The notes under the pieces: model-generated
What the model was told of the DNA's origin: nothing
Seen by the model: only the letters and a program-made list of their open reading frames with translations
Database searches by the model: none
Translations under genes and position numbers: made by a program
Part shown: positions 1-55,050 of the stretch, piece by piece
Numbering within the stretch: position 1 is the first letter of the stretch
Layout of the letters: each line of letters opens with the position of its first letter
Virus record (IMG/VR): IMGVR_UViG_3300020445_000003
Coordinates: 1 to 55,050 of that record
Source: a virus
DNA: 55,050 nucleotides
Strand: one strand, 5' to 3'

Positions 1-2926
1 AACCAGACATATACCTAACAAATGCACCATTCTGTCCCATATACACATTGGAACCCATCATTATATCAGTACCACCAGTATCATCAGTAGTTGATATTGC
101 AGCGTCTGCTAAACCAGTTCCATAAGCAGTCTGGAAACAGATAGGTGGTGTTGTCTGCGTAGCTCTTTTTGCTAAGAAAGCTAATTGAGAAGTAGGAGTA
201 GCAGTGTTTATACCAACAGAACCAAACATTCTAGTAGTACCAACAATTGCTAAACCAGATCCAATTCTATTATTATATGCATAATAAGCAGATCCAGGAT
301 CAGCAGCAACAATTGAACCAACTGATGCATAAGAGGTAGCATCAACTACATTTGTCTTGACAGCACTCCATCTCTTTGATGAAGTTCCACAAGTGTAAGT
401 AGTGTTATCACTAGGTTCAAGATGACCATCTGATGTAATGCGAAGTTTTTCTGATGCAGCTACACTCTGACCTCTTGTAATGAATACTAAATCAGAACCA
501 TAATCACTATCAGTTCCTTGCTTAACTGCTGCAATACCAGTTCCAGCATTCTTATGATAAGCATCTGCTGAAACTTCAAAAGCAATACCTACTGCATTAG
601 TTGCAGCATCTCCAGTTTGTTTTAGAACAACATCGTGCCAAGTATCTCCATCAGCTGCATCAAATGCTGTTGTTCTATTCGCAGGTAATATGGTTAATTT
701 AGAAATACCATGAACAGTTCCATCACCACTTATGGATACATCACCACTTGATGTAATGCGAAGTCTTTCTGTATTTCCACCAGTTGCAAAGTTTATATAA
801 CCTGTGGAACTATCTGCCATTATGGTTATATTAGCAGCATTTCCACCACCACTATTAGCATATAAGGCACCATCACCAGCACCTAATGCACCGTATGCTG
901 CATGGCCTGTTCCATATTTTAAGAGACCAATATAAGTACCAACACTATCTTCTGCTCGTACAAATGTTGATGCATTTGCGGCTGTTGCCTTATTTCTTAT
1001 TATTGATTGAGCTGCACTACCAGCATGATGCTGAACATCAAGTAATACACCAGGAGCATCAGTTCCGATACCTAAATTGCCACTGGTAGTTAATACCATT
1101 AATCGGTTAGGTCCACCTCCACCAGCAGTACCTGACCACCATTCATGCATTCTTGTTTCAGTTCCACCTAAATTTGCAGGACTAGCATTACCAGTATAAA
1201 TTAAAGCACCTGCATTATTTGTTCCAATCGTTCCATATCCATATCCGTGACCTAATAATAATCCATCGTATTGTGATGTAGATTTTACTTGAAGTAATGC
1301 GTTTTGTCCATTAGTGCCAGCAACAGGACTTGCTCCATCTATTTTTACTAATCCAGCTGATGTAATGCGAAGTCTTTCTGATTGACTAGTTGCACCAGCT
1401 GCTGTAGTTGAGAAGATAAGTCTACCTGGAACAGAACTTATACCTACACCTCCATCCATCTCTGCTTCTATTGCTGCTACTCTGTAATACTGACCATCAC
1501 CATTTGCAGCTCTAAAGTGTAGTTCTCCTATTGTATCTCCATCCTGAACAATTGTATTTGTTCCTATAGTTGCATTTCTTGATTTTGTAAAATTAATTCT
1601 TGCACCATTTACATTATTAGAAAATCCAAAAAGTTCAACCGTATTATCGTTTCCTCTTGCTACTTGTAATAGACAACCCTCTGATAAATTAGCAGTGTGA
1701 CCAATTAATGTTCTTCCTGATGAGTCGATGCGAAGTCTTTCTTTTGCTCCAGAGTTATCTTCTGTTCTAAAGACAATATTTCCATGAGAATTAGTATCTC
1801 TCTGTTGGAAATATAATGCTCCACCTGTTGAAAATATTTTTGCATAATCATCTGTTCCAGCAGTATCAGTTAATGTAATTCTTGGTGCTGACCCTGACAT
1901 ATGGAATAAAGATGTTGGATTATTAGTTCCGACACCAACATTACCCCCAGATAATATTGTAAGTCTTTCATCACCAGTAGATACATTTCCATTAGTATAA
2001 AAATTCAGACTATCACCATTATTTTTATAGTAAATACCACCCATAGCAGCACCACCAGTATCACCAAAAATAATTCTAGGATTACCAGTAGTCGTTCCAT
2101 CTCTTAACCATAGAGTAGGTGCTCCACCAGTTTTACCTTGTACAGTTAATTCATATGCATCATTATCAACTCCTGCAGATATCGCACCATTTGAATGAAT
2201 ACGAAGTCTTTCTTTTGCGTGTTCATTTATATTAGCATCTGTTGTCTTAAACAACATATCCATATTATTATTTCCATCTTGCACCACCTCAATAGATGAA
2301 TATCTTGAAGGATAATTCTGTGTAGGTGCAAATGCTAGACTTACCCCATTACCACTCGCATTAGACGCATGATTTAAAAGCATTGTGGTAGTCGAAACAC
2401 CACTAGTATCCTTTCTATTCCAAACTAATCCAGCACTATCAATATAGATTCTTGTGCTACCACCTGTTGCTATTTTAAATAAATTATCTCCAGGAAAACC
2501 CATCCAAGTATCATCATCCCCCAAATGATATATTGATTGTCCAATTCCGACACCACCACCAGATAGGATGCGAAGTCTTTCTGAACCTGCTGTTTCTACT
2601 GTAAATGTATCAACAGAAGGGAATCTTATCTTTGTATTACTATCACCTATATGTCTTATCGTATCAGCAATAGCTAAATCACCAGCAACATCTACTACTG
2701 CACTAAATTCACTATTACCAGTTACATCAATACCACCAGCAAGTACTTTAATACCTGTTCTTGCTGTTACAATACCAACAGAATCTATATTAGTTACATC
2801 GTCATATGTTAATGTCCCACCAATACTCACATTACCTGTAAATGTTGCTGCTACACCAGTTACATTTCTAATTGTATAATCCGAAGTTGGTGATACTACG
2901 CCACCAGTAACCTTAGTAAGTGCCAT
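1..2926 (-). CDS. Tail-fibre-like repeat protein, C-terminus cut by window edge
   Basis: The minus-strand frame is open from ATG at 2926 to the left edge, giving at least 975 residues and no stop. The start MALTKVTGGVVSPTSDYTIR is followed by the phage-fibre pattern YDDVTNIDSVGIVTARTGIK. Many units of about 60-120 residues follow, each ending in an ERLRI.S.G.VGIG-type motif, as in trimeric beta-rich distal fibres of T4-like cyanophages. No enzyme motif was seen in the parts translated. The start lies one base after the stop of the 110-aa gene upstream (TAATATG), so the two are co-transcribed. The ERLRI motifs are nearly identical at DNA level (see repeat entry). Role inferred: host-recognition fibre on the virion surface. 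The family type is fairly sure; the exact position in the particle is not known. Confidence 0.8.
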   Translation of the reverse strand, partial: MALTKVTGGVVSPTSDYTIRNVTGVAATFTGNVSIGGTLTYDDVTNIDSVGIVTARTGIKVLAGGIDVTGNSEFSAVVDVAGDLAIADTIRHIGDSNTKIRFPSVDTFTVETAGSERLRILSGGGVGIGQSIYHLGDDDTWMGFPGDNLFKIATGGSTRIYIDSAGLVWNRKDTSGVSTTTMLLNHASNASGNGVSLAFAPTQNYPSRYSSIEVVQDGNNNMDMLFKTTDANINEHAKERLRIHSNGAISAGVDNDAYELTVQGKTGGAPTLWLRDGTTTGNPRIIFGDTGGAAMGGIYYKNNGDSLNFYTNGNVSTGDERLTILSGGNVGVGTNNPTSLFHMSGSAPRITLTDTAGTDDYAKIFSTGGALYFQQRDTNSHGNIVFRTEDNSGAKERLRIDSSGRTLIGHTANLSEGCLLQVARGNDNTVELFGFSNNVNGARINFTKSRNATIGTNTIVQDGDTIGELHFRAANGDGQYYRVAAIEAEMDGGVGISSVPGRLIFSTTAAGATSQSERLRITSAGLVKIDGASPVAGTNGQNALLQVKSTSQYDGLLLGHGYGYGTIGTNNAGALIYTGNASPANLGGTETRMHEWWSGTAGGGGPNRLMVLTTSGNLGIGTDAPGVLLDVQHHAGSAAQSIIRNKATAANASTFVRAEDSVGTYIGLLKYGTGHAAYGALGAGDGALYANSGGGNAANITIMADSSTGYINFATGGNTERLRITSSGDVSISGDGTVHGISKLTILPANRTTAFDAADGDTWHDVVLKQTGDAATNAVGIAFEVSADAYHKNAGTGIAAVKQGTDSDYGSDLVFITRGQSVAASEKLRITSDGHLEPSDNTTYTCGTSSKRWSAVKTNVVDATSYASVGSIVAADPGSAYYAYNNRIGSGLAIVGTTRMFGSVGINTATPTSQLAFLAKRATQTTPPICFQTAYGTGLADAAISTTDDTGGTDIMMGSNVYMGQNGAFVRYMSG

Positions 2927-3650
2927 ATTAGGTAATTTCCATTATCGTGAGTGCTACATCAAGAGTGCTATTAGTATCACTGACTGCTGTAAGTGTATCT
3001 GTTGATTCTAGTACTATTTTATTTCCTTGCATAAACTCCAAAGATGATCCATACGGTAAAGGAACATTTTTCATCAAACTAATATCATCTGTGGATGCTC
3101 TAGTTATTCCCAATCCAACATTGATTGAACTACCAGAGGTATTTGCAAGAGTTACTCCAATAACAACTGTCGTTGTAGCGGGACTACTAGGTACAACATA
3201 AACATTTGATGTTGCAGTACCTACATTATTTTTCGTTTTTAATTTAAAAGTATTTGCCATGTTTATCCTAGAGCGATTGCCATTGCGACTGCATCATTAA
3301 GTGCTGTTTCTGATACACTAACACCACCCACTTTAACGTCTGTTTCACTATTTATTGCACCAGAAACATCCAACATATAATCAGGTATTTCAGATCCGAT
3401 ACCAACATTACCACCATTAAAATATGATTTTCCATTTCCTCTAAGATGAATCTTAGTTGATCCATTATGTTTAAGATTTAATCTACATTCTTCAGTACTA
3501 CCTTCTTTCCATACTTGAAATAATTCTTGTGCATGAGACCTAAGTTCAAATAGATCATCATCATTAAGTCGAACTGCAACTCTTTCAGAATTAGACATTA
3601 CAGTGGTATTAATACCAACATATCCACTTGAGTCGATGCGAAGTCTTTCT
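756..3650 (-). repeat. Dispersed 15-mer coding ERLRI in fibre genes, left cluster
   Basis: The plus-strand 15-mer atgcgaagtctttct occurs exactly at 756, 1365, 1728, 2568 and 3636. Near copies lie around 435, 1950, 2205 and 3836. Read on the minus strand it encodes the Glu-Arg-Leu-Arg-Ile core of the fibre repeat. Codon choice is conserved as well as the amino acids, and flanking bases often match: 27 bases ending at 3650 equal those ending at 36907. The repeat spans two genes. Confidence 0.85.
2928..3260 (-). CDS. Small beta-rich virion protein (110 aa)
   Basis: A 110-residue protein starting MANTFKLKTKNNVGTATSNV and ending in LDVALTIMEIT. It is Thr/Ser/Val rich, with alternating hydrophobic residues, no Cys and no membrane segment, which suggests an all-beta fold. 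The patterns VYVVPSS.ATTTVVIGVTLAN, LPYGSSLEFMQGNKIVLE and D.L.A.SDT..TLDV.L resemble a small structural family found beside fibre genes in marine phages; this is from memory and not searched. It sits between two fibre genes with only 1-2 bases on each side. It is likely a fibre-associated or decoration protein. The family is moderately sure; the function is inferred from context. Confidence 0.65.
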   Translation of the reverse strand: MANTFKLKTKNNVGTATSNVYVVPSSPATTTVVIGVTLANTSGSSINVGLGITRASTDDISLMKNVPLPYGSSLEFMQGNKIVLESTDTLTAVSDTNSTLDVALTIMEIT

Positions 3651-4339
3651 ACATCACCTGTAGATGCAGCAACATAAGTATTTTGAACTATGAATGCTTC
3701 CTGACCATCAACTGATTGAAGTATAGCACCAGTTGTTCCACCTCTAATATACAAATTATTATTTGTATGATGTGTAAGTCCTGCTGTCTCAAAAGAAGTT
3801 GATTGTCCTGTAAGTTTTAATACACCTGACGATGTGATGCGAAGTGCTTCTGCTAAACTTGCTCCACTGGTTCTAGTGTGGAATGCCATAAAACCATCAT
3901 CATAATTTGTATCATCACTACCAGTTACATATTGAATTCTAGCTACAGAATTTCCATTCCATTTTCCATCTATAATTGCAAACTGAGTATCTTTTTGTCT
4001 TGCAGAATCAAATGTAAAAGAATTAAATGAATTAGCAGTTGTCTTTAATCTTAAATCAGCAGGACCACTTGTATTCCAAACATCTAAAGTTTTTGCTGGT
4101 ATTTCACTTCCGATACCTACCTTCTTATTGCCACTATAATGTATTGATCCTCCACCAAAATTCTCTGTCCAGGGAGTAAGTAATGCTGCAGTATCTGCTA
4201 TTCCTACATTATTTGTATCCCTTTTAGTATATAAACGACCATCATACGTATTAAGAGCTAATTCTCCTAATAATAAATCTGATTCTATTGGCCTTTTATC
4301 TGCTGTGGCAGATCTCCTTAACCTAAACTTCGTAGCCAT
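3263..4339 (-). CDS. Tail fibre protein with phage-fibre N-terminal motif (358 aa)
   Basis: The N-terminus carries FRLRRSATADKRPIESDLLLGELALNTYDG followed by RLYTKRD, split here for length. This LGELALN.YDGRLYTK motif is typical of the N-terminal segment of phage tail fibres. The middle has VGIGSE, ALRITSSG, ERLRIDSSGYVGIN and further VGIG turns, a repeat-rich fibre shaft. The C-terminus is short (VGGVSVSETALNDAVAMAIALG region), with no chaperone domain. It is the first gene of a minus-strand run; its ATG at 4339 is about 49 bases below a NATAAATA late box and just past a terminator hairpin. Likely a short side fibre. The class is confident; the receptor is unknown. Confidence 0.8.
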   Translation of the reverse strand: MATKFRLRRSATADKRPIESDLLLGELALNTYDGRLYTKRDTNNVGIADTAALLTPWTENFGGGSIHYSGNKKVGIGSEIPAKTLDVWNTSGPADLRLKTTANSFNSFTFDSARQKDTQFAIIDGKWNGNSVARIQYVTGSDDTNYDDGFMAFHTRTSGASLAEALRITSSGVLKLTGQSTSFETAGLTHHTNNNLYIRGGTTGAILQSVDGQEAFIVQNTYVAASTGDVERLRIDSSGYVGINTTVMSNSERVAVRLNDDDLFELRSHAQELFQVWKEGSTEECRLNLKHNGSTKIHLRGNGKSYFNGGNVGIGSEIPDYMLDVSGAINSETDVKVGGVSVSETALNDAVAMAIALG

Positions 4340-4360
4340 TTATTAAATCGGTATATACCT

Positions 4361-4388
4361 AAAAAGAGACTTATATAAGCCTCTTTTT
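4361..4388. terminator. Bidirectional intrinsic terminator hairpin
   Basis: AAAAAGAG at 4361-4368 pairs with CTCTTTTT at 4381-4388 and encloses an inner CTTATATAAG palindrome after one A/C mismatch. The A run on one side and T run on the other allow termination on either strand. It lies downstream of the 57-aa minus gene and upstream of the fibre operon, so it probably separates an early transcript from the late one. Confidence 0.7.
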
Positions 4389-4395
4389 ATTTATC
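4388..4395 (-). promoter_or_regulatory. T4-type late promoter box GATAAATA
   Basis: On the minus strand the sequence reads GATAAATA, matching the late box NATAAATA known for T4-like cyanophages (T4 itself: TATAAATA). It faces the fibre gene starting at 4339. It overlaps the T run of the terminator by one base, which suits a read-out of the late operon downstream of a stopped early transcript. Confidence 0.6.
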
Positions 4396-4399
4396 GTAG

Positions 4400-4573
4400 T
4401 TAGGATTCCTCTTCTTCTTTATTGCCATCTAAAATAGTTAACGCTTCAATTGCTCCTTGAATACGGATAAACTGCTCTTTCTTTAAATTAAAAGATTTTT
4501 CCATTTCAATCAATTCTTTTTTAAGATCTTCCTGTTGTTTAGTAAGATCACTTAACATTTCATCTTTTTTCAT
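4400..4573 (-). CDS. Small charged coiled-coil protein (57 aa)
   Basis: This minus-strand ORF is ATG at 4573 to TAA at 4400, starting MKKDEMLSDLTKQQEDLKKE, with FNLKKEQFIRIQGAIEAL in the middle and an acidic end NKEEEES. Hydrophobic residues repeat every 3-4 positions over residues 6-48, so it should form an alpha-helical coiled coil. Unlike its neighbours, it has a near-perfect sigma-70 promoter directly upstream (4609-4637) and a terminator directly downstream, so it looks like a single-gene transcript, perhaps early. Similar small proteins with an F..KKE.F.RIQGAIEAL core are familiar from marine T4-like phages. Function unknown. Confidence 0.75.
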   Translation of the reverse strand: MKKDEMLSDLTKQQEDLKKELIEMEKSFNLKKEQFIRIQGAIEALTILDGNKEEEES

Positions 4574-4608
4574 TTTAATTAGTAAAAATTTAAACTAGTT
4601 CTTTATAT

Positions 4609-4637
4609 ATTATAGACTAAATAGTAAAAAAAGTCAA
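4609..4637 (-). promoter_or_regulatory. Sigma-70 type promoter for the 57-aa gene
   Basis: On the minus strand, TTGACT at 4632-4637 is followed by exactly 17 bases and then TATAAT at 4609-4614. The -10 is perfect and the -35 has one mismatch. The expected start of transcription is near 4602, about 29 bases before the ATG at 4573. It is a host RNA polymerase promoter, as expected for early phage genes. Confidence 0.8.
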
Positions 4638-4638
4638 A

Positions 4639-7137
4639 ATGGCTCTAAAGATATACCAAAAATTTGGATTAAGAAGAGATAATGATCTTGGCGATTTAAA
4701 CAATCAAACATTAGCATTAACTAATGTATTAAATGATATACAATCTGGAACAGAATTTAAAGCAGAAGACTTAGGAGTAATAAAGGGCATGTATGCCCAA
4801 GGTCTTGAAAGTAGTACATTTTTGGAAGTAGGTGGAAGTGCAGAAGAAACTACTACTTCAGATGGAGTTACAACACCATTAACACCATATGTTTCATATC
4901 AAAATAGATTAGATTTAAGTGAAACTTATGCAGGAACACCAAGAATATTTGGTGGAGATGGACCTAATGTAAAATATTATGATTTTGATCAAGTAGCAGA
5001 GCCAATCCCAACTGATCCAACTATCAATACAGGTATGTGGATAAGTGGTACTGAACCATTTGCAGAAGATCAATTCTGGGAAAGAGGACAATTTGCATGG
5101 GATAGAAAACTACATGAAAAATCTGCATCTGTAAACGGTGGAATAGAATGGGAAGGTTATTATGTTCCGACTGGAACAGGAAATCATAGTTTTACTGTAG
5201 GTACTACTGGATGTTGGACATTTGATTTCCAAAAAATTGATTATACTAATGCATTTCAACCAAATACTGACTGGGATACGGCACCAGGTGGAGCATATAA
5301 TGCACAAAGGAGTGATACTCATAACACAATATATAAAAATTATGCTTTCATAAGACCAGAAGTAAATATTTCTTGTTATCGTTATGTAGATACTAATAAT
5401 GCTACTGGTACAGTTCTACAAATAGTTAATGCATCAGATTATAATAAAGTTGCTGCTGGAATGACTTGCATAAATGGTAGTTATATTGAAGGTGGTAACG
5501 ATGGTGCTAAAGTATCAGAGTATGATACAGCTAATGGAAGAATAACACTAGATACAACACTAGTTGATGGAAGTACAAACAATAGTCCAGTTAAAAATGC
5601 ATTATCTAATACTTCTTCTGGTGCTCAAGACATTAAATTTGTACAAGAAACCAACCAATCCACATCTGCTACATGGAAAATTGATTATCCTCTAACTGCA
5701 GGAACTCCATATAGAATTAAATTTAGATATTTTACTCCCCAAATTTGGGATTCAAATAAAAGTAATAGATTTATGAATATAGTTGAATCTATACCTAACG
5801 GTGGAGGTCAAAGTGAATTAAATTATAAAAAATTATATAATTTAACTTATGATTTTAGTGAGAAAGAAAAAGGATCCTTTAATAAATTTTTGGATGCTTC
5901 CATTTTATTTGGTGGGGGAACTACTGGAGGAACAACTCACGCAAATTACACTAGCATAAAAACAACTAAAAAAATAGACGGAAGATATGATCCAATAAAC
6001 TTAACATTAACAAATGATTATGATAGTACTACAGTTAATGGAAAAAAATATCCTTACAAAAAAATAGAAGTTTGGACAGATACAAAAGAAGTTGCACAAA
6101 ATTCAAGTTCTATGGCAATAGATAATACTACTGGAATAGAAGTTGGAAACTACATATATGATCATAGTTGGGCAACAAGTGGAGCAACTGGAACCAAATA
6201 TATTGCAGACAAAACAAGAATTGTAGAAGTTATTGCAAATAGTAGTATTATATTATCTTCTCCATTTTTAGCTACTGGTTCAGCAACATTTAAAATTATT
6301 GAGCATCGTGGACATATAAAAAGATTTGTTGCAGATCATAACAACAGTAACACTTTAACATTAAAAGCTAATACTCCAACTGGTAATAATGATCCAAATC
6401 AAGATGATGAATTAAAGAAAAAAATGATAGTTGTAGGTGAACATTTACCGATCAATACTCAAATAGATGTTAGACCAACTACTGCTACTACAGTCGTAGT
6501 AACGGCAAATACTACGGGAGGTAATCTTACCAATAAACCTTATTACGTTTATGATTACCAGGGATTGATTAATGATTCTATGCTTGCATTTTGTGAACCA
6601 AGTACTGATTCAGACCAGAACATTTGCCTAACTGTAGAAGATGACATTCCAGAAGGTAGTACAAGTATTACATTTTCTACAGCTGGAGTATCACAGGCAG
6701 CATGGAATTCAATACCCAATAATAGCAACAGAGTTCTTGGATATTACTTTGCTTCTGGTACTACTGCATCTAAGAGTGGAAGTAGAACTCTAAACTTAAG
6801 TACTGCAACAGCAAAATTAATTAAAGCAGGAAATAACTTTACAGTAACTGCTGATACTGGTACTGAAGACAAATCATTATGTTGTCCACCAAAAGACACT
6901 GCACCACCATTCGCATCAACCGATGATGGAATGGTGACTGTAGAAAATCACGAAACTCTAGATGTTCTTTCTGGTAATGTTATATTTGATAATATAAGAG
7001 CAACTATTCTTCCATCAACTGAAATAGTAGAACCTCCTTCAGTTGATTATGATGATTTGTTAGGTACACTCCTAGATAAAAGAATTAGATTTAAAGCAGG
7101 AGATGGCAATACTTATAGATTGTTTGTAAGTACTTAA
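4639..7137 (+). CDS. Large virion structural protein with PA14-like segment (832 aa)
   Basis: The start MALKIYQKFGLRRDNDLGDLN leads into a Thr/Asn/Ser-rich, mostly beta protein without signal peptide or membrane segment. Residues about 167-200 (GIEWEGYYVP.GTG.HSF, then GCWTFDF) look like a PA14/GLEYA-type sugar-binding beta sandwich; this is a weak reading. The C-terminal part carries short repeats such as NYI.DHSW, IPEGSTSITF and a final segment LDKRIRFKAGDGNTYRLFV. It is the only plus-strand gene in the first 51 kb and converges on the next gene with a 5-base gap and no terminator. A weak late-like box, ACTAAATA, lies at 4616-4623. Likely a baseplate- or fibre-associated virion protein; exact role unknown. 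Confidence 0.75.
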   Translation: MALKIYQKFGLRRDNDLGDLNNQTLALTNVLNDIQSGTEFKAEDLGVIKGMYAQGLESSTFLEVGGSAEETTTSDGVTTPLTPYVSYQNRLDLSETYAGTPRIFGGDGPNVKYYDFDQVAEPIPTDPTINTGMWISGTEPFAEDQFWERGQFAWDRKLHEKSASVNGGIEWEGYYVPTGTGNHSFTVGTTGCWTFDFQKIDYTNAFQPNTDWDTAPGGAYNAQRSDTHNTIYKNYAFIRPEVNISCYRYVDTNNATGTVLQIVNASDYNKVAAGMTCINGSYIEGGNDGAKVSEYDTANGRITLDTTLVDGSTNNSPVKNALSNTSSGAQDIKFVQETNQSTSATWKIDYPLTAGTPYRIKFRYFTPQIWDSNKSNRFMNIVESIPNGGGQSELNYKKLYNLTYDFSEKEKGSFNKFLDASILFGGGTTGGTTHANYTSIKTTKKIDGRYDPINLTLTNDYDSTTVNGKKYPYKKIEVWTDTKEVAQNSSSMAIDNTTGIEVGNYIYDHSWATSGATGTKYIADKTRIVEVIANSSIILSSPFLATGSATFKIIEHRGHIKRFVADHNNSNTLTLKANTPTGNNDPNQDDELKKKMIVVGEHLPINTQIDVRPTTATTVVVTANTTGGNLTNKPYYVYDYQGLINDSMLAFCEPSTDSDQNICLTVEDDIPEGSTSITFSTAGVSQAAWNSIPNNSNRVLGYYFASGTTASKSGSRTLNLSTATAKLIKAGNNFTVTADTGTEDKSLCCPPKDTAPPFASTDDGMVTVENHETLDVLSGNVIFDNIRATILPSTEIVEPPSVDYDDLLGTLLDKRIRFKAGDGNTYRLFVST

Positions 7138-7142
7138 GTTAT

Positions 7143-8588
7143 TCATTCTCTTTCTACAAGAATATAATACGTTTCTCCATTTATTATCATTGGAAATTTA
7201 TAAACATTTGGGTTACTGCCACTAAGTTTATTCACTAATTTGCTATCACTAGCAGTAATATCTACAATCTCAGCACTAAGTCCCTTTATTTTAATTTGTC
7301 CAGCTGTAACTACACCAGAATCATTAGTTACTCCACCAAACTCTAAATCACCGATAGTAAATTCATCGGAATGAGAAAGTGTTGAAAAAAGATTATAATA
7401 CAGGGTGTTAGGCGTGGTACTACTTTTTTGCCAAGGGTTATTATCTGTAGAGAATGCACGAGTATCTCCAATAAAAATACCAGGACTATCTGGAGTTACA
7501 TTGTCATCTTTCGTTGCATTTAAAGCAGTTGCACCATCATTATACCCTTGAGGATCTTTAACTCTTACTGATCCTTCAAATTTAACATCTCTATCACTTA
7601 ATATATCTTTATTAGTTTTATATTTCTTTTCTATTAAAAACTCAGAATATTCATAAGCAGTCACATTATTACTAAAACTACCATTTATTCCAGTATCACC
7701 CAAATAACTAAAATTTTCATCTAATATTTCTGGTTTTATGAATGCAGTAAGATTTGGTGCAGTTACTCCATCTTTACGAATAAACCCAAATGTTGAAGTA
7801 AAAGATCCATTATTTGAATTTACTGAAATTATTGGTATGGTACTAACTCCAACAGCATCACCAGAAGGTGTAGTCGAAATTTTAAAAGCATTTCTTGCAT
7901 TAGAACTACAAACATAATAATCTTTATTGGGAATTAAAGTCTCAGTAGCAAGACTACCTACAGTACCAGAACCATTACCACTTCTATCTCCAATATTAAA
8001 AGTAATTTCTTCATTAACTTGTATAGTATCATCATTCGTAAATGTACTATCAGTTAATTCCCATTCTGAAATATATGTAGTAATAACCTTTGATAATGTA
8101 TTTTCAGAATTATCTGCAATTGTAACAGTAAATGAATCTTCTTTATTAACAATTCCATCTTCATTATTATTTGGTTCATACTCCCAAACTCCTGCTGCAT
8201 TAATAGTTGCTGTTCCTCTAGTTGCTTGAGTTGTTACTGCATAATTAGTACCAATTCCAGTTAATATACTTTTATCATTACTTGTTAAAATAATACTATT
8301 AGTAACTTTTCGACTTTTATTGGATGTAAAAAAATGTGGTGCTTTAGTATTTACATTATTCACTTCATAATTTGCATCATTAGTTTCATTGGTAGTAAGA
8401 GTAATTACTAGTGGAGGTGTATTACCTGGTCCCAATATAGACGTATTCCTTAAGTTATTGACAAGTATTGAAAGATCTTTTGAAATGCCAGGATTATATA
8501 AATTATCCCACGCAGCATCATCATCATTAGATTCTTGTAAATTAAGATCTATTCTAAATCCTTGATTCTGTATCGGTACTTTAGACAT
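7143..8588 (-). CDS. Virion protein with VCBS/cadherin-like domain (481 aa)
   Basis: The N-terminus (MSKVPIQNQGFRIDLNLQES) is followed by a segment naming a structural anchor (GISKDLSILVNNLRNT). Residues about 120-175 read RGTATINAAGVWEYEPN then EDSFTVTIADN, the signature of VCBS/cadherin-like repeats of bacterial adhesins. Another part reads GVSTIPIISVNSNNGSF, and a late segment has GVVTAGQIKIKGLS. The protein is acidic, beta-rich and without Cys pairs. It follows the LRR gene by one base and is surely in the same transcript. It may link or extend the adhesion complex. The VCBS reading is by pattern only, and function is inferred. Confidence 0.7.
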   Translation of the reverse strand: MSKVPIQNQGFRIDLNLQESNDDDAAWDNLYNPGISKDLSILVNNLRNTSILGPGNTPPLVITLTTNETNDANYEVNNVNTKAPHFFTSNKSRKVTNSIILTSNDKSILTGIGTNYAVTTQATRGTATINAAGVWEYEPNNNEDGIVNKEDSFTVTIADNSENTLSKVITTYISEWELTDSTFTNDDTIQVNEEITFNIGDRSGNGSGTVGSLATETLIPNKDYYVCSSNARNAFKISTTPSGDAVGVSTIPIISVNSNNGSFTSTFGFIRKDGVTAPNLTAFIKPEILDENFSYLGDTGINGSFSNNVTAYEYSEFLIEKKYKTNKDILSDRDVKFEGSVRVKDPQGYNDGATALNATKDDNVTPDSPGIFIGDTRAFSTDNNPWQKSSTTPNTLYYNLFSTLSHSDEFTIGDLEFGGVTNDSGVVTAGQIKIKGLSAEIVDITASDSKLVNKLSGSNPNVYKFPMIINGETYYILVERE

Positions 8589-8589
8589 T

Positions 8590-11500
8590 TTAGTTGTATC
8601 CTGGAATATTCCAATTAGCTTGTGTTTTTAAGAAAGTAACAATTTCTAAAGACTCTTCGCTAATTGCAAGGTGTTGTTGTGGTGCATTATTATCTGAATT
8701 ACCATTAATATAATTATTTCTCATATCTATTGTAACTCCACCTCTATTACTTGCATTATAACTAGCAAGAGCATCTGCAATAATTTTCTCTAATTCTCCA
8801 GCAGGTAATTGATTATTAGTAACGTCAAAATACCTCAATCGAGTAAGAGAAGCAATTGAACCTTCTGTATACCTATCAAACTTATTATTATATAGTGCAA
8901 TATATCTTACTCTAGGACATCCACCGAAGTTAGGAATATCATCTTCTATACTATTATAATGGCAATAGAATATATCTAGATTACTCAAATTACTAAACTC
9001 AGATAATTTAGTAAATCCAGTGCTATCTCCTCTTCTATTTTGGTGAAGATATAGTCTTCTCAATGATGTTAAATCAGTAAAAGGTGGTATAGTTCCATAT
9101 AACTCATTATTATGTAGATATATGTAATCAAGTTGCCTATTGGAAGAGAATGTTGGTAGTGGTCCTGTAAATCTATTAGAGTTAAGATACAAATATCTTA
9201 TTTTTGTCATTGTAGTAAATATTGGTAATCTACCACTAATTTGATAATTAGAATTAATCAATAGATTCCTCATTTCAATTGTATCTAAAAATGCATTTTG
9301 ATGTATTCCATCTTCAATTGGATCACTTGTATTATTACCTTTAGCAAAAGTTGTGCTCGAAAAATAAAAAGTCTCTAATTTTGCACATTGACTAAAGGTT
9401 GAAGCACTTATTACATGGTTTTGATCTGCAGTGGCTACATTTGGATCTCCACCAGTTATACGAGTACCACGAATATCAACATATCTCAGGTTAGAATTAC
9501 TACTAAAAGAAGGAATAGGACCAGTTAGACGAGAAGCATAGCAACGTATTTCTTGCAAAGCACTACAACCTGCAAGTTTATATCCAGTATGTTTTCCATC
9601 AGTAGTACCAGAAGTATTCTGACTCGTAAAGAATGAAGTAGTAGTATAATTATATTGATTAAGAAAATGAGTTAAGTTTAATCTATTTGGTATAGTTGGC
9701 ATTTCTAGTCCTGTATGTCCCATATCGATGGTTTTGAGATTCATACTCTGTAATTCAAAAGTAGTGTCAGAACTAAGATAATAATTATTATAAATGTCAA
9801 GAGTTTCTAAATCTGGTAAATTCATAATAGAATATCTACCAGTACTAGTACTAACCCACGATCCATCTCTATAAACTTGTCTGGTGTCATCCTGTTTCTG
9901 TACAGCAACAGTAATAGTTACCACACTGCCTTTTTGATCAGCAGTAAAATTCTTATCTACCGTTACTATATTACCTTTTATTCTTATTACTCTTGTATTA
10001 GATGGTATTCCTGTGTCACTACCTGTATTTGAAAGTACAGCACCAGGTGCTAATTTATAAGTATTTCCACTACAATTATATATTACATCCTTACCATTTT
10101 CATAATTTCCAGTAAAAGTAAAAGTTGCAGTATCTGTAGTATTAGTACCAGTTACATCGATTCTACGAAAACTATTATTACGAGCATTGAAATTTATTAT
10201 AGTTTTAGGAACATTGGGTAATGTAGCAGTCGCACTATTACTAGAATTCCTATCATTATCATCAGGATAAAAACTTTGACCACCACCCCTATAAAAACTC
10301 AAAGTCGTTAGTTCAGGAAAACGATCTACAAATATATTTCTTTCTATAGATCCATTGAAAGTTCTACCCATATATATTTCTTTCATCGTAATTGGCATCT
10401 TATTCGTAATTTCCTGCGTCAATATCCTTTCTGATCTAGTTTCACTTAAATGAAGAGGATTAGTAGAAATATCTAAAACTTGTAATGCAGGAGTTATACT
10501 ATTAAAATTAGAAAAATTAGAAATATTATTATTATTTAACGAAAAAGAAGTTAATTGGCTAAATTTAGCAACAGGCAACTCTTCAATATTAGCAGATACA
10601 AGTCGAATTGATGTAATTTCATCCGCAGGATAATAAAGTTCAATAAATCTTTCTCTAGATCTAGAAGTTCGATATCTTGGTATACTTAAAGAATTTTTAT
10701 AATTAGAATAACTATTTCTATCATCAGTTCTAACTACTTTCCAACTAGGTGCTATGGTATTACCATCAGCAGAAATAGTATTAACAGTACAGTTAACATT
10801 ATCCAAACTTCTAAAAAATCCCCTAAATGCAAGTGGAATACCTTTCATTGCATAAAGATAGCGAACTTCTCCATCAAGATGAATTTTAATCTTAGAAGTA
10901 GGAATTTCAGATGGAAATTCAACTTGCGTTGGAGTTAATGTGGTCTGTAATCTTCTTCCACTAGCACCACTTGTACTAGTATAGGTAATTTCAGCAATTT
11001 CATCAGTCTCTTGTGGATCGGCTGTAGATGATGCCTGTTCTCCAAATCTCAATAAACCTCTATCTGCACCAGAATTATATTTTATTTGTATTCTTGAACC
11101 ATAAGATATTCTAGCTAATCTTTGAATATTAAGATTCTGACTATTTGCTCTACCATCAGAAGAACTCCAAGCACTAACTCGTGAAGTTGAGATGTCTGCA
11201 AGTGCAACACGAAAAGGATCATCACTAGTATCAGTAACCGTCATATTCAGCTCTACTGGTACACCAGTCATAGTACCCAACAATTTTATTGCATCACCAA
11301 CACTATAACCACTTCCTTTATTATTTACCGTTACATTAACATTAGCACTACCACCATCAACATCAACTACAACATCAAAAGTAGCCTTTCCATCTCCTGG
11401 TATTTCATCTTCTCTATCTAGTATATAGTAAACAGTGGTTACATCAGGGTCTATATCAAGTATAGCACCAGTAGCAGAAAAGAAACGTCCTTTATTCACA

Positions 11501-12219
11501 CGCACTGTTAAATCATTATAATCTCCATCAGGAGTACCACCATTATCAGTATCATCTATTTTTAATACTCTGCCAGGAACAGAGTATGAATCAGAATCAA
11601 TCTTTACTCTATGAGCATTTGTAAAAGTTATTGGATATGCCGTTTGCACACAAAAGTGATCAGTAGCACCACCAGGATTTGGATTAGTGGATTCATAATC
11701 GTGTACCAAGCCTGGTTGCACTGTTATACTAGCACTTGAATAATGACTAGCAGATGAAGTGACATATACAGAAACTTGTTCATATGCATAAACATTAGTA
11801 TAGGTTCCCACATTATAATCGCCAACAGGACCACCATGAGAAGCATTTATTGCTTCAATTCTTCCAGTAACACCACCTTTCAAATAACGATATCTAATTG
11901 CAGATCCACTTAAAACACCATTAACATCTAAGTCACCAAATAGCATTTTATCGATACCTGCCCTTATATCCAATAAACCTTCATACCTACCAGCATCACC
12001 ACTGTACCTATCTAATTTCTTCCATATAGGTGTATTGAGACTACTAAAACTACGCCAATCTGCAGCATCCACAGGAGTCTCTGCTTCTGAAGATTTATAT
12101 ATTACTGACAAATCTAATGCATTGACACCTAAATTTTTTAATGCTACATCTTTATCTAAGACATCAGCAAAATACTGATTGACATCTAAACCAAATATTT
12201 TAGGATTCTTAATTGACAT
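8590..12219 (-). CDS. Virion protein with C-terminal leucine-rich repeats (1209 aa)
   Basis: Residues 1-115 (NPKIFGLDVNQYFADVLDKD, then DLDVNGVLSGSAIRYRYLKGG) match an N-terminal anchor module I recognise from T4-like cyanophage structural proteins. Residues about 280-320 hold a GSGY-type module. From about 534 to 1172 the protein is a leucine-rich-repeat array, for example KIRYLYLNSNRFTGPLPTF, QLDYIYLHNNELYGTIPPF and SLRRLYLHQNRRG, with a pitch of about 23 residues and a plant-type L.LNSN.FTGPLP consensus. The array is interrupted by a beta insert at about 690-775. LRR surfaces bind proteins or glycans, so this is a strong candidate receptor-binding protein. It heads a short pair with the VCBS-like gene. 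Acquisition of the LRR part by transfer is likely but unproved. Confidence 0.85.
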   Translation of the reverse strand: MSIKNPKIFGLDVNQYFADVLDKDVALKNLGVNALDLSVIYKSSEAETPVDAADWRSFSSLNTPIWKKLDRYSGDAGRYEGLLDIRAGIDKMLFGDLDVNGVLSGSAIRYRYLKGGVTGRIEAINASHGGPVGDYNVGTYTNVYAYEQVSVYVTSSASHYSSASITVQPGLVHDYESTNPNPGGATDHFCVQTAYPITFTNAHRVKIDSDSYSVPGRVLKIDDTDNGGTPDGDYNDLTVRVNKGRFFSATGAILDIDPDVTTVYYILDREDEIPGDGKATFDVVVDVDGGSANVNVTVNNKGSGYSVGDAIKLLGTMTGVPVELNMTVTDTSDDPFRVALADISTSRVSAWSSSDGRANSQNLNIQRLARISYGSRIQIKYNSGADRGLLRFGEQASSTADPQETDEIAEITYTSTSGASGRRLQTTLTPTQVEFPSEIPTSKIKIHLDGEVRYLYAMKGIPLAFRGFFRSLDNVNCTVNTISADGNTIAPSWKVVRTDDRNSYSNYKNSLSIPRYRTSRSRERFIELYYPADEITSIRLVSANIEELPVAKFSQLTSFSLNNNNISNFSNFNSITPALQVLDISTNPLHLSETRSERILTQEITNKMPITMKEIYMGRTFNGSIERNIFVDRFPELTTLSFYRGGGQSFYPDDNDRNSSNSATATLPNVPKTIINFNARNNSFRRIDVTGTNTTDTATFTFTGNYENGKDVIYNCSGNTYKLAPGAVLSNTGSDTGIPSNTRVIRIKGNIVTVDKNFTADQKGSVVTITVAVQKQDDTRQVYRDGSWVSTSTGRYSIMNLPDLETLDIYNNYYLSSDTTFELQSMNLKTIDMGHTGLEMPTIPNRLNLTHFLNQYNYTTTSFFTSQNTSGTTDGKHTGYKLAGCSALQEIRCYASRLTGPIPSFSSNSNLRYVDIRGTRITGGDPNVATADQNHVISASTFSQCAKLETFYFSSTTFAKGNNTSDPIEDGIHQNAFLDTIEMRNLLINSNYQISGRLPIFTTMTKIRYLYLNSNRFTGPLPTFSSNRQLDYIYLHNNELYGTIPPFTDLTSLRRLYLHQNRRGDSTGFTKLSEFSNLSNLDIFYCHYNSIEDDIPNFGGCPRVRYIALYNNKFDRYTEGSIASLTRLRYFDVTNNQLPAGELEKIIADALASYNASNRGGVTIDMRNNYINGNSDNNAPQQHLAISEESLEIVTFLKTQANWNIPGYN

Positions 12220-12236
12220 ACTAATATCTTTTTATA

Positions 12237-12244
12237 TATTTATT
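12237..12244 (-). promoter_or_regulatory. Possible late promoter box AATAAATA
   Basis: The minus strand reads AATAAATA 18 bases upstream of the ATG at 12219, inside the 23-base gap after the 1429-aa gene and over its last codon. It fits NATAAATA. The region is very AT-rich, so chance occurrence is possible. Confidence 0.4.
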
Positions 12245-15200
12245 ATTGTTCTTTAAAGTTTAATGACATATTTACATTAGTTTCTGTATTAGTACCATCA
12301 ATTCTTTTAGCAATAAAAAATGTAGCCTCAACATTATTATTATCTGGTACTATTGCTTGTCTATCTGCACCAAAAACATCACTCAAATCGATAGTTTCAG
12401 ATTCATCTTGACCAATATACATATTATCTATAACTTTATATCCAGATCTCAATTTTGCTTCATTTTGATTTTCCAATTCACCAGCAGATAATCTTTCCAA
12501 TTCATCGAAATGAGTAGAAGCCTCATTTCTATTTGCATTTCCACTGGCATTAGTAATAGTTGCTCTACTATATTCAGTACCACTAATAGTTTCCTTCAAG
12601 AAGTATAATGGTGGTGTAATAGTTTTAGTTGTATCACCTATAGTTTCCTTAACAGTAATTCCATTAACTGCAGCCTTATCTCTCATTTTTATTATTAAAA
12701 ATAATGGAAATGGATTAAATTCATATAATCTTCTACTTGCAATTGTAGAAGGACTAGACGAACCATACTCTTTACCAGAATATGATCTAATTGGACGATA
12801 TGCAACTACAAGTTCAGAACCATCTACTCTCTCAATAAGTGTACTATTAGCACTACCATTAGGAAGAGGATCATTATTATTATTTTTAAATTCTACATAC
12901 CAATACGTTTTCTCACCACCTGTAGTTTGATCTGTCTCTTGATATGATTGTGGTTCACCAACATAATAAAATCCAGTTTGTGGTACGTTGATTTTCATAG
13001 GTTCACCATCAAGAGGATCAATTATAGTTAAAGTTTCCTGAAGTGCCAATTCACCTCCATCATAAGTAACATCAGGCCAAACACTGAATGGATCTTTCAT
13101 CACCAAAAATTGTCTTGTTCCTACTTGATCTGATGTTGGTTTACCATTAGCATCAATATCACCATTTCTAACGTATACTACTCCATCTTGAGGTCGTGGT
13201 TCTTCGGTTTCTATAGTTAATATTGAACAACGTCCTCCTCCAGGATTAGAAACAGTTGGTATTCTATAATCTATACCCATCCTAACTCTAGTATTTTGAA
13301 CTCCCCAAGCTTCAGTTGTCTCTTGACCATATGCATTTACAGCAGCATAGTTTTGAGAATGTTCTCCAAAGATTATTTCCCCTTCTGGTGGATTCGATAC
13401 ATTTCTACTAATACCTCCTACAGTTTCGGAAACTGTAGTTTGTAAAATATCATTCTTTGTCCAATTAGTAAATTCTGCTGCTGCATCATTACCAGTACTT
13501 GACAACTTAGTACCTCCTGATAAAACTGGTCTCCATTTAGACAATCCAATTAAAAAATCTGCAAAATGTGCATAATCATCACCATTTTGTGGATTTAAGA
13601 ACTGAATTTCTATTTTACTTCCAGTAAATTCATATGGAGATGCTGCGATTCCTGTAAGTTTACTTAATCTTATATTATGTGGGTATACATTTGCAGCATT
13701 ATTATTTCCGATAGGAATCTCAACATATTGACCAGTAACTTGATCAAGTACTGGATATAAAGAACCAGCTACTTTTCGTTCACCACTAAATTTAAATCCT
13801 GGAGAATAACCTGCTAAATTTGCACTATCGTATCTATCTTCAGTAATACCATTACCAAGATCAACAGTGGTCTTACCCTCCAATGATTTAATATAAGCGT
13901 TATTAATAGATGGTGCAATAATTTTTGCACCTATATCAGCAGCAGTAAAATAATCTGCATCAATACTATTAGATTCAGAATAGGTTTGTATTTGACTTGC
14001 CGAAGTAAATACAATTCCCTTTCTGTTATTACTAACTGCATCACCAGTAGAAGTAATTATTCTACCGTTAGTTCCAGTTTCTACTCCTGGTGTATAAACA
14101 TAACCAAATCCAGGACATCCTTTACAAACTACAGTACTTAATTTTGTCAATGCTCCTGCAGTAATATTCAATTGTGTAGGTATTATCATTTTCTTATTGA
14201 TTATTTCTGCTCCCATACTATTTGATATCACATCTTTTGGTCTAATAGCTAATAAAGACCTTTCACCTAAACCAGAAACTTTTGTTTCATTACTATCACC
14301 CGAATATATTGTTGTTGTTCCTTCATCTCCACCATCAATATAATATGATGCACCATACTTAGTAACTTGTTGTGGTTCTCTAAAAGTACTTGTATTTGTA
14401 ACATTAACTCTATAAATCATTCTAAAATAAGAATCTCGTAAACAAGGTTCCTTTAATTTATTTTCAATTACTAATGTATGAATTACAACCCATCTTGCAT
14501 CTCCTGATCCTACAGGAATGTAAGCATAGAATCTAGCACCAATAGCACCATACCAACCAAATTCAATCTTCCACATAGTAACTTTACTAGGTGAAATATT
14601 ATACTCAGAACGTCCTCTTCCATCCAAAGGATCTCCGTTAAAAAAGTCAGTTGATATTTCTGTTACATAATGGTACTCCTCGTCTCTAAATGGATCTCCA
14701 GATGCTTTAAGACCACTAATATCATTTTGAACCTGTACTTCTGCATCATCTTTAAGACCATTTTGTCTTAGAAGGTCTACTCCCAAAGGAATACTACTTC
14801 TACGTACAATATAAAGTTGTCCAGATCTAACTCTAAATGTATACTCATCAGTTGGGTTCGATATACCCCATTCATTAAAATATCCACTTCTAGATTCATC
14901 ACTAGCCTTTACACCAAATGTAAATCCACTAATTCTACCTGGTTGGTACCTAAAAACTCTTCTCGATTGCATTTGAGTAAAATGCCTTTCACCTGTACCA
15001 TATCCTGGTAGAGTAGTTGCAGCATATGATATTTCTCCTGTATCATAAAATGAAGTACCATGTTCTTTATTATGATTCTGAATAACACCTCTAATATCAA
15101 TAAAATTCATAGCTAAACCAGTTACTGGATTGGCTAATTCACCCTTTTCAAGTTTAACCCAAACGTCTGTCCAAGTATCAATTTGTGCAAATGAAATGGA

Positions 15201-16532
15201 CAATCCTGCAGTATATGATACATCACTTGGAGTTTTTGTTATATCAATTTTAGTAATAGTTTTATCTAAAAAATTATCTTTCCAATCTGAAGGATAATGA
15301 GAATAATCAGAATGACTATACAAGTCATAAAGATCATTACCTAATTGAATAAAGTTTTTATAGGTATTAAATTTATCTTCATCATATACTCCCAATCTAG
15401 CCCATAATGGTCCAAAAGGATAAGTATAAGGTACAGGATAAGAACCTATCTGAACACCAGATTCCTCTGTTATCTCTGAAATTTTAGTGCTATATCTTGA
15501 CCCATAAACTTTATTTTGACGATCTTGCCATTCCGATACACTATACCCAGTTGAACTCCAACTAAAAGTTTCAAACTCATCTGGATCTAATCCATAAGAA
15601 GATACATTGGAAAATAAACTAAGTTGAGTTTCTGCACGATTAACACCAAGTAATGTTGTGCTAACTTCACTGGTTTCTTTAAATTGTTCTTCTACTTTCC
15701 AAGTAGCATTAGATTTTCTAGTTGCTGCTGTTGGTCTTCTTATATCAATAAAAGTATTATGTCTAATACCAAATGCTGGTGGTTGAATATTTAACTCATT
15801 ACTTAAAACTACTCTATAATTATGACTTACTTCTGTTATTTGTGTTCCATTTGGAATATGATTTTCATTTATTTTAGAATATTGAGTAGAAGCTGCTCCT
15901 ATTGCAGCATTACTACTATCACTACTTAAACTATCACTAAATTTAAGTCCTAATCCATAAATTCCTTTACCTGAATCTAAGTTATCAAAATATAATTTAT
16001 TTCTAGGTCCAGGTTGTTCTTCTTTAGTTCTTATTACAGGCCATTTAGCACATAATGAAGAATCTCTTTGTGTATAAGTTTCCGAAGACGTATCTTGAGT
16101 CTCAGTAAGACCTGTTGCTGCATCTCCATCATACCAAGTAACATCACTATCACTAGTATCTAATGTTCCTACTGTAGGTTTAACAGTTACTAAAGTACCA
16201 TTCCTTTGTTTTACAATCGGTCTATTTGTAGTTCCATAAAGTGCAGTAACTACTTCATAATTACCACATAAAGCATTTAAACCACTTGCAAGTTGACTAA
16301 AATTTGTAACTGGATACTTATCATCTTTTTCCAAAAAAGCAACAGAAGTTGCCTTTGCCATCGTTGCATCTGCAATAAAATAAGTATCAACTTTAGTAAC
16401 TAGTCTATTACCAAACTCATCAGTCAAATATTGTCCACTTGCTTTATTATAAAGAAACTGCTCATCATTAGGGACAACAGAAACTGGTCGTTTGTCATCC
16501 CCAAACTTAATATCCTTACCGCCACTTGCCAT
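12243..16532 (-). CDS. Large virion structural protein, paralogue of its neighbour (1429 aa)
   Basis: It starts MASGGKDIKFGDDKRPVSVV. Several blocks match the next upstream gene: LLGVNRAETQLSLFSNVSSY; FRYQPGRISGFTFGVKAS near residue 524; VTMWKIEFGWYGAIGARFYA; DARWVVIH; KYGASYYIDGGDEGTTTIYS near 724. This copy has about 385 extra N-terminal residues before the FRYQPGR block. The WKIEFGWYGA..A.FYAY block looks like a conserved beta-sandwich core. No enzyme motifs were seen. The two genes lie in one transcript, three bases apart. Large proteins of this kind are structural in T4-like cyanophages, probably baseplate-peripheral or fibre-connecting; the exact role is not known. Confidence 0.75.
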   Translation of the reverse strand: MASGGKDIKFGDDKRPVSVVPNDEQFLYNKASGQYLTDEFGNRLVTKVDTYFIADATMAKATSVAFLEKDDKYPVTNFSQLASGLNALCGNYEVVTALYGTTNRPIVKQRNGTLVTVKPTVGTLDTSDSDVTWYDGDAATGLTETQDTSSETYTQRDSSLCAKWPVIRTKEEQPGPRNKLYFDNLDSGKGIYGLGLKFSDSLSSDSSNAAIGAASTQYSKINENHIPNGTQITEVSHNYRVVLSNELNIQPPAFGIRHNTFIDIRRPTAATRKSNATWKVEEQFKETSEVSTTLLGVNRAETQLSLFSNVSSYGLDPDEFETFSWSSTGYSVSEWQDRQNKVYGSRYSTKISEITEESGVQIGSYPVPYTYPFGPLWARLGVYDEDKFNTYKNFIQLGNDLYDLYSHSDYSHYPSDWKDNFLDKTITKIDITKTPSDVSYTAGLSISFAQIDTWTDVWVKLEKGELANPVTGLAMNFIDIRGVIQNHNKEHGTSFYDTGEISYAATTLPGYGTGERHFTQMQSRRVFRYQPGRISGFTFGVKASDESRSGYFNEWGISNPTDEYTFRVRSGQLYIVRRSSIPLGVDLLRQNGLKDDAEVQVQNDISGLKASGDPFRDEEYHYVTEISTDFFNGDPLDGRGRSEYNISPSKVTMWKIEFGWYGAIGARFYAYIPVGSGDARWVVIHTLVIENKLKEPCLRDSYFRMIYRVNVTNTSTFREPQQVTKYGASYYIDGGDEGTTTIYSGDSNETKVSGLGERSLLAIRPKDVISNSMGAEIINKKMIIPTQLNITAGALTKLSTVVCKGCPGFGYVYTPGVETGTNGRIITSTGDAVSNNRKGIVFTSASQIQTYSESNSIDADYFTAADIGAKIIAPSINNAYIKSLEGKTTVDLGNGITEDRYDSANLAGYSPGFKFSGERKVAGSLYPVLDQVTGQYVEIPIGNNNAANVYPHNIRLSKLTGIAASPYEFTGSKIEIQFLNPQNGDDYAHFADFLIGLSKWRPVLSGGTKLSSTGNDAAAEFTNWTKNDILQTTVSETVGGISRNVSNPPEGEIIFGEHSQNYAAVNAYGQETTEAWGVQNTRVRMGIDYRIPTVSNPGGGRCSILTIETEEPRPQDGVVYVRNGDIDANGKPTSDQVGTRQFLVMKDPFSVWPDVTYDGGELALQETLTIIDPLDGEPMKINVPQTGFYYVGEPQSYQETDQTTGGEKTYWYVEFKNNNNDPLPNGSANSTLIERVDGSELVVAYRPIRSYSGKEYGSSSPSTIASRRLYEFNPFPLFLIIKMRDKAAVNGITVKETIGDTTKTITPPLYFLKETISGTEYSRATITNASGNANRNEASTHFDELERLSAGELENQNEAKLRSGYKVIDNMYIGQDESETIDLSDVFGADRQAIVPDNNNVEATFFIAKRIDGTNTETNVNMSLNFKEQ

Positions 16533-16535
16533 TGA

Positions 16536-19500
16536 TCACTGCTCCTCCCAAGTTAGACTTGCAGATACTGCAGCGTGGGCAGTACCTGAACTATAAACTG
16601 ACTCTGAGGAACCTACCATATACAAACTCTCAACTTTATTAGTTAGGGGGAATGAAAGATACTCTTTATTGTAATCAAAGAAAGGAGATAAATCATAATT
16701 CTCACCAGATCCAGGTGCGAATATACTAGAAACAACAGTTCCAGAACCAGGAATAGGAGATCTCAACTCTGGATTAATCTTAACAGAAGATAAATCTGCT
16801 AATGTAAAACTATTATCTGAATAATATGGAACTCCTTCAGCCTTTGGAGTAGTATTTCTTTCTGCTAAGAATGGAAGACCTGTAACAAGAGGATCATTTG
16901 CAGATGTAATAACAATATCATCAGAACTTGCATTTAAAGCAGAGAAGTAATATGAACCAGAACTAATATTTTGTTGTCTCTTTAGTCCTCTATTCTCAAG
17001 ATATCCTAAGACGGATATTGGTAATTTAGGACTAGAATTTTTATAATATCCTCTCATCCATCCATAAACCCCAGTACCAGGATCTCTGATATATTCTGCA
17101 CTTGCCTGTCCAACTTTAACTGTAATCGTACCAGCACTTTGATCTGCTGATTTAATTTCTAAATATTGATCATAAGCAGGGTCAGTAGTACGAGGATAAT
17201 ACTTAGTAGAAACACCTTGTGGACTTGCAGCAGTCGCATCCAATGTACACTTAAATCCTAATGTTTCTTGTGCAATTTTAATTCGATGTCCACCACTACC
17301 TGAATATTGAGTATAACCATGATTAGCACCAATTGTCAGAACTAAAGTTCCACCTACATTGTAAGTACCTGCATCAGTTCCAGTATAAGTAGCAGCAGTT
17401 ACGGTTTTTGTAGCTAATACAGTAGTACCATTATAAGCATAAACAGTAATAGCATTAGTACCACTACTAGTGTCAAAAGTATGTTCACCAGCATAAATTA
17501 CTTCAGGTATTGAGACTGCTGTTGGTTTTCCTCTCTTACCAATATTAACTGAAGCACCTATAGTTGGTGCAGCATCATTAGCTGCTCCTGATCTTGTTAC
17601 TTTAGATTCAGTCTGGAATAAGGGACTCTTCAAGAAATCAACTTTAACTACTTTATCAGATCCAGTTGACATTCTAGTTGGATATACCTGTGTTCTATTT
17701 CTTACATCCTGTCCTAAACTACTCTGAATAAAGTCTCTACATTTAAGTCCAATAATTGGAGTAGGACGATCAGCTATAATACTAATTGTAGTACCATTAG
17801 CAGGAACTGCTTGTAAAGGAGCATTTAAGTAACACTTCTTAGTATCAGCATCAGTATAAACTATTCTAATATTCTGATCTAAAGAATTGTCAGTAATAAC
17901 TTTTGCTCCAACATAATAACTTGTAGCAATTCCAGTATCTCCACTATTAGGAATATATGTAATATGAGGACCATCAAGGTTTGTATAACCACTAGTAGCC
18001 GTATTAGTAATTGTTATTTTACCAGCATCACTACCAACAGTAAGGTTTCTCTTAGATCCGAATACATTTATTGCATCGTCTGTCGAATGACTGAATAGTT
18101 TTACAGTACCTCTATCTCCACCATCAATATAGTATGAAGCACCATACTTAACAATGTGCTGAGATGCACTAGTATAATCACTGAGTTTTAGTCTCTTATC
18201 ATTTAGATATCCAAAACGATCTTGGTTACCTCCACCATAAACCATATAGGTAATAGGTAGTGTTGCATTACCCAGAGAAGCGACCTTCAACTGGTTAGAT
18301 GCTCTCAAATGGTGTACACGTACCCAACGTGCTTCTCCGTTGCTTACAGGGACATATGCAAGGAATAGAGCACCAACAGCACCATACCATGAGAACTCAA
18401 TCTTGTACATAGTAACCTTGTCAAATTCAAGGTTCCAAATACTAGTATCCTCTTCAACAGCACCTGTGGTAGTGTTTAAAACTTTATCACCAGGTCTATA
18501 AGTACCAACAGCATCACTATAGAGAAGAGTATCGGTAAGCCCGTCTAATCTATCTCCACTAAATCTTGATCGTGGAATACGATATTCATATACATTCCAA
18601 TAATCCTTAGCAACGTTTTGGTTTACCCATTTATGATAATACTTATTAAGTTGATTAACTTGTTTTACAAATGTTGCACTAGCACTAGATTGAGTTAAAT
18701 CAAGTGTAGTATCGATATAACCCTCTTCTTTAGTACTATCGGCAGGATCTTTATATAATAATGGGAATGTACCAGTTCCTTGATTAGTTGCACTAGAAAT
18801 TCCTGTATGTACAGCATTTTTACCATATTCACTCACTACTGCTTGTATATTATTAGCAGCACTAGCATACTTATAAACTTGTGTACCTTTTAATGGTTGT
18901 ATGAATGGAACAGGAGTTATTAGGGTGTGATTTGTCCATGTATTACCATCAGTTACATTTGCCAAATCCGCTTCTACTAATTCTGTAGTTCCATCAAATG
19001 TAGATAATGTAACACTCACACTACCATTAGTATTAATATTATTTAAATTAAGAGTTTTTACCCTAAAGATTTGAGTATCTACAAGACCTCCAATAGCATT
19101 AGTATTGGATCCTTTTGAATATGAAACATGTTGTCCAACAGAAAGAGGTATTGCCCATCCAGGAGAAGTAGTAGCATTAGCAGCAGTAATAGTACCATCA
19201 GCATTATAAGGTCTATATGTTAGACCACCTGCATAGAATGTAGGTACAGTAGAAACACCAACATTAATAGTAAATGAAGTAGGTGAATTTACTTCAACAA
19301 TATTATATTCTTTATTATTATTTGGATATAATTTTACATACTTATCAATTAACTTCTCATTATCACCTGCAATAGTACCGTGAGCACTTTCATCAATTGC
19401 AGTTCCACCACTATATAATTTTTTAGTACCATCATCAAATGCAGCATTAAGTTGAGTAGTACTATAATCAGTTCCATAACTATATCTACAAGTCATTGCA

Positions 19501-20663
19501 ATACCAGATAGTGTAAGATACTGACCATCATGGAATCCGTGAGATCCCTCGGTAGTAACTACCATCAAACCTGTAGTTTCATCATAAACAGCATTAGTGA
19601 ACTTTACTGCAATATCATTAAGTGTAAATGTACTACTATTAGTTACCGATATTGTGCTCTTATATTCTGGTTGCAATAGAGAGGTATCATATACACCACC
19701 ATGAACCATCAATAAGTTATCCCTAAGAACACATAAATCACCAAAAGGTTCAGTTCTTTCAAATCCTCCTGGAGGAAGGATTTCTGATTCTGCAAAACTA
19801 CCTTCTGAAGTAGGATCACTAGTAGTATTTCCAGTTACGACTAATCTATCAGATCCTAAAGATTCTGAACCTCTTGCACCTTTAGGGTCTGTTGGGTTAA
19901 TTCTTCCATAATCTTGAGATTGTTGATTACCAGCTATTCCAAAGTCTACTTTATTCTCATACTGAATAGATTGAGTTCTTCTTACTACACCAAAATTATC
20001 TCCCTTTCCATTATTTCTTGTTTCCCAATAATATCCATCGTACTTATCAAATATACCATATTTACGAACAGTAGGATTAGCAACTATATTATTATGTTTA
20101 TTAACCCAAGCACTACCATTGTATATTTGATTATTAGATCCATAATCACCAGTAGAATCAAGATTGGATTTTGATCCTGGATCGTTTATCGTTGTCGTCT
20201 TAACACCAAATGTAGCAGCAGAAACACGACCAGGCTGATATCTAAAAAATCTTTTTGATGTCAGTACAGCAGTCTTATCTGCAGGAGCTTCAATAAGAGC
20301 ACCAGATTCTAAAGGAATATGAGATAATCCGTGACCTTGAATACCACCAACTAAATTATAAGAACCAGCTGCATCATATGTGCCAAACTGTTCTGGTTCT
20401 GATGCCCATTCCGTTGGGTTTACATCGTAAGTGTTTACGTCTGCAAAAATACCAAGAGCAACTTCTGATCTAGGAATACCTAAGAGAGAAAGAGCAACTT
20501 CTGACTGAACTTTATTTTGTTCAGCAACAGGAATTGTAGCTTGGTCACTTGCAATTACAACAGGAATTGATTTATCAGACTTTTGTTGTCCAGGAGGTAC
20601 TGGAGCAGTCCGTCCTACAACAGTTACTGCTGCAGAATTATTAACATTGGTGTTATCTGGCAT
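16536..20663 (-). CDS. Large virion structural protein, paralogue of its neighbour (1375 aa)
   Basis: The N-terminus (MPDNTNVNNSAAVTVVGRTA, then KSIPVVIASDQATIPV) resembles virion-anchor segments of other phage structural proteins. Shared blocks with the downstream paralogue are LLGIPRSEVALGIFADVN, FRYQPGRVSAATFGVKTT near residue 139, VTMYKIEFSWYGAVGALFLA, EARWVRVHHL and KYGASYYIDGGDRGTVKLFS near 838. The C-terminus has SSDDIVITSANDPLVTGLPF and a Tyr/Ser-rich end. It lies two bases after the stop of the 2663-aa gene, so all are co-transcribed from upstream. The duplication is clear; the virion position is inferred only. Confidence 0.75.
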   Translation of the reverse strand: MPDNTNVNNSAAVTVVGRTAPVPPGQQKSDKSIPVVIASDQATIPVAEQNKVQSEVALSLLGIPRSEVALGIFADVNTYDVNPTEWASEPEQFGTYDAAGSYNLVGGIQGHGLSHIPLESGALIEAPADKTAVLTSKRFFRYQPGRVSAATFGVKTTTINDPGSKSNLDSTGDYGSNNQIYNGSAWVNKHNNIVANPTVRKYGIFDKYDGYYWETRNNGKGDNFGVVRRTQSIQYENKVDFGIAGNQQSQDYGRINPTDPKGARGSESLGSDRLVVTGNTTSDPTSEGSFAESEILPPGGFERTEPFGDLCVLRDNLLMVHGGVYDTSLLQPEYKSTISVTNSSTFTLNDIAVKFTNAVYDETTGLMVVTTEGSHGFHDGQYLTLSGIAMTCRYSYGTDYSTTQLNAAFDDGTKKLYSGGTAIDESAHGTIAGDNEKLIDKYVKLYPNNNKEYNIVEVNSPTSFTINVGVSTVPTFYAGGLTYRPYNADGTITAANATTSPGWAIPLSVGQHVSYSKGSNTNAIGGLVDTQIFRVKTLNLNNINTNGSVSVTLSTFDGTTELVEADLANVTDGNTWTNHTLITPVPFIQPLKGTQVYKYASAANNIQAVVSEYGKNAVHTGISSATNQGTGTFPLLYKDPADSTKEEGYIDTTLDLTQSSASATFVKQVNQLNKYYHKWVNQNVAKDYWNVYEYRIPRSRFSGDRLDGLTDTLLYSDAVGTYRPGDKVLNTTTGAVEEDTSIWNLEFDKVTMYKIEFSWYGAVGALFLAYVPVSNGEARWVRVHHLRASNQLKVASLGNATLPITYMVYGGGNQDRFGYLNDKRLKLSDYTSASQHIVKYGASYYIDGGDRGTVKLFSHSTDDAINVFGSKRNLTVGSDAGKITITNTATSGYTNLDGPHITYIPNSGDTGIATSYYVGAKVITDNSLDQNIRIVYTDADTKKCYLNAPLQAVPANGTTISIIADRPTPIIGLKCRDFIQSSLGQDVRNRTQVYPTRMSTGSDKVVKVDFLKSPLFQTESKVTRSGAANDAAPTIGASVNIGKRGKPTAVSIPEVIYAGEHTFDTSSGTNAITVYAYNGTTVLATKTVTAATYTGTDAGTYNVGGTLVLTIGANHGYTQYSGSGGHRIKIAQETLGFKCTLDATAASPQGVSTKYYPRTTDPAYDQYLEIKSADQSAGTITVKVGQASAEYIRDPGTGVYGWMRGYYKNSSPKLPISVLGYLENRGLKRQQNISSGSYYFSALNASSDDIVITSANDPLVTGLPFLAERNTTPKAEGVPYYSDNSFTLADLSSVKINPELRSPIPGSGTVVSSIFAPGSGENYDLSPFFDYNKEYLSFPLTNKVESLYMVGSSESVYSSGTAHAAVSASLTWEEQ

Positions 20664-20666
20664 TTT

Positions 20667-23600
20667 TTAAGAAACTCCGACTCTTCCTTTAGCGATTACA
20701 AATGTTTTCTTTATACTTATATATCCACCTTTCGGGCCATTAGCCAGTCCAGTGTTATTATTAGTGAGGATATTAGTAGGTTCATTGAAAGTAGTTACCA
20801 CATTGTCACTATTAGGATCTACTTTTAATACGAGATTAGCACCACCACCTATTTGACTACCTGCAATTGTAATAGTATCACCAGTAGCATATCCAGAACC
20901 ATAAGAAGTAATGGTGAGTGTTGCGTTACCACCACTATCAACAGATACTGAGAACTCAGCACCAGTACCAGATCCACTTGTAGTAATAGTAGTTACCGCA
21001 TAGGTTCCAGCAGTTCTACTAGCATCAGTAGCACCACTAGTAACTGCAATTGTATATTTAAGTGTTAATACGAGATTAGAACCACCTGCAACACCACCCA
21101 ATTTAGCATTAGTGATTGTGATAGTGTCACCAATGACATATCCAGTACCACAAGAAGTGATAATGACTGTTGCTTCACCAGCAACATTAACAGATACTGA
21201 GAACTCAGCACCAGTACCAGATCCACTTGTAGTGGTATTACTTACCTCATAGGTTCCAGCAGAATCAGCAGGTCTAGAAGTATTACCAGAGTTTGCAACA
21301 ACAGAATATACTGGGAATGCTGCATTATCATTACTCAACACTTTGATTGGTGCCAATCTCATAGTACCAATACCTGCGAATTTATTCTTCTCCTCAACAA
21401 TGAATTTATATGAGGTAAGAGGAGGGTTAGCACTGTGATCTTTCAACTGAACAATATCATTAACTGAAATACCATTAAATTGATTAACGTCATTAAGATG
21501 TACCCAATAGCAAGTATTTGCAGTTCCTGCATTACTATCATAAACTTGAGTTCCCCACTTACCAGTTGCAATTCCAACATATGTGGTATAACCAACTGGT
21601 TTATCTAAGAATTCAGTACCAACAACTTCATAACCGAGATGACTTGATATTCCTATTAAACCATCACCATTAACAGTTAATTTCTCAGTAATTGTACTTG
21701 ATGAAAGTTTAAGTTGAATGTAACCATGTTCCATATCTATTTGATTACCATCCGAAGCAACTGTAGGAATCTCAAAATCAACAAAATGAGGTGTCAAACT
21801 TGGTTGTAGACCTGCTTGATTAACATTAATTAATGTTCCAATTCCTGCGGTAATCAATGGAATATTCTTAAGATCTTTAGGTACCCCATCTTCAACATAT
21901 AACATTTCAGGACCATAGAAGTCAGATTGATCTTCAGTGATGCTAACATTAAGATTGATTGAATTCCAATCACTATCATAGATATCAGGTGATGGTAACC
22001 ATTCGTCTGAAGGTCCAAGGAGAATATTATTAGTTGTAGTGATCTTACCAGTTGCATATGCATCTAATCCAGCACCACAATTTCTAATAATGTTTCCACC
22101 AGTAGAAACAACAGTTGATCCAGAAACATCTACGGATCCAGGATAATTTTCAAATAATGAATCATTAACTCTTGTACTTGTAGAACCAGTAGAAACTAAT
22201 GGTTTAAATGCAATATTATCCTGTAAACATCCATCAACAATAGTTGAGTTCTCTACAGATACTCTTGTTGATCCATCCAAATATAGACCATCTCCAGAAC
22301 TATTACGTAATTCTACATCTTTTATTAAACTAGATTTGGCATATCTACAATATAACATATAATTACTATCACTGTATATTATATTATTATGATTATTACC
22401 ATCAATCGTTATATTGGATATAGTAACATCTTTTGGTTCAACTGTTGCTGAAGCCATAGTAGTACCAATACCAACAAAGTTTCCTGTTACTGGAATGTCT
22501 ACACCACCAGTAGTTGCATCCGTAAATATTGATGTAGAAGGACCATAACCATCTTTAGCATCATTACCAAAGAATTGTTTCTTAATGATACTATTTTTTC
22601 CTCGACCTTCCAAAGTAAAGTTAGATGGAATCAATAGTTCATTAGTATAATAGGTTCCACTAGGAATACTCAAATAATTGGATCCACTAGATTGAACCGA
22701 AGTTACTGCTTTTCTAAATCCAGCAGTACTATCGTGAACAACCTTAACAGCATTATTTGTACCAAACCCAACAGTACCATTATAATCATACTGTTGAGAT
22801 AGAGTTATACTCTCAACTCCAACAGCAACTACTTCGTCAATTGACCATCCTCTTCTTCTTCCACCTTCAGGATTTCCTGTATTAACATCTTCTGATGGCC
22901 CCATAACAGAATCTCTCAATGTTAGTTGTGTTGGTAATCCATTATTAGATGGAATATTAGGGAAATGAATTTGATGTCCTACATTAACACTTCCTTCTGC
23001 TGCTACCTTATTGGTATTATCCCAAATAGCATTATCACCCGTAAAATCACTGGGAAGAAATTCGTTTAAATCTCCTTTCTTAGCCCAGTTTGTTTTAGAG
23101 AAAGTTCCATAATCTTTCCATTCAATATTAGCAGTACCGCCACCACCATCAGCGATTTCCTTCGAACCTAAAATTGCTATCAATCTTGCTTGGGTTCTGG
23201 TTGTACTAACACCACTAGCACCATTTTGTATTTGACGATATATTAAAAGACCATGATCTTCATTTCTTGCAAGAGTCAATGCATTGAAATTAGTTCCATT
23301 CAAGTTACCAATATCCTGGTGATTTATTCCCAATCCATTATTAACTGCACTCGCAATACCAACTCTTCCATCAGCAAGTTTATATTGTGCTACCCAGTAG
23401 TTGTATGTTTTAATAGGAGAAATAGAAGTATCACCAACTGTAGCAGCAGTACATCTTACACATGGTATAGCAGCATCAGTATTTCCTGTTTTAGTTACAC
23501 CAAATAATTTTACCTTTTCTCCAACATAGAAATTAGAAGTATTAATTCCAGTAATTACTGCCTTGCTGGATACAGTTGTACCAGTTCCAATATAAACTGT

Positions 23601-26600
23601 TGGATCATTACTGATTCCAAAACTTCTAAGAGCAAAACTATCAACTTCGTGAGCATCAACTAATTCATAACTATCTCCCAAGTTATTAACCTTCAAGAAA
23701 CGGTTTCTTGCAAATGTATTATGAGTATTTGCTTGAACGTCTCCACCATCACTATTGGCTGGCGTAGGAAGATCTTCTAATGCAAAATTCTGATACTTGT
23801 TCGCACGAACAGTTCCATTGACATCAAGTTCATATGCAGGAGATGCCTTTTTAATACCGACATTTTGAGTAGATTCTTCAACTATTAAAGATGGATTACC
23901 ATCTTCTCCAACTTGGAATGAAGGAGGTTGATTTATATTACCCTTTAGAAGTAATTTAATTGCTTCGATCCCATCCTTAGCACTAGATGTAATCTTATTC
24001 GTAAAGTTAACTGGTCCTCTAAATTCTGAAGGAAGTAGCTTATTAGGTCCACCACCAACACGAAGTGTATTTCTAATATACACATCATCAAATACTGCTG
24101 ACAAATCAGATATATCTGCACCAAGATAATTTTCTTTTGCTTGAACTCTTTCTCCACTGAAGAACTCACCACGATCATTCATACCAGAATAGAATACAAC
24201 TCCACCTTTTTCTTCAGTTGAAATTGCAAGAAGTTCTGCATCTGCAGTAATCTGTTTTGTTTGTTTTTGTGGTAATGCAGTAGAGTAGTTACCTGGCCCA
24301 TAACCAAGATACTCAAATGTATGACCTGAAGCACGAATACTTGAGAATCTACGAACCTCTGATGGGATTACTTTAATCTTCTTAACTTTAGAATCTATAA
24401 GATGAGTTTCTGGTTTTGTACCCAAAACTCCTCTAAACACATTTACAGTATCACCATCAACAACTTTCTTAACTCTTACAATTTCATTATCAATTTGAAG
24501 GAAATCACCAACTAAAATCCCAACAGAAGAATCAATATCTATGCCGAAATTATCAATATTTCCACTTGTTGGTTTTGCAACAGCACTTTTCAATTTTGTT
24601 TGAATAGAAGTTGAAAGATTCAATAGTCTTCCTGAAATCTTTTCAGTTTCTAATGATGAACTTTCTCCAGTTGCACTAATACCATACTTGTAAATCTGAG
24701 AACCTACTGCTGCAGCTTGAGCAACAGGTAAATTTGGTGCAGTTGTCTTAATTGTAAATTGAGTAGATGCTTGATTACTACCAGGTATTATTCCTTGTAC
24801 AATAAAGTCTTGATTGTATGTGGATGCACTAGATCCAGTTACACCAACAATTTTAACCTTATTACCAACAGATAATCCATGATGAGATGTTGCAACTACA
24901 GTTGCAATTCCAACTTTATCGGTTCCTGCAATACCTGCAATGCTAGAAATAGAAATTGCTTCATCCAGTGCAAAGAACATTCCTTTCTGTGGGAATGAAG
25001 TATAAACACCAGGATTAGTATCTCCAGTATCGTATGTTATAGTATTTTCAGTAGGAACCGATGCTATTTTATAAAGTCCATTATATGCACTATTTGTTCT
25101 ATTCGTATCAGTACCAACTCCAGTAACTTGTACAACATTACCAACAACTTGATCAATTGCAGATACTGTAACTACAGCATTATTACTATTGCCACCAGTA
25201 ATTGCTAAAGTACTACCAGCACCAGTAGTAACATATGCAGAACCACCATCCATTATCTCAATAGCAGTTACTGCACCTCCAGATGAAGTTACTTTTGCGG
25301 TTGCTCCTTGAGAAACTCCCTTTCCACCTGCCTCATTAATTAATGGTACATTATATCTTGTAGTATCACCATAACCACTATTTGTTCCACTGATAGCTCC
25401 AAGTGTTACAATAGAATTTAAATTATGATTAACTGCACTATACAGAGTTGCAGTTCCATTATTCTGACCTTCTGCTCCTGTTACAGCATATCCAACTCTA
25501 TTATCCTTAAGATACTCAACAACTCCTTCTTTTGTTATACTATTAAGAGAATCATTAACATCTACTCTACCAAGTGGAGTTTTATTTGCATATGATATTG
25601 ATTGATGTGGATCGACATCTAAGTTATCAACATCAACTGTTGGATACAAATTCTCAATATTCTGCTTATACTTCCTATCTACAAATTGTGCAACATTTGG
25701 AGAAACATTACCAATTAAAGTAGTAAGATAGTATATACCATCTTGTTGATCAGTAATATACTCCTGAACCGTTTCTACATCTTCAATTGTATAAGATGTA
25801 TCATATTCATTTCTAGAGAAAATTGGCAGTTTTGCTACCAAATTAGCAGTACTACGATCATTTGTATTATTTGTAAAATCACCAGCACGTTTTGGAATAG
25901 TTACAGTAAATGTCTTAGTTGTTGGTGTAGATTTGACATAAAAATATCCATTATAACCATCTTTAGCATTAGAATCAGTATACAATGAACTAGTTACACC
26001 TCTTACCCACACTCTATCTCCTACAGATAGTCTATGAACATCTTCTGTTGTTACTGTTGCAGTAAGATCAGTTGAAGTAGCTGTACTAATTCCAGATATA
26101 ACTCTTGTATTTCTATTCTTTAAAAGACTATCAAGTGTGCCATCTGCATCATCAAATATATTAGTAGAAGATTCTTGTAAAACATAATTCTTTGCAGGTG
26201 CCTTTGCAATTTTAGCACCAGTATATTCCTTTGGAATAACATATCTAAGTTTATAAATTCTATCTTTTAAATCACGAGTTTCAGATTTTCTTCTTACATA
26301 TGTTGCTGAGTTATTTGCCGTAATATCATCAGTATTATCTTGATTAGCAGCAAGTTGCATAACAATCTCATTATCACTAGTACCATTAGTACTATAGAAG
26401 AACCAATTATTACTAGAAGAATCCCATTGAACAGGATGTCCACTATCTCCTGGTAATTTATCAGTTACTCTACTAATAACACTAATTCTACCACCATTAG
26501 TGTTTTCAATTTCAACTGCAGTATTTGATGCAACTTTGTTTAAAGATTTTGCTAATTTAATTTTAGTAGCACCAATAGAAGATGAAGCAATTACATAATA

Positions 26601-28658
26601 TAATGTTTCATTTTCAAGTCCATCAGGCATTTCACCAGTATCACTATAAATCGTTACAGATTCTCCATTCACAAACGTATGATTAATACCTGTTCCAAAA
26701 TCTAATATATTATTTGCAGTATCAATAGAATCTACGGCATATACCTTTTCTGCACTCTCAGAAGGAGTATTATCCTGCCCTGTACCAGTAGAAGAATTTA
26801 CTCCATTTTCTGCTGGTTGCATCAAAATTGGAGAAGAATGTGTAGCAGTCACATTATTCCTATTAGTCCAAGTCAAATATACTCTATCACCCTTTCTTGC
26901 ACCAATTTTATATCCACTACTAATATTTGATGGTGGATTACTCTCATCTGTTGCACCAAGAAGATATATTCTACTAGATTGATTAGTAGCAATTTCTGCT
27001 CTAGTCTTTGCGATATCTAAAAGTGTCCATACAACGTTGCTTTCCTCTTCTTGTATGTCTTTTGGTGGAACAATATGAGTTACATATCCAGTATCATCAC
27101 GAGGGAAAGCTACTTTTCTAAATCCTTTGGATATTAATGACTTTGCACCAAAGTTAGAGTTAGAGTTTGTGATTGATTGATCTGATCCAGATTCAGATAA
27201 GAAATGATCAGAGAAACCAATAGCAAATACGGATACTGCCTGAATAAATGCAGAATTAGATGCTTTGATGTGGTAATTAGAATAGTCTGGTTTATATACA
27301 GCATCCTGATTAACATATAAAGGTAAATTTGTAGCAGCAGTTGCATTGCTGTCTTTATAATCACCACTAGACTTATTATAGATTAAGAATGCATTATCAT
27401 CCTTCTGAAGACCAATACCAGTAAACTGGGCAACAACCATAGACTTAAATCCAGTTGCCTTATCACCATCAGCATGTAATCCACACATACCGTAAGTGGA
27501 TCTCAATGAACAGTTAAAGACATATGGTGAAGCACCTGTTACATTATCAGTCTCGACAATTACTTGTGCTGCAGATGGTTGTTCACTTAATGATGTAGGT
27601 GTTGCTGGTAATTGATACGAGAATGTTGTTGCCGCAACTCCTGCTCCTACAGGGCCTGTTGCAGTTACAATCTTTCCTCCATTATACCAACCAGATGATA
27701 TACCAGTAATACGAACTGTATCATCTATAGTCAATCCATGAGCAACAGTGGTTTCCACAGTTGCTAAAGAACCATTTGCAGTTGCTTTTTTAATTTCTAA
27801 ATTAGTAGTTCTTAAATCTCCAACAATCTTATATTCTGGATTATTTGGTTGGAAATCAGTTGAACCTGGATAATTTGTAATCTTTCTATTTCCAGTATCA
27901 TCACCATAGGCATTCATCACCTTGTAATAATACATCTGAAGATCTGTCAAAGATGTAAGATCTTTAGGGTTTATACCATCAGCATATTCAAATACTGTTA
28001 GTTTATGGTGAGATAATGCAGGATTTGCTTTAAGTCCGAAATTAGCAGGATTATAATATACTCCTCTATCTGAATCAAAAATACTAAACTGCCAGAAATA
28101 GCAACCACCAGTTACACGGAAAATTGCAGATCTTGCTACATAATCAGCAGCATCAATATTATTTTTTGTGGGATCGGGAACATAAAGTGGTCTAACTTTT
28201 GTTTTTCTTAAATCTAAACCAACAATAGATGTACCTTTAGGTACAACAACTCCACCATCTACAGAGTTAAATTTGTGAAGGATATTATCAGAATTATTTA
28301 AATCAACTACAGAATTTATTGTTAACTCAATTGGAGGATTTGTTTGTGAATTTCCTTGATTATCATACCAAGCAACTGTTCCGCTATTATCTTTTATATA
28401 ATATCCTGGTCTATTATCAATATAATGAGTTCCTGGATATAACAATATTGTTGTTTTATCGTATTTGTCGTTATTTTCTCCAATCTGATATGCAAACCTT
28501 GCTGCTTCCAACAATGCTCTTTGAATAGTAGCAAATGGTCTTGTTAAAGAATTACCTTTATTATCAAAACTGTCAGTTGCGTCTAAATCTGATGGGTTTA
28601 CATAAAGAATATTACCATCAGTGTTAACTAAAAAATTTTCTAACCTAGAAAGAGGCAT
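20667..28658 (-). CDS. Giant virion protein with parallel beta-helix segments, VrlC-like (2663 aa)
   Basis: The first 110 residues (MPLSRLENFLVNTDGNILYV, then TRPFATIQRALLEAARFAYQ and TTILLYPGTHYIDNRPG) match the start of the very large cyanophage protein often called VrlC, with a pectate-lyase-like set-up (PFATIQRAL, LYPGTHY). Residues about 2075-2180 form a second beta-helix stretch (ISNITIDGNNHNNI, IKDVELRNSSGDGLYLDG, IIRNCGAGLDAYATG). Several ERLRI-free fibre segments and repeated V.VTGV-type blocks lie between. The C-terminus carries two copies of an 83-aa GSGY module. At nearly 8 kb it is the largest gene here. A late box lies 32 bases before its ATG. Likely a peripheral baseplate or fibre protein that may bind or cleave polysaccharide; no catalytic residues could be assigned. 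Confidence 0.8.
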   Translation of the reverse strand: MPLSRLENFLVNTDGNILYVNPSDLDATDSFDNKGNSLTRPFATIQRALLEAARFAYQIGENNDKYDKTTILLYPGTHYIDNRPGYYIKDNSGTVAWYDNQGNSQTNPPIELTINSVVDLNNSDNILHKFNSVDGGVVVPKGTSIVGLDLRKTKVRPLYVPDPTKNNIDAADYVARSAIFRVTGGCYFWQFSIFDSDRGVYYNPANFGLKANPALSHHKLTVFEYADGINPKDLTSLTDLQMYYYKVMNAYGDDTGNRKITNYPGSTDFQPNNPEYKIVGDLRTTNLEIKKATANGSLATVETTVAHGLTIDDTVRITGISSGWYNGGKIVTATGPVGAGVAATTFSYQLPATPTSLSEQPSAAQVIVETDNVTGASPYVFNCSLRSTYGMCGLHADGDKATGFKSMVVAQFTGIGLQKDDNAFLIYNKSSGDYKDSNATAATNLPLYVNQDAVYKPDYSNYHIKASNSAFIQAVSVFAIGFSDHFLSESGSDQSITNSNSNFGAKSLISKGFRKVAFPRDDTGYVTHIVPPKDIQEEESNVVWTLLDIAKTRAEIATNQSSRIYLLGATDESNPPSNISSGYKIGARKGDRVYLTWTNRNNVTATHSSPILMQPAENGVNSSTGTGQDNTPSESAEKVYAVDSIDTANNILDFGTGINHTFVNGESVTIYSDTGEMPDGLENETLYYVIASSSIGATKIKLAKSLNKVASNTAVEIENTNGGRISVISRVTDKLPGDSGHPVQWDSSSNNWFFYSTNGTSDNEIVMQLAANQDNTDDITANNSATYVRRKSETRDLKDRIYKLRYVIPKEYTGAKIAKAPAKNYVLQESSTNIFDDADGTLDSLLKNRNTRVISGISTATSTDLTATVTTEDVHRLSVGDRVWVRGVTSSLYTDSNAKDGYNGYFYVKSTPTTKTFTVTIPKRAGDFTNNTNDRSTANLVAKLPIFSRNEYDTSYTIEDVETVQEYITDQQDGIYYLTTLIGNVSPNVAQFVDRKYKQNIENLYPTVDVDNLDVDPHQSISYANKTPLGRVDVNDSLNSITKEGVVEYLKDNRVGYAVTGAEGQNNGTATLYSAVNHNLNSIVTLGAISGTNSGYGDTTRYNVPLINEAGGKGVSQGATAKVTSSGGAVTAIEIMDGGSAYVTTGAGSTLAITGGNSNNAVVTVSAIDQVVGNVVQVTGVGTDTNRTNSAYNGLYKIASVPTENTITYDTGDTNPGVYTSFPQKGMFFALDEAISISSIAGIAGTDKVGIATVVATSHHGLSVGNKVKIVGVTGSSASTYNQDFIVQGIIPGSNQASTQFTIKTTAPNLPVAQAAAVGSQIYKYGISATGESSSLETEKISGRLLNLSTSIQTKLKSAVAKPTSGNIDNFGIDIDSSVGILVGDFLQIDNEIVRVKKVVDGDTVNVFRGVLGTKPETHLIDSKVKKIKVIPSEVRRFSSIRASGHTFEYLGYGPGNYSTALPQKQTKQITADAELLAISTEEKGGVVFYSGMNDRGEFFSGERVQAKENYLGADISDLSAVFDDVYIRNTLRVGGGPNKLLPSEFRGPVNFTNKITSSAKDGIEAIKLLLKGNINQPPSFQVGEDGNPSLIVEESTQNVGIKKASPAYELDVNGTVRANKYQNFALEDLPTPANSDGGDVQANTHNTFARNRFLKVNNLGDSYELVDAHEVDSFALRSFGISNDPTVYIGTGTTVSSKAVITGINTSNFYVGEKVKLFGVTKTGNTDAAIPCVRCTAATVGDTSISPIKTYNYWVAQYKLADGRVGIASAVNNGLGINHQDIGNLNGTNFNALTLARNEDHGLLIYRQIQNGASGVSTTRTQARLIAILGSKEIADGGGGTANIEWKDYGTFSKTNWAKKGDLNEFLPSDFTGDNAIWDNTNKVAAEGSVNVGHQIHFPNIPSNNGLPTQLTLRDSVMGPSEDVNTGNPEGGRRRGWSIDEVVAVGVESITLSQQYDYNGTVGFGTNNAVKVVHDSTAGFRKAVTSVQSSGSNYLSIPSGTYYTNELLIPSNFTLEGRGKNSIIKKQFFGNDAKDGYGPSTSIFTDATTGGVDIPVTGNFVGIGTTMASATVEPKDVTISNITIDGNNHNNIIYSDSNYMLYCRYAKSSLIKDVELRNSSGDGLYLDGSTRVSVENSTIVDGCLQDNIAFKPLVSTGSTSTRVNDSLFENYPGSVDVSGSTVVSTGGNIIRNCGAGLDAYATGKITTTNNILLGPSDEWLPSPDIYDSDWNSINLNVSITEDQSDFYGPEMLYVEDGVPKDLKNIPLITAGIGTLINVNQAGLQPSLTPHFVDFEIPTVASDGNQIDMEHGYIQLKLSSSTITEKLTVNGDGLIGISSHLGYEVVGTEFLDKPVGYTTYVGIATGKWGTQVYDSNAGTANTCYWVHLNDVNQFNGISVNDIVQLKDHSANPPLTSYKFIVEEKNKFAGIGTMRLAPIKVLSNDNAAFPVYSVVANSGNTSRPADSAGTYEVSNTTTSGSGTGAEFSVSVNVAGEATVIITSCGTGYVIGDTITITNAKLGGVAGGSNLVLTLKYTIAVTSGATDASRTAGTYAVTTITTSGSGTGAEFSVSVDSGGNATLTITSYGSGYATGDTITIAGSQIGGGANLVLKVDPNSDNVVTTFNEPTNILTNNNTGLANGPKGGYISIKKTFVIAKGRVGVS
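20940..21233 (-). repeat. Tandem 249-bp (83-aa) GSGY module duplication
   Basis: A 45-base stretch at 20940-20984 is identical to 21189-21233, exactly 249 bases apart and in frame. Each copy encodes TTSGSGTGAEFSVSV followed by a G.GY..GDTITI turn. The DNA identity suggests a recent duplication or recombination between copies. Confidence 0.85.
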
Positions 28659-28689
28659 TGTATTAACACACTAATTTTTTCTTCTGACT

Positions 28690-28697
28690 TATTTATC
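28690..28697 (-). promoter_or_regulatory. T4-type late promoter box GATAAATA
   Basis: The minus strand reads GATAAATA 32 bases upstream of the ATG of the 2663-aa giant at 28658, in the 42-base gap after the 96-aa gene. It would launch the whole 28658-to-7143 late run. Confidence 0.6.
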
Positions 28698-28700
28698 ACG

Positions 28701-28991
28701 TTAGTCAACTGGTAACTTCTCTGGGTTTTCCAATTCTAGATCGAAAACCAGTGGATGGCATTCCTCTTCCATTAAATAGGCGTGAAAATTATATAAGTCC
28801 TCTGTGTTATATTTAGTTTCATTATCTGCTATCATCTTAATTGCTGGTAACCATTCAATACTTTCTTCAACATCTTCTAACTCATCATATGTAAATGGCA
28901 TTCCATTTATATAATACATAAGAACAATTCTCTTTTCATTATTTGCCCAATCCGAATACCAACAGTAAGTTGTGTCTATATGATATGCCAT
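28701..28991 (-). CDS. Hypothetical small acidic protein (96 aa)
   Basis: The protein begins MAYHIDTTYCWYSDWANNEK and contains RIVLMYYINGMPFTYDELED, EESIEWLPAIKMI and a final LVFDLELENPEKLP. It is acidic, rich in Tyr/Trp/Glu, with no membrane segment, signal or known motif. It looks like a small soluble alpha/beta protein and not a fibre. It stands alone between two large virion genes: upstream lies the two-copy hairpin element (29012-29067), downstream the late box of the giant gene. It may be expressed separately from its neighbours. I do not recognise the family. The coding call rests on an intact ORF of protein-like composition that fills the gap. Confidence 0.65.
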   Translation of the reverse strand: MAYHIDTTYCWYSDWANNEKRIVLMYYINGMPFTYDELEDVEESIEWLPAIKMIADNETKYNTEDLYNFHAYLMEEECHPLVFDLELENPEKLPVD

Positions 28992-29011
28992 AATTTAAAA
29001 AAGGTATTTTA

Positions 29012-29067
29012 CCAAAAAATTGCCTGACTTTTTTTTGCCCGATTTTTGGAACTAAAAGTCGATTTTG
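29012..29067 (-). repeat. Intergenic hairpin element, copy 1
   Basis: This gap holds a sequence that aligns without gaps to 49752-49807. The first 26 bases (29013-29038) are identical and about 15 of the following bases match. CCAAAAA at 29012-29018 pairs with TTTTTGG at 29043-29049, giving a 7-bp stem around a loop of about 24 bases with a T8 run. The outer C-G pair is T-A in copy 2. It lies between the fibre gene ending at 29078 and the 96-aa gene. A terminator, processing site or leader element are all possible. Confidence 0.75.
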
Positions 29068-29077
29068 GTGGCCTAAG

Positions 29078-32000
29078 TTATTTAATAAGATAAAAATCTT
29101 TTGTTGAATCAATTTCTCTTAATTTTATCCAGGTAGAAGGAATAACTGCTGTTTTACGGACATAACACTGCCCAAGCAAACCAATAGTATCCCATTCTTT
29201 TCTATCTTCTCTAGGAGTATAAGTTTGAGATTCATCCCAATCAGGATTACGTTTTACACTAACTTTAGGTCTAACATTACCCATATAAGGATAACTATAC
29301 AGTTGATTACCATCAGCATCTTTAACTAATTCAAGTTCAAGTCTACCCCATTCATCACGGAGATTAGCACCTTGCCATTTCATACTTCCACTGTTACCAA
29401 CAAATGCAGCAGTACCAGAAACAACACCTATAACAGTATCACCATCTTCGGCAATCTTAATTTTACCTGTTAGACCATCTATAGCAACAGTATGTCCTAT
29501 ACGATCTTCACCTGAAGGATTGCCATCAGACCACTCAAACATTTCAGCAAAGTCATAATTCTGGTTAGAGTTCCAATTATTGTCAGCACCTGCATTACCT
29601 GTATCAGTACGAAAAACAAATTGCTTCTGTTCTGTAGTTCCACCACTCTTCCTCATTGTAAAGTAATCATCCACACTTAAATATGAATTACCATCGGTTC
29701 TATGTAACTGACCGTCAGCATTATAACTATTCCATACATCTGCTGCAGTAACACCCTGACCTTGAGTTCCAACATTAACGTCAAATCTAATACCGTTTGA
29801 ACCAGCTTGGAAAGCAGTCTGCTGTTGAGTATTTGTAGTCTTAGTAAAACAATTAATAACATCTGCCCAACCACCTGCTGCATAATGTTGTAATTTCATA
29901 GTACCATCAGCTTTAGCTAACCATTGCCACTTATCCTCATTATCATCTCCATTGTCTGCAAACATCTTAAAACCAGCAGATGCATTTTGGGTTCCTTTTA
30001 TAGTTAATCCAGATCCATTAATTAGATGCAATCCAATATTACCTCCATCATTACCAATAAATGCATGTTTAGTAGCACTCCAACTAGAAGATCCAGATGA
30101 AGTACCAGCTTGTGTTCCCAACCAGAATTCTATGTCACCTTTTTCATTCTGATTTGTATTTCCATTTAAAATTCCTCTAAATGCAATGGCAGCACCAGGA
30201 TTCCAATGATTTGCTTTACCCCAACCATTTTGTTCTTTCCACATACCTGCTCCAATGGAAACTAAACCACTAACAGCGTCTACTCCAACACAACCATATA
30301 ATTCTTTAGTTGCACCATTACCACTGTCATTTTTGTACATAACAATATCAGGGCCAGCAGTACTACTCCAACCACTTCCTGGCATATCTGAACCATGATT
30401 GACACCAAGACCAATCTTACCATCTCCTGAAATATAAAACCTACTCGTGTCTTGATTATTTCCATTCATCGGTTGCTTACGAGTAAAGAAATCAAAATCA
30501 CCTGACCATTGATCAGATTTAGCTGTGAATACAAGTGTTCCACCATCTTGTTTGATAGTGCCTTCTCTATTATCGAAAGAAGTATCTAATAATGTAAATC
30601 CAGGACTTCCACTATTAATTACAGTAATATCACTAGTAAATGAAGAAATCCCAGTAACATTTAAAGTACCAGCTATTGATGTATTACCAGTTGCATCTGC
30701 TACAGTGAACTTATCAGTATCACATTTAATACCACCATTGGCCCTTAACTCACCACTTACAGTTGTAGTGCCAATAAGAGATGATTGTCCTATTACAGCA
30801 AGACCACCAGCTATACCCAAATCACCACTTGCAGTTGTATTACCTGTAAAAGTTTGAGTCCCAGTAACTGCTAAATTGCCACTTAAAGTAAGATCAGCAC
30901 CAGTACATCCAGCAGCTAAGTCATCTGCAGTACCAACAGAGATACCAGTTAAATTTGAACCATTTCCATAAAAATGAGATGCAGTACATATACCAGTAGA
31001 TTTAATATTACCAGTATTAGCATCAAATCTTACATAGTTTGAAGAAAGAAATTCTGGAGAATCTGCAGATTGATCTGCACCTACCGTCATACCATCTCTA
31101 TTAATGGTAGTAGAAGAGAAATGACTTAATCCACTACCACCTAAACCACCAGATCCACCAGTATAATTTACACTATAAAGTCTAGCCGCATTAGGATCAT
31201 ATTTTAAATGATCATCATTAGTATCAATATAAAGATCTTGATTTCCAGTGCTATTTTGAGAACAAAATACAACTTGATTCCAACCAGCATTTTTTTCTTG
31301 AATATTTACTTTAGTGGCAGCAGAAGCAGTGATACCAGTTAGATTAGAACCATCTATTGCAGGTAAAGTACCAGTTATATTTGCAGCAGGAATATTTGTT
31401 AAATTAGTAGCACTTATTGCAGGTAAAGCACCTGAAAGTTTTGATGCAGTAAGTGTAGATATTCTTGCATCAGCAACTGTACCAGTTAGTTGACCAGCAG
31501 GTAAATTAGTTAAGTTTGCTCCTGAACCAGTTATAGTACCATTAAGATATAAATTATTAAACTTTAATCCACTACTTCCTATATCATAAGTATCACCAGT
31601 TCCAGGTAATATATCATCATCAACAACAATACCAGTACCATCAATAGCAAAAATTTGATTTGAATTATAATTTAATTTAATCGCACCATTATTTGTTGAT
31701 GTAAGATCAAGTGCTCCAGTGGAGCTTACTGTAGAAGCAGTTATATCCCCTGAAAAAGTCGCACTCGTACCTGTTAACGCACCAGTTAAAGTTCCACCTG
31801 CGAGAGGTAATTTAGTGGCGATACTATTTGTTACTGTCGTTGAGAAATTAGCATCATCTCCCAATGCAGCAGCTAATTCATTGAGTGTGTTTAATGCATC
31901 TGGTGAACTATCAACCAAGTTTGATATTGCTGTGTCTGTATAAGATGTCGTTGCTATTTTTGTACTATTGTTTCCTGCTGATTGGGTCGTAGCTGTGTCT

Positions 32001-32419
32001 AATCTTGCTGCTGCTATTGTTCCTGTTAATTGACCTGCTGGAAGTGAAGTTAAACTTGCACCTGACCCGCTAAATGTTGTTGCTACTAAGGCTCCACTAC
32101 CATCACCACTAGCGACAACTAAATTTCCACTTGCCGCTTTTACTGTCCAAGAACGAGTACCTGTTTGATCGAAACCGAGTCTTGATCCGTTTTTTATAGA
32201 TAAACCAGAATCTCCAGTGACATTAACATTAGACTGAGTAAGGAATCCTATTCCATCTACTGTCCCTGTAACTGTGATATTACCACCAACAGAAAGATTA
32301 CCACTCGCAGTAGTTGTTGCAGCAGTTATATTAAGATTTCCACCACTAGGACTCTCGATAGTAGGAGTTCCATCACCATCTAATTTTATTTTCTTTACAC
32401 CAAAACTCTTTTCTGCCAT
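29078..32419 (-). CDS. Tail fibre with C-terminal autoproteolytic G2/IMC domain (1113 aa)
   Basis: The N-terminal two thirds are fibre repeats: ITVTGTVDGIGFLTQS, repeated AGQLTGT..A.AR.DT motifs, and NITGTLPAIDGSNLTGI. Residues about 954-1113 (YDFAEMFEWSDGNP, EDRIGHTVAIDG, VIGVVSGTAAFVGNSG, LRDEWGR) match the Peptidase_G2 / intramolecular chaperone auto-processing domain found at fibre C-termini. In that family it helps trimer folding and then cleaves itself off. A late box (CATAAATA) lies 17 bases before the ATG. Downstream is the 29012 hairpin element. Likely a host-binding fibre. The domain reading is confident; the actual cleavage is inferred. Confidence 0.85.
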   Translation of the reverse strand: MAEKSFGVKKIKLDGDGTPTIESPSGGNLNITAATTTASGNLSVGGNITVTGTVDGIGFLTQSNVNVTGDSGLSIKNGSRLGFDQTGTRSWTVKAASGNLVVASGDGSGALVATTFSGSGASLTSLPAGQLTGTIAAARLDTATTQSAGNNSTKIATTSYTDTAISNLVDSSPDALNTLNELAAALGDDANFSTTVTNSIATKLPLAGGTLTGALTGTSATFSGDITASTVSSTGALDLTSTNNGAIKLNYNSNQIFAIDGTGIVVDDDILPGTGDTYDIGSSGLKFNNLYLNGTITGSGANLTNLPAGQLTGTVADARISTLTASKLSGALPAISATNLTNIPAANITGTLPAIDGSNLTGITASAATKVNIQEKNAGWNQVVFCSQNSTGNQDLYIDTNDDHLKYDPNAARLYSVNYTGGSGGLGGSGLSHFSSTTINRDGMTVGADQSADSPEFLSSNYVRFDANTGNIKSTGICTASHFYGNGSNLTGISVGTADDLAAGCTGADLTLSGNLAVTGTQTFTGNTTASGDLGIAGGLAVIGQSSLIGTTTVSGELRANGGIKCDTDKFTVADATGNTSIAGTLNVTGISSFTSDITVINSGSPGFTLLDTSFDNREGTIKQDGGTLVFTAKSDQWSGDFDFFTRKQPMNGNNQDTSRFYISGDGKIGLGVNHGSDMPGSGWSSTAGPDIVMYKNDSGNGATKELYGCVGVDAVSGLVSIGAGMWKEQNGWGKANHWNPGAAIAFRGILNGNTNQNEKGDIEFWLGTQAGTSSGSSSWSATKHAFIGNDGGNIGLHLINGSGLTIKGTQNASAGFKMFADNGDDNEDKWQWLAKADGTMKLQHYAAGGWADVINCFTKTTNTQQQTAFQAGSNGIRFDVNVGTQGQGVTAADVWNSYNADGQLHRTDGNSYLSVDDYFTMRKSGGTTEQKQFVFRTDTGNAGADNNWNSNQNYDFAEMFEWSDGNPSGEDRIGHTVAIDGLTGKIKIAEDGDTVIGVVSGTAAFVGNSGSMKWQGANLRDEWGRLELELVKDADGNQLYSYPYMGNVRPKVSVKRNPDWDESQTYTPREDRKEWDTIGLLGQCYVRKTAVIPSTWIKLREIDSTKDFYLIK

Positions 32420-32435
32420 GATATTTCTTTTTAAT

Positions 32436-32443
32436 TATTTATG
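32436..32443 (-). promoter_or_regulatory. Possible late promoter box CATAAATA
   Basis: The minus strand reads CATAAATA 17 bases upstream of the fibre ATG at 32419, overlapping the stop of the subtilase gene. It agrees with NATAAATA. Confidence 0.5.
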
Positions 32444-35105
32444 TTGTAATATTTAAAGTTCCAGTAACATTTAAAGTTCCAGCAGATGTATTACCATCCA
32501 AAGGAGCATCATATAAAACTTTTGGTGATCCGCCATGTAAGGAATATTGATCGTCAAAATCACTATCATTAGCAGTTGTTCCCTCATTACCAACATAAAA
32601 CTGAGAACTTGATTGTGCAGAGACATGGTTACTTACCCAATTTTTTAATTCTTTCCAACCCCACGACCTTCTATGTTCCAATTTAGTTGCCAATAAACCA
32701 CAAGCAGTTGGTGACGCAAAACTAGATCCACTATAACCCTGATTAAAATTCAATGTGGAAGTTAAATTCGTTCCATTTACTGTAATTGTATATGTACTAT
32801 CATTTCTATAATATGTTTTAGTTATTGCCCATGAATTTGGCCTTGCAACATTGGATTTGTCGGCATTACTATTAGGAGCATCTCTCAATGTAGCAGTTAA
32901 AGTATTATGTCCAGGTGCATAGAAATCTACTGCATTTCCACTATAAGAATAATAAATTTTACTCTCTTGAGTATTTGACTTTCCAATATCAGAAGTAGCA
33001 GCCGCTGCAAATGATGGATTAACTATTTCACCATAAGTAGGTGAAGAAGAATCTGTATCTTCAAATTCTCCAGCACTACATGGAAAACTTAATCGATTAA
33101 TAAACGCAGATGCATCAGATGCTTGACTATCTAAAGCAGTAGTTGCGGTTACATTATTAGCATTCCCAAAATAATTATTATAATCGGGATGTGTTGATTT
33201 GACACACTTTTGATTATTATTTCCTGCTGCTGCAACAACAATCACTCCTTCATCAATAGCAGATTTTGCTGCAACTTGTCTTGAATGTGTTGATTTAAAC
33301 CAAGGTTCTATATGTGGATTATAATAATTATTTTTCAAATATTTTGGTGATGTAATCTTATTATCTGCATCATATACAATTGAACCTATCTCACCACTAC
33401 CTGCAGTTCCATTACCAGGAGTCCTCCAAAAATAATGTGTTGCATTAGTAGATGTCAAATTATACCCCGATCCCCAACTATGATTTGTAATTGTAGGATT
33501 CTTATTACCATGATTAGAATTATTTGGTTTATACTTATGAAATATTTTTAGCATCTTAAATGCATCTTCATTACTTGGAACAATTAAATCATCCTCTAAA
33601 TGTCCATGAACCCATTTATTTGCATTATATGCCATCCCAAGAGTTTTTCCAAATATCAAAGAAGAAACAGCAGTACCATGAGAATTAAATTGTTGTGAAG
33701 GATACGCAGAATGTGATCCTTGAATAAATGGTCTGGTATATCCATATGATGTAAATGCCATAGAAGGTACACTAATATATCCAAAAAAATCATCACCACC
33801 AGACAAAAACCTAGCAGATCTAACACTACCAATTCCTTGCCACCAATTCAATGCAGCTGTTTGTGTAGGAACTCTAGTTCCATCCCAACGAATTTCTGTT
33901 CTATTCGTTTGATCAGCATTAAAAAACTCTGGATCAAGGTAATATGGAGCATCCAAATATAAAGATAATACTCCACATTTTCCATTGGGATCTAATGCAT
34001 TCCCACCAATATAATCATCTGGTTCTCCAACACCTGTTTTCACAAATTCAACATGACCAAACCAAGTGCCACTATCAAAAACAATTATATCAACATCCTT
34101 TCCTGTAGATCTTTTAGGAGTATTTGATGTAATAGTTGTAGATTTAGAAGATCCACTCCAAGGATCATTTTTTTGAGTACATCGTAATAAAGTATGTCCC
34201 GATTTACTTAATGTTGAAGAAGGTGAATTAAATGTTCCTATGCATACTGTAGTTCCATTTGAATAACCACCATAAGCTGTTCCATAATAATTATAACCTG
34301 TTGTACGAAAATTATTCCCATCCAAATCAGTATTACTCCAAGCAACACCTGTGGCACTTGATAAATTAGAATTATTAAATCTAACTTCTCCAGAACTTGG
34401 AGCAGAAGTAATAGAAGTACTACTATTATCATATCTAAAACGAAACTTCCTATCATCTTTACTTGTCCTCTCAAAAAGGAATGTTATAATAGTCCCATCA
34501 GGAATAGATGTAGGAAAATTAGCTGAATATGTCTGAGTGACTTCATGTGCAGTTGTAAATGATGCAGCAGCATATCCAGTACCAGTAGTACCATTAATCA
34601 AACCAATGTTTATATACCAGGTATCTTGATTAGTAAAAGTTAATTCTCTATTATGATTTACTGGAGACCCATACCTATCTGTTACACCATAATTTAATAA
34701 TAACTCTTTCTCAAAACAATCTCCACCATATGTAGCTCTATAATAACTCTCATCTATATTGACATCCAAAACTTTTGGATGTTTTTTAATATCTTCTACC
34801 TCTGCATCTGTTAATAGATAATATCCTATACGATCAATTAACTCTGATTCATCGCAACACTCACAAGAATCAGATGGAATATTATCTTCCAATGTTCCAT
34901 CCTTTATCAATACTTCATGAATAGACTTCCAGTCTTCACCATTAGAGCAAACTACCATATATCTCTTTTTACCAGTTCCTTCTGGTACCGAAGGTGCTCC
35001 AGATTTCTTTAAAAATTCTCGTCTTCTGTTTATAATTTCTTGTGGATTGGTAAGAGTAGATATACCAACTTTATAATCTTTAAACTCTTGTTCAGTAATA
35101 CTCAT
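32439..35105 (-). CDS. Subtilisin-like serine protease (S8) with I9-like propeptide (888 aa)
   Basis: Residues about 48-121 (KRYMVVCSNGEDWKSIHEVL, then LLTDAEVEDIKKHPKVLDVN) look like an I9 inhibitor propeptide. The catalytic set is visible: D344 in IIVFDSGTW, H476 in NSHGTAVSSLI, oxyanion N629 in VVAAAGNN, and S795 in GSSFASPTACG. Inserts of about 130 residues between D and H are longer than in plain subtilisins, with CGVLSLYLDAPYYLDPEFF in the gap. Four Cys cluster near 81-84 (CECC). The C-terminus ends in a fibre-like GTLNVTGTLNITT. There is no signal peptide, as expected for a virion-borne enzyme. It ends 19 bases before the G2 fibre and starts one base after the 1778-aa fibre. It may process fibres or host surface proteins. 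The enzyme class is sure; its target is not known. Confidence 0.9.
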   Translation of the reverse strand: MSITEQEFKDYKVGISTLTNPQEIINRRREFLKKSGAPSVPEGTGKKRYMVVCSNGEDWKSIHEVLIKDGTLEDNIPSDSCECCDESELIDRIGYYLLTDAEVEDIKKHPKVLDVNIDESYYRATYGGDCFEKELLLNYGVTDRYGSPVNHNRELTFTNQDTWYINIGLINGTTGTGYAAASFTTAHEVTQTYSANFPTSIPDGTIITFLFERTSKDDRKFRFRYDNSSTSITSAPSSGEVRFNNSNLSSATGVAWSNTDLDGNNFRTTGYNYYGTAYGGYSNGTTVCIGTFNSPSSTLSKSGHTLLRCTQKNDPWSGSSKSTTITSNTPKRSTGKDVDIIVFDSGTWFGHVEFVKTGVGEPDDYIGGNALDPNGKCGVLSLYLDAPYYLDPEFFNADQTNRTEIRWDGTRVPTQTAALNWWQGIGSVRSARFLSGGDDFFGYISVPSMAFTSYGYTRPFIQGSHSAYPSQQFNSHGTAVSSLIFGKTLGMAYNANKWVHGHLEDDLIVPSNEDAFKMLKIFHKYKPNNSNHGNKNPTITNHSWGSGYNLTSTNATHYFWRTPGNGTAGSGEIGSIVYDADNKITSPKYLKNNYYNPHIEPWFKSTHSRQVAAKSAIDEGVIVVAAAGNNNQKCVKSTHPDYNNYFGNANNVTATTALDSQASDASAFINRLSFPCSAGEFEDTDSSSPTYGEIVNPSFAAAATSDIGKSNTQESKIYYSYSGNAVDFYAPGHNTLTATLRDAPNSNADKSNVARPNSWAITKTYYRNDSTYTITVNGTNLTSTLNFNQGYSGSSFASPTACGLLATKLEHRRSWGWKELKNWVSNHVSAQSSSQFYVGNEGTTANDSDFDDQYSLHGGSPKVLYDAPLDGNTSAGTLNVTGTLNITT

Positions 35106-35106
35106 T

Positions 35107-38100
35107 TTACACTACCACCTGCTTAATAAATTTGACAGTTGTTGTACCACTATTACCTGGAGTGAATTTCACCAATACATTACTACCACTAGTAGAAGTA
35201 CTAAATGTACCAAGAACAGATGCACTATACATTACAGCATACTCGGTATGATGATGATTAGTACCATCACACATAACCAAAAGTTTCTGTGCTTGCATTC
35301 CTGTACTATGACTGATGTACATAGTATACTCTAAGACATTAAAAGAATTCAAAGCAACTGTAGAAACAGTCTGAGCAGTAGTACCACCACTAAGAGTCAC
35401 AGTTGTCGTAACAGCAGCATCTGCAGTAACAGTACCAGAACTATTTGTAAGACCAGTACTGAATGTAAGTGGTGTTTGATATGTGTGCGTATGAGATGTA
35501 GTAGAATATGAATTAGTATCTACAGTACCATTTGCCTTCAAGAATTGACTTGATGTTCCACCGCTTTTAACTAAAGTGGTTGCAGTAAGTGATCCTCTAA
35601 TTACTCCATCATTTGAACTGTTAACTACATTTGAGTTTGTGATAATCGCATTACCCATATAACCATGAGCAGTACACTGATAATATAAAACATTTGGTGT
35701 ATCATCACTTATTGTAATCTCAGTATAAGTATTCTGGAAATTTACATCTGTGGTATAATTTGTAGTTTTATCTGCTTCAAGATAAAATTTTAATGGATGA
35801 CTTCCTGTATTGTCATTTGTAAATCTATAAGTTCTACCTGGTGTTAATGTAAGTATTGGTGCAAATACTCCATCAATTTTATATCCACTACCAGATCCAG
35901 TTCCGTTATATCTGTGAGTGCTATCCTTTGTAGCTACTGTGACAGCAAAGGTGGTTGTACTACCATGAGGTGCTTGAAGGTAATCAAAACCAGTGAGAGC
36001 ATCTGCAGTAACATCTGCTACCGTAATATCTGGTGTTCCAGTTAATCCTTGAGCGTTTGTAGCACTTGCAACACTACCAGATGAAGTTACATAAACACTG
36101 CCATCTACAGAACCATCTGCCTTTAAGAATTGTGATGAGGTTCCACCACTCTTTACGAATGATCCTGCAGTTATATCTAATGCAGGTGTAATACTATCTA
36201 CTGTTATAACAATATCACTACCACCACCAATAGATGAACCAGTGAAAGTTAATGTTTCATTTACAGCAAAATTTCTACCACTAGCAGTTTTTGTAATAGT
36301 TACTGTGTTTGCTGCATCATCAGCAATGGTTATAGTAAAACCAGCACCAGTACCTGATACATTACCACTTAAATTAGTAAATGTATATGTACCAGGAGTT
36401 CTAGTTTGATTACTAGCATCATCTGACCATGTAACAATAGACGCAATATTTTTAATAGATCCATTACTAAGGAGAAGACCATCAGATTCGATACGAAGTC
36501 TTTCAGTAGATGATGAACCAGTTTTAAATATAAATGCTCCGTTTGTTCCAAAAGCATTAAAGTTTAATACATCAGATGCAACCCAAATATCTGTATTTTG
36601 ATCATTAGGACTATTAGTATCTGATAATTGAAGAGCACCTGCTGATGTGATGCGAAGTCTTTCTGTTGTGTTTGTTCTAAATGCCATGTAATTGTCTACA
36701 TGGTTATATTGAATTGATCCTGTTAAGTTAGAATTTGCAGCGTCATTAAAAATAAGCCAACCATCAGCATCAGCAGCAGAAAATACTGTTATTCCATTAT
36801 GACCAACTCCAGAACCAACTACTAAATTATCAGCAGCAGCGTTCATCGAACCACCTGTAGTATTTCCGATCAATACACGTCCACTTGAGTCGATGCGAAG
36901 TCTTTCTTCAGCTACTGAAGAATCATCAGGTACTGTAAAAAATGTTAATCTACCAGCATGATCAGAACTATCTCCTCCTTGATCCCAAGCTAAGTCTGCC
37001 TCTCCTTTTATAACTGCGCCAGGATCTCCTGTAGTATCTCCACAGAAATTAATTTGACCTAATATATTATCTACTGCTGGAGCTGTTCTTTTCCATAAAT
37101 TTAATTGTGCTTCTCCTGTAGCACTACCAATATTACCAACTATATTAAAGTTGGCGTTATTAGTTGCTCCTGATGTAGTTGCAGCATTGTGACCAGCCAC
37201 CACTACTCCAGTTGATGTGATGCGAACTATTTCTGTACCACTAGACATCAAAGCAAGTGCATGTGCAGTATCTGTTCCAAAGATCATCGATGTGTCTGCA
37301 TCTTTATAAATCAGTTTTGCCTGTACAGCACCACCAGATCTCTGCCAAGTTTGAATATCTACATTATTTGATGCAGAATAATTACCTGTTACTAAAAGAG
37401 CATTTTGACCAGCAGCACCACCCTTACACTCAACCTCACCATCTGCGTGGATGCGAAGTCTTTCAGAACCTCCTGTTGAGAATTTAAGTGGATTTGATGT
37501 AATAGTTGCTACTGTTACAGTAATATCAGCACCACCACCAATAGAAGAACCAGGTATAGTTAATGTTTCATTCACTGCATAATGTGTACCACCAGAAGTT
37601 ACTGTAATCGCAGGAACTGTACTAGTAGCAATAACTACAGAGAAATTAGCACCCGTACCTGATACACTACCAGCAAGTTTAGATACAGCATATGTGCCAT
37701 TAGTTCTACTATTATCCGTAGCAGCATTACTTGTAATAGTGTCAATAGAATCAACACCATGAATGGATCCATTAACTGCAATACCAGTATCGGTAACACG
37801 AAGACTTTCTTTATTTGTACTTGCAAACCTTAATGTCTCTCCTCTGAATCCTATGTCCGTAAGAGATCCATTATCTTTAAAAGCAACTAGAGCAGGTACA
37901 TTTCCAACTTCACTCTGAGAACCATTAAATGCTACATTTTTATTTGTGGATATATGTGCTACTATTCTACCATTACCAGCAATAGTAGCATTACTACTTC
38001 CAACGCAAATTGAATCTGAAAGGGAGTATGTAAATGTTTTATCATTTACATTCAAACCAATATCTATATTATGACCTGCTATAAAACCTATAAGTTGATC

Positions 38101-40443
38101 TCCACTACCAGAACCACCAGCAGTAATTTTAAGATTCTCCCTATCAGTAGCATTATTACTAGGTGCTTCTACACCAAAAGTATATGTCGTACCACCAAAT
38201 GAAGACGTTACATAAGTATTACTATCTACAGAACCATCTGCCTTTAGGAATTCTGATGAGGTTCCACCAGTTACAATAAATTTAGAAGTTTCTATAGTCT
38301 TTTCATCTGCATCAAATTTTAGTCCACTATTACTATGTACTGTTTCAGATCCAGTTGCATCTTTACTGAATAATAAGAAACATTCTGAATCTGCAGTTTC
38401 TCCCGACTCATCTGTTACTGTTATTGTAGATGCATTAACAGTAGACCAGGTAGCATCACCACGTAAGAATTTAACATGATCTCCTGCAGCAGGAGCTACA
38501 ACTAAACCTGCAGCACCTGCAGCAAGATTTGTTGCTGCAGTAAATGCACTATATTGAGTATTAACAGAAGAAATAGTAAGTTCAGTTGCACTAGTACGAT
38601 TTACAAAAACATTAGTTCCACCTGTTAATGTAATATCATCAGCAGTTCCTGAAGAAGGATTTAATCTTAATATAGGATTAGCATCATCAGCTGGATCTCC
38701 TGTTTGCTCAATACTTAAATCATAAGTTGTATTATTATCAGTACTTGGTTTAGTCTCTAACTCTGTTTCAAGTTCTTGTATTGCAACCTTAATTGTGGAA
38801 TTATCTGTAATAGTAGATCCAGTAAATGTTCCAAGATGATCCGATGCTGCTGTAACACCACTCAAAGTAATTAAATGATCTACATCAAGATCTGCTTTGG
38901 TTGCTTGTGTAGCAGCAATATTAAGTTCAGTACCACTGGTTCTAGTAACAGTAACATTACTTCCACCTGTTATTGTAATATCATCGTTAGTTCCACTAAG
39001 TGGACTCAACCTTATATCAGTCGTATTTTCTGGAACAAGTAAATCATAAGTTGTATCAGCACTACCAGCAATTGTTAATTGTGTTCCACTATTACGAGTT
39101 ACAGTAATATTAGATCCACCTGTTATTGTAATATCATCATTAGTAGAATCAGATCCTGCTAATCTTATAGCAGTTGTGCTGTCTGGAACACTTAAATCAT
39201 AAGTTGTATTATCATTATCATTCGCAGCACCAATAGTTAATTTTTTATTAGTCGTATCTGCAGTCAGAGTTACATTAGCACCCTTGACTATTTCAAAAGT
39301 ATCAGTGGTGGTTGCTGCTGTTATAGTATCAAAATCAGTTCCTTCTACACCTGGAGTTACAGAAGTAACACGTATCTTAAAAGATTTAAACTTTAATACG
39401 TCTGGTTTATTAAGTATCTGTGCTAAACCTGTTGTAGCATCCCAGTCAGCATTTACTTGAGAATTATCCCAGGTACCATCAGATTTTAGGAATTTATTAG
39501 TTTCCAGTGCTGTAGATGCAGGTACCAATCCTGCAGTTGTACCACCAAATGCATTATAAGTTGTATCATCAGGAACAACCCAAGTACCATCTGCCCTCAA
39601 AAACTTAGTATCATCATTTGCTGTTGATGTTGGTACTAAACCGCTTGTGGTTCCACTAAAATTTGCAGGAAGTGGAATATTAGTTAATGCAGCACCATCA
39701 CCACTAAATGCAGTAGCAGCAACAGTTCCAGTTACCGTTATTCCCGTAGTAGATGTAACTAATTTTTCTGATCCAGCGTGATATAAACCAGCTCTTGCAT
39801 TACTACCACTGAATAATTTTAGTATTGGTCTCCAACCAGTATCATAGAACTGGTATGCTCCTGTTCCAGGTCCACCATCTGTCTTGAATATTAATGGACC
39901 TGTTCCATCTTCTTTGATATATGAACACCAATCATCACCATCAAGAACCAAATCTCCATTAGAATCCTGTTGATCCTTAAGATCATCAGTATGAGATATT
40001 TTTAAATCGTTACCAGTACCAATTCTTATTTTATTATTATCATCAATATCAATACCACCAACAGTAAGTCTATTTGAATTTGGATTATATTTTAAACCAT
40101 CATCAACTCTTATTGGATTATTACCAGTCTTTGCACCAACAAATGTAACCCACTGATCTGCATTTGTTGAATCTTCATTAGTTCCTACATTACTTGCACT
40201 AGCAGTATTACCTTCACCAGCAGGAATCCATCTGATACCAGCACCTGTGGATGATAAAACTGAACCAGCAGCACCTACTTGCTCATTATTATCAGTAATT
40301 GCACCAGTAAATGTAGAAACTCCACTAACATTAATACCAAGAGCACAATTAATACCGTATTTGTCAAAATCAGCCCGCATGCCATCAATAGTACTTTGGG
40401 CATTCGCATTTGTATCGTCAAAAAATACTATTTGTTGGGCCAT
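35107..40443 (-). CDS. Long tail fibre-like protein (1778 aa)
   Basis: The N-terminus (MAQQIVFFDDTNANAQSTID) is followed by VSGVSTFTGAITDNNEQVG and RLTVGGIDIDDNNKIRIGTG. Residues about 400-650 carry three copies of a TTYDL....DDIT.TGG.N..V.R..GT.L.I unit. FLKADGSVD..YVTSS recurs at least three times, ERLRI.S.G many times, and two GSGY modules lie near residues 900 and 1380. The C-terminus (HTHTYQTPLTFSTGLTNSSG, then LEYTMYISHSTGMQAQKLL) resembles a beta-sandwich tip. The gene heads a run with the protease and G2 fibre. A late box lies 18 bases before its ATG. Likely a main long fibre; attachment site and receptor unknown. Confidence 0.8.
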   Translation of the reverse strand: MAQQIVFFDDTNANAQSTIDGMRADFDKYGINCALGINVSGVSTFTGAITDNNEQVGAAGSVLSSTGAGIRWIPAGEGNTASASNVGTNEDSTNADQWVTFVGAKTGNNPIRVDDGLKYNPNSNRLTVGGIDIDDNNKIRIGTGNDLKISHTDDLKDQQDSNGDLVLDGDDWCSYIKEDGTGPLIFKTDGGPGTGAYQFYDTGWRPILKLFSGSNARAGLYHAGSEKLVTSTTGITVTGTVAATAFSGDGAALTNIPLPANFSGTTSGLVPTSTANDDTKFLRADGTWVVPDDTTYNAFGGTTAGLVPASTALETNKFLKSDGTWDNSQVNADWDATTGLAQILNKPDVLKFKSFKIRVTSVTPGVEGTDFDTITAATTTDTFEIVKGANVTLTADTTNKKLTIGAANDNDNTTYDLSVPDSTTAIRLAGSDSTNDDITITGGSNITVTRNSGTQLTIAGSADTTYDLLVPENTTDIRLSPLSGTNDDITITGGSNVTVTRTSGTELNIAATQATKADLDVDHLITLSGVTAASDHLGTFTGSTITDNSTIKVAIQELETELETKPSTDNNTTYDLSIEQTGDPADDANPILRLNPSSGTADDITLTGGTNVFVNRTSATELTISSVNTQYSAFTAATNLAAGAAGLVVAPAAGDHVKFLRGDATWSTVNASTITVTDESGETADSECFLLFSKDATGSETVHSNSGLKFDADEKTIETSKFIVTGGTSSEFLKADGSVDSNTYVTSSFGGTTYTFGVEAPSNNATDRENLKITAGGSGSGDQLIGFIAGHNIDIGLNVNDKTFTYSLSDSICVGSSNATIAGNGRIVAHISTNKNVAFNGSQSEVGNVPALVAFKDNGSLTDIGFRGETLRFASTNKESLRVTDTGIAVNGSIHGVDSIDTITSNAATDNSRTNGTYAVSKLAGSVSGTGANFSVVIATSTVPAITVTSGGTHYAVNETLTIPGSSIGGGADITVTVATITSNPLKFSTGGSERLRIHADGEVECKGGAAGQNALLVTGNYSASNNVDIQTWQRSGGAVQAKLIYKDADTSMIFGTDTAHALALMSSGTEIVRITSTGVVVAGHNAATTSGATNNANFNIVGNIGSATGEAQLNLWKRTAPAVDNILGQINFCGDTTGDPGAVIKGEADLAWDQGGDSSDHAGRLTFFTVPDDSSVAEERLRIDSSGRVLIGNTTGGSMNAAADNLVVGSGVGHNGITVFSAADADGWLIFNDAANSNLTGSIQYNHVDNYMAFRTNTTERLRITSAGALQLSDTNSPNDQNTDIWVASDVLNFNAFGTNGAFIFKTGSSSTERLRIESDGLLLSNGSIKNIASIVTWSDDASNQTRTPGTYTFTNLSGNVSGTGAGFTITIADDAANTVTITKTASGRNFAVNETLTFTGSSIGGGSDIVITVDSITPALDITAGSFVKSGGTSSQFLKADGSVDGSVYVTSSGSVASATNAQGLTGTPDITVADVTADALTGFDYLQAPHGSTTTFAVTVATKDSTHRYNGTGSGSGYKIDGVFAPILTLTPGRTYRFTNDNTGSHPLKFYLEADKTTNYTTDVNFQNTYTEITISDDTPNVLYYQCTAHGYMGNAIITNSNVVNSSNDGVIRGSLTATTLVKSGGTSSQFLKANGTVDTNSYSTTSHTHTYQTPLTFSTGLTNSSGTVTADAAVTTTVTLSGGTTAQTVSTVALNSFNVLEYTMYISHSTGMQAQKLLVMCDGTNHHHTEYAVMYSASVLGTFSTSTSGSNVLVKFTPGNSGTTTVKFIKQVVV
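36485..37470 (-). repeat. Dispersed 15-mer coding ERLRI, right cluster
   Basis: Exact copies of the plus-strand 15-mer atgcgaagtctttct lie at 36650 and 36893, and 14-of-15 copies lie near 36490 and at 37451. A weaker copy is near 37218. It is the same DNA motif as in the left-edge fibre genes, more than 30 kb away. Confidence 0.8.
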
Positions 40444-40453
40444 ATCCTACTCT

Positions 40454-40645
40454 TTATTGATATTTATCCTTATCATCATAATCAAATAGAACTTCTCCAC
40501 GAACTTCCAATAATTTTACCTGTGCTACAGATTCAACACACGTCCAATAGGTTTCACCACTGACTCCAAAATGATCACAGAAATACTGTGCCATATCTTC
40601 CTGCAAATCTTGAAGGTCTCTTAGAGCGTCTCTTTGTATTTCCAT
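40454..40645 (-). CDS. Hypothetical small acidic protein (63 aa)
   Basis: It starts MEIQRDALRDLQDLQEDMAQ and ends LFDYDDKDKYQ. It is acidic with a helical first half and has two Cys (YFCDHFG, YWTCVES). It has no membrane segment and no known motif. A textbook sigma-70 promoter sits just upstream (40667-40695), giving a leader of about 15 bases. The late box of the 1778-aa fibre (40461-40468) lies inside its last codons. It is therefore probably an early or housekeeping-type phage gene squeezed between two late genes. Function unknown. Confidence 0.7.
   Translation of the reverse strand: MEIQRDALRDLQDLQEDMAQYFCDHFGVSGETYWTCVESVAQVKLLEVRGEVLFDYDDKDKYQ
40461..40468 (-). promoter_or_regulatory. 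T4-type late promoter box GATAAATA
   Basis: The minus strand reads GATAAATA 18 bases upstream of the ATG at 40443. It lies within the 3' end of the 63-aa gene, so a coding stretch doubles as a late promoter for the long fibre. Confidence 0.6.
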
Positions 40646-40666
40646 TGTAATACCCTAGAATAAATT

Positions 40667-40695
40667 AGTATACCAAATCCAACTTTAGTTGTCAA
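40667..40695 (-). promoter_or_regulatory. Sigma-70 type promoter for the 63-aa gene
   Basis: On the minus strand, TTGACA at 40690-40695 is followed by 17 bases and TATACT at 40667-40672. The -35 is perfect and the -10 has one mismatch. The start of transcription should be near 40660, about 15 bases from the ATG. The -35 overlaps the stop codon of the 272-aa gene. Confidence 0.8.
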
Positions 40696-41510
40696 GTTGT
40701 ATAAGTATTGTGATTAGTTGAATTTGGATCAAATTTCCACTTAGAACCGCCATCATCATTAGCTCTTCTTTGTGGATGATCTTTCCAACTATCACCCTCG
40801 TATTCCGTAATAAGACCATTCACATCCTTTCTTTCTCCATATACATGGAAGAAACAATCAATTGGTTTATCATCTGCTTCTTTAATAACTATTGTCTCAT
40901 TATCAAATGAAACTACATTAAGATGGAAATGTCTATCTCCAATAGGTTGCAATTGAACTGTGATACTATCAGAATGGACTAAACCTTTCCAATAATCTGG
41001 TAAGTTAATTACATTAGAATCCTTTAATCTTCCCCTATAATAGACTCCGACCTCTGGACCTTCAATACAAGCATAAGCAAGACGATGGCCCTTTCCTTTA
41101 GTAGGGTGATCAATATCAAAAAGTTTTGGTGATGCATCAGCAGCAGCAAATCTACTAGCAAGTTTTCCTTTATTACCACAGTCTACAGCACCAGTAACAA
41201 AAACATCACCATCAATATACAAAACATCAGTACTTCCTACCTTACTATTAGTAATCTTAACATCACCATCAAAGAGAGCAGCCTTATCATTCTTAACGTG
41301 TAAACTATGAGTCGCACCACTATAAGTATCTGAAGATATTGGTGATCCTATATTAAGTGCTCCTACTGCAGCACCAACTTCATATCTTCCCAAAAAACTA
41401 TACCCAGAATTACATAAAATTCCTATAGAAGTTAAATCACTAACTGTTGGTAATGAATGATCTTCCTCACCCATTCTTACTTTAAAATATTGACCTAACG
41501 GAACTCTCAC
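40692..41510 (-). CDS. Short fibre/spike-type protein with EGPE..VYYRG motif (272 aa)
   Basis: The middle reads HVKNDKAALFDGDVKITNSK and VLYIDGDVFVTGAVDCG, a short fibre shaft. From about residue 130 it carries the C-terminal block seen at the end of many phage fibres and spikes: KLFDIDHP, ACIEGPEVGVYYRGRL (147-162), INLPDYWKGLV, SITVQLQPIG and FHVYGERKDV. It lies five bases after the stop of the spike beta-helix gene, at the end of the hub block. Likely a small trimeric fibre or spike-tip protein. No protease motif was found. The family-type motif is clear; the place in the virion is inferred. Confidence 0.75.
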   Translation of the reverse strand: MRVPLGQYFKVRMGEEDHSLPTVSDLTSIGILCNSGYSFLGRYEVGAAVGALNIGSPISSDTYSGATHSLHVKNDKAALFDGDVKITNSKVGSTDVLYIDGDVFVTGAVDCGNKGKLASRFAAADASPKLFDIDHPTKGKGHRLAYACIEGPEVGVYYRGRLKDSNVINLPDYWKGLVHSDSITVQLQPIGDRHFHLNVVSFDNETIVIKEADDKPIDCFFHVYGERKDVNGLITEYEGDSWKDHPQRRANDDGGSKWKFDPNSTNHNTYTT

Positions 41511-41515
41511 TTATT

Positions 41516-42241
41516 CTATCCTCCAATTACAGTTTCAATAGACCCACCACTAAGTAGTGTCTGTGCATCTTCAATACTCCTTCCAGTATCTTCAGCATAT
41601 GCCATAACTTCTTCATCCCAGTATGCAGCAAATGCTTCAATTCTATCTATAAACTCAGGTACACTATCTGGACCAAGAGTAAGATTTGTACCATCTGATA
41701 TTTCCACATCACTTTCACGAGCAAATATAGAAACATTACCACCAAGCATTGTTACATTACTCTTACCAAACATTTGTAATGCATCAGCAGCAGTTAGTTT
41801 AATGGTAGGTGTATCTAATTTAAATTCTTTGTTTGCTTCTATCTGAAATATTCCTCTATCATCATTTTCCTCTCCGTGAGCCCACATCTTAATATTTTTT
41901 CCTTCTAGAATAATATCTCCATTGTCTGCTTTTATATGAACGTTACCATTTTTAGCATAAACTCCCACAGCAACACTATTATCATCCTTAGTATGAGTAC
42001 TCTCACCAGAAATTATTTCAAATGATTTATTTGAATGCATTTTGCCAGTTCCATTCTTATAAAATCCCATTCCTTGTGCTTCATCAGTATTCAAAACATA
42101 TTCAGAAACACCATATAACTCACTCAAATGATTTGAGACAATTTCAAATCCAGGTCTAGCCATACGAAAATAATTTCTAACTTCTGCCTTTACTATTCTT
42201 TCTATTTCTGACTGTATCTGTGCTTTTGATAATGTTGCCAT
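41516..42241 (-). CDS. Spike beta-helix protein resembling the gp5 C-terminal domain (241 aa)
   Basis: The N-terminal 50 residues are helical (LSKAQIQSEIERIVKAEVRN). Residues about 90-190 are short repeating strands (KNGNVHIKADNGDIILEG, IKMWAHGE, EFKLDTPTIKLTAADALQMF, GGNVSIFARES), like the intertwined beta-helix at the C-terminus of T4 gp5. A helical tail follows. I chose ATG at 42241, which overlaps the gp5 stop as TGATG; a GTG at 42244 gives one more residue. In T4 the spike is fused to gp5, whereas here it appears as its own gene right after the gp5-like hub. Likely part of the membrane-piercing spike. Confidence 0.75.
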   Translation of the reverse strand: MATLSKAQIQSEIERIVKAEVRNYFRMARPGFEIVSNHLSELYGVSEYVLNTDEAQGMGFYKNGTGKMHSNKSFEIISGESTHTKDDNSVAVGVYAKNGNVHIKADNGDIILEGKNIKMWAHGEENDDRGIFQIEANKEFKLDTPTIKLTAADALQMFGKSNVTMLGGNVSIFARESDVEISDGTNLTLGPDSVPEFIDRIEAFAAYWDEEVMAYAEDTGRSIEDAQTLLSGGSIETVIGG

Positions 42242-44706
42242 CACATACCTCTATGATCTTCAGTAGGACAATCAATAACACTCGTTATTCCAACCAACGG
42301 TCTTACGGCAGAATCAGTAGTAGTTACTTGAATATCCTTCATTACTGGAACAAAGTTTGCTCCATATCCAGTATTAGTATTTATCCTTAATCTAGGAGTT
42401 GAAGTATATTGATGTGTAGATGTAGAAGTGGGGAATTTGGTTGGAGTAGTTGGATCAAATGTAGTAGATCCTACATCAGTTGTATCTGGTAACACTACTT
42501 TAACAATAGAACCATTGGGAGTTACAACTACTGATGCTTCAATAGTAACTTCATTATCAATAATACTAATAGTATCACCAGATGTATATCCAAGTCCTGG
42601 ATTTACTGGATGTACAGCAGTAACAATTCCCACTGGTTCTATTGCTCCACAATACCCAGATCCACCAGACAATACAATTACACTAGTAATAATTCCATTT
42701 TCAATCACTGGTTCTGCAACTGCACCAGATCCATGATTCGTATTATCAATAATTGAAATACTAGTCTGATCATCATATCCCGTACCACCATAAACAACTT
42801 CTATTGAGAATACTGATTTATCAGTTTTACTAACAGATGCAACTAATATTGCACCAGAACCTCTTCCAGCAACTTCAATCTTAGGTGGAAAACACCGTTC
42901 ATAAGTAAATCCTGGTGGCATTGGAATAATATCATCTTGATCTTGTGGATCATCTGTCTTATCATTACACTCACCAAATATATTACCACCATTACCAAAC
43001 AATGAAGATGTAGCAATGGCACTTTCAATAGTACCAAGTCCACCCAATTCCCATTTACTAGAAGCTCCTCCAGTTAATGTGTTAACTGTACCAAGTATCC
43101 CCGTAATACTTGAATTATCAATAACAGCACCTTGTAAATTTGCTAGATTTCCTCCAGCAATATCTTTAGCTAAATTAAAGTCTCCAAGATATCTTTGAGC
43201 ATCTCCCAATTTACTTTGTATTCCCCCAAAAATGTCAACATTATCCAATGCCTTCTTAAATCCTCCAGATTTATCTGCACCAAGAAGACCTTTTGATGCT
43301 TTCCATTTTCTTGGATTATCACAAGGTGTTTTATCACAAGAATTTAAGAAGTTTACAATACGACCTGCTAAATTACTAGCATTACTAAGAACATTTTTAA
43401 TATTCTGTATTCCACCAGTCAACCAACTAATTCCTGATAATATCGGTCCAGTAAAATTCTCAATCATATTCATAACTTTAGATAAAAGACCACTAACAAA
43501 TTGCTCTGCAGCACAGAATGGGGCATTAACAACTTTACCTATCAAACCCTTAAGCATATTTGTTATGAAACCACCAATTGATTTGCCAACTTTTTTAAAT
43601 ACGCAGAAAAGTAAACCAGCAATACCTTTAGTTACCTTTTTTAATCTAGGAGCATTAAGTAGATTATTTGGATCAACTTTAAGTTGTGCTGTAGCAAATG
43701 TTTCAAAAGAAGTTATAGCCTTTGATATTAAACCTGCTCTTATATTATTAGTAGTCATATTCATAACAGATGCAATACCTGATGCTGTCCTCTTCAGTTC
43801 AGCATCCATATCAACAATCTTATTCAATACTGGATCAATATAAACACCTGCTGCATTTTCAAGACCATTTGTAAATCCAATAAAATCTTGAACTAGATGT
43901 GACATTTTACCTACAGCATCATCACGACAGTTGGATGGTGCTTGATATCCTACATCACCTTTTTTATCTCCTGATCTATCCGATGCACTACCATTACCTT
44001 TTTTATGTGCAGTACTATTAGGAGAAGCCTTTTTATTTTGACTAGAGGCAGAAGGTTGACCACCTGGTCCCCATTCGTTAAGTTCCAATTCAGCATCTGG
44101 ATCTTCAAGATCATCTGGATAACCAGTGACAGTAATTTTTAAAGTATCGGCAACATCATCAGTATTATCAGGCAATTCACCTGCAGGTATAACTTTACCT
44201 GTAACTGTTGGATTCACTTTGCCAATTGGTAAAGTATAATCCTTTGGTCTCTTTGTTGATTTTACACCTTCATCATGTCCAGTATGAGATTTTAGATATG
44301 TACTTCCCTGAGAATCTATTTCCTTTTCTGAAACTTCATCAGAAACATCAGCATGTCTATGAAGAAGTCCCATAATCACTGGTTGTTGAGCTTCCTCACC
44401 ATCCATAAAAAATCCAATACAAGTTTCTCCACCAACAAGACACAATGTATCACCCATCATTCCCTGACCACTTCCAGTAACTGGACTAGACATAACGTGA
44501 GCCCAAGGAAGGTCTTCCTCTGTAATAGTATCATCAAAAGGATGATATCCTACAATTCTTACCTTCACTCTCTGAGACATCATCCCATTTTGCAATAAAG
44601 CAACATTTGTATTCTTCCAAACACTGGCAGGTGAAACTCTCCCAACCCACCAGGTGAATCCGTCTCTTCCAGCTACTGCTGATTTTAATAGGGAATCTGA
44701 AATCAT
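42241..44706 (-). CDS. 5: gp5-like baseplate hub protein without lysozyme domain (821 aa)
   Basis: Residues about 15-115 (FTWWVGRVSP, RVKVRIVGYHPFDD, LPWAHVMSSP, GDTLCLVGGETCIGFFMDGE, QPVIMGLLH) are the OB-fold of T4 gp5/VgrG-type hubs. A charged low-complexity linker follows. Residues 270-470 are unusually hydrophobic (GLLFCVFKKVGKSIGGFITN, ILSGISWLTGGI), with about six Cys. The C-terminus has GSGY modules (GGTGYDDQTSISIIDN, GLGYTSGDTISIIDN). I find no lysozyme Glu/Asp/Thr site, which T4 gp5 has in its middle. It overlaps the 87-aa gene by 4 bases and is followed by the separate spike gene. It sits at the tail tip. Hub identity is sure from the OB-fold and position. Confidence 0.85.
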   Translation of the reverse strand: MISDSLLKSAVAGRDGFTWWVGRVSPASVWKNTNVALLQNGMMSQRVKVRIVGYHPFDDTITEEDLPWAHVMSSPVTGSGQGMMGDTLCLVGGETCIGFFMDGEEAQQPVIMGLLHRHADVSDEVSEKEIDSQGSTYLKSHTGHDEGVKSTKRPKDYTLPIGKVNPTVTGKVIPAGELPDNTDDVADTLKITVTGYPDDLEDPDAELELNEWGPGGQPSASSQNKKASPNSTAHKKGNGSASDRSGDKKGDVGYQAPSNCRDDAVGKMSHLVQDFIGFTNGLENAAGVYIDPVLNKIVDMDAELKRTASGIASVMNMTTNNIRAGLISKAITSFETFATAQLKVDPNNLLNAPRLKKVTKGIAGLLFCVFKKVGKSIGGFITNMLKGLIGKVVNAPFCAAEQFVSGLLSKVMNMIENFTGPILSGISWLTGGIQNIKNVLSNASNLAGRIVNFLNSCDKTPCDNPRKWKASKGLLGADKSGGFKKALDNVDIFGGIQSKLGDAQRYLGDFNLAKDIAGGNLANLQGAVIDNSSITGILGTVNTLTGGASSKWELGGLGTIESAIATSSLFGNGGNIFGECNDKTDDPQDQDDIIPMPPGFTYERCFPPKIEVAGRGSGAILVASVSKTDKSVFSIEVVYGGTGYDDQTSISIIDNTNHGSGAVAEPVIENGIITSVIVLSGGSGYCGAIEPVGIVTAVHPVNPGLGYTSGDTISIIDNEVTIEASVVVTPNGSIVKVVLPDTTDVGSTTFDPTTPTKFPTSTSTHQYTSTPRLRINTNTGYGANFVPVMKDIQVTTTDSAVRPLVGITSVIDCPTEDHRGM

Positions 44707-44966
44707 TCGTCGTAAACTCTACACTCAAATGCGTCTGGATGGTTGTCACAATACACTTCAAGATGTTTATCTTCGTGTCTTGTATGATAGTCATTAATTG
44801 CACCATCATTCTTATCTACCACATCTCCTTTGTGGTATTCATCATACTCTGCGTGAACATCCTTTAAATCTTCTTCACTGTACTCAAGCATACCGTGATT
44901 GATATGTTCCTTATGATCTTTTGGATCAAGATAAACTTCGTGTTCTAAATCGTGCTTAATAGTCAT
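44703..44966 (-). CDS. His-rich acidic small protein in the hub block (87 aa)
   Basis: It has 11 His, many Asp/Glu and two Cys in 87 residues. It starts MTIKHDLEHEVYLDPKDHKE and ends YCDNHPDAFECRVYDE, a C..H.....C tail that I have seen in other small marine T4-like phage proteins. A good ribosome site (GGAGG on the minus strand) lies just before its ATG. It starts 8 bases after gp27-like and overlaps gp5 by 4 bases. Metal binding is plausible from composition. It is not a PAAR tip protein by motif. Role unknown, but the position suggests hub or spike assembly. Confidence 0.75.
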   Translation of the reverse strand: MTIKHDLEHEVYLDPKDHKEHINHGMLEYSEEDLKDVHAEYDEYHKGDVVDKNDGAINDYHTRHEDKHLEVYCDNHPDAFECRVYDE

Positions 44967-44974
44967 AAATCCTC

Positions 44975-46279
44975 CTAGTATAGGCCGTAGGAATCTCTCA
45001 TTAATTTGAGAGAAGTAGTATTCTTGTTTGGTTCAAAATGATGTCGTAATTCACGTATCAAATAGTAACCACTCATTTCAGGATCATCTTCTGAAGCCTT
45101 TCCAGCGTTTAAACGTGGAAATGTACACTTGATGATCTCACCAACTTTTAAATTTACATTACATGGAACTAAAATATTTAGTGCCTGTGTAAACAATAAG
45201 TTATATCTGGCAAAAGATTTTGCCATATCAACATGGTCTCTTCCAGTTTCTCCCATTTCACCGAAAGGTTCTGTGATACCATGATCAGACATCCTCATCA
45301 TATATCTAGATGAGTTTTCACCAAAAGGTGCATCAAGTTCTTTAGTTGCTAACTTCTTATCCTTTATCTCATCTGCCAATTTATAATGGTAAGTAGTGAA
45401 TTCATTACTATTAAGATCATAAAAATCAGTTTTATTATTATACATACCCACTCTCAATGATTTTCTCAAATCAATATTTTTTTCCATAAAATGCTTCATT
45501 ATTTTTGTATTATTGTCCGTTTTTCCTGCACTAATTATTTCATCTGCTCTATATAACCACACCGCTTTCTTATTACCTAAACCACTAACCAACTCATCAA
45601 TACTTCTATAATGAAATCCATCTTTATTCTCATAAAATAAAAATCCTGCAGTACCTTTACCCTGAGCTTGCTGACCCTTTCCACTTTGACCCTTTACTCC
45701 TGGAGAAGTAGATACAGATTTTGGTGCTAACCATTGTAAAACATGGAATGGTTTTCGATTACCACCATAAAAAGAATACTTATTTGAGGTATCTTCAATA
45801 TTTTTATCATAATCTTTTTTTGTTTGTAAAATATTCTTCAATATATCCTTTACATGTACACTAATATTATGAGATTGATATTTTTTCAAACACTTAGATT
45901 GCTCATTCATAAAGTATTCTTTTGATACTAAATGTATAGTAAGTAATTCCTTTGCCTTTGATGCAGAAACATCACTTACTTTATACACATACATTGCATT
46001 ATCACCTTCAAGAGAAAAACTTTTAGGAATATCCTTAATCCATTTATTCGAATCAACTTCCAATTCTATTTCTACTTTTTCTCCACCACGTATTGGAATC
46101 TCATTAAACAAACTATGAGAATTAAACAGATTAATACTCATAGTAATAGTTGGTTCCAATATACTTTCAAAATAATCCATCTCAGCAGTTGAGTTAGAAA
46201 TACTTATTGGTGTCTTTCCATTCAGTGGAAAGATCGTCAAGTTCTTAATTTGTAAATGTGTTATTCCCAGAAATGCCAT
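44975..46279 (-). CDS. 27: gp27-like baseplate hub protein (434 aa)
   Basis: The start (LQIKNLTIFPLNGKTPISIS) and next segment (AEMDYFESILEPTITMSINL, then GGEKVEIELEV) match the beta-rich first domain of T4 gp27-type hubs. KEYFMNEQSKCLKKYQSHNI and VKDILKNILQTKKDYDKNIE mark the second domain. The end (NVNLKVGEIIKCTFPRLNAG, YYLIRELRHHFEPNKNTTSL) is the typical hub C-terminus. The length is close to T4 gp27 (391). It is immediately upstream of gp5 as in hub operons, and its start overlaps the preceding gene by one base. It forms the trimeric ring that holds the spike and joins the tube. Confidence 0.8.
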   Translation of the reverse strand: MAFLGITHLQIKNLTIFPLNGKTPISISNSTAEMDYFESILEPTITMSINLFNSHSLFNEIPIRGGEKVEIELEVDSNKWIKDIPKSFSLEGDNAMYVYKVSDVSASKAKELLTIHLVSKEYFMNEQSKCLKKYQSHNISVHVKDILKNILQTKKDYDKNIEDTSNKYSFYGGNRKPFHVLQWLAPKSVSTSPGVKGQSGKGQQAQGKGTAGFLFYENKDGFHYRSIDELVSGLGNKKAVWLYRADEIISAGKTDNNTKIMKHFMEKNIDLRKSLRVGMYNNKTDFYDLNSNEFTTYHYKLADEIKDKKLATKELDAPFGENSSRYMMRMSDHGITEPFGEMGETGRDHVDMAKSFARYNLLFTQALNILVPCNVNLKVGEIIKCTFPRLNAGKASEDDPEMSGYYLIRELRHHFEPNKNTTSLKLMRDSYGLY

Positions 46280-47568
46280 TATACTGCAAGTTTAGTAAGT
46301 AGTAAATTTGATGCTATAATATTTACATCATCCGAAGAATTGTCCATTATAATGTTACCTCCACCACCAGTAGGTATAGGTATAGGTATAGGAACGATTC
46401 CACCACCACTTGGAGGTTGCATTCCCTCTGGCACCATAACAATAACTTGATTCTTATTGAAATCTATATTAGATACCTTATTTTCTTTTGGTACAACATC
46501 ATAAACATCAGGATTTGGAAATACATCCATAAAATCCCACCACTGATTCAATCCTCCTCCTTTATTCATTTTTAATTCAAACTTATCTTCTCCTGTCTTT
46601 TTATCCGAAAATCCAATATCCATATCTCTCAAGGATTGCTTCGTGCCATTTGATTTTAATCTATATGTATCACTATTAATTAAAGAACATCCCTTACAAA
46701 AATCATCAACTACATTATCAAATTTATTTAAAGTATTAGAAAATGACAATCCAGATTCCACTTTAGGTGTATCTTTAGATTTATATTTAGATTTATCTTT
46801 AGATTCACCCTTTACCTTTGAATAAATCCCCTTCATTATCTCCTCTCCCAAAAGACCACCAACAAGACCACCAATAACTTCACCAGCAACTAACAAAGGT
46901 CCGTCTGGTATCAAAAATCCCAAACCAGCACCTATACCTGCAGCAGTTAATCTTGAACCAACCTCATATCCTACACCACCTACAACTGCTTCATCAGTAG
47001 GAGTTCCTGTTGCCATATCAATTCCTGCAGTAGCAATACCACCCCCGATACCACGTTTAAATAATCTTTTATTAAATCGGTTAAACCAATTAGACTTTTT
47101 AAGTATTTCTTCTGTTCCTTTACCCATAGTCACCTTTGTCTTCTTTGATCCTCCAAATAATCTTTGGAACCAATTAGTCTTTCTCGCAACAGTTACTCCA
47201 GTACCAAGTGCTGCTCCAGTAAAAACTCCCGTTTTAAGCATTCCCAATCCTGGAGCTTCAGGCATTTCAAACTCAGTTCCATCTAATATTTTCTTCAATA
47301 CAGATGCACCTACAATAGATGCACCACCTAATGCAAGTAATCCTAATAAACCAATTCCTCCACCCTTAACACTTATACCCTTTATATCCTTTTTCTTTGG
47401 TAATTTTATTTTTTCTAATTCTTTAGTACTAGAATCTATCCATTTAATAAATTTTGAATAATCTCTTTTCCTATTAAATTTTAAAGCCTTCACAGATACC
47501 ACAGAAGGATTAGTCGTAATTCTTCTGGCAGATTTAATTATTTCTGAATTGGATACTGCTATTGTCAT
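46279..47568 (-). CDS. Gly-rich hydrophobic virion protein, tail-interior candidate (429 aa)
   Basis: After a basic N-terminus (KALKFNRKRDYSKFIKWIDS) come several hydrophobic Gly/Ala-rich stretches: GGGIGLLGLLALGGASIVGA, GVFTGAALGTGV, AAGIGAGLGFLIPDGPLLVA and GEVIGGLVGGLLGEEIM. A Lys/Ser-rich linker and an acidic C-terminus with PIPIPIP follow. Such amphipathic segments are typical of tape-measure or membrane-penetrating tail proteins, but the length is short for a myovirus tape. It sits between gp27-like and a similar protein, with one-base overlaps on both sides. I do not assign a T4 name (gp29 is possible). Confidence is high for a gene, low for the role. Confidence 0.6.
   Translation of the reverse strand: MTIAVSNSEIIKSARRITTNPSVVSVKALKFNRKRDYSKFIKWIDSSTKELEKIKLPKKKDIKGISVKGGGIGLLGLLALGGASIVGASVLKKILDGTEFEMPEAPGLGMLKTGVFTGAALGTGVTVARKTNWFQRLFGGSKKTKVTMGKGTEEILKKSNWFNRFNKRLFKRGIGGGIATAGIDMATGTPTDEAVVGGVGYEVGSRLTAAGIGAGLGFLIPDGPLLVAGEVIGGLVGGLLGEEIMKGIYSKVKGESKDKSKYKSKDTPKVESGLSFSNTLNKFDNVVDDFCKGCSLINSDTYRLKSNGTKQSLRDMDIGFSDKKTGEDKFELKMNKGGGLNQWWDFMDVFPNPDVYDVVPKENKVSNIDFNKNQVIVMVPEGMQPPSGGGIVPIPIPIPTGGGGNIIMDNSSDDVNIIASNLLLTKLAV
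46371..46392. repeat. Hexanucleotide repeat coding PIPIPIP
   Basis: The plus strand has the unit taggta repeated about 3.5 times, which codes for an Ile-Pro run on the minus strand within the 429-aa protein. It is in frame, so length slippage would only change the Ile-Pro count. Confidence 0.7.
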
Positions 47569-48788
47569 TATGCTTCAACTATATTATACATTAATTTTGT
47601 CTCAAAATCACTATAACTATCTGGATTGTGTGCAGTATAGAAAGCAAAATCTTCTGAGTTATTTGGAGAAGAACTTGGATTTATAATTGGAGAAACTGCA
47701 GAAGGTTGATTATTATTTGTATTGACATTATATGGAACAAAAGTAACATTAGTTTTACTAGTTCCATTTTTTATATTATCAATATGCTTTGAAATATTAT
47801 TATTCGTAGTAGAATTGTTAATTAAATTATTTGCCGAAGATGTATTTGTTACAGTATTAGAAAAAGTATTAAAACTGACATCTCCTTCTTTAGAATAATT
47901 TTTCCCATCTACAGGAGTACCAAATACAAATGATTTAATTCCATCAGAAAATTTATCTAAAATATTATTAAATTTTGAAAGCAAATCTGGTGCAATACCA
48001 ACAGAATTAACATCACCATCTTTTGTTTTTAACATCTCGTTAAGACCCACACCAGCTCCAAAAGCAATTGGTAAACCTGCATATTTAATACCCTTAAGAC
48101 CCACTTTTGTTGCAAGTCTAGGATTTGATGCTACAAATAATGCTGTAACTATACCAGCACCTTTAAGCCACGGCATATAAGGTTCCATAAACTTACTAAC
48201 AGCATTACCTACCCATCCCTTAATTCTATCAGTAGTTTCTGGAAAAAATGTTTCTCCCAACCAATTTGTTAATGCTCCTCCTATTACTAAATTCAACAAA
48301 TTACCAATTATTCCACCACCAAGCAAACCACCACCACCTTTATTGGCAGCTAAACCTTTTAATTGCTCTGCAACTTTCTTAACAGCAACACGTAATATCT
48401 TTGCAATCTCAAAAGTTTCCACAAGAGTATTTCTAAGCAACTTCATACTCTTTTTAATCTTCTTCTCATTTCTCTTTGAACCAAATCCCATAAAATTAGA
48501 TAAAAATCTACCCTTACTTTCACCCTGACCTCTTTGATCAGTATTAGGTCTCAAATTATTAATCATAGATCCCACATTAGAGATCTTTGGTCTTATGAAA
48601 TTAGAAGCACGAGAAAGTACACCACCTTCACCAATTGGAGATTTAATTATAGGTTTCAAACCATCAATCATAGATCTCATATTAGAGATCTTTGGTCTTA
48701 TGAAATTAGAAGAACGAGCACGAGAAAATAAACCCCCTCCAATAATTGGAGATCTAAATGAAGGTATAATCGATGAAGTAATTGCCAT
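47568..48788 (-). CDS. Hydrophobic virion protein, tail-interior candidate (406 aa)
   Basis: The N-terminus contains two copies of a 35-residue unit (SNFIRPKISNMRSMID and SNFIRPKISNVGSMIN). Next comes a helical Lys-rich part (KKSMKLLRNTLVETFEIAK), then hydrophobic Gly-rich stretches (GGGGLLGGGIIGNLLNLVIG, GAGIVTALFVASNP). An Asn/Ser-rich linker leads to the end NPDSYSDFETKLMYNIVEA. It is one base away from the 429-aa protein and two bases after the 58-aa gene. It shares the overall plan with its neighbour, so both may line the tail interior or form a pore at the tip. The role is inferred from composition and position only. Confidence 0.6.
   Translation of the reverse strand: MAITSSIIPSFRSPIIGGGLFSRARSSNFIRPKISNMRSMIDGLKPIIKSPIGEGGVLSRASNFIRPKISNVGSMINNLRPNTDQRGQGESKGRFLSNFMGFGSKRNEKKIKKSMKLLRNTLVETFEIAKILRVAVKKVAEQLKGLAANKGGGGLLGGGIIGNLLNLVIGGALTNWLGETFFPETTDRIKGWVGNAVSKFMEPYMPWLKGAGIVTALFVASNPRLATKVGLKGIKYAGLPIAFGAGVGLNEMLKTKDGDVNSVGIAPDLLSKFNNILDKFSDGIKSFVFGTPVDGKNYSKEGDVSFNTFSNTVTNTSSANNLINNSTTNNNISKHIDNIKNGTSKTNVTFVPYNVNTNNNQPSAVSPIINPSSSPNNSEDFAFYTAHNPDSYSDFETKLMYNIVEA
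48545..48755 (-). repeat. Tandem 105-bp (35-aa) duplication in the 406-aa gene
   Basis: A 32-base stretch at 48576-48607 is identical to 48681-48712. The copies are 105 bases apart, in frame, and cover the repeated FIRPKISN.-SMI unit. The DNA identity points to a fairly recent duplication. Confidence 0.8.
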
Positions 48789-48965
48789 TTAGATATTTTC
48801 TTGTTTTGCTTTTAGATTTTCCTCTTCAATGTATTGATTTAGTAGTGCGAGATAGATTTCTCTTTCCCACGGTATCATATTTTCAATCTCAGTTAATGAA
48901 TATTTATGGTGTTGCATCAAAGAAAAATTTAACTTATAAAATGACTCAAGATCAATATGAGCCAT
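48789..48965 (-). CDS. Small acidic helical protein between gp26 and hub genes (58 aa)
   Basis: ATG at 48965 to TAA at 48789 gives 58 residues. It has LESFYKLNFSLMQHHKYSLT near the start, then EIENMIPWEREIYLALLNQY, and a helical acidic tail. It starts two bases after the TAG of gp26. A small protein with a PWEREIYLALL core behind gp26 is recalled from T4-like marine phages and is sometimes called a baseplate-hub assembly protein (gp51-type); this naming is uncertain. The location fits a chaperone for hub or tape proteins. It is not a fibre. Confidence 0.7.
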   Translation of the reverse strand: MAHIDLESFYKLNFSLMQHHKYSLTEIENMIPWEREIYLALLNQYIEEENLKAKQENI

Positions 48966-48967
48966 TA

Positions 48968-49693
48968 CTATCCGAAAAAATTTGCCAAACCCTCCAGAGT
49001 TACCTCACTCTCAACTTTTGTGTTTGGATTCTTCACCTTCATAGTATGAGATAATTTAGGCATAGTACTAAAGAACTCTTCAATTTGTTTAAATTGACTA
49101 GAACTTAGACTTTCAACCCAATCCTTCAATTCTTTCTTTGTACAATCAGATGCAGACCAGGAATCTTCCTGATCATATACCATATCTATACATGATGCAA
49201 CAATATCAAATGATTGCTGCACAGTAGATGCATTATCATCATTCATATCAAAATTATTTTTAATAAATTCACTTAATGATGGATACTTCATCCTAAGTGT
49301 CAAATTAGCATCTAAAGGAATCTCTCTTTTGTGGTTCTTATCCTTCTTGATTTCTATTTCATCAATATAAACCTTAACTGGAACAGTAGTCTCTTCATCA
49401 TCAGGACAAGTAACAACTAACTCAATTGCCTCTCCAACAGATTTCCCACGAACGTTCAAGAAAATATACTCAATATCAAATGTAGGTAAAGCATCTACTT
49501 TAACACCACGAGTCTGAATACATTCCTTTAAAGTTGATTTAATGGCATTAGTAATCTGAGTTAAATCCTGACTCTCCAATGCAAGTATTAATACTTTCTC
49601 TTCTTTTACAAGAAATGGTCTATACTTTATTTTCTTCCCACTAGATGGAAGTACCAACTCATACGTTGGTGTTGTAATTTTTGGTAAAGGCAT
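48968..49693 (-). CDS. 26: gp26-like baseplate hub assembly protein (241 aa)
   Basis: The start PLPKITTPTYELVLPSSGKK and IKYRPFLVKEEKVLILALES match the T4_baseplate family (T4 gp26, 208 aa). So do VEYIFLN-type strands (FDIEYIFLNVRGKSVGEAIE) and the helical C-terminal half (LRMKYPSLSEFIKNNFDMND, IDMVYDQEDSW). In T4 gp26 acts in assembly of the baseplate hub in the cytoplasm. A perfect TATAAATA box lies 26 bases upstream of its ATG, and a hairpin element copy lies further upstream. It heads the hub run that ends at 40692. There is no Shine-Dalgarno; the leader is short. Confidence 0.85.
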   Translation of the reverse strand: MPLPKITTPTYELVLPSSGKKIKYRPFLVKEEKVLILALESQDLTQITNAIKSTLKECIQTRGVKVDALPTFDIEYIFLNVRGKSVGEAIELVVTCPDDEETTVPVKVYIDEIEIKKDKNHKREIPLDANLTLRMKYPSLSEFIKNNFDMNDDNASTVQQSFDIVASCIDMVYDQEDSWSASDCTKKELKDWVESLSSSQFKQIEEFFSTMPKLSHTMKVKNPNTKVESEVTLEGLANFFG

Positions 49694-49718
49694 AATGTGT
49701 GTAGCACTTCAGTATTTT

Positions 49719-49726
49719 TATTTATA
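49719..49726 (-). promoter_or_regulatory. Late promoter box TATAAATA
   Basis: The minus strand reads TATAAATA, identical to the T4 late consensus, 26 bases upstream of the gp26 ATG at 49693. It is the best late promoter in the window and should drive the hub operon. Confidence 0.8.
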
Positions 49727-49751
49727 GCACTTTTTTGAAAAACCCCTTGGC

Positions 49752-49807
49752 TCAAAAAATTGCCTGACTTTTTTTTGCGTCTTTTTTGAAACTAAAAGCT
49801 AATTTTC
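49752..49807 (-). repeat. Intergenic hairpin element, copy 2
   Basis: This copy shares 26 identical bases (49753-49778) with 29013-29038 and further matches such as GAAACTAAAAG. TCAAAAAA at 49752-49759 pairs with TTTTTTGA at 49782-49789, an 8-bp stem. Compared with copy 1, the outer pair changes from C-G to T-A, so pairing is kept. It lies between the end of the gp54-like gene (49818) and the late promoter of gp26, the same between-transcript setting as copy 1. Confidence 0.75.
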
Positions 49808-49817
49808 CCCCACAGTT

Positions 49818-50035
49818 TTAACGTGGTACTTTTGGTGGAGTTCTTGGACCAGGATTGCCAGTTGTTCTATTTAACTTTGGTGGATTTCTTTGTAAATCAT
49901 TATTCAAAGACGAATTAAAATCAGAACGTGGTAGTTTTGGTGGTGTTCTTGGGCCAGGATTACCAGTTATTCTATCTAACTTTGGTGGAGTTCTTGTACC
50001 AGGATTGCCAGTTATTCTATCCAATTCTGGTTCTG
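49818..50035 (-). repeat. Tandem Pro-rich repeats at the gp54-like C-terminus
   Basis: The coding DNA holds three clear and one degenerate copy of a unit of about 45 bases that encodes PPKLDRITGNPGPRT, with one copy split by an insert (SDFNSSLNNDLQRN). Copies differ at a few bases only, for example ttggtggagttcttg near 49830 and 49980. Confidence 0.75.
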
Positions 50036-51032
50036 GATTAATATTTGGCAAGTCGTTACCAATAACCGTTTCTCTAAATTCGTCACCATTAAAATATGAA
50101 TTAGGATCATCGAAATCTAAATCATTCAGATTATTAGACCAAGGATAATTATTTTTCCTTTGTGGAGCACCTTCAGTTAATGCTCTTTGTGCTTTAGATT
50201 GAGTTACTATGGCTTGTGTAGGCATATAAACCTTACTGTTAGTAGCAATATTATTAGTACCAGAATAAGTTGATGTTTTACCACCATTATCTTTAACAGT
50301 AATATATCTGGTATATCCAAATATAATTGTTACTCTTGATAATGTGCTACCATCATAACTTACAGGAACTGCAGTAACCTGTTTAGGAAATGCATCAATT
50401 AATTGATAAGATAATAATGGTTGAGCATTTCCAGTACTACTAGAACTATTTGGATTATTAAAAAAGGATCTTTCAAATTTAGTAATACTTATTTTTCTCT
50501 TATACTTTCCAGGATATCTAAGTTTATAATAAGAATTGGTATCTACCATACCATCTTGTGCATTTGAACCACCGCTATATTGACCATTAACACTGTACAA
50601 TGGATTGATATAATTAACCCACTCTTCAAATAAACGAAGGATATTATACTGATCATCTATGTAAAAGGTTACTTCAAAATCAGGCCATACTCTTCTGGTA
50701 GGCATATACTCCAACATACCTTGATATGATCCTGGTTGCTCAGTCATATCAAAATTTACTCCAGGAAGTATTGCTTCTGATGCAAAGAAATCATAAGACA
50801 TACTACTAGAAGAATAGTCATCAAAGATTCCACTACGTGTTAAATGACCATCTAAATTATTTGCTCCAGTAACATTCCTATTAAGATGTAATGATATTTT
50901 AAATTGACTCGAAACAGAAAGACCTTTGAACAAATCCTTTGCCGAAGGTAATGCATTTCTACCACTATCAGTAACTCTAGGAGTAGCTACTTTCAAATAT
51001 AGTGGATCTACCCTATTAGACGCTGATCCCAT
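49818..51032 (-). CDS. 54: gp54-like tail tube initiator with repetitive C-terminal tail (404 aa)
   Basis: The core (FKGLSVSSQFKISLHLNRNV, FFASEAILPGVNFDMTEQPG, GMLEYMPTRRVWPDFEVTFY, LFEEWVNYINPLYS) has the tail-tube fold pattern of gp19/gp54 proteins. I recognise it as the T4 gp54-like initiator that starts tube growth on the baseplate. Residues 333-404 are a Pro/Arg-rich tail of DRITGNPG.RTPPKL repeats that T4 gp54 lacks. It is divergent from gp4, with a 35-base gap, and the hairpin element follows it. The core assignment is fairly sure; the role of the tail is unknown. Confidence 0.75.
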   Translation of the reverse strand: MGSASNRVDPLYLKVATPRVTDSGRNALPSAKDLFKGLSVSSQFKISLHLNRNVTGANNLDGHLTRSGIFDDYSSSSMSYDFFASEAILPGVNFDMTEQPGSYQGMLEYMPTRRVWPDFEVTFYIDDQYNILRLFEEWVNYINPLYSVNGQYSGGSNAQDGMVDTNSYYKLRYPGKYKRKISITKFERSFFNNPNSSSSTGNAQPLLSYQLIDAFPKQVTAVPVSYDGSTLSRVTIIFGYTRYITVKDNGGKTSTYSGTNNIATNSKVYMPTQAIVTQSKAQRALTEGAPQRKNNYPWSNNLNDLDFDDPNSYFNGDEFRETVIGNDLPNINPEPELDRITGNPGTRTPPKLDRITGNPGPRTPPKLPRSDFNSSLNNDLQRNPPKLNRTTGNPGPRTPPKVPR

Positions 51033-51067
51033 CTAAATACTCTTGACTTAGTTATACTATACTATGT
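51033..51067. promoter_or_regulatory. Divergent intergenic region between gp54-like and gp4
   Basis: These 35 bases separate two divergent genes and must hold at least one promoter if each is the first gene of its transcript. Plus-strand TCTAAATA at 51032-51039 is one base off the late box, 29 bases before the gp4 ATG. TTGACT at 51043-51048 has no well-spaced -10 inside the gap. No clear minus-strand promoter is seen. Confidence 0.4.
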
Positions 51068-51508
51068 ATGTCATATAATGGTAAATATCGGCCAAGATAC
51101 CCAAGAAAGTACAAAGGCGACCCAACAAATATAGTTTATAGGTCACTTTGGGAAAGAAAGTTTATGAATTATTGTGACTTGAATGAAAGTGTTAATGAAT
51201 GGCAGTCAGAAGAATTCTTTATTCCATACGTATCTCCTCTAGACAATAGAGTACATAGATACTTTCCAGACTTCTTAATTAAATACAAAGATAGTAAAAA
51301 AAGATTAAGAACTATGGTTGTTGAAGTGAAACCTAAGAAAGAAACAAAGATGCCACCCACAAATCCAAAGAAGAGAACAAAATCGTGGGCATATTCTGTA
51401 AGAAACTGGGCAATCAACCAAGCAAAGTGGAAAGCAGCAAGAGAATTTTGTAAGGATAGAAACTACGAATTCAAAATTATGACAGAAGATGATCTAGGTA
51501 TCAAATAA
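51068..51508 (+). CDS. 4: Head completion protein gp4, PD-(D/E)XK nuclease fold (146 aa)
   Basis: The sequence YRSLWERKFMNYCDL, RYFPDFLIKY and TMVVEVKPKKETKM shows the TnsA-like PD-(D/E)XK arrangement: E29, D68 (after P67), E86 and K88. The length (146) equals T4 gp4 (about 150), which completes the head after packaging. The later part (SWAYSVRNWAINQAKWKAAR) gives the helix that follows the core. The stop overlaps the next start (TAATG), so it is the first gene of a four-gene plus-strand run. Identity is sure from length, order and motif. Confidence 0.9.
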   Translation: MSYNGKYRPRYPRKYKGDPTNIVYRSLWERKFMNYCDLNESVNEWQSEEFFIPYVSPLDNRVHRYFPDFLIKYKDSKKRLRTMVVEVKPKKETKMPPTNPKKRTKSWAYSVRNWAINQAKWKAAREFCKDRNYEFKIMTEDDLGIK

Positions 51509-52050
51509 TGCCAAGAAAAACACTCAAAGAAAGAAGAGAAAGAGATGCTGCAAGGGAACTGGAGTTATCTAATGATACCACTATTGGTGGAAGAATATTA
51601 GAAAAATCCAGGACAACTGCTGGTACTGATGCAGACTGGTTTGCCAATGAATTATATATGGAATTGTCTGCAGTATCGGAAGAAAGATTCCCACAAGTAG
51701 GTGAGTTATGTTACTTCTCATATGGTGCAGCATTCGGTGATAAGTACCCGTGGTGGGATAAAAGACCACTAGCATACATACTGGATATTAAACTAGATCA
51801 CATACTTGGTGCGAACCTACACTACTACAATCCAGACATAAGATCATCAATTGCTGGTTCCCTGATAAATAAAAGAGAAGCTCGATTACCAGATAAAACA
51901 TTACATAGGTATTTCATTACTAATATGGATGGTTTATTAATTGTCCCAGAGGATTCTAAAGAGTGGGCTGACGTTGCAATGCTAGTTACTGAAAAGTTTG
52001 TTAATAAATATGGTAACGTGTCACCAGAAACAGTTTGGGATAGTCCTTAA
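51508..52050 (+). CDS. Conserved phage protein between gp4 and gp48 (180 aa)
   Basis: The basic N-terminus (MPRKTLKERRERDAARELEL) is followed by a central pattern GELCYFSYGAAFGDKYPWWD then KRPLAYILDIK. I associate this pattern with small structural proteins of T4-like marine phages. No Cys pairs, signal or membrane segment. It overlaps gp4 and gp48 by one base each, so it should be made in step with head completion and tube-baseplate genes. A DNA end protector (gp2-like) or a baseplate accessory are both possible, and I cannot choose. The gene is sure; the product is not. Confidence 0.65.
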   Translation: MPRKTLKERRERDAARELELSNDTTIGGRILEKSRTTAGTDADWFANELYMELSAVSEERFPQVGELCYFSYGAAFGDKYPWWDKRPLAYILDIKLDHILGANLHYYNPDIRSSIAGSLINKREARLPDKTLHRYFITNMDGLLIVPEDSKEWADVAMLVTEKFVNKYGNVSPETVWDSP

Positions 52051-53582
52051 TGCAAGAAAAAATAAGCACAAAAAAATATAACGGTAAAGAATATGTTCTT
52101 TTCTATGATGCTGCCAATGGTGATCATTCATTGCAAAAGGTTGGACCACAATTCATTACTGTATTTGAAAATGGAACTATGACTAAAGCAGGTGAGGAAG
52201 AATTTTCTTCAGGAAGTGCAGAAGTTGTAAAGGATATAAAAAGTGATATAGCAACCGCATTCAAGAACTCAGGTGGAACTTCTAATGCTTCAGTTAATCC
52301 ATATCCAGAAGCTGAAGTGACTACAACTGGAACAAGTGTTCTGGATGTAATAAAAGATAATGTTACTACTGGTATATCATCTATAACTTCTACAATTCAA
52401 GATTTCACTAGTGAATGGAGTATAGATAAAGAATTATTAAAAAATAAATTCTCAAACATAACAGAACATACAATAAAAGAATTGATGAGAAGAGGACCAT
52501 TAAACTATCCTCAAGATGCACTATACAGCAACAGACAAAGTGGATTTAATCAAGACCACGTTCGCATCACACAATACACATACAGACCACCAAGAGGAAA
52601 CACATTTACAGGTGGAGGTAAAGAAAATTTTGGTGTAAAAGAATTTACAAATATAGTAACAGAAGGTTTGCAAAGAACTACACCATTAGAAAAATACTTA
52701 GGTATGGTAAAATTACCAATGCCCACAGATATAAGTGATAGTAATAATGTAAATTGGGGATCAGATAGTATGAATAATCTATCTGCTGCAATGACAGCAG
52801 GTGTGATGAACAATCTAGGTGGTGCTGCTCTTGGTGCTGCTGCTGGTAGCCTAAAGGGATTTGCTGGTCTTGGTGCAATAGCAGGTATACTTGGCGAACA
52901 ACAATTGAAAGGGAACCTTAATCTGGATACCAAAGAAGGTTGGCAAGATCTTGGAAATAAATTAAAAGGTGTATATAAGGGTGCTGGAGGAGTACTATTA
53001 AACTCAACATTATCTTCTAAAGTCCTATCATCTGCTGGAGTACAAGTATCTCCCGAAGCAATACTAGCAAGAGGATATGGTGTCATTCCAAATGCAAATA
53101 TGGAATTACTATTTCAATCTCCTGCACTTAGAAGTTTTTCATTCAACTGGAAAATGACACCAAGAGATGAGGATGAAGCAAGAATAATAAAAAATATAAT
53201 TAGATTCTTCAAACAAGGAATGGCTGCTAGAAAGATGGACGGTTCTGCTGGAGACTCTTCAGTATACTTAGGTACACCAAATGTATTCCATGTTCAATAT
53301 AAGACTAACCAAGACCAAAATATGGAAGGTTTAAATAGAATTAAAACTTGTGCTTGTACTGGATGTTCTATTAACTATACTCCTGATGGTGTATGGTCTG
53401 CATATGAAGAAGGTCAACCAGTCAGTACAATAATGGCACTAAGATTCCAAGAACTAGAACCTATATACGATACCGATTATCAAAATAAAATTGTTGAAGG
53501 TAGAGTATTTAATGAGAATCCAACATATACTGATGATCAAGGTGATCTTTATCCAATAGGAATCAATGAGGTAGGATACTAA
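52050..53582 (+). CDS. 48: gp48 baseplate tail-tube junction protein (510 aa)
   Basis: The C-terminal half contains PALRSFSFNWKMTPRDEDEA and RIIKNIIRFFKQGMAARKMD, then LGTPNVFHVQYKTN, the typical block of T4 gp48, the cap between baseplate and tube. The middle has an Ala/Gly-rich hydrophobic insert (GGAALGAAAGSLKGFAGLGA) absent from the shorter T4 protein (364 aa). The N-terminal 90 residues (YNGKEYVLFYDAANGDHSLQ) are an extra domain. It overlaps both neighbours by one base. It acts at the end of baseplate assembly and starts tube assembly with gp54. Identity is strong. Confidence 0.85.
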   Translation: MQEKISTKKYNGKEYVLFYDAANGDHSLQKVGPQFITVFENGTMTKAGEEEFSSGSAEVVKDIKSDIATAFKNSGGTSNASVNPYPEAEVTTTGTSVLDVIKDNVTTGISSITSTIQDFTSEWSIDKELLKNKFSNITEHTIKELMRRGPLNYPQDALYSNRQSGFNQDHVRITQYTYRPPRGNTFTGGGKENFGVKEFTNIVTEGLQRTTPLEKYLGMVKLPMPTDISDSNNVNWGSDSMNNLSAAMTAGVMNNLGGAALGAAAGSLKGFAGLGAIAGILGEQQLKGNLNLDTKEGWQDLGNKLKGVYKGAGGVLLNSTLSSKVLSSAGVQVSPEAILARGYGVIPNANMELLFQSPALRSFSFNWKMTPRDEDEARIIKNIIRFFKQGMAARKMDGSAGDSSVYLGTPNVFHVQYKTNQDQNMEGLNRIKTCACTGCSINYTPDGVWSAYEEGQPVSTIMALRFQELEPIYDTDYQNKIVEGRVFNENPTYTDDQGDLYPIGINEVGY

Positions 53583-54238
53583 TGGCATACTTCGAAGAAT
53601 TACCAGACATATCTTATGTCTCTCTTTTACCTAAGACTGGAAACAATGATGAAAGAATCACTGTTAAAAATATATTTAAAAGAGCAAAATTAAGAACTGA
53701 TATTGACCAGGCAATTACAGGATTTACTTACTACCAAATACCAGAAAATACTAGACCAGATGTTGTTGCACAGGACATTTATGGTGATCCAGAATTGGAT
53801 TGGGTTATATTAATAACAAATAATATTATGAACGTGAGGAATGAATGGCCACTAAGTAACAATGATTTATATGATTATATGTTAGAAAAATATGGTTCCG
53901 TAGAAAAACTCAATGAAATTAATCACTGGGAAACAACTGAAATAAGAGACAACTTCACTCGAATTCTTCTTAGAAGTGGATTGGAAGTAGATAAAGAATT
54001 CACATTCACATATAGCATATCAAATACAACATATACAGTTAATCCTACGGTTGCAGTTACAAATGAAGACTATGAGATTAGAAAAAATGACAGTAAAAGA
54101 ACTATTAAATTATTAAAACCACAATACTTATCAACATTCGTAAAAGATATGAGAAATATAATGAAATACGAAACATCTTCACAGTATATCAATAGAACAA
54201 CTAAAGCAGCATATAATCCAAACGCCACTGGGGTATAA
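53582..54238 (+). CDS. 53: gp53 baseplate wedge protein (218 aa)
   Basis: The N-terminal part (VKNIFKRAKLRTDIDQAITG, FTYYQIPENTRPDVVAQDIY, GDPELDWVILITNNIMN) matches T4 gp53, which has the same F.Y..I....RP..VA..IYG.P.L.WV.L..N pattern and is about 196 aa. The rest carries a short linker and IKLLKPQYLSTFVKDMRNIM at the end. It is the last gene of the plus-strand run and is followed at once by a terminator. In T4 it joins wedges to the hub in the baseplate. Confidence 0.9.
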   Translation: MAYFEELPDISYVSLLPKTGNNDERITVKNIFKRAKLRTDIDQAITGFTYYQIPENTRPDVVAQDIYGDPELDWVILITNNIMNVRNEWPLSNNDLYDYMLEKYGSVEKLNEINHWETTEIRDNFTRILLRSGLEVDKEFTFTYSISNTTYTVNPTVAVTNEDYEIRKNDSKRTIKLLKPQYLSTFVKDMRNIMKYETSSQYINRTTKAAYNPNATGV

Positions 54239-54240
54239 AA

Positions 54241-54263
54241 AAACCCCTCACTAGGAGGGGTTT
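54241..54263. terminator. Intrinsic terminator between gp53 and gp32
   Basis: AAACCCCTC (54241-54249) pairs with GAGGGGTTT (54255-54263) in a 9-bp stem with a 5-base loop. On the minus strand it is followed by a run of about seven T, so it is a strong terminator for gp32. On the plus strand the T run is short but the stem may also stop gp53 transcripts. Confidence 0.85.
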
Positions 54264-54270
54264 GTGTATA

Positions 54271-55050
54271 TTAGTTATTAACTAGATTAGCAAAGTACTG
54301 AAGGGAATCATCCTCCTCTTCACTTGTAGAAGTCTGTGCCACTGGTTCAGGAACACGACTTGGTGCTGCTGATTCAAATGATCCACGATCATTATCCTCA
54401 CCACTCAACTCCTCATCAAAAGAAGGACGTTTGACTGGTTGATTTAAACCAAGAACATTCTCAAGACGAGTCTTAAGTGCATCATAAGACTTGAACTTAT
54501 CTGGTGCAGTGAACTCATTCAGATCATACAACTTATTGTAGATCGTTTCTAGTTTATCGTCATCATCAAAGAGAGGACTTGCCTTATCGAACTCAGACTT
54601 ATCATAGTTCTGATAACCTTCGACTCTGCGAATCTTCAACTTGAAGTTTGCACCTGCCCAGAAATCAAATGGATTGATTGCTGTCTCATCTGCGAACTCA
54701 GGCTTCATTGCTTCCTGAATCTTATCAAAGATCTTCTTGCCATACTTGTACAAGAATACTCTACCTTCGTTCTCAGGGTTAGCAGGATCGCTAACGATAT
54801 AGATGTTACTGTAATATGATAACCTACGCTTCTGCTTACGTGCTATATCCTTATTAGCATCAGAACCAGAGTTCCACAACTGTGAGTTATGCTCAGAGAC
54901 AGGATCTTTCTGTCCTAATGTGGTTAGAGAGTTCTCAATAAACCAACCACCTGGTCCTTGGAATGCGTGTGTATAAACTCTTGACCAAGGAAGATCACAT
55001 CCTTCTGGTTCTGGAAGGAAACGAATGATTGCATAACCATTACCAGACTT
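54271..55050 (-). CDS. 32: Single-stranded DNA-binding protein gp32, N-terminus outside the window (260 aa seen)
   Basis: The open frame continues to the right edge, beyond the internal ATG at 54879. It reads KSGNGYAIIRFLPEPEGCDL, then WFIENSLTTLG, SYYSNIYIVSDPANPENEGR, VFLYKYGKKIFDKIQEAMKP, FDFWAGANFKLKIRRVEGYQ and NYDKSEFD. This is the OB-fold core of T4 gp32. The C-terminal 60 residues are acidic (EEEDDSLQYF), the tail that recruits replication partners. The zinc Cys residues of T4 gp32 (77, 87, 90) are missing here (DPVSEHNSQLWNSG in their place). It coats single-stranded DNA in replication and recombination. It is read towards gp53 and ends at the terminator. Confidence 0.9.
   Translation of the reverse strand, partial: KSGNGYAIIRFLPEPEGCDLPWSRVYTHAFQGPGGWFIENSLTTLGQKDPVSEHNSQLWNSGSDANKDIARKQKRRLSYYSNIYIVSDPANPENEGRVFLYKYGKKIFDKIQEAMKPEFADETAINPFDFWAGANFKLKIRRVEGYQNYDKSEFDKASPLFDDDDKLETIYNKLYDLNEFTAPDKFKSYDALKTRLENVLGLNQPVKRPSFDEELSGEDNDRGSFESAAPSRVPEPVAQTSTSEEEDDSLQYFANLVNN

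Follow-up and report, generated by a model that had tools for sequence, protein, structure and literature searches.

An apparently undescribed, conserved family of leucine-rich repeat proteins encoded among the tail-structural genes of T4-type phages resembling cyanophages

Genome context of the LRR gene

The leucine-rich repeat (LRR) gene described here lies in the window, which is the complete IMG/VR record IMGVR_UViG_3300020445_000003 of 55,050 bases; its features and those of the surrounding gene cassette are listed in Table 1. The order of gp32, gp53, gp48, gp2, gp4, gp26, and gp5 in the window matches that of Synechococcus phage S-SSM7 and is the T4 core virion gene order of the T4-like cyanophages (Kyanoviridae and allies); on this gene order, the source of the window is a T4-like phage. 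Tail fiber genes come after gp5, and the LRR gene is positioned downstream of gp26 and gp5 and beside a tail fiber gene, in the order of T4-like cyanophages. The cyanophage setting given in the first-pass annotation was right: the phage is cyanophage-like and of T4 type. Past famC, fiber-like genes occupy 2–4339 of the minus strand, the one at 2–2926 running off the end of the record.

Table 1. Coordinates of the LRR gene, the regions of its product and the adjoining genes in the window
Feature	Coordinates	Strand	Remarks
Tail fiber protein, 2663 aa, adjoining the cassette	20667..28658	-	phrog_529
Second famA cassette gene, 1375 aa	16536..20663	-	phrog_1645; homologue of S-TIM5 AEZ65692
famA cassette gene, 1429 aa	12243..16532	-	phrog_1645 virion structural protein
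LRR protein, whole ORF, 1209 aa	8590..12219	-	
N-terminal anchor/docking module, residues 1-112	11884..12219	-	predicted α-helical; conserved
Insert peculiar to the window protein, residues 113-335, ~220 aa	11215..11883	-	low pLDDT
Conserved β domain before the solenoid, residues 336-534	10618..11214	-	ADISTSRVSAWSS and YAMKGIP motifs
LRR solenoid, about 20 repeats, residues 535-1170	8710..10617	-	Pfam, AF2, PDB and viral fold matches, register
Non-LRR insert inside the solenoid, residues 688-800, ~110 aa	9820..10158	-	pLDDT 36-49; no clear relative
Solenoid C-terminal cap, residues 1171-1209	8593..8709	-	helix; conserved W1203
famB cassette gene, 481 aa	7143..8588	-	Big_9 (Ig-like) domain; N-terminal NQGYRRDLNLxET tag, a relative of the docking module
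famC cassette gene, 832 aa, convergent	4639..7137	+	N-terminus homologous to the LRR-protein anchor and to S-TIM5 AEZ65696

Domain organization and predicted fold of the LRR protein

The reading frame, its strand and the extent of the repeats were as the first-pass annotation had given them. All three Pfam LRR models scored over their cut-offs in the HMM search that had been proposed as a check, with LRR_4 at 1.7e-25 (88.9 bits, cut-off 27), LRR_8 at 5.6e-18 (64.9 bits, cut-off 27), and LRR_1 at 30.7 bits (cut-off 20.6). The Pfam scan detected no kinase family in the protein, whose N-terminus is of phage type, and neither Pfam nor PHROGs gave a fiber-family signature. An AF2 model built on a 38-sequence alignment gave the predicted solenoid that had been the second check, a long array mostly at pLDDT 80–97 that is interrupted by the low-confidence insert at about residues 688–800; the N-terminal part was poorly modeled, with helices at its start. 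A relative of 821 residues that carries neither insert (L018) was modeled with a mean pLDDT of 83.7 and about 95 over the solenoid. Family-wide, 984 LRR motifs were observed compared with 326 in shuffled sequences. Both the sequence matches and the models thus assign the window protein to the LRR superfamily, with tandem repeats predicted to form a solenoid with parallel strands on its concave face.

The repeats begin at residues 535, 556, 579, 612, 637, 674, 804, 828, 849, 888, 911, 948, 983, 1007, 1030, 1053, 1081, 1104, 1128, and ~1161, the last being placed by eye. The period of about 23 residues reported earlier describes most of them, which are 21–25 residues long, but seven measure 28–39 residues and the repeat starting at 674 holds the ~110-residue insert. 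Units of the FTGPLP type, from which the array had been called plant-type, are indeed present at 888, 983, 1007, and 1030, with a partial unit at 1081, but they are a minority. With an LTGxIP extension in about 4–5 of 20 repeats and lengths of 21–39, the protein falls outside the plant-specific (PS) LRR class.

Between the N-terminal anchor, put at 115 residues in the first-pass annotation, and the repeats lie an insert and a β domain. Residues 1–112 contain the motif FGLNVxxxLADVxxKxxALxNLGLxxxDLxxIRG, share 43–53% identity with relatives and are helical in the AF2 models. The insert that follows is missing from relatives; part of it resembles GGxGYxxGD β modules, with 45% identity over 49 residues to the C-terminal repeats of the family member L052. 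That protein (L052:9001-13224) has a C-terminal extension of ~600 residues made of repeated GGxGYxxGDxI β modules, one of which resembles the insert of the window protein. The β domain is marked by invariant alignment columns and is built of strands in the AF2 models.

A conserved family in a fixed gene cassette

Direct searches with the protein were of little use. Against 50,697 phage records, tblastn with the whole protein, the N-terminus or the LRR part returned nothing useful (Listeria matches were among the returns), as did tblastn against phage records with three relatives (L018, L056, and L094), and a degenerate-pattern scan of viral contigs with the single window protein gave no match. 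With the neighboring gene W12243 as the query, 14 loci were recovered, each with an LRR protein encoded close downstream and, in 12, as the very next gene. An alignment of those LRR proteins led to 105 relatives in IMG/VR, of which 80 were kept, and the family comprises 73 distinct proteins in all. LRR_4 was found in 45 of 46 family representatives and LRR_8 in 44. Many members also match phrog_6688 and phrog_21719, whose function is unassigned in PHROGs; where positions are known, these matches fall in the LRR part and not in the anchor, and no PHROG model matched the anchor or base of the family.

The cassette has the order famA-(famA)-LRR-famB, followed by famC on the opposite strand. Downstream of the LRR gene, famB and then famC are present in 66 of 73 cases, another gene and then famC in one, famB and then the end of the contig in one, and no downstream gene on the contig in five. 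Upstream, famA lies immediately next to the LRR gene in 57 of 73 cases; another gene is found there in 14, mostly with famA behind it, and the contig ends in two. Mean identity for the LRR protein is 64%, compared with 65, 62, and 59% for the cassette neighbors. The occurrence of the same cassette around 73 distinct relatives indicates that the protein is not a one-off fusion. What had been presented as an LRR surface joined to a virion base holds as to the solenoid and the phage-type N-terminus, in a tail-structural setting, but a special joining event is unsupported, since the family is old and syntenic and base and solenoid diverge together at about the pace of their neighbors. These data define a conserved and so far unnamed family of LRR proteins, encoded among the tail-structural genes of cyanophage-like, T4-type marine phages that are at least in part cyanobacterial. 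It is apparently undescribed; full-text searches confined to the open-access literature turned up no article dealing with cyanophage LRR proteins.

The breadth of the family also bears on the origin of the repeats. The best PDB sequence matches of the window protein are ectodomains of plant LRR receptors (FLS2 at 7.8e-24, PEPR1, ERL1, and BRI1), and Foldseek likewise ranked plant-type LRR receptor ectodomains first in the PDB (E 1e-11). These matches, together with the GxIP extensions in some repeats, would fit the recent acquisition by a phage base of an LRR gene from a plant or alga, but the matches partly mirror which LRR proteins have been solved, and the family-wide breadth and synteny, the distant orthologue in phage S-TIM5 and the irregular repeats make such an event most improbable. 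No cellular relative bearing the base of the LRR family was found. Two apparent bacterial members, in an Opitutales MAG (L100) and a Cellulomonadaceae MAG (L101), carry the phage cassette and are probably misbinned phage contigs. A recent plant-gene capture was rejected, and "plant-type" does not stand as a phylogenetic term: it denotes a likeness of motif, confined to the GxIP extension of some repeats, and is not evidence of plant origin.

Homologues of famA (phrog_1645) occur in cyanophages that lack an LRR family member, S-CBS4 (L111, gp44-45) and the Cylindrospermopsis phage Cr-LKS4 (L112, g15-g16). Near the famA homologues of Cr-LKS4 lies an unannotated gene for a protein of 1130 residues (g13, L112:22232-25624) with 13 LRR-like motifs against 6.2 expected and no match to the LRR family.

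Homologues in the S-TIM5 group

Cultured relatives were found only in the Aurunvirus cyanophages, with a homologue in each of S-TIM5, S-TIM54, S-TIM61, and S-TIM66, and the arrangement in S-TIM5 and S-TIM54 is the same as in the window cassette. In S-TIM5 the LRR slot is occupied by AEZ65694, which matches the family profile at 10–328 and 613–772, covering base and LRR, and which has weak Pfam LRR matches (LRR_1 at 7.4e-5). The S-TIM5 protein H6WFW9 (1193 aa) was the top viral fold match to both AF2 models over the full length (E 2.2e-12 and 1.4e-18). AEZ65694/H6WFW9 resembles the window protein in its cassette slot, N-terminal anchor, domain with the STSR.S motif and LRR region, but it is highly diverged, with tblastn from the window protein coming up blank, and its repeats are degenerate. 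We propose a family characterized by an anchor, an STSR domain, and LRRs in the slot famA-LRR-famB|famC, and the window protein fits it by sequence and position.

The S-TIM5 record labels AEZ65694 "virion structural protein and packaging" and several nearby genes "hypothetical protein," the S-TIM54 orthologue is likewise annotated "virion structural protein," and the records seen for the S-TIM5 protein carry no LRR annotation. A passage in PMC10665884, citing Sabehi et al. 2012, refers to proteins identified in S-TIM5 virions. Of 13 records of cyanophages and other marine phages, from cultures or single cells, that were searched with the family profile, 11 had no match, all of them outside this group; P-SSM2, S-SRM01, and other Kyanoviridae, which had been expected to carry the gene, are among the candidates that this search dismissed.

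A putative docking tag shared by three adjacent genes

In hhalign, the profile of the LRR-family N-terminus matched that of famC over 62 columns at a probability of 96.8% (E 2.4e-10, taking this comparison alone); famB against famC reached 83% and the LRR family against famB 17%. Reversed and column-shuffled controls gave 0–1% (≤0.4% for LRR against famC), and the famA N-terminus matched none of the LRR, famB, and famC profiles. Three adjacent genes thus appear to use one type of docking module with differing distal domains: LRR, Ig-like (Big_9), and, in famC, a large domain of unassigned fold. The reading of the N-terminus as a phage-type base is supported: the base is common to two neighboring gene products and recurs in an S-TIM5 protein annotated as virion structural. 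The module of ~45–60 residues at the N-termini of the LRR, famB, and famC products may serve as a signature for finding particle-borne proteins of marine phages.

The tag bears on two alternative functions. LRR proteins frequently serve as effectors in bacteria, and on that general ground one could envisage a non-virion LRR protein that works as an effector inside the host, whether synthesized there or delivered to the cell; the tag common to the neighbors, the annotation of the orthologue as virion structural and the structural-gene neighborhood make this very improbable. The protein might otherwise decorate the head or whiskers and give the phage a weak, unselective hold on particles or cell surfaces, analogous to Ig-like decorations and distinct from binding of a specific receptor. 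Such a role would agree with the Big_9 domain on the same tag in famB and with the PHROGs category of famA (phrog_1645), "head and packaging," but the gene sits among tail fiber and baseplate genes, and the tail neighborhood in the window makes that category label look doubtful; we regard decoration as improbable.

Composition and evolution of the concave face

In the close set, the exposed positions of the concave face contain 16.6% Tyr, 10.2% Arg, and 13.9% Asn, compared with 2.6% Tyr, 3.3% Arg, and 11.4% Asn in the rest of the solenoid. The enrichment of Tyr is partly general to LRRs, with a weaker bias in FLS2 (8.2% concave versus 0.3% elsewhere). Concave sites are the most variable class between lineages in the close set of 15 relatives (p = 0.008 among polar sites); the extra variability of polar concave sites is not significant in a wider set of 38 sequences (p = 0.11), and these tests, like the dN/dS comparisons below, rely on few sequences and ignore tree structure. 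Variability is lower in repeats 1053–1128. With recent lineages pooled, 27% of concave sites are variable versus 20% of the rest (p = 6e-5); the excess is strong in L070/L073, L066/68/69, L008/L012, and L054/61/77, and in L076/L086 and the L056 group the concave face is less variable than the rest.

Concave dN/dS is 0.39–0.82 in six of nine groups and 0.03–0.13 in the other three. In five of those six groups the base is at 0.12–0.28 (concave 0.39–0.65), with 0.69 in L070/L073, and the core is at 0.02–0.25 in all six. In L070/L073 the concave sites show more synonymous change as well, so local recombination is possible there. In two deeper groups the concave face is strongly constrained (0.03–0.09), and no site class exceeds a dN/dS of 1 in the nine groups. 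A first small analysis, of the L056 group, had suggested a conserved concave face; this was dropped after nine further groups gave mixed results, most of them opposite. The overall pattern is that expected of a ligand-binding face, diversifying in some lineages and constrained in others; it is consistent with such a function and does not prove it.

The main rival to a displayed adhesin is a structural scaffold, in which the LRR arc would be a fixed part of the baseplate or tail collar that binds phage proteins (famA, famB, famC, or fibers) and not the host. Fixed synteny, divergence in step with the neighbors, a concave face that is strongly constrained in the L056 and L076 lineages, and the lower variability of repeats 1053–1128 would all be natural for a scaffold, but in most recent lineages the concave face changes fast with base and core more fixed, and most of the cultured T4-like cyanophages examined assemble without the LRR protein. 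We consider a scaffold rather unlikely, though a contender to be taken seriously.

Proposed role in ligand binding

The LRR fold, the syntenic family, the shared tag, the AEZ65694 homology, and the concave-face bias, all obtained by computation, lead us to favor, with modest confidence, a ligand-binding protein displayed in the tail-fiber/baseplate region and acting as an accessory or primary adhesin. The short helical N-terminal tag would dock the protein on the particle, at the type of site also used by the two tag-bearing neighbors; the β domain would come next, and then the arc of ~20 repeats, projecting a concave face rich in Tyr, Arg, and Asn that most likely would bind a host-surface ligand, either a glycan or an outer-membrane protein. 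"Virion protein" and "recognition surface," the terms of the first-pass annotation, are what we infer from these features, as are the position on the particle, the oligomeric state, the ligand, and any part in adsorption; ligand binding itself is supported by the composition and evolution of the concave face.

Several observations argue against a displayed adhesin. On the concave face dN/dS stays at or below 1 and two deeper groups are strongly constrained, the excess variability of its polar sites is not significant in the wider set, and part of its Tyr enrichment is general to LRRs. Compared with its neighbors, the protein has no hypervariable or swapped distal domain, the concave face evolving faster in some lineages only, and this neighbor-like divergence speaks against a rapidly swapped host-range tip of the kind typical of phage receptor-binding proteins. 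Judging by the records that the profile left unmatched, many T4-like cyanophages also appear to do without the family. A stronger version of the adhesin reading, in which the solenoid is a receptor-binding protein of a previously undescribed adhesin class, is part of a three-way docking system on one tag, and diversifies its concave face with the host, is put forward tentatively, and we would not yet count on it.

Immune receptors of plants and animals are built on the same LRR-solenoid architecture. The window protein resembles the plant receptor ectodomains (FLS2, PEPR1, BRI1, and ERL1) in its solenoid, in units that in part are of the LxxLxLxxNxFxGxIP type, and in a ligand-type concave face, but it is without a transmembrane or kinase part, has a phage base and lacks the plant-specific pattern in most repeats, and there is no evidence of descent. 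Its proposed role and genome neighborhood are like those of the trimeric fiber tips of T4-like phages (gp37/gp38 and short tail fibers), with a different fold. To our knowledge, few of the receptors used by marine T4-like cyanophages, or of the phage proteins that bind them, have been identified. A conserved family of LRR proteins whose ligand face can be read, present in about a hundred uncultured phages and the S-TIM5 group, offers a testable candidate adhesin. Another tailed phage, Vibrio phage vB_VhaM_pir03, encodes a BspA-like LRR protein (ORF 287; PMC7765460), which belongs to a different LRR class (BspA/DUF285).

Hosts of the family

A cyanobacterial host is likely for the subfamily of the window protein, as judged from genes in the contigs of relatives and not in the 55-kb record itself. 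Genes of PF00124 (psbA/psbD type) are present in 5 of 21 long family contigs, and all five are among the 10 that encode the closest relatives of the window LRR protein, with 0 among the 11 remoter ones. One PF00124-bearing contig of 236 kb encodes a gp23 that is 84% identical to that of Synechococcus phage S-SRM01.

Follow-up and report, generated by a model that had tools for sequence, protein, structure and literature searches.

A gene for a subtilisin-type (S8) protease in a marine T4-like, cyanophage-type phage was found to be almost constantly paired with a particular domain at the end of a fibre. This pairing is the new element, since the S8 family itself is already annotated in public cyanophages (P-SSM2, S-SSM7). 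Judged from its sequence, the gene is real, has intact active-site residues and belongs to this known but unexplained cyanophage family. We hypothesized that it encodes a zymogen protease that is mounted on the fibre end and acts on protein of the host surface, an explanation to which we assign a probability of about 50%. The explanation builds on the active-site residues and the propeptide-type fold, as read from the sequence and its predicted structure, on purifying selection and on the pairing with the fibre end domain; from these we infer mounting, activation, activity and substrate.

The fibre block and the S8 protein

The DNA analysed here (the window) is the 55,050-base IMG/VR virus record IMGVR_UViG_3300020445_000003. 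Besides several long fibres, it encodes a baseplate hub, tail lysozyme, tail tube, tail tube cap and head closure protein. Given this structural gene set and the 66.9% identity of the hub gene to that of Synechococcus phage S-SCSM2R, we interpret the window as part of the genome of a T4-like phage of cyanophage type. Three minus-strand genes are arranged head to tail: the fibre gene P0003 (40443–35107, 1778 aa), the S8 gene (35105–32439) and the fibre gene P0002 (32419–29078, 1113 aa). The S8 gene is indeed wedged between two fibre genes, as the sequence-only reading had claimed, with a gap of 1 base to the upstream P0003 and 19 bases to the downstream P0002. P0003 matched a tail fibre family (phrog_30742, 1.8e-40) and P0002 matched tail-fibre PHROGs. 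P0002 contains an N-terminal FGVK-type segment (32210–32419, minus strand) and a Peptidase_G2 self-cleavage domain (29141–29641, minus strand; PF11962, 1.7e-33). Eight of the 60 matches listed for the FGVK segment (335 matching records in annotated phages) align from residue 1, and all eight are S8 carriers. Among the sigma-70-like sites of the block, the best (TTGACA-17-TATACT, 40667–40695, minus strand), a consensus match only, lies 5' of a 63-aa ORF followed by the fibre/S8/fibre run; the total count of such sites was not above that of shuffled sequence. The T4-type late promoter words TATAAATA and CTAAATA were fewer in the window than chance counts.

The S8 gene (32439–35105, minus strand, ATG start) encodes a protein of 888 aa, P0001. 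Its assignment to S8 was confirmed with Pfam, with a PF00082 match at residues 465–829 (47.4 bits, curated cut-off 21.8); P0001 also matched phrog_9158, a family of unknown function, at 7.9e-65. The four residues named in the sequence-only reading were all present, in order and within S8-like motifs (VDIIVFDSG, SHGTAVSS, AAAGNNNQ and GYSGSSFASP). By sequence and alignment, these are the catalytic Asp344 (codon 34074–34076), the catalytic His476 (33678–33680), the oxyanion Asn629 (33219–33221) and the catalytic Ser795 (32721–32723), all on the minus strand.

The structural model of P0001 (54 sequences, mean pLDDT 76.8, pTM 0.72) was mostly confident in the propeptide and catalytic parts and unreliable in an insert at residues 157–298. 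It predicted a subtilisin-like alpha/beta fold. The catalytic domain (residues 300–868; 32502–34208, minus strand) aligned with aqualysin I (4dzt) in VIA over 272 of 276 residues (Z 29.4, rmsd 2.3 Å, 25% identity). The alignment paired model residues 142–868 with chain residues 1–276; since it begins at residue 142, the mature enzyme would start at about this residue, with the insert just behind. Aqualysin I and proteinase K, which are free secreted bacterial or fungal enzymes, resemble P0001 in fold and catalytic residues but have no fibre partner, insert or C-terminal tag.

The propeptide (residues 47–122; 34740–34967, minus strand) was predicted to have an inhibitor-I9-like fold and is conserved in relatives. 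Predicted alone (residues 40–124), the segment had a pLDDT of 80.6 and the order strand-helix-strand-strand-helix-strand. The top 19 VIA rows were all subtilase propeptides or pro-forms, led by 2z57_B (Z 8.2, rmsd 1.9, 63 aligned) and including 1scj_B (Z 7.8) and 1spb_P (Z 7.3). A Z of 8.2 is at the edge of the tool's 'common' range, so that it is the unbroken series of similar hits that counts; with Foldseek alone, the best E was 0.024. The proposal of an I9 propeptide at residues 48–121 therefore stood for the fold and failed for the Pfam profile. I9 (PF05922) had no match in P0001 at E ≤ 1 and matched only 4 of 54 relatives at this threshold (best E 0.064), so that the N-terminal segment is predicted to be I9-like by fold and is not classed as PF05922. 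The aligned propeptide ends near residue 124, which suggests self-cleavage near residues 122–128. Sequence, predicted fold and conserved gene order support a subtilisin with an inhibitor-type propeptide inside a tail-fibre block. The pairing with the fibre end domain, the insert between propeptide and enzyme, and the prior annotation of the family in public cyanophages lie beyond the sequence-only reading.

Pairing of S8 with one fibre end domain

Genes located 5' of S8 in relatives often share a similar end sequence. A fibre-end HMM matched P0003 at residues 1690–1777 (2e-22) and no other ORF of the window. Based on this HMM and on phage and viral-contig searches, the S8-linked partner is a fibre C-terminal domain (FCD) of ~99 aa (35110–35406, minus strand). 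In annotated phages, the end of P0003 gave 16 hits, 12 of which were directly upstream of S8 by coordinate comparison (S-SCSM2R, S-SSM7 twice, S-SSM6a, AG-345-L05, AG-345-F15, S-SCSM1 twice, Sf-CH5, Sf-CH8 and S-T4 twice). In S-SRM01 and S-SM2, the 10-kb stretches examined contained an FCD and other genes without S8.

A viral-contig search with the FCD alone (alignment A4) yielded 226 loci, of which the best 80 were kept. The next ORF was readable in 75 of these and encoded propeptide plus S8 in 71, a proportion biased upwards because the query alignment drew 10 of its 12 sequences from neighbours of S8 and because the loci retained were the ones closest to the FCD of P0003. The gap between the FCD gene and the S8 gene in the 71 loci was −4 to +178 bases. 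After clustering at 70% identity, S8 was present in 20 of 24 FCD clusters (from the best 80 of 226 loci). Since the FCD match ended 3–27 bases before the stop-codon end in all 80 kept loci (best 80 of 226), the FCD is the very end of the fibre. In the reverse direction, 44 of 71 genes upstream of S8 matched the fibre-domain HMM, which was itself built from 32 of them. In two of the four exceptions among the 75 loci (L219 and L236), a single gene separates the FCD gene from S8. The next gene in L217 is a fibre gene that matches the S74 chaperone weakly, and in L208 it encodes a 467-aa glycine-rich, adhesin-like protein (PF21722, 2.7e-16).

In T-even and S16-like phages, the adhesin gp38, which is not a protease, sits behind gp37. 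The S8 gene likewise occupies the slot directly downstream of a fibre gene with a specific end domain (71 of 75 loci and 20 of 24 clusters in the biased sample), and the alternative occupant in L208 is glycine-rich. P0001 has no sequence relation to gp38, and it matched neither gp38 nor any adhesin family in Pfam or PHROGs. By analogy of gene position, P0001 may work like gp38, but it is not classed as gp38.

The main rival to a host-facing protease is fibre maturation, in which S8, in the cell or in the assembling tail, would cut the fibre with which it is paired, possibly within or close to the FCD. An enzyme–substrate pair would fit the link between the FCD and a single protease family, the tight or overlapping genes suit co-production, and inspection by eye gave no evident secretion signal in P0001. 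Against maturation, the FCD-bearing fibres of S-SM2 and S-SRM01 lack S8 in the stretches examined, and the downstream fibre P0002 has its own self-cleaving Peptidase_G2 domain. Such domains are known from self-cleaving fibres (phrog_4775, pre-neck appendage); G2 cuts itself and, unlike P0001, is not an S8 enzyme, and tblastn found none in the collected loci. Overall, we consider fibre maturation unlikely.

The S8 family in marine phages

With P0001 as the tblastn query, 42 phage records were found, all of marine cyanophage type and none aligned over 80% of the query. When the hits of the shorter subtype query S-WAM2 were compared with these, five further phage records emerged. In viral contigs, at least 501 relatives were found by profile scan, of which the best 80 were kept. 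The union of both tblastn queries comprises 47 S8 records, compared with 462 cyanophage-named records that contain the window's hub gene. A virus-wide housekeeping role was ruled out, as S8 was undetected in most cyanophage records carrying the hub gene. A role as head-maturation protease was likewise ruled out, the PF00082 gene being located in the fibre block and not in a head block. A scan of bacterial and archaeal genomes gave seven loci, all on contigs of marine metagenome-assembled genomes (MAGs). Three of these (L101–L103) also hold P0003-like stretches and L105 holds a stretch like another structural gene of the window; L104, L106 and L107 had no such match to the window's structural genes. 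Host origin was rejected, because the phage-like stretches in L101–L103 and L105 make phage contigs binned into MAGs the likely source.

PF00082 was detected at E ≤ 1 in all 54 members of structure alignment A2, which consists of 54 of 76 proteins (under 90% identity, loci from the phages collection not used) and omits the fused or truncated L007, L018, L019, L022, L023, L033 and L041. Across 92 aligned rows, the active site was conserved with D in 90, H in 90, N in 91 and S in 90. The misses trace to a wrong ORF (L018), a late-started ORF (L033) and a real deletion (L047), the last being the one real loss, with the serine segment absent. Among the full-length S8 proteins from the FCD search, in which the S8 profile was not used (n = 65; of the 71, the 6 no longer than 550 aa were omitted), D, H and N were present in all 65 and S in 64; the single miss (L231) is a gap on a contig that ends early. 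The dN/dS median was 0.196 (121 overlapping, non-independent pairs of relatives at 78–98.5% identity). This purifying selection on relatives argues that the S8 gene is not a chance pattern.

A catalytically silent scaffold, with the S8 fold serving binding only, could account for L047 and its missing serine segment. The quartet is, however, invariant in 64 of the 65 full-length proteins, the remaining one being a gap, and is kept while catalytic-domain identity to P0001 falls to 26%. A silent scaffold is therefore very improbable.

GenBank notes for the S8 genes of S-SSM7 and P-SSM2 read 'contains PF00082 domain'. These genes (T4-GC 292; SSSM7_232 and PSSM2_297) resemble P0001 in having a propeptide, an S8 domain and a short C-terminal tail, and in their location between tail or fibre genes. 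They differ in lacking the ~160-aa insert after the propeptide and are annotated as hypothetical; in tblastn alignments that covered part of the protein, identity to P0001 was 33.1% for S-SSM7 and 23.7% for P-SSM2. For P-HM1 and P-HM2, Sullivan 2010 names an S8 peptidase, T4-GC518 (PMC3037559). No description of a cyanophage fibre-linked subtilisin was found in a literature search of titles and abstract openings, with most subscription journals outside its scope.

Proposed role at the fibre end

In 9 of 11 annotated phages, S8 or its immediate neighbour is annotated as a tail, fibre, baseplate or virion protein; the remaining two (S-SCSM2R and S-T4) have the fibre end domain upstream of S8. 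The top viral fold match of the P0001 model was S-SCSM1 gp144 (PQC12_gp144), whose GenBank note reads 'baseplate wedge subunit (virion protein)'. Like P0001, gp144 has a propeptide and an S8 domain, and the gene immediately before it encodes a virion protein with an FCD at its end. Unlike P0001, it is 1411 aa long, has two C-terminal Laminin_G_3 stretches and bears the virion tag; its S8 part is a distant relative (about 22–37% identity to P0001, in separate pieces). By our own count, 47 genes of the S-SCSM1 record are marked as virion proteins, either by a tag or in the product name. The S-SCSM1 paper reports 45 proteins by mass spectrometry and names NMN adenylyltransferase and carboxypeptidase as detected (PMC9602691). 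The virion-tagged set includes both enzymes and a translational repressor, which homology would not call a virion protein. The S-SCSM1 tags thus probably reflect detection, and the tag on gp144, although indirect, comes nearest to direct evidence for a place of S8 in the particle. This tagged lectin fusion also speaks against fibre maturation.

Relatives differ in the domains added to S8. Laminin_G_3 lectin domains follow the enzyme in S-SCSM1, L201, L246 and L265. S-TIM54 has Ig domains C-terminal of the enzyme and an esterase-like addition between propeptide and enzyme (BD-FAE 7.2e-13, COesterase 3.7e-9), and L003 has a weak cupredoxin-like insert. The spacing between propeptide and enzyme is 62–101 residues in most relatives, compared with 213 in P0001, 356 in L041 and 456 in S-TIM54. 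In P0001 it includes the accessory insert (34212–34637, minus strand; pLDDT under 50), for which no relative was found in phages or viral contigs and the best Pfam match was a weak ILEI (0.048). Because S8 relatives are fused to lectin, Ig and esterase-like domains and the S-SCSM1 homologue carries the virion tag, opening of the host surface is the role that we favour on these sequence grounds.

L041 combines S8 with a homologue of structural gene 12243–16532 of the window (48% identity over residues 264–1429). A single 2078-aa frame comprises, in order, the propeptide, the N-terminal part of this homologue, the S8 domain and the rest of the homologue. This fusion was seen in one contig only; in 0 of 14 other loci was S8 inside that gene. 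The locus L194, which has a homologue of 12243–16532, showed a weak S8-like match elsewhere. The L041 fusion fits a loose accessory protease of the virion, located at the baseplate or on a side fibre instead of the fibre end, whose neighbours would be a recombination cassette only. The position of S8 next to baseplate or tail-pin genes in Sf-FR1 and S-CREM1 and the conservation of flanking gene ends on both sides of S8 in relatives point the same way, and the FCD/S8 pairing can itself reflect such a cassette rather than contact. However, pairing with one particular FCD is more specific than a loose cassette requires, and we regard a baseplate or side-fibre location as improbable.

A late released or intracellular protease could instead digest host protein, or host receptors on debris, and aid release or spread. 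A zymogen would suit timed activation, and a signal peptide would be unnecessary if lysis freed the enzyme. The lectin and structural fusions and the virion tag point to a particle part, which makes a released enzyme quite unlikely.

Under the fibre-end explanation, S8 would be made late in infection as a subtilisin-type zymogen. The propeptide would fold the enzyme and cover its active site, keeping the protease silent in the infected-cell cytoplasm, until it is cut off, probably at the site suggested above. S8 would be mounted on the end of the P0003 fibre via the ~99-aa C-terminal domain, and active S8 on the virion, together with its accessory domain, would cut or bind protein on the host surface and so aid adsorption or entry. 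A broader proposal, tentative and in our view somewhat short of an even chance, is that the FCD marks a slot at the fibre tip whose occupant can be exchanged among marine T4-like phages. Its usual occupant would be a self-inhibited subtilisin, often with added lectin, Ig, esterase or other domains, and its rarer occupant a glycine-rich adhesin; proteolysis of the host surface would replace or join plain receptor binding, and the propeptide would hold the enzyme in check until particle assembly is complete. The host-surface enzymes known from phage tails act mostly on sugars or the cell wall; a fibre that carries a zymogen protease would, if true, engage the host by another route. Little is known of how cyanophages recognise marine picocyanobacteria. 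The FCD/S8 pair makes the function of S8 testable, as it offers a two-protein handle, one active-site residue and one surface digest.

P0001 ends in a beta-like tag (residues 875–888, AGTLNVTGTLNITT; 32442–32483, minus strand), whose pattern resembles the tails of relatives and whose strand-like character would perhaps help placement on the fibre. The pattern, written only after the tails had been seen, matched 43 of 52 non-redundant tails; among internal 20-mers it matched 64 of 2843, and after shuffling of the tails 14.6%. The glycine-rich protein of L208 begins with MSSLNITGNIDF, which much resembles the S8 tail tags.

Subtilase modules merged with structural proteins

In the phage S-TIM54, the subtilase (S8) module was part of a 2140-aa virion structural protein (L007:12013-18435). 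Its domain order was propeptide, esterase-like domain, S8, Ig domains and a cupredoxin-like stretch, the last of which resembled part of P0003, the fibre encoded upstream of S8 in the window. At locus L041, a homologue of the window gene at 12243-16532 was interleaved with the S8 module in a single 2078-aa frame (9995-16231), which was observed in one contig only.

Length, copy number and replacement of S8

At the position of P0001 (the window subtilase) residues 727-790, relatives at L046, L055, L057, L058, L070 and L076 had 224-253 residues versus approximately 40. In a Pfam scan of five of these proteins (L046, L055, L058, L070 and L076), S8 and some weak I9 matches were the only families in common with other members. 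By eye, loci L018, L024 and L031 each contained two neighbouring S8-type genes, separated by a fibre in L018. At L208, recovered with the C-terminal domain of P0003, the usual place of S8 encoded a glycine-rich protein (3495-4898), the N-terminal tag of which resembled the C-terminal tags of S8 proteins.

Other window genes and MAG-borne relatives

The downstream fibre P0002 ended in a Peptidase_G2 self-cleavage domain (29141-29641, minus strand; PF11962, 1.7e-33); a similar domain was not matched by tblastn among the relatives' loci searched. Within the phage structural block, a 1209-aa protein (8590-12219, minus strand) appeared leucine-rich-repeat-like by eye (LQVLDISTNPLHL and similar). 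Marine MAG contigs L101-L103 and L105 (GTDB label Gammaproteobacteria) contained S8 relatives and stretches resembling phage structural proteins, and are probably phage contigs binned into MAGs.
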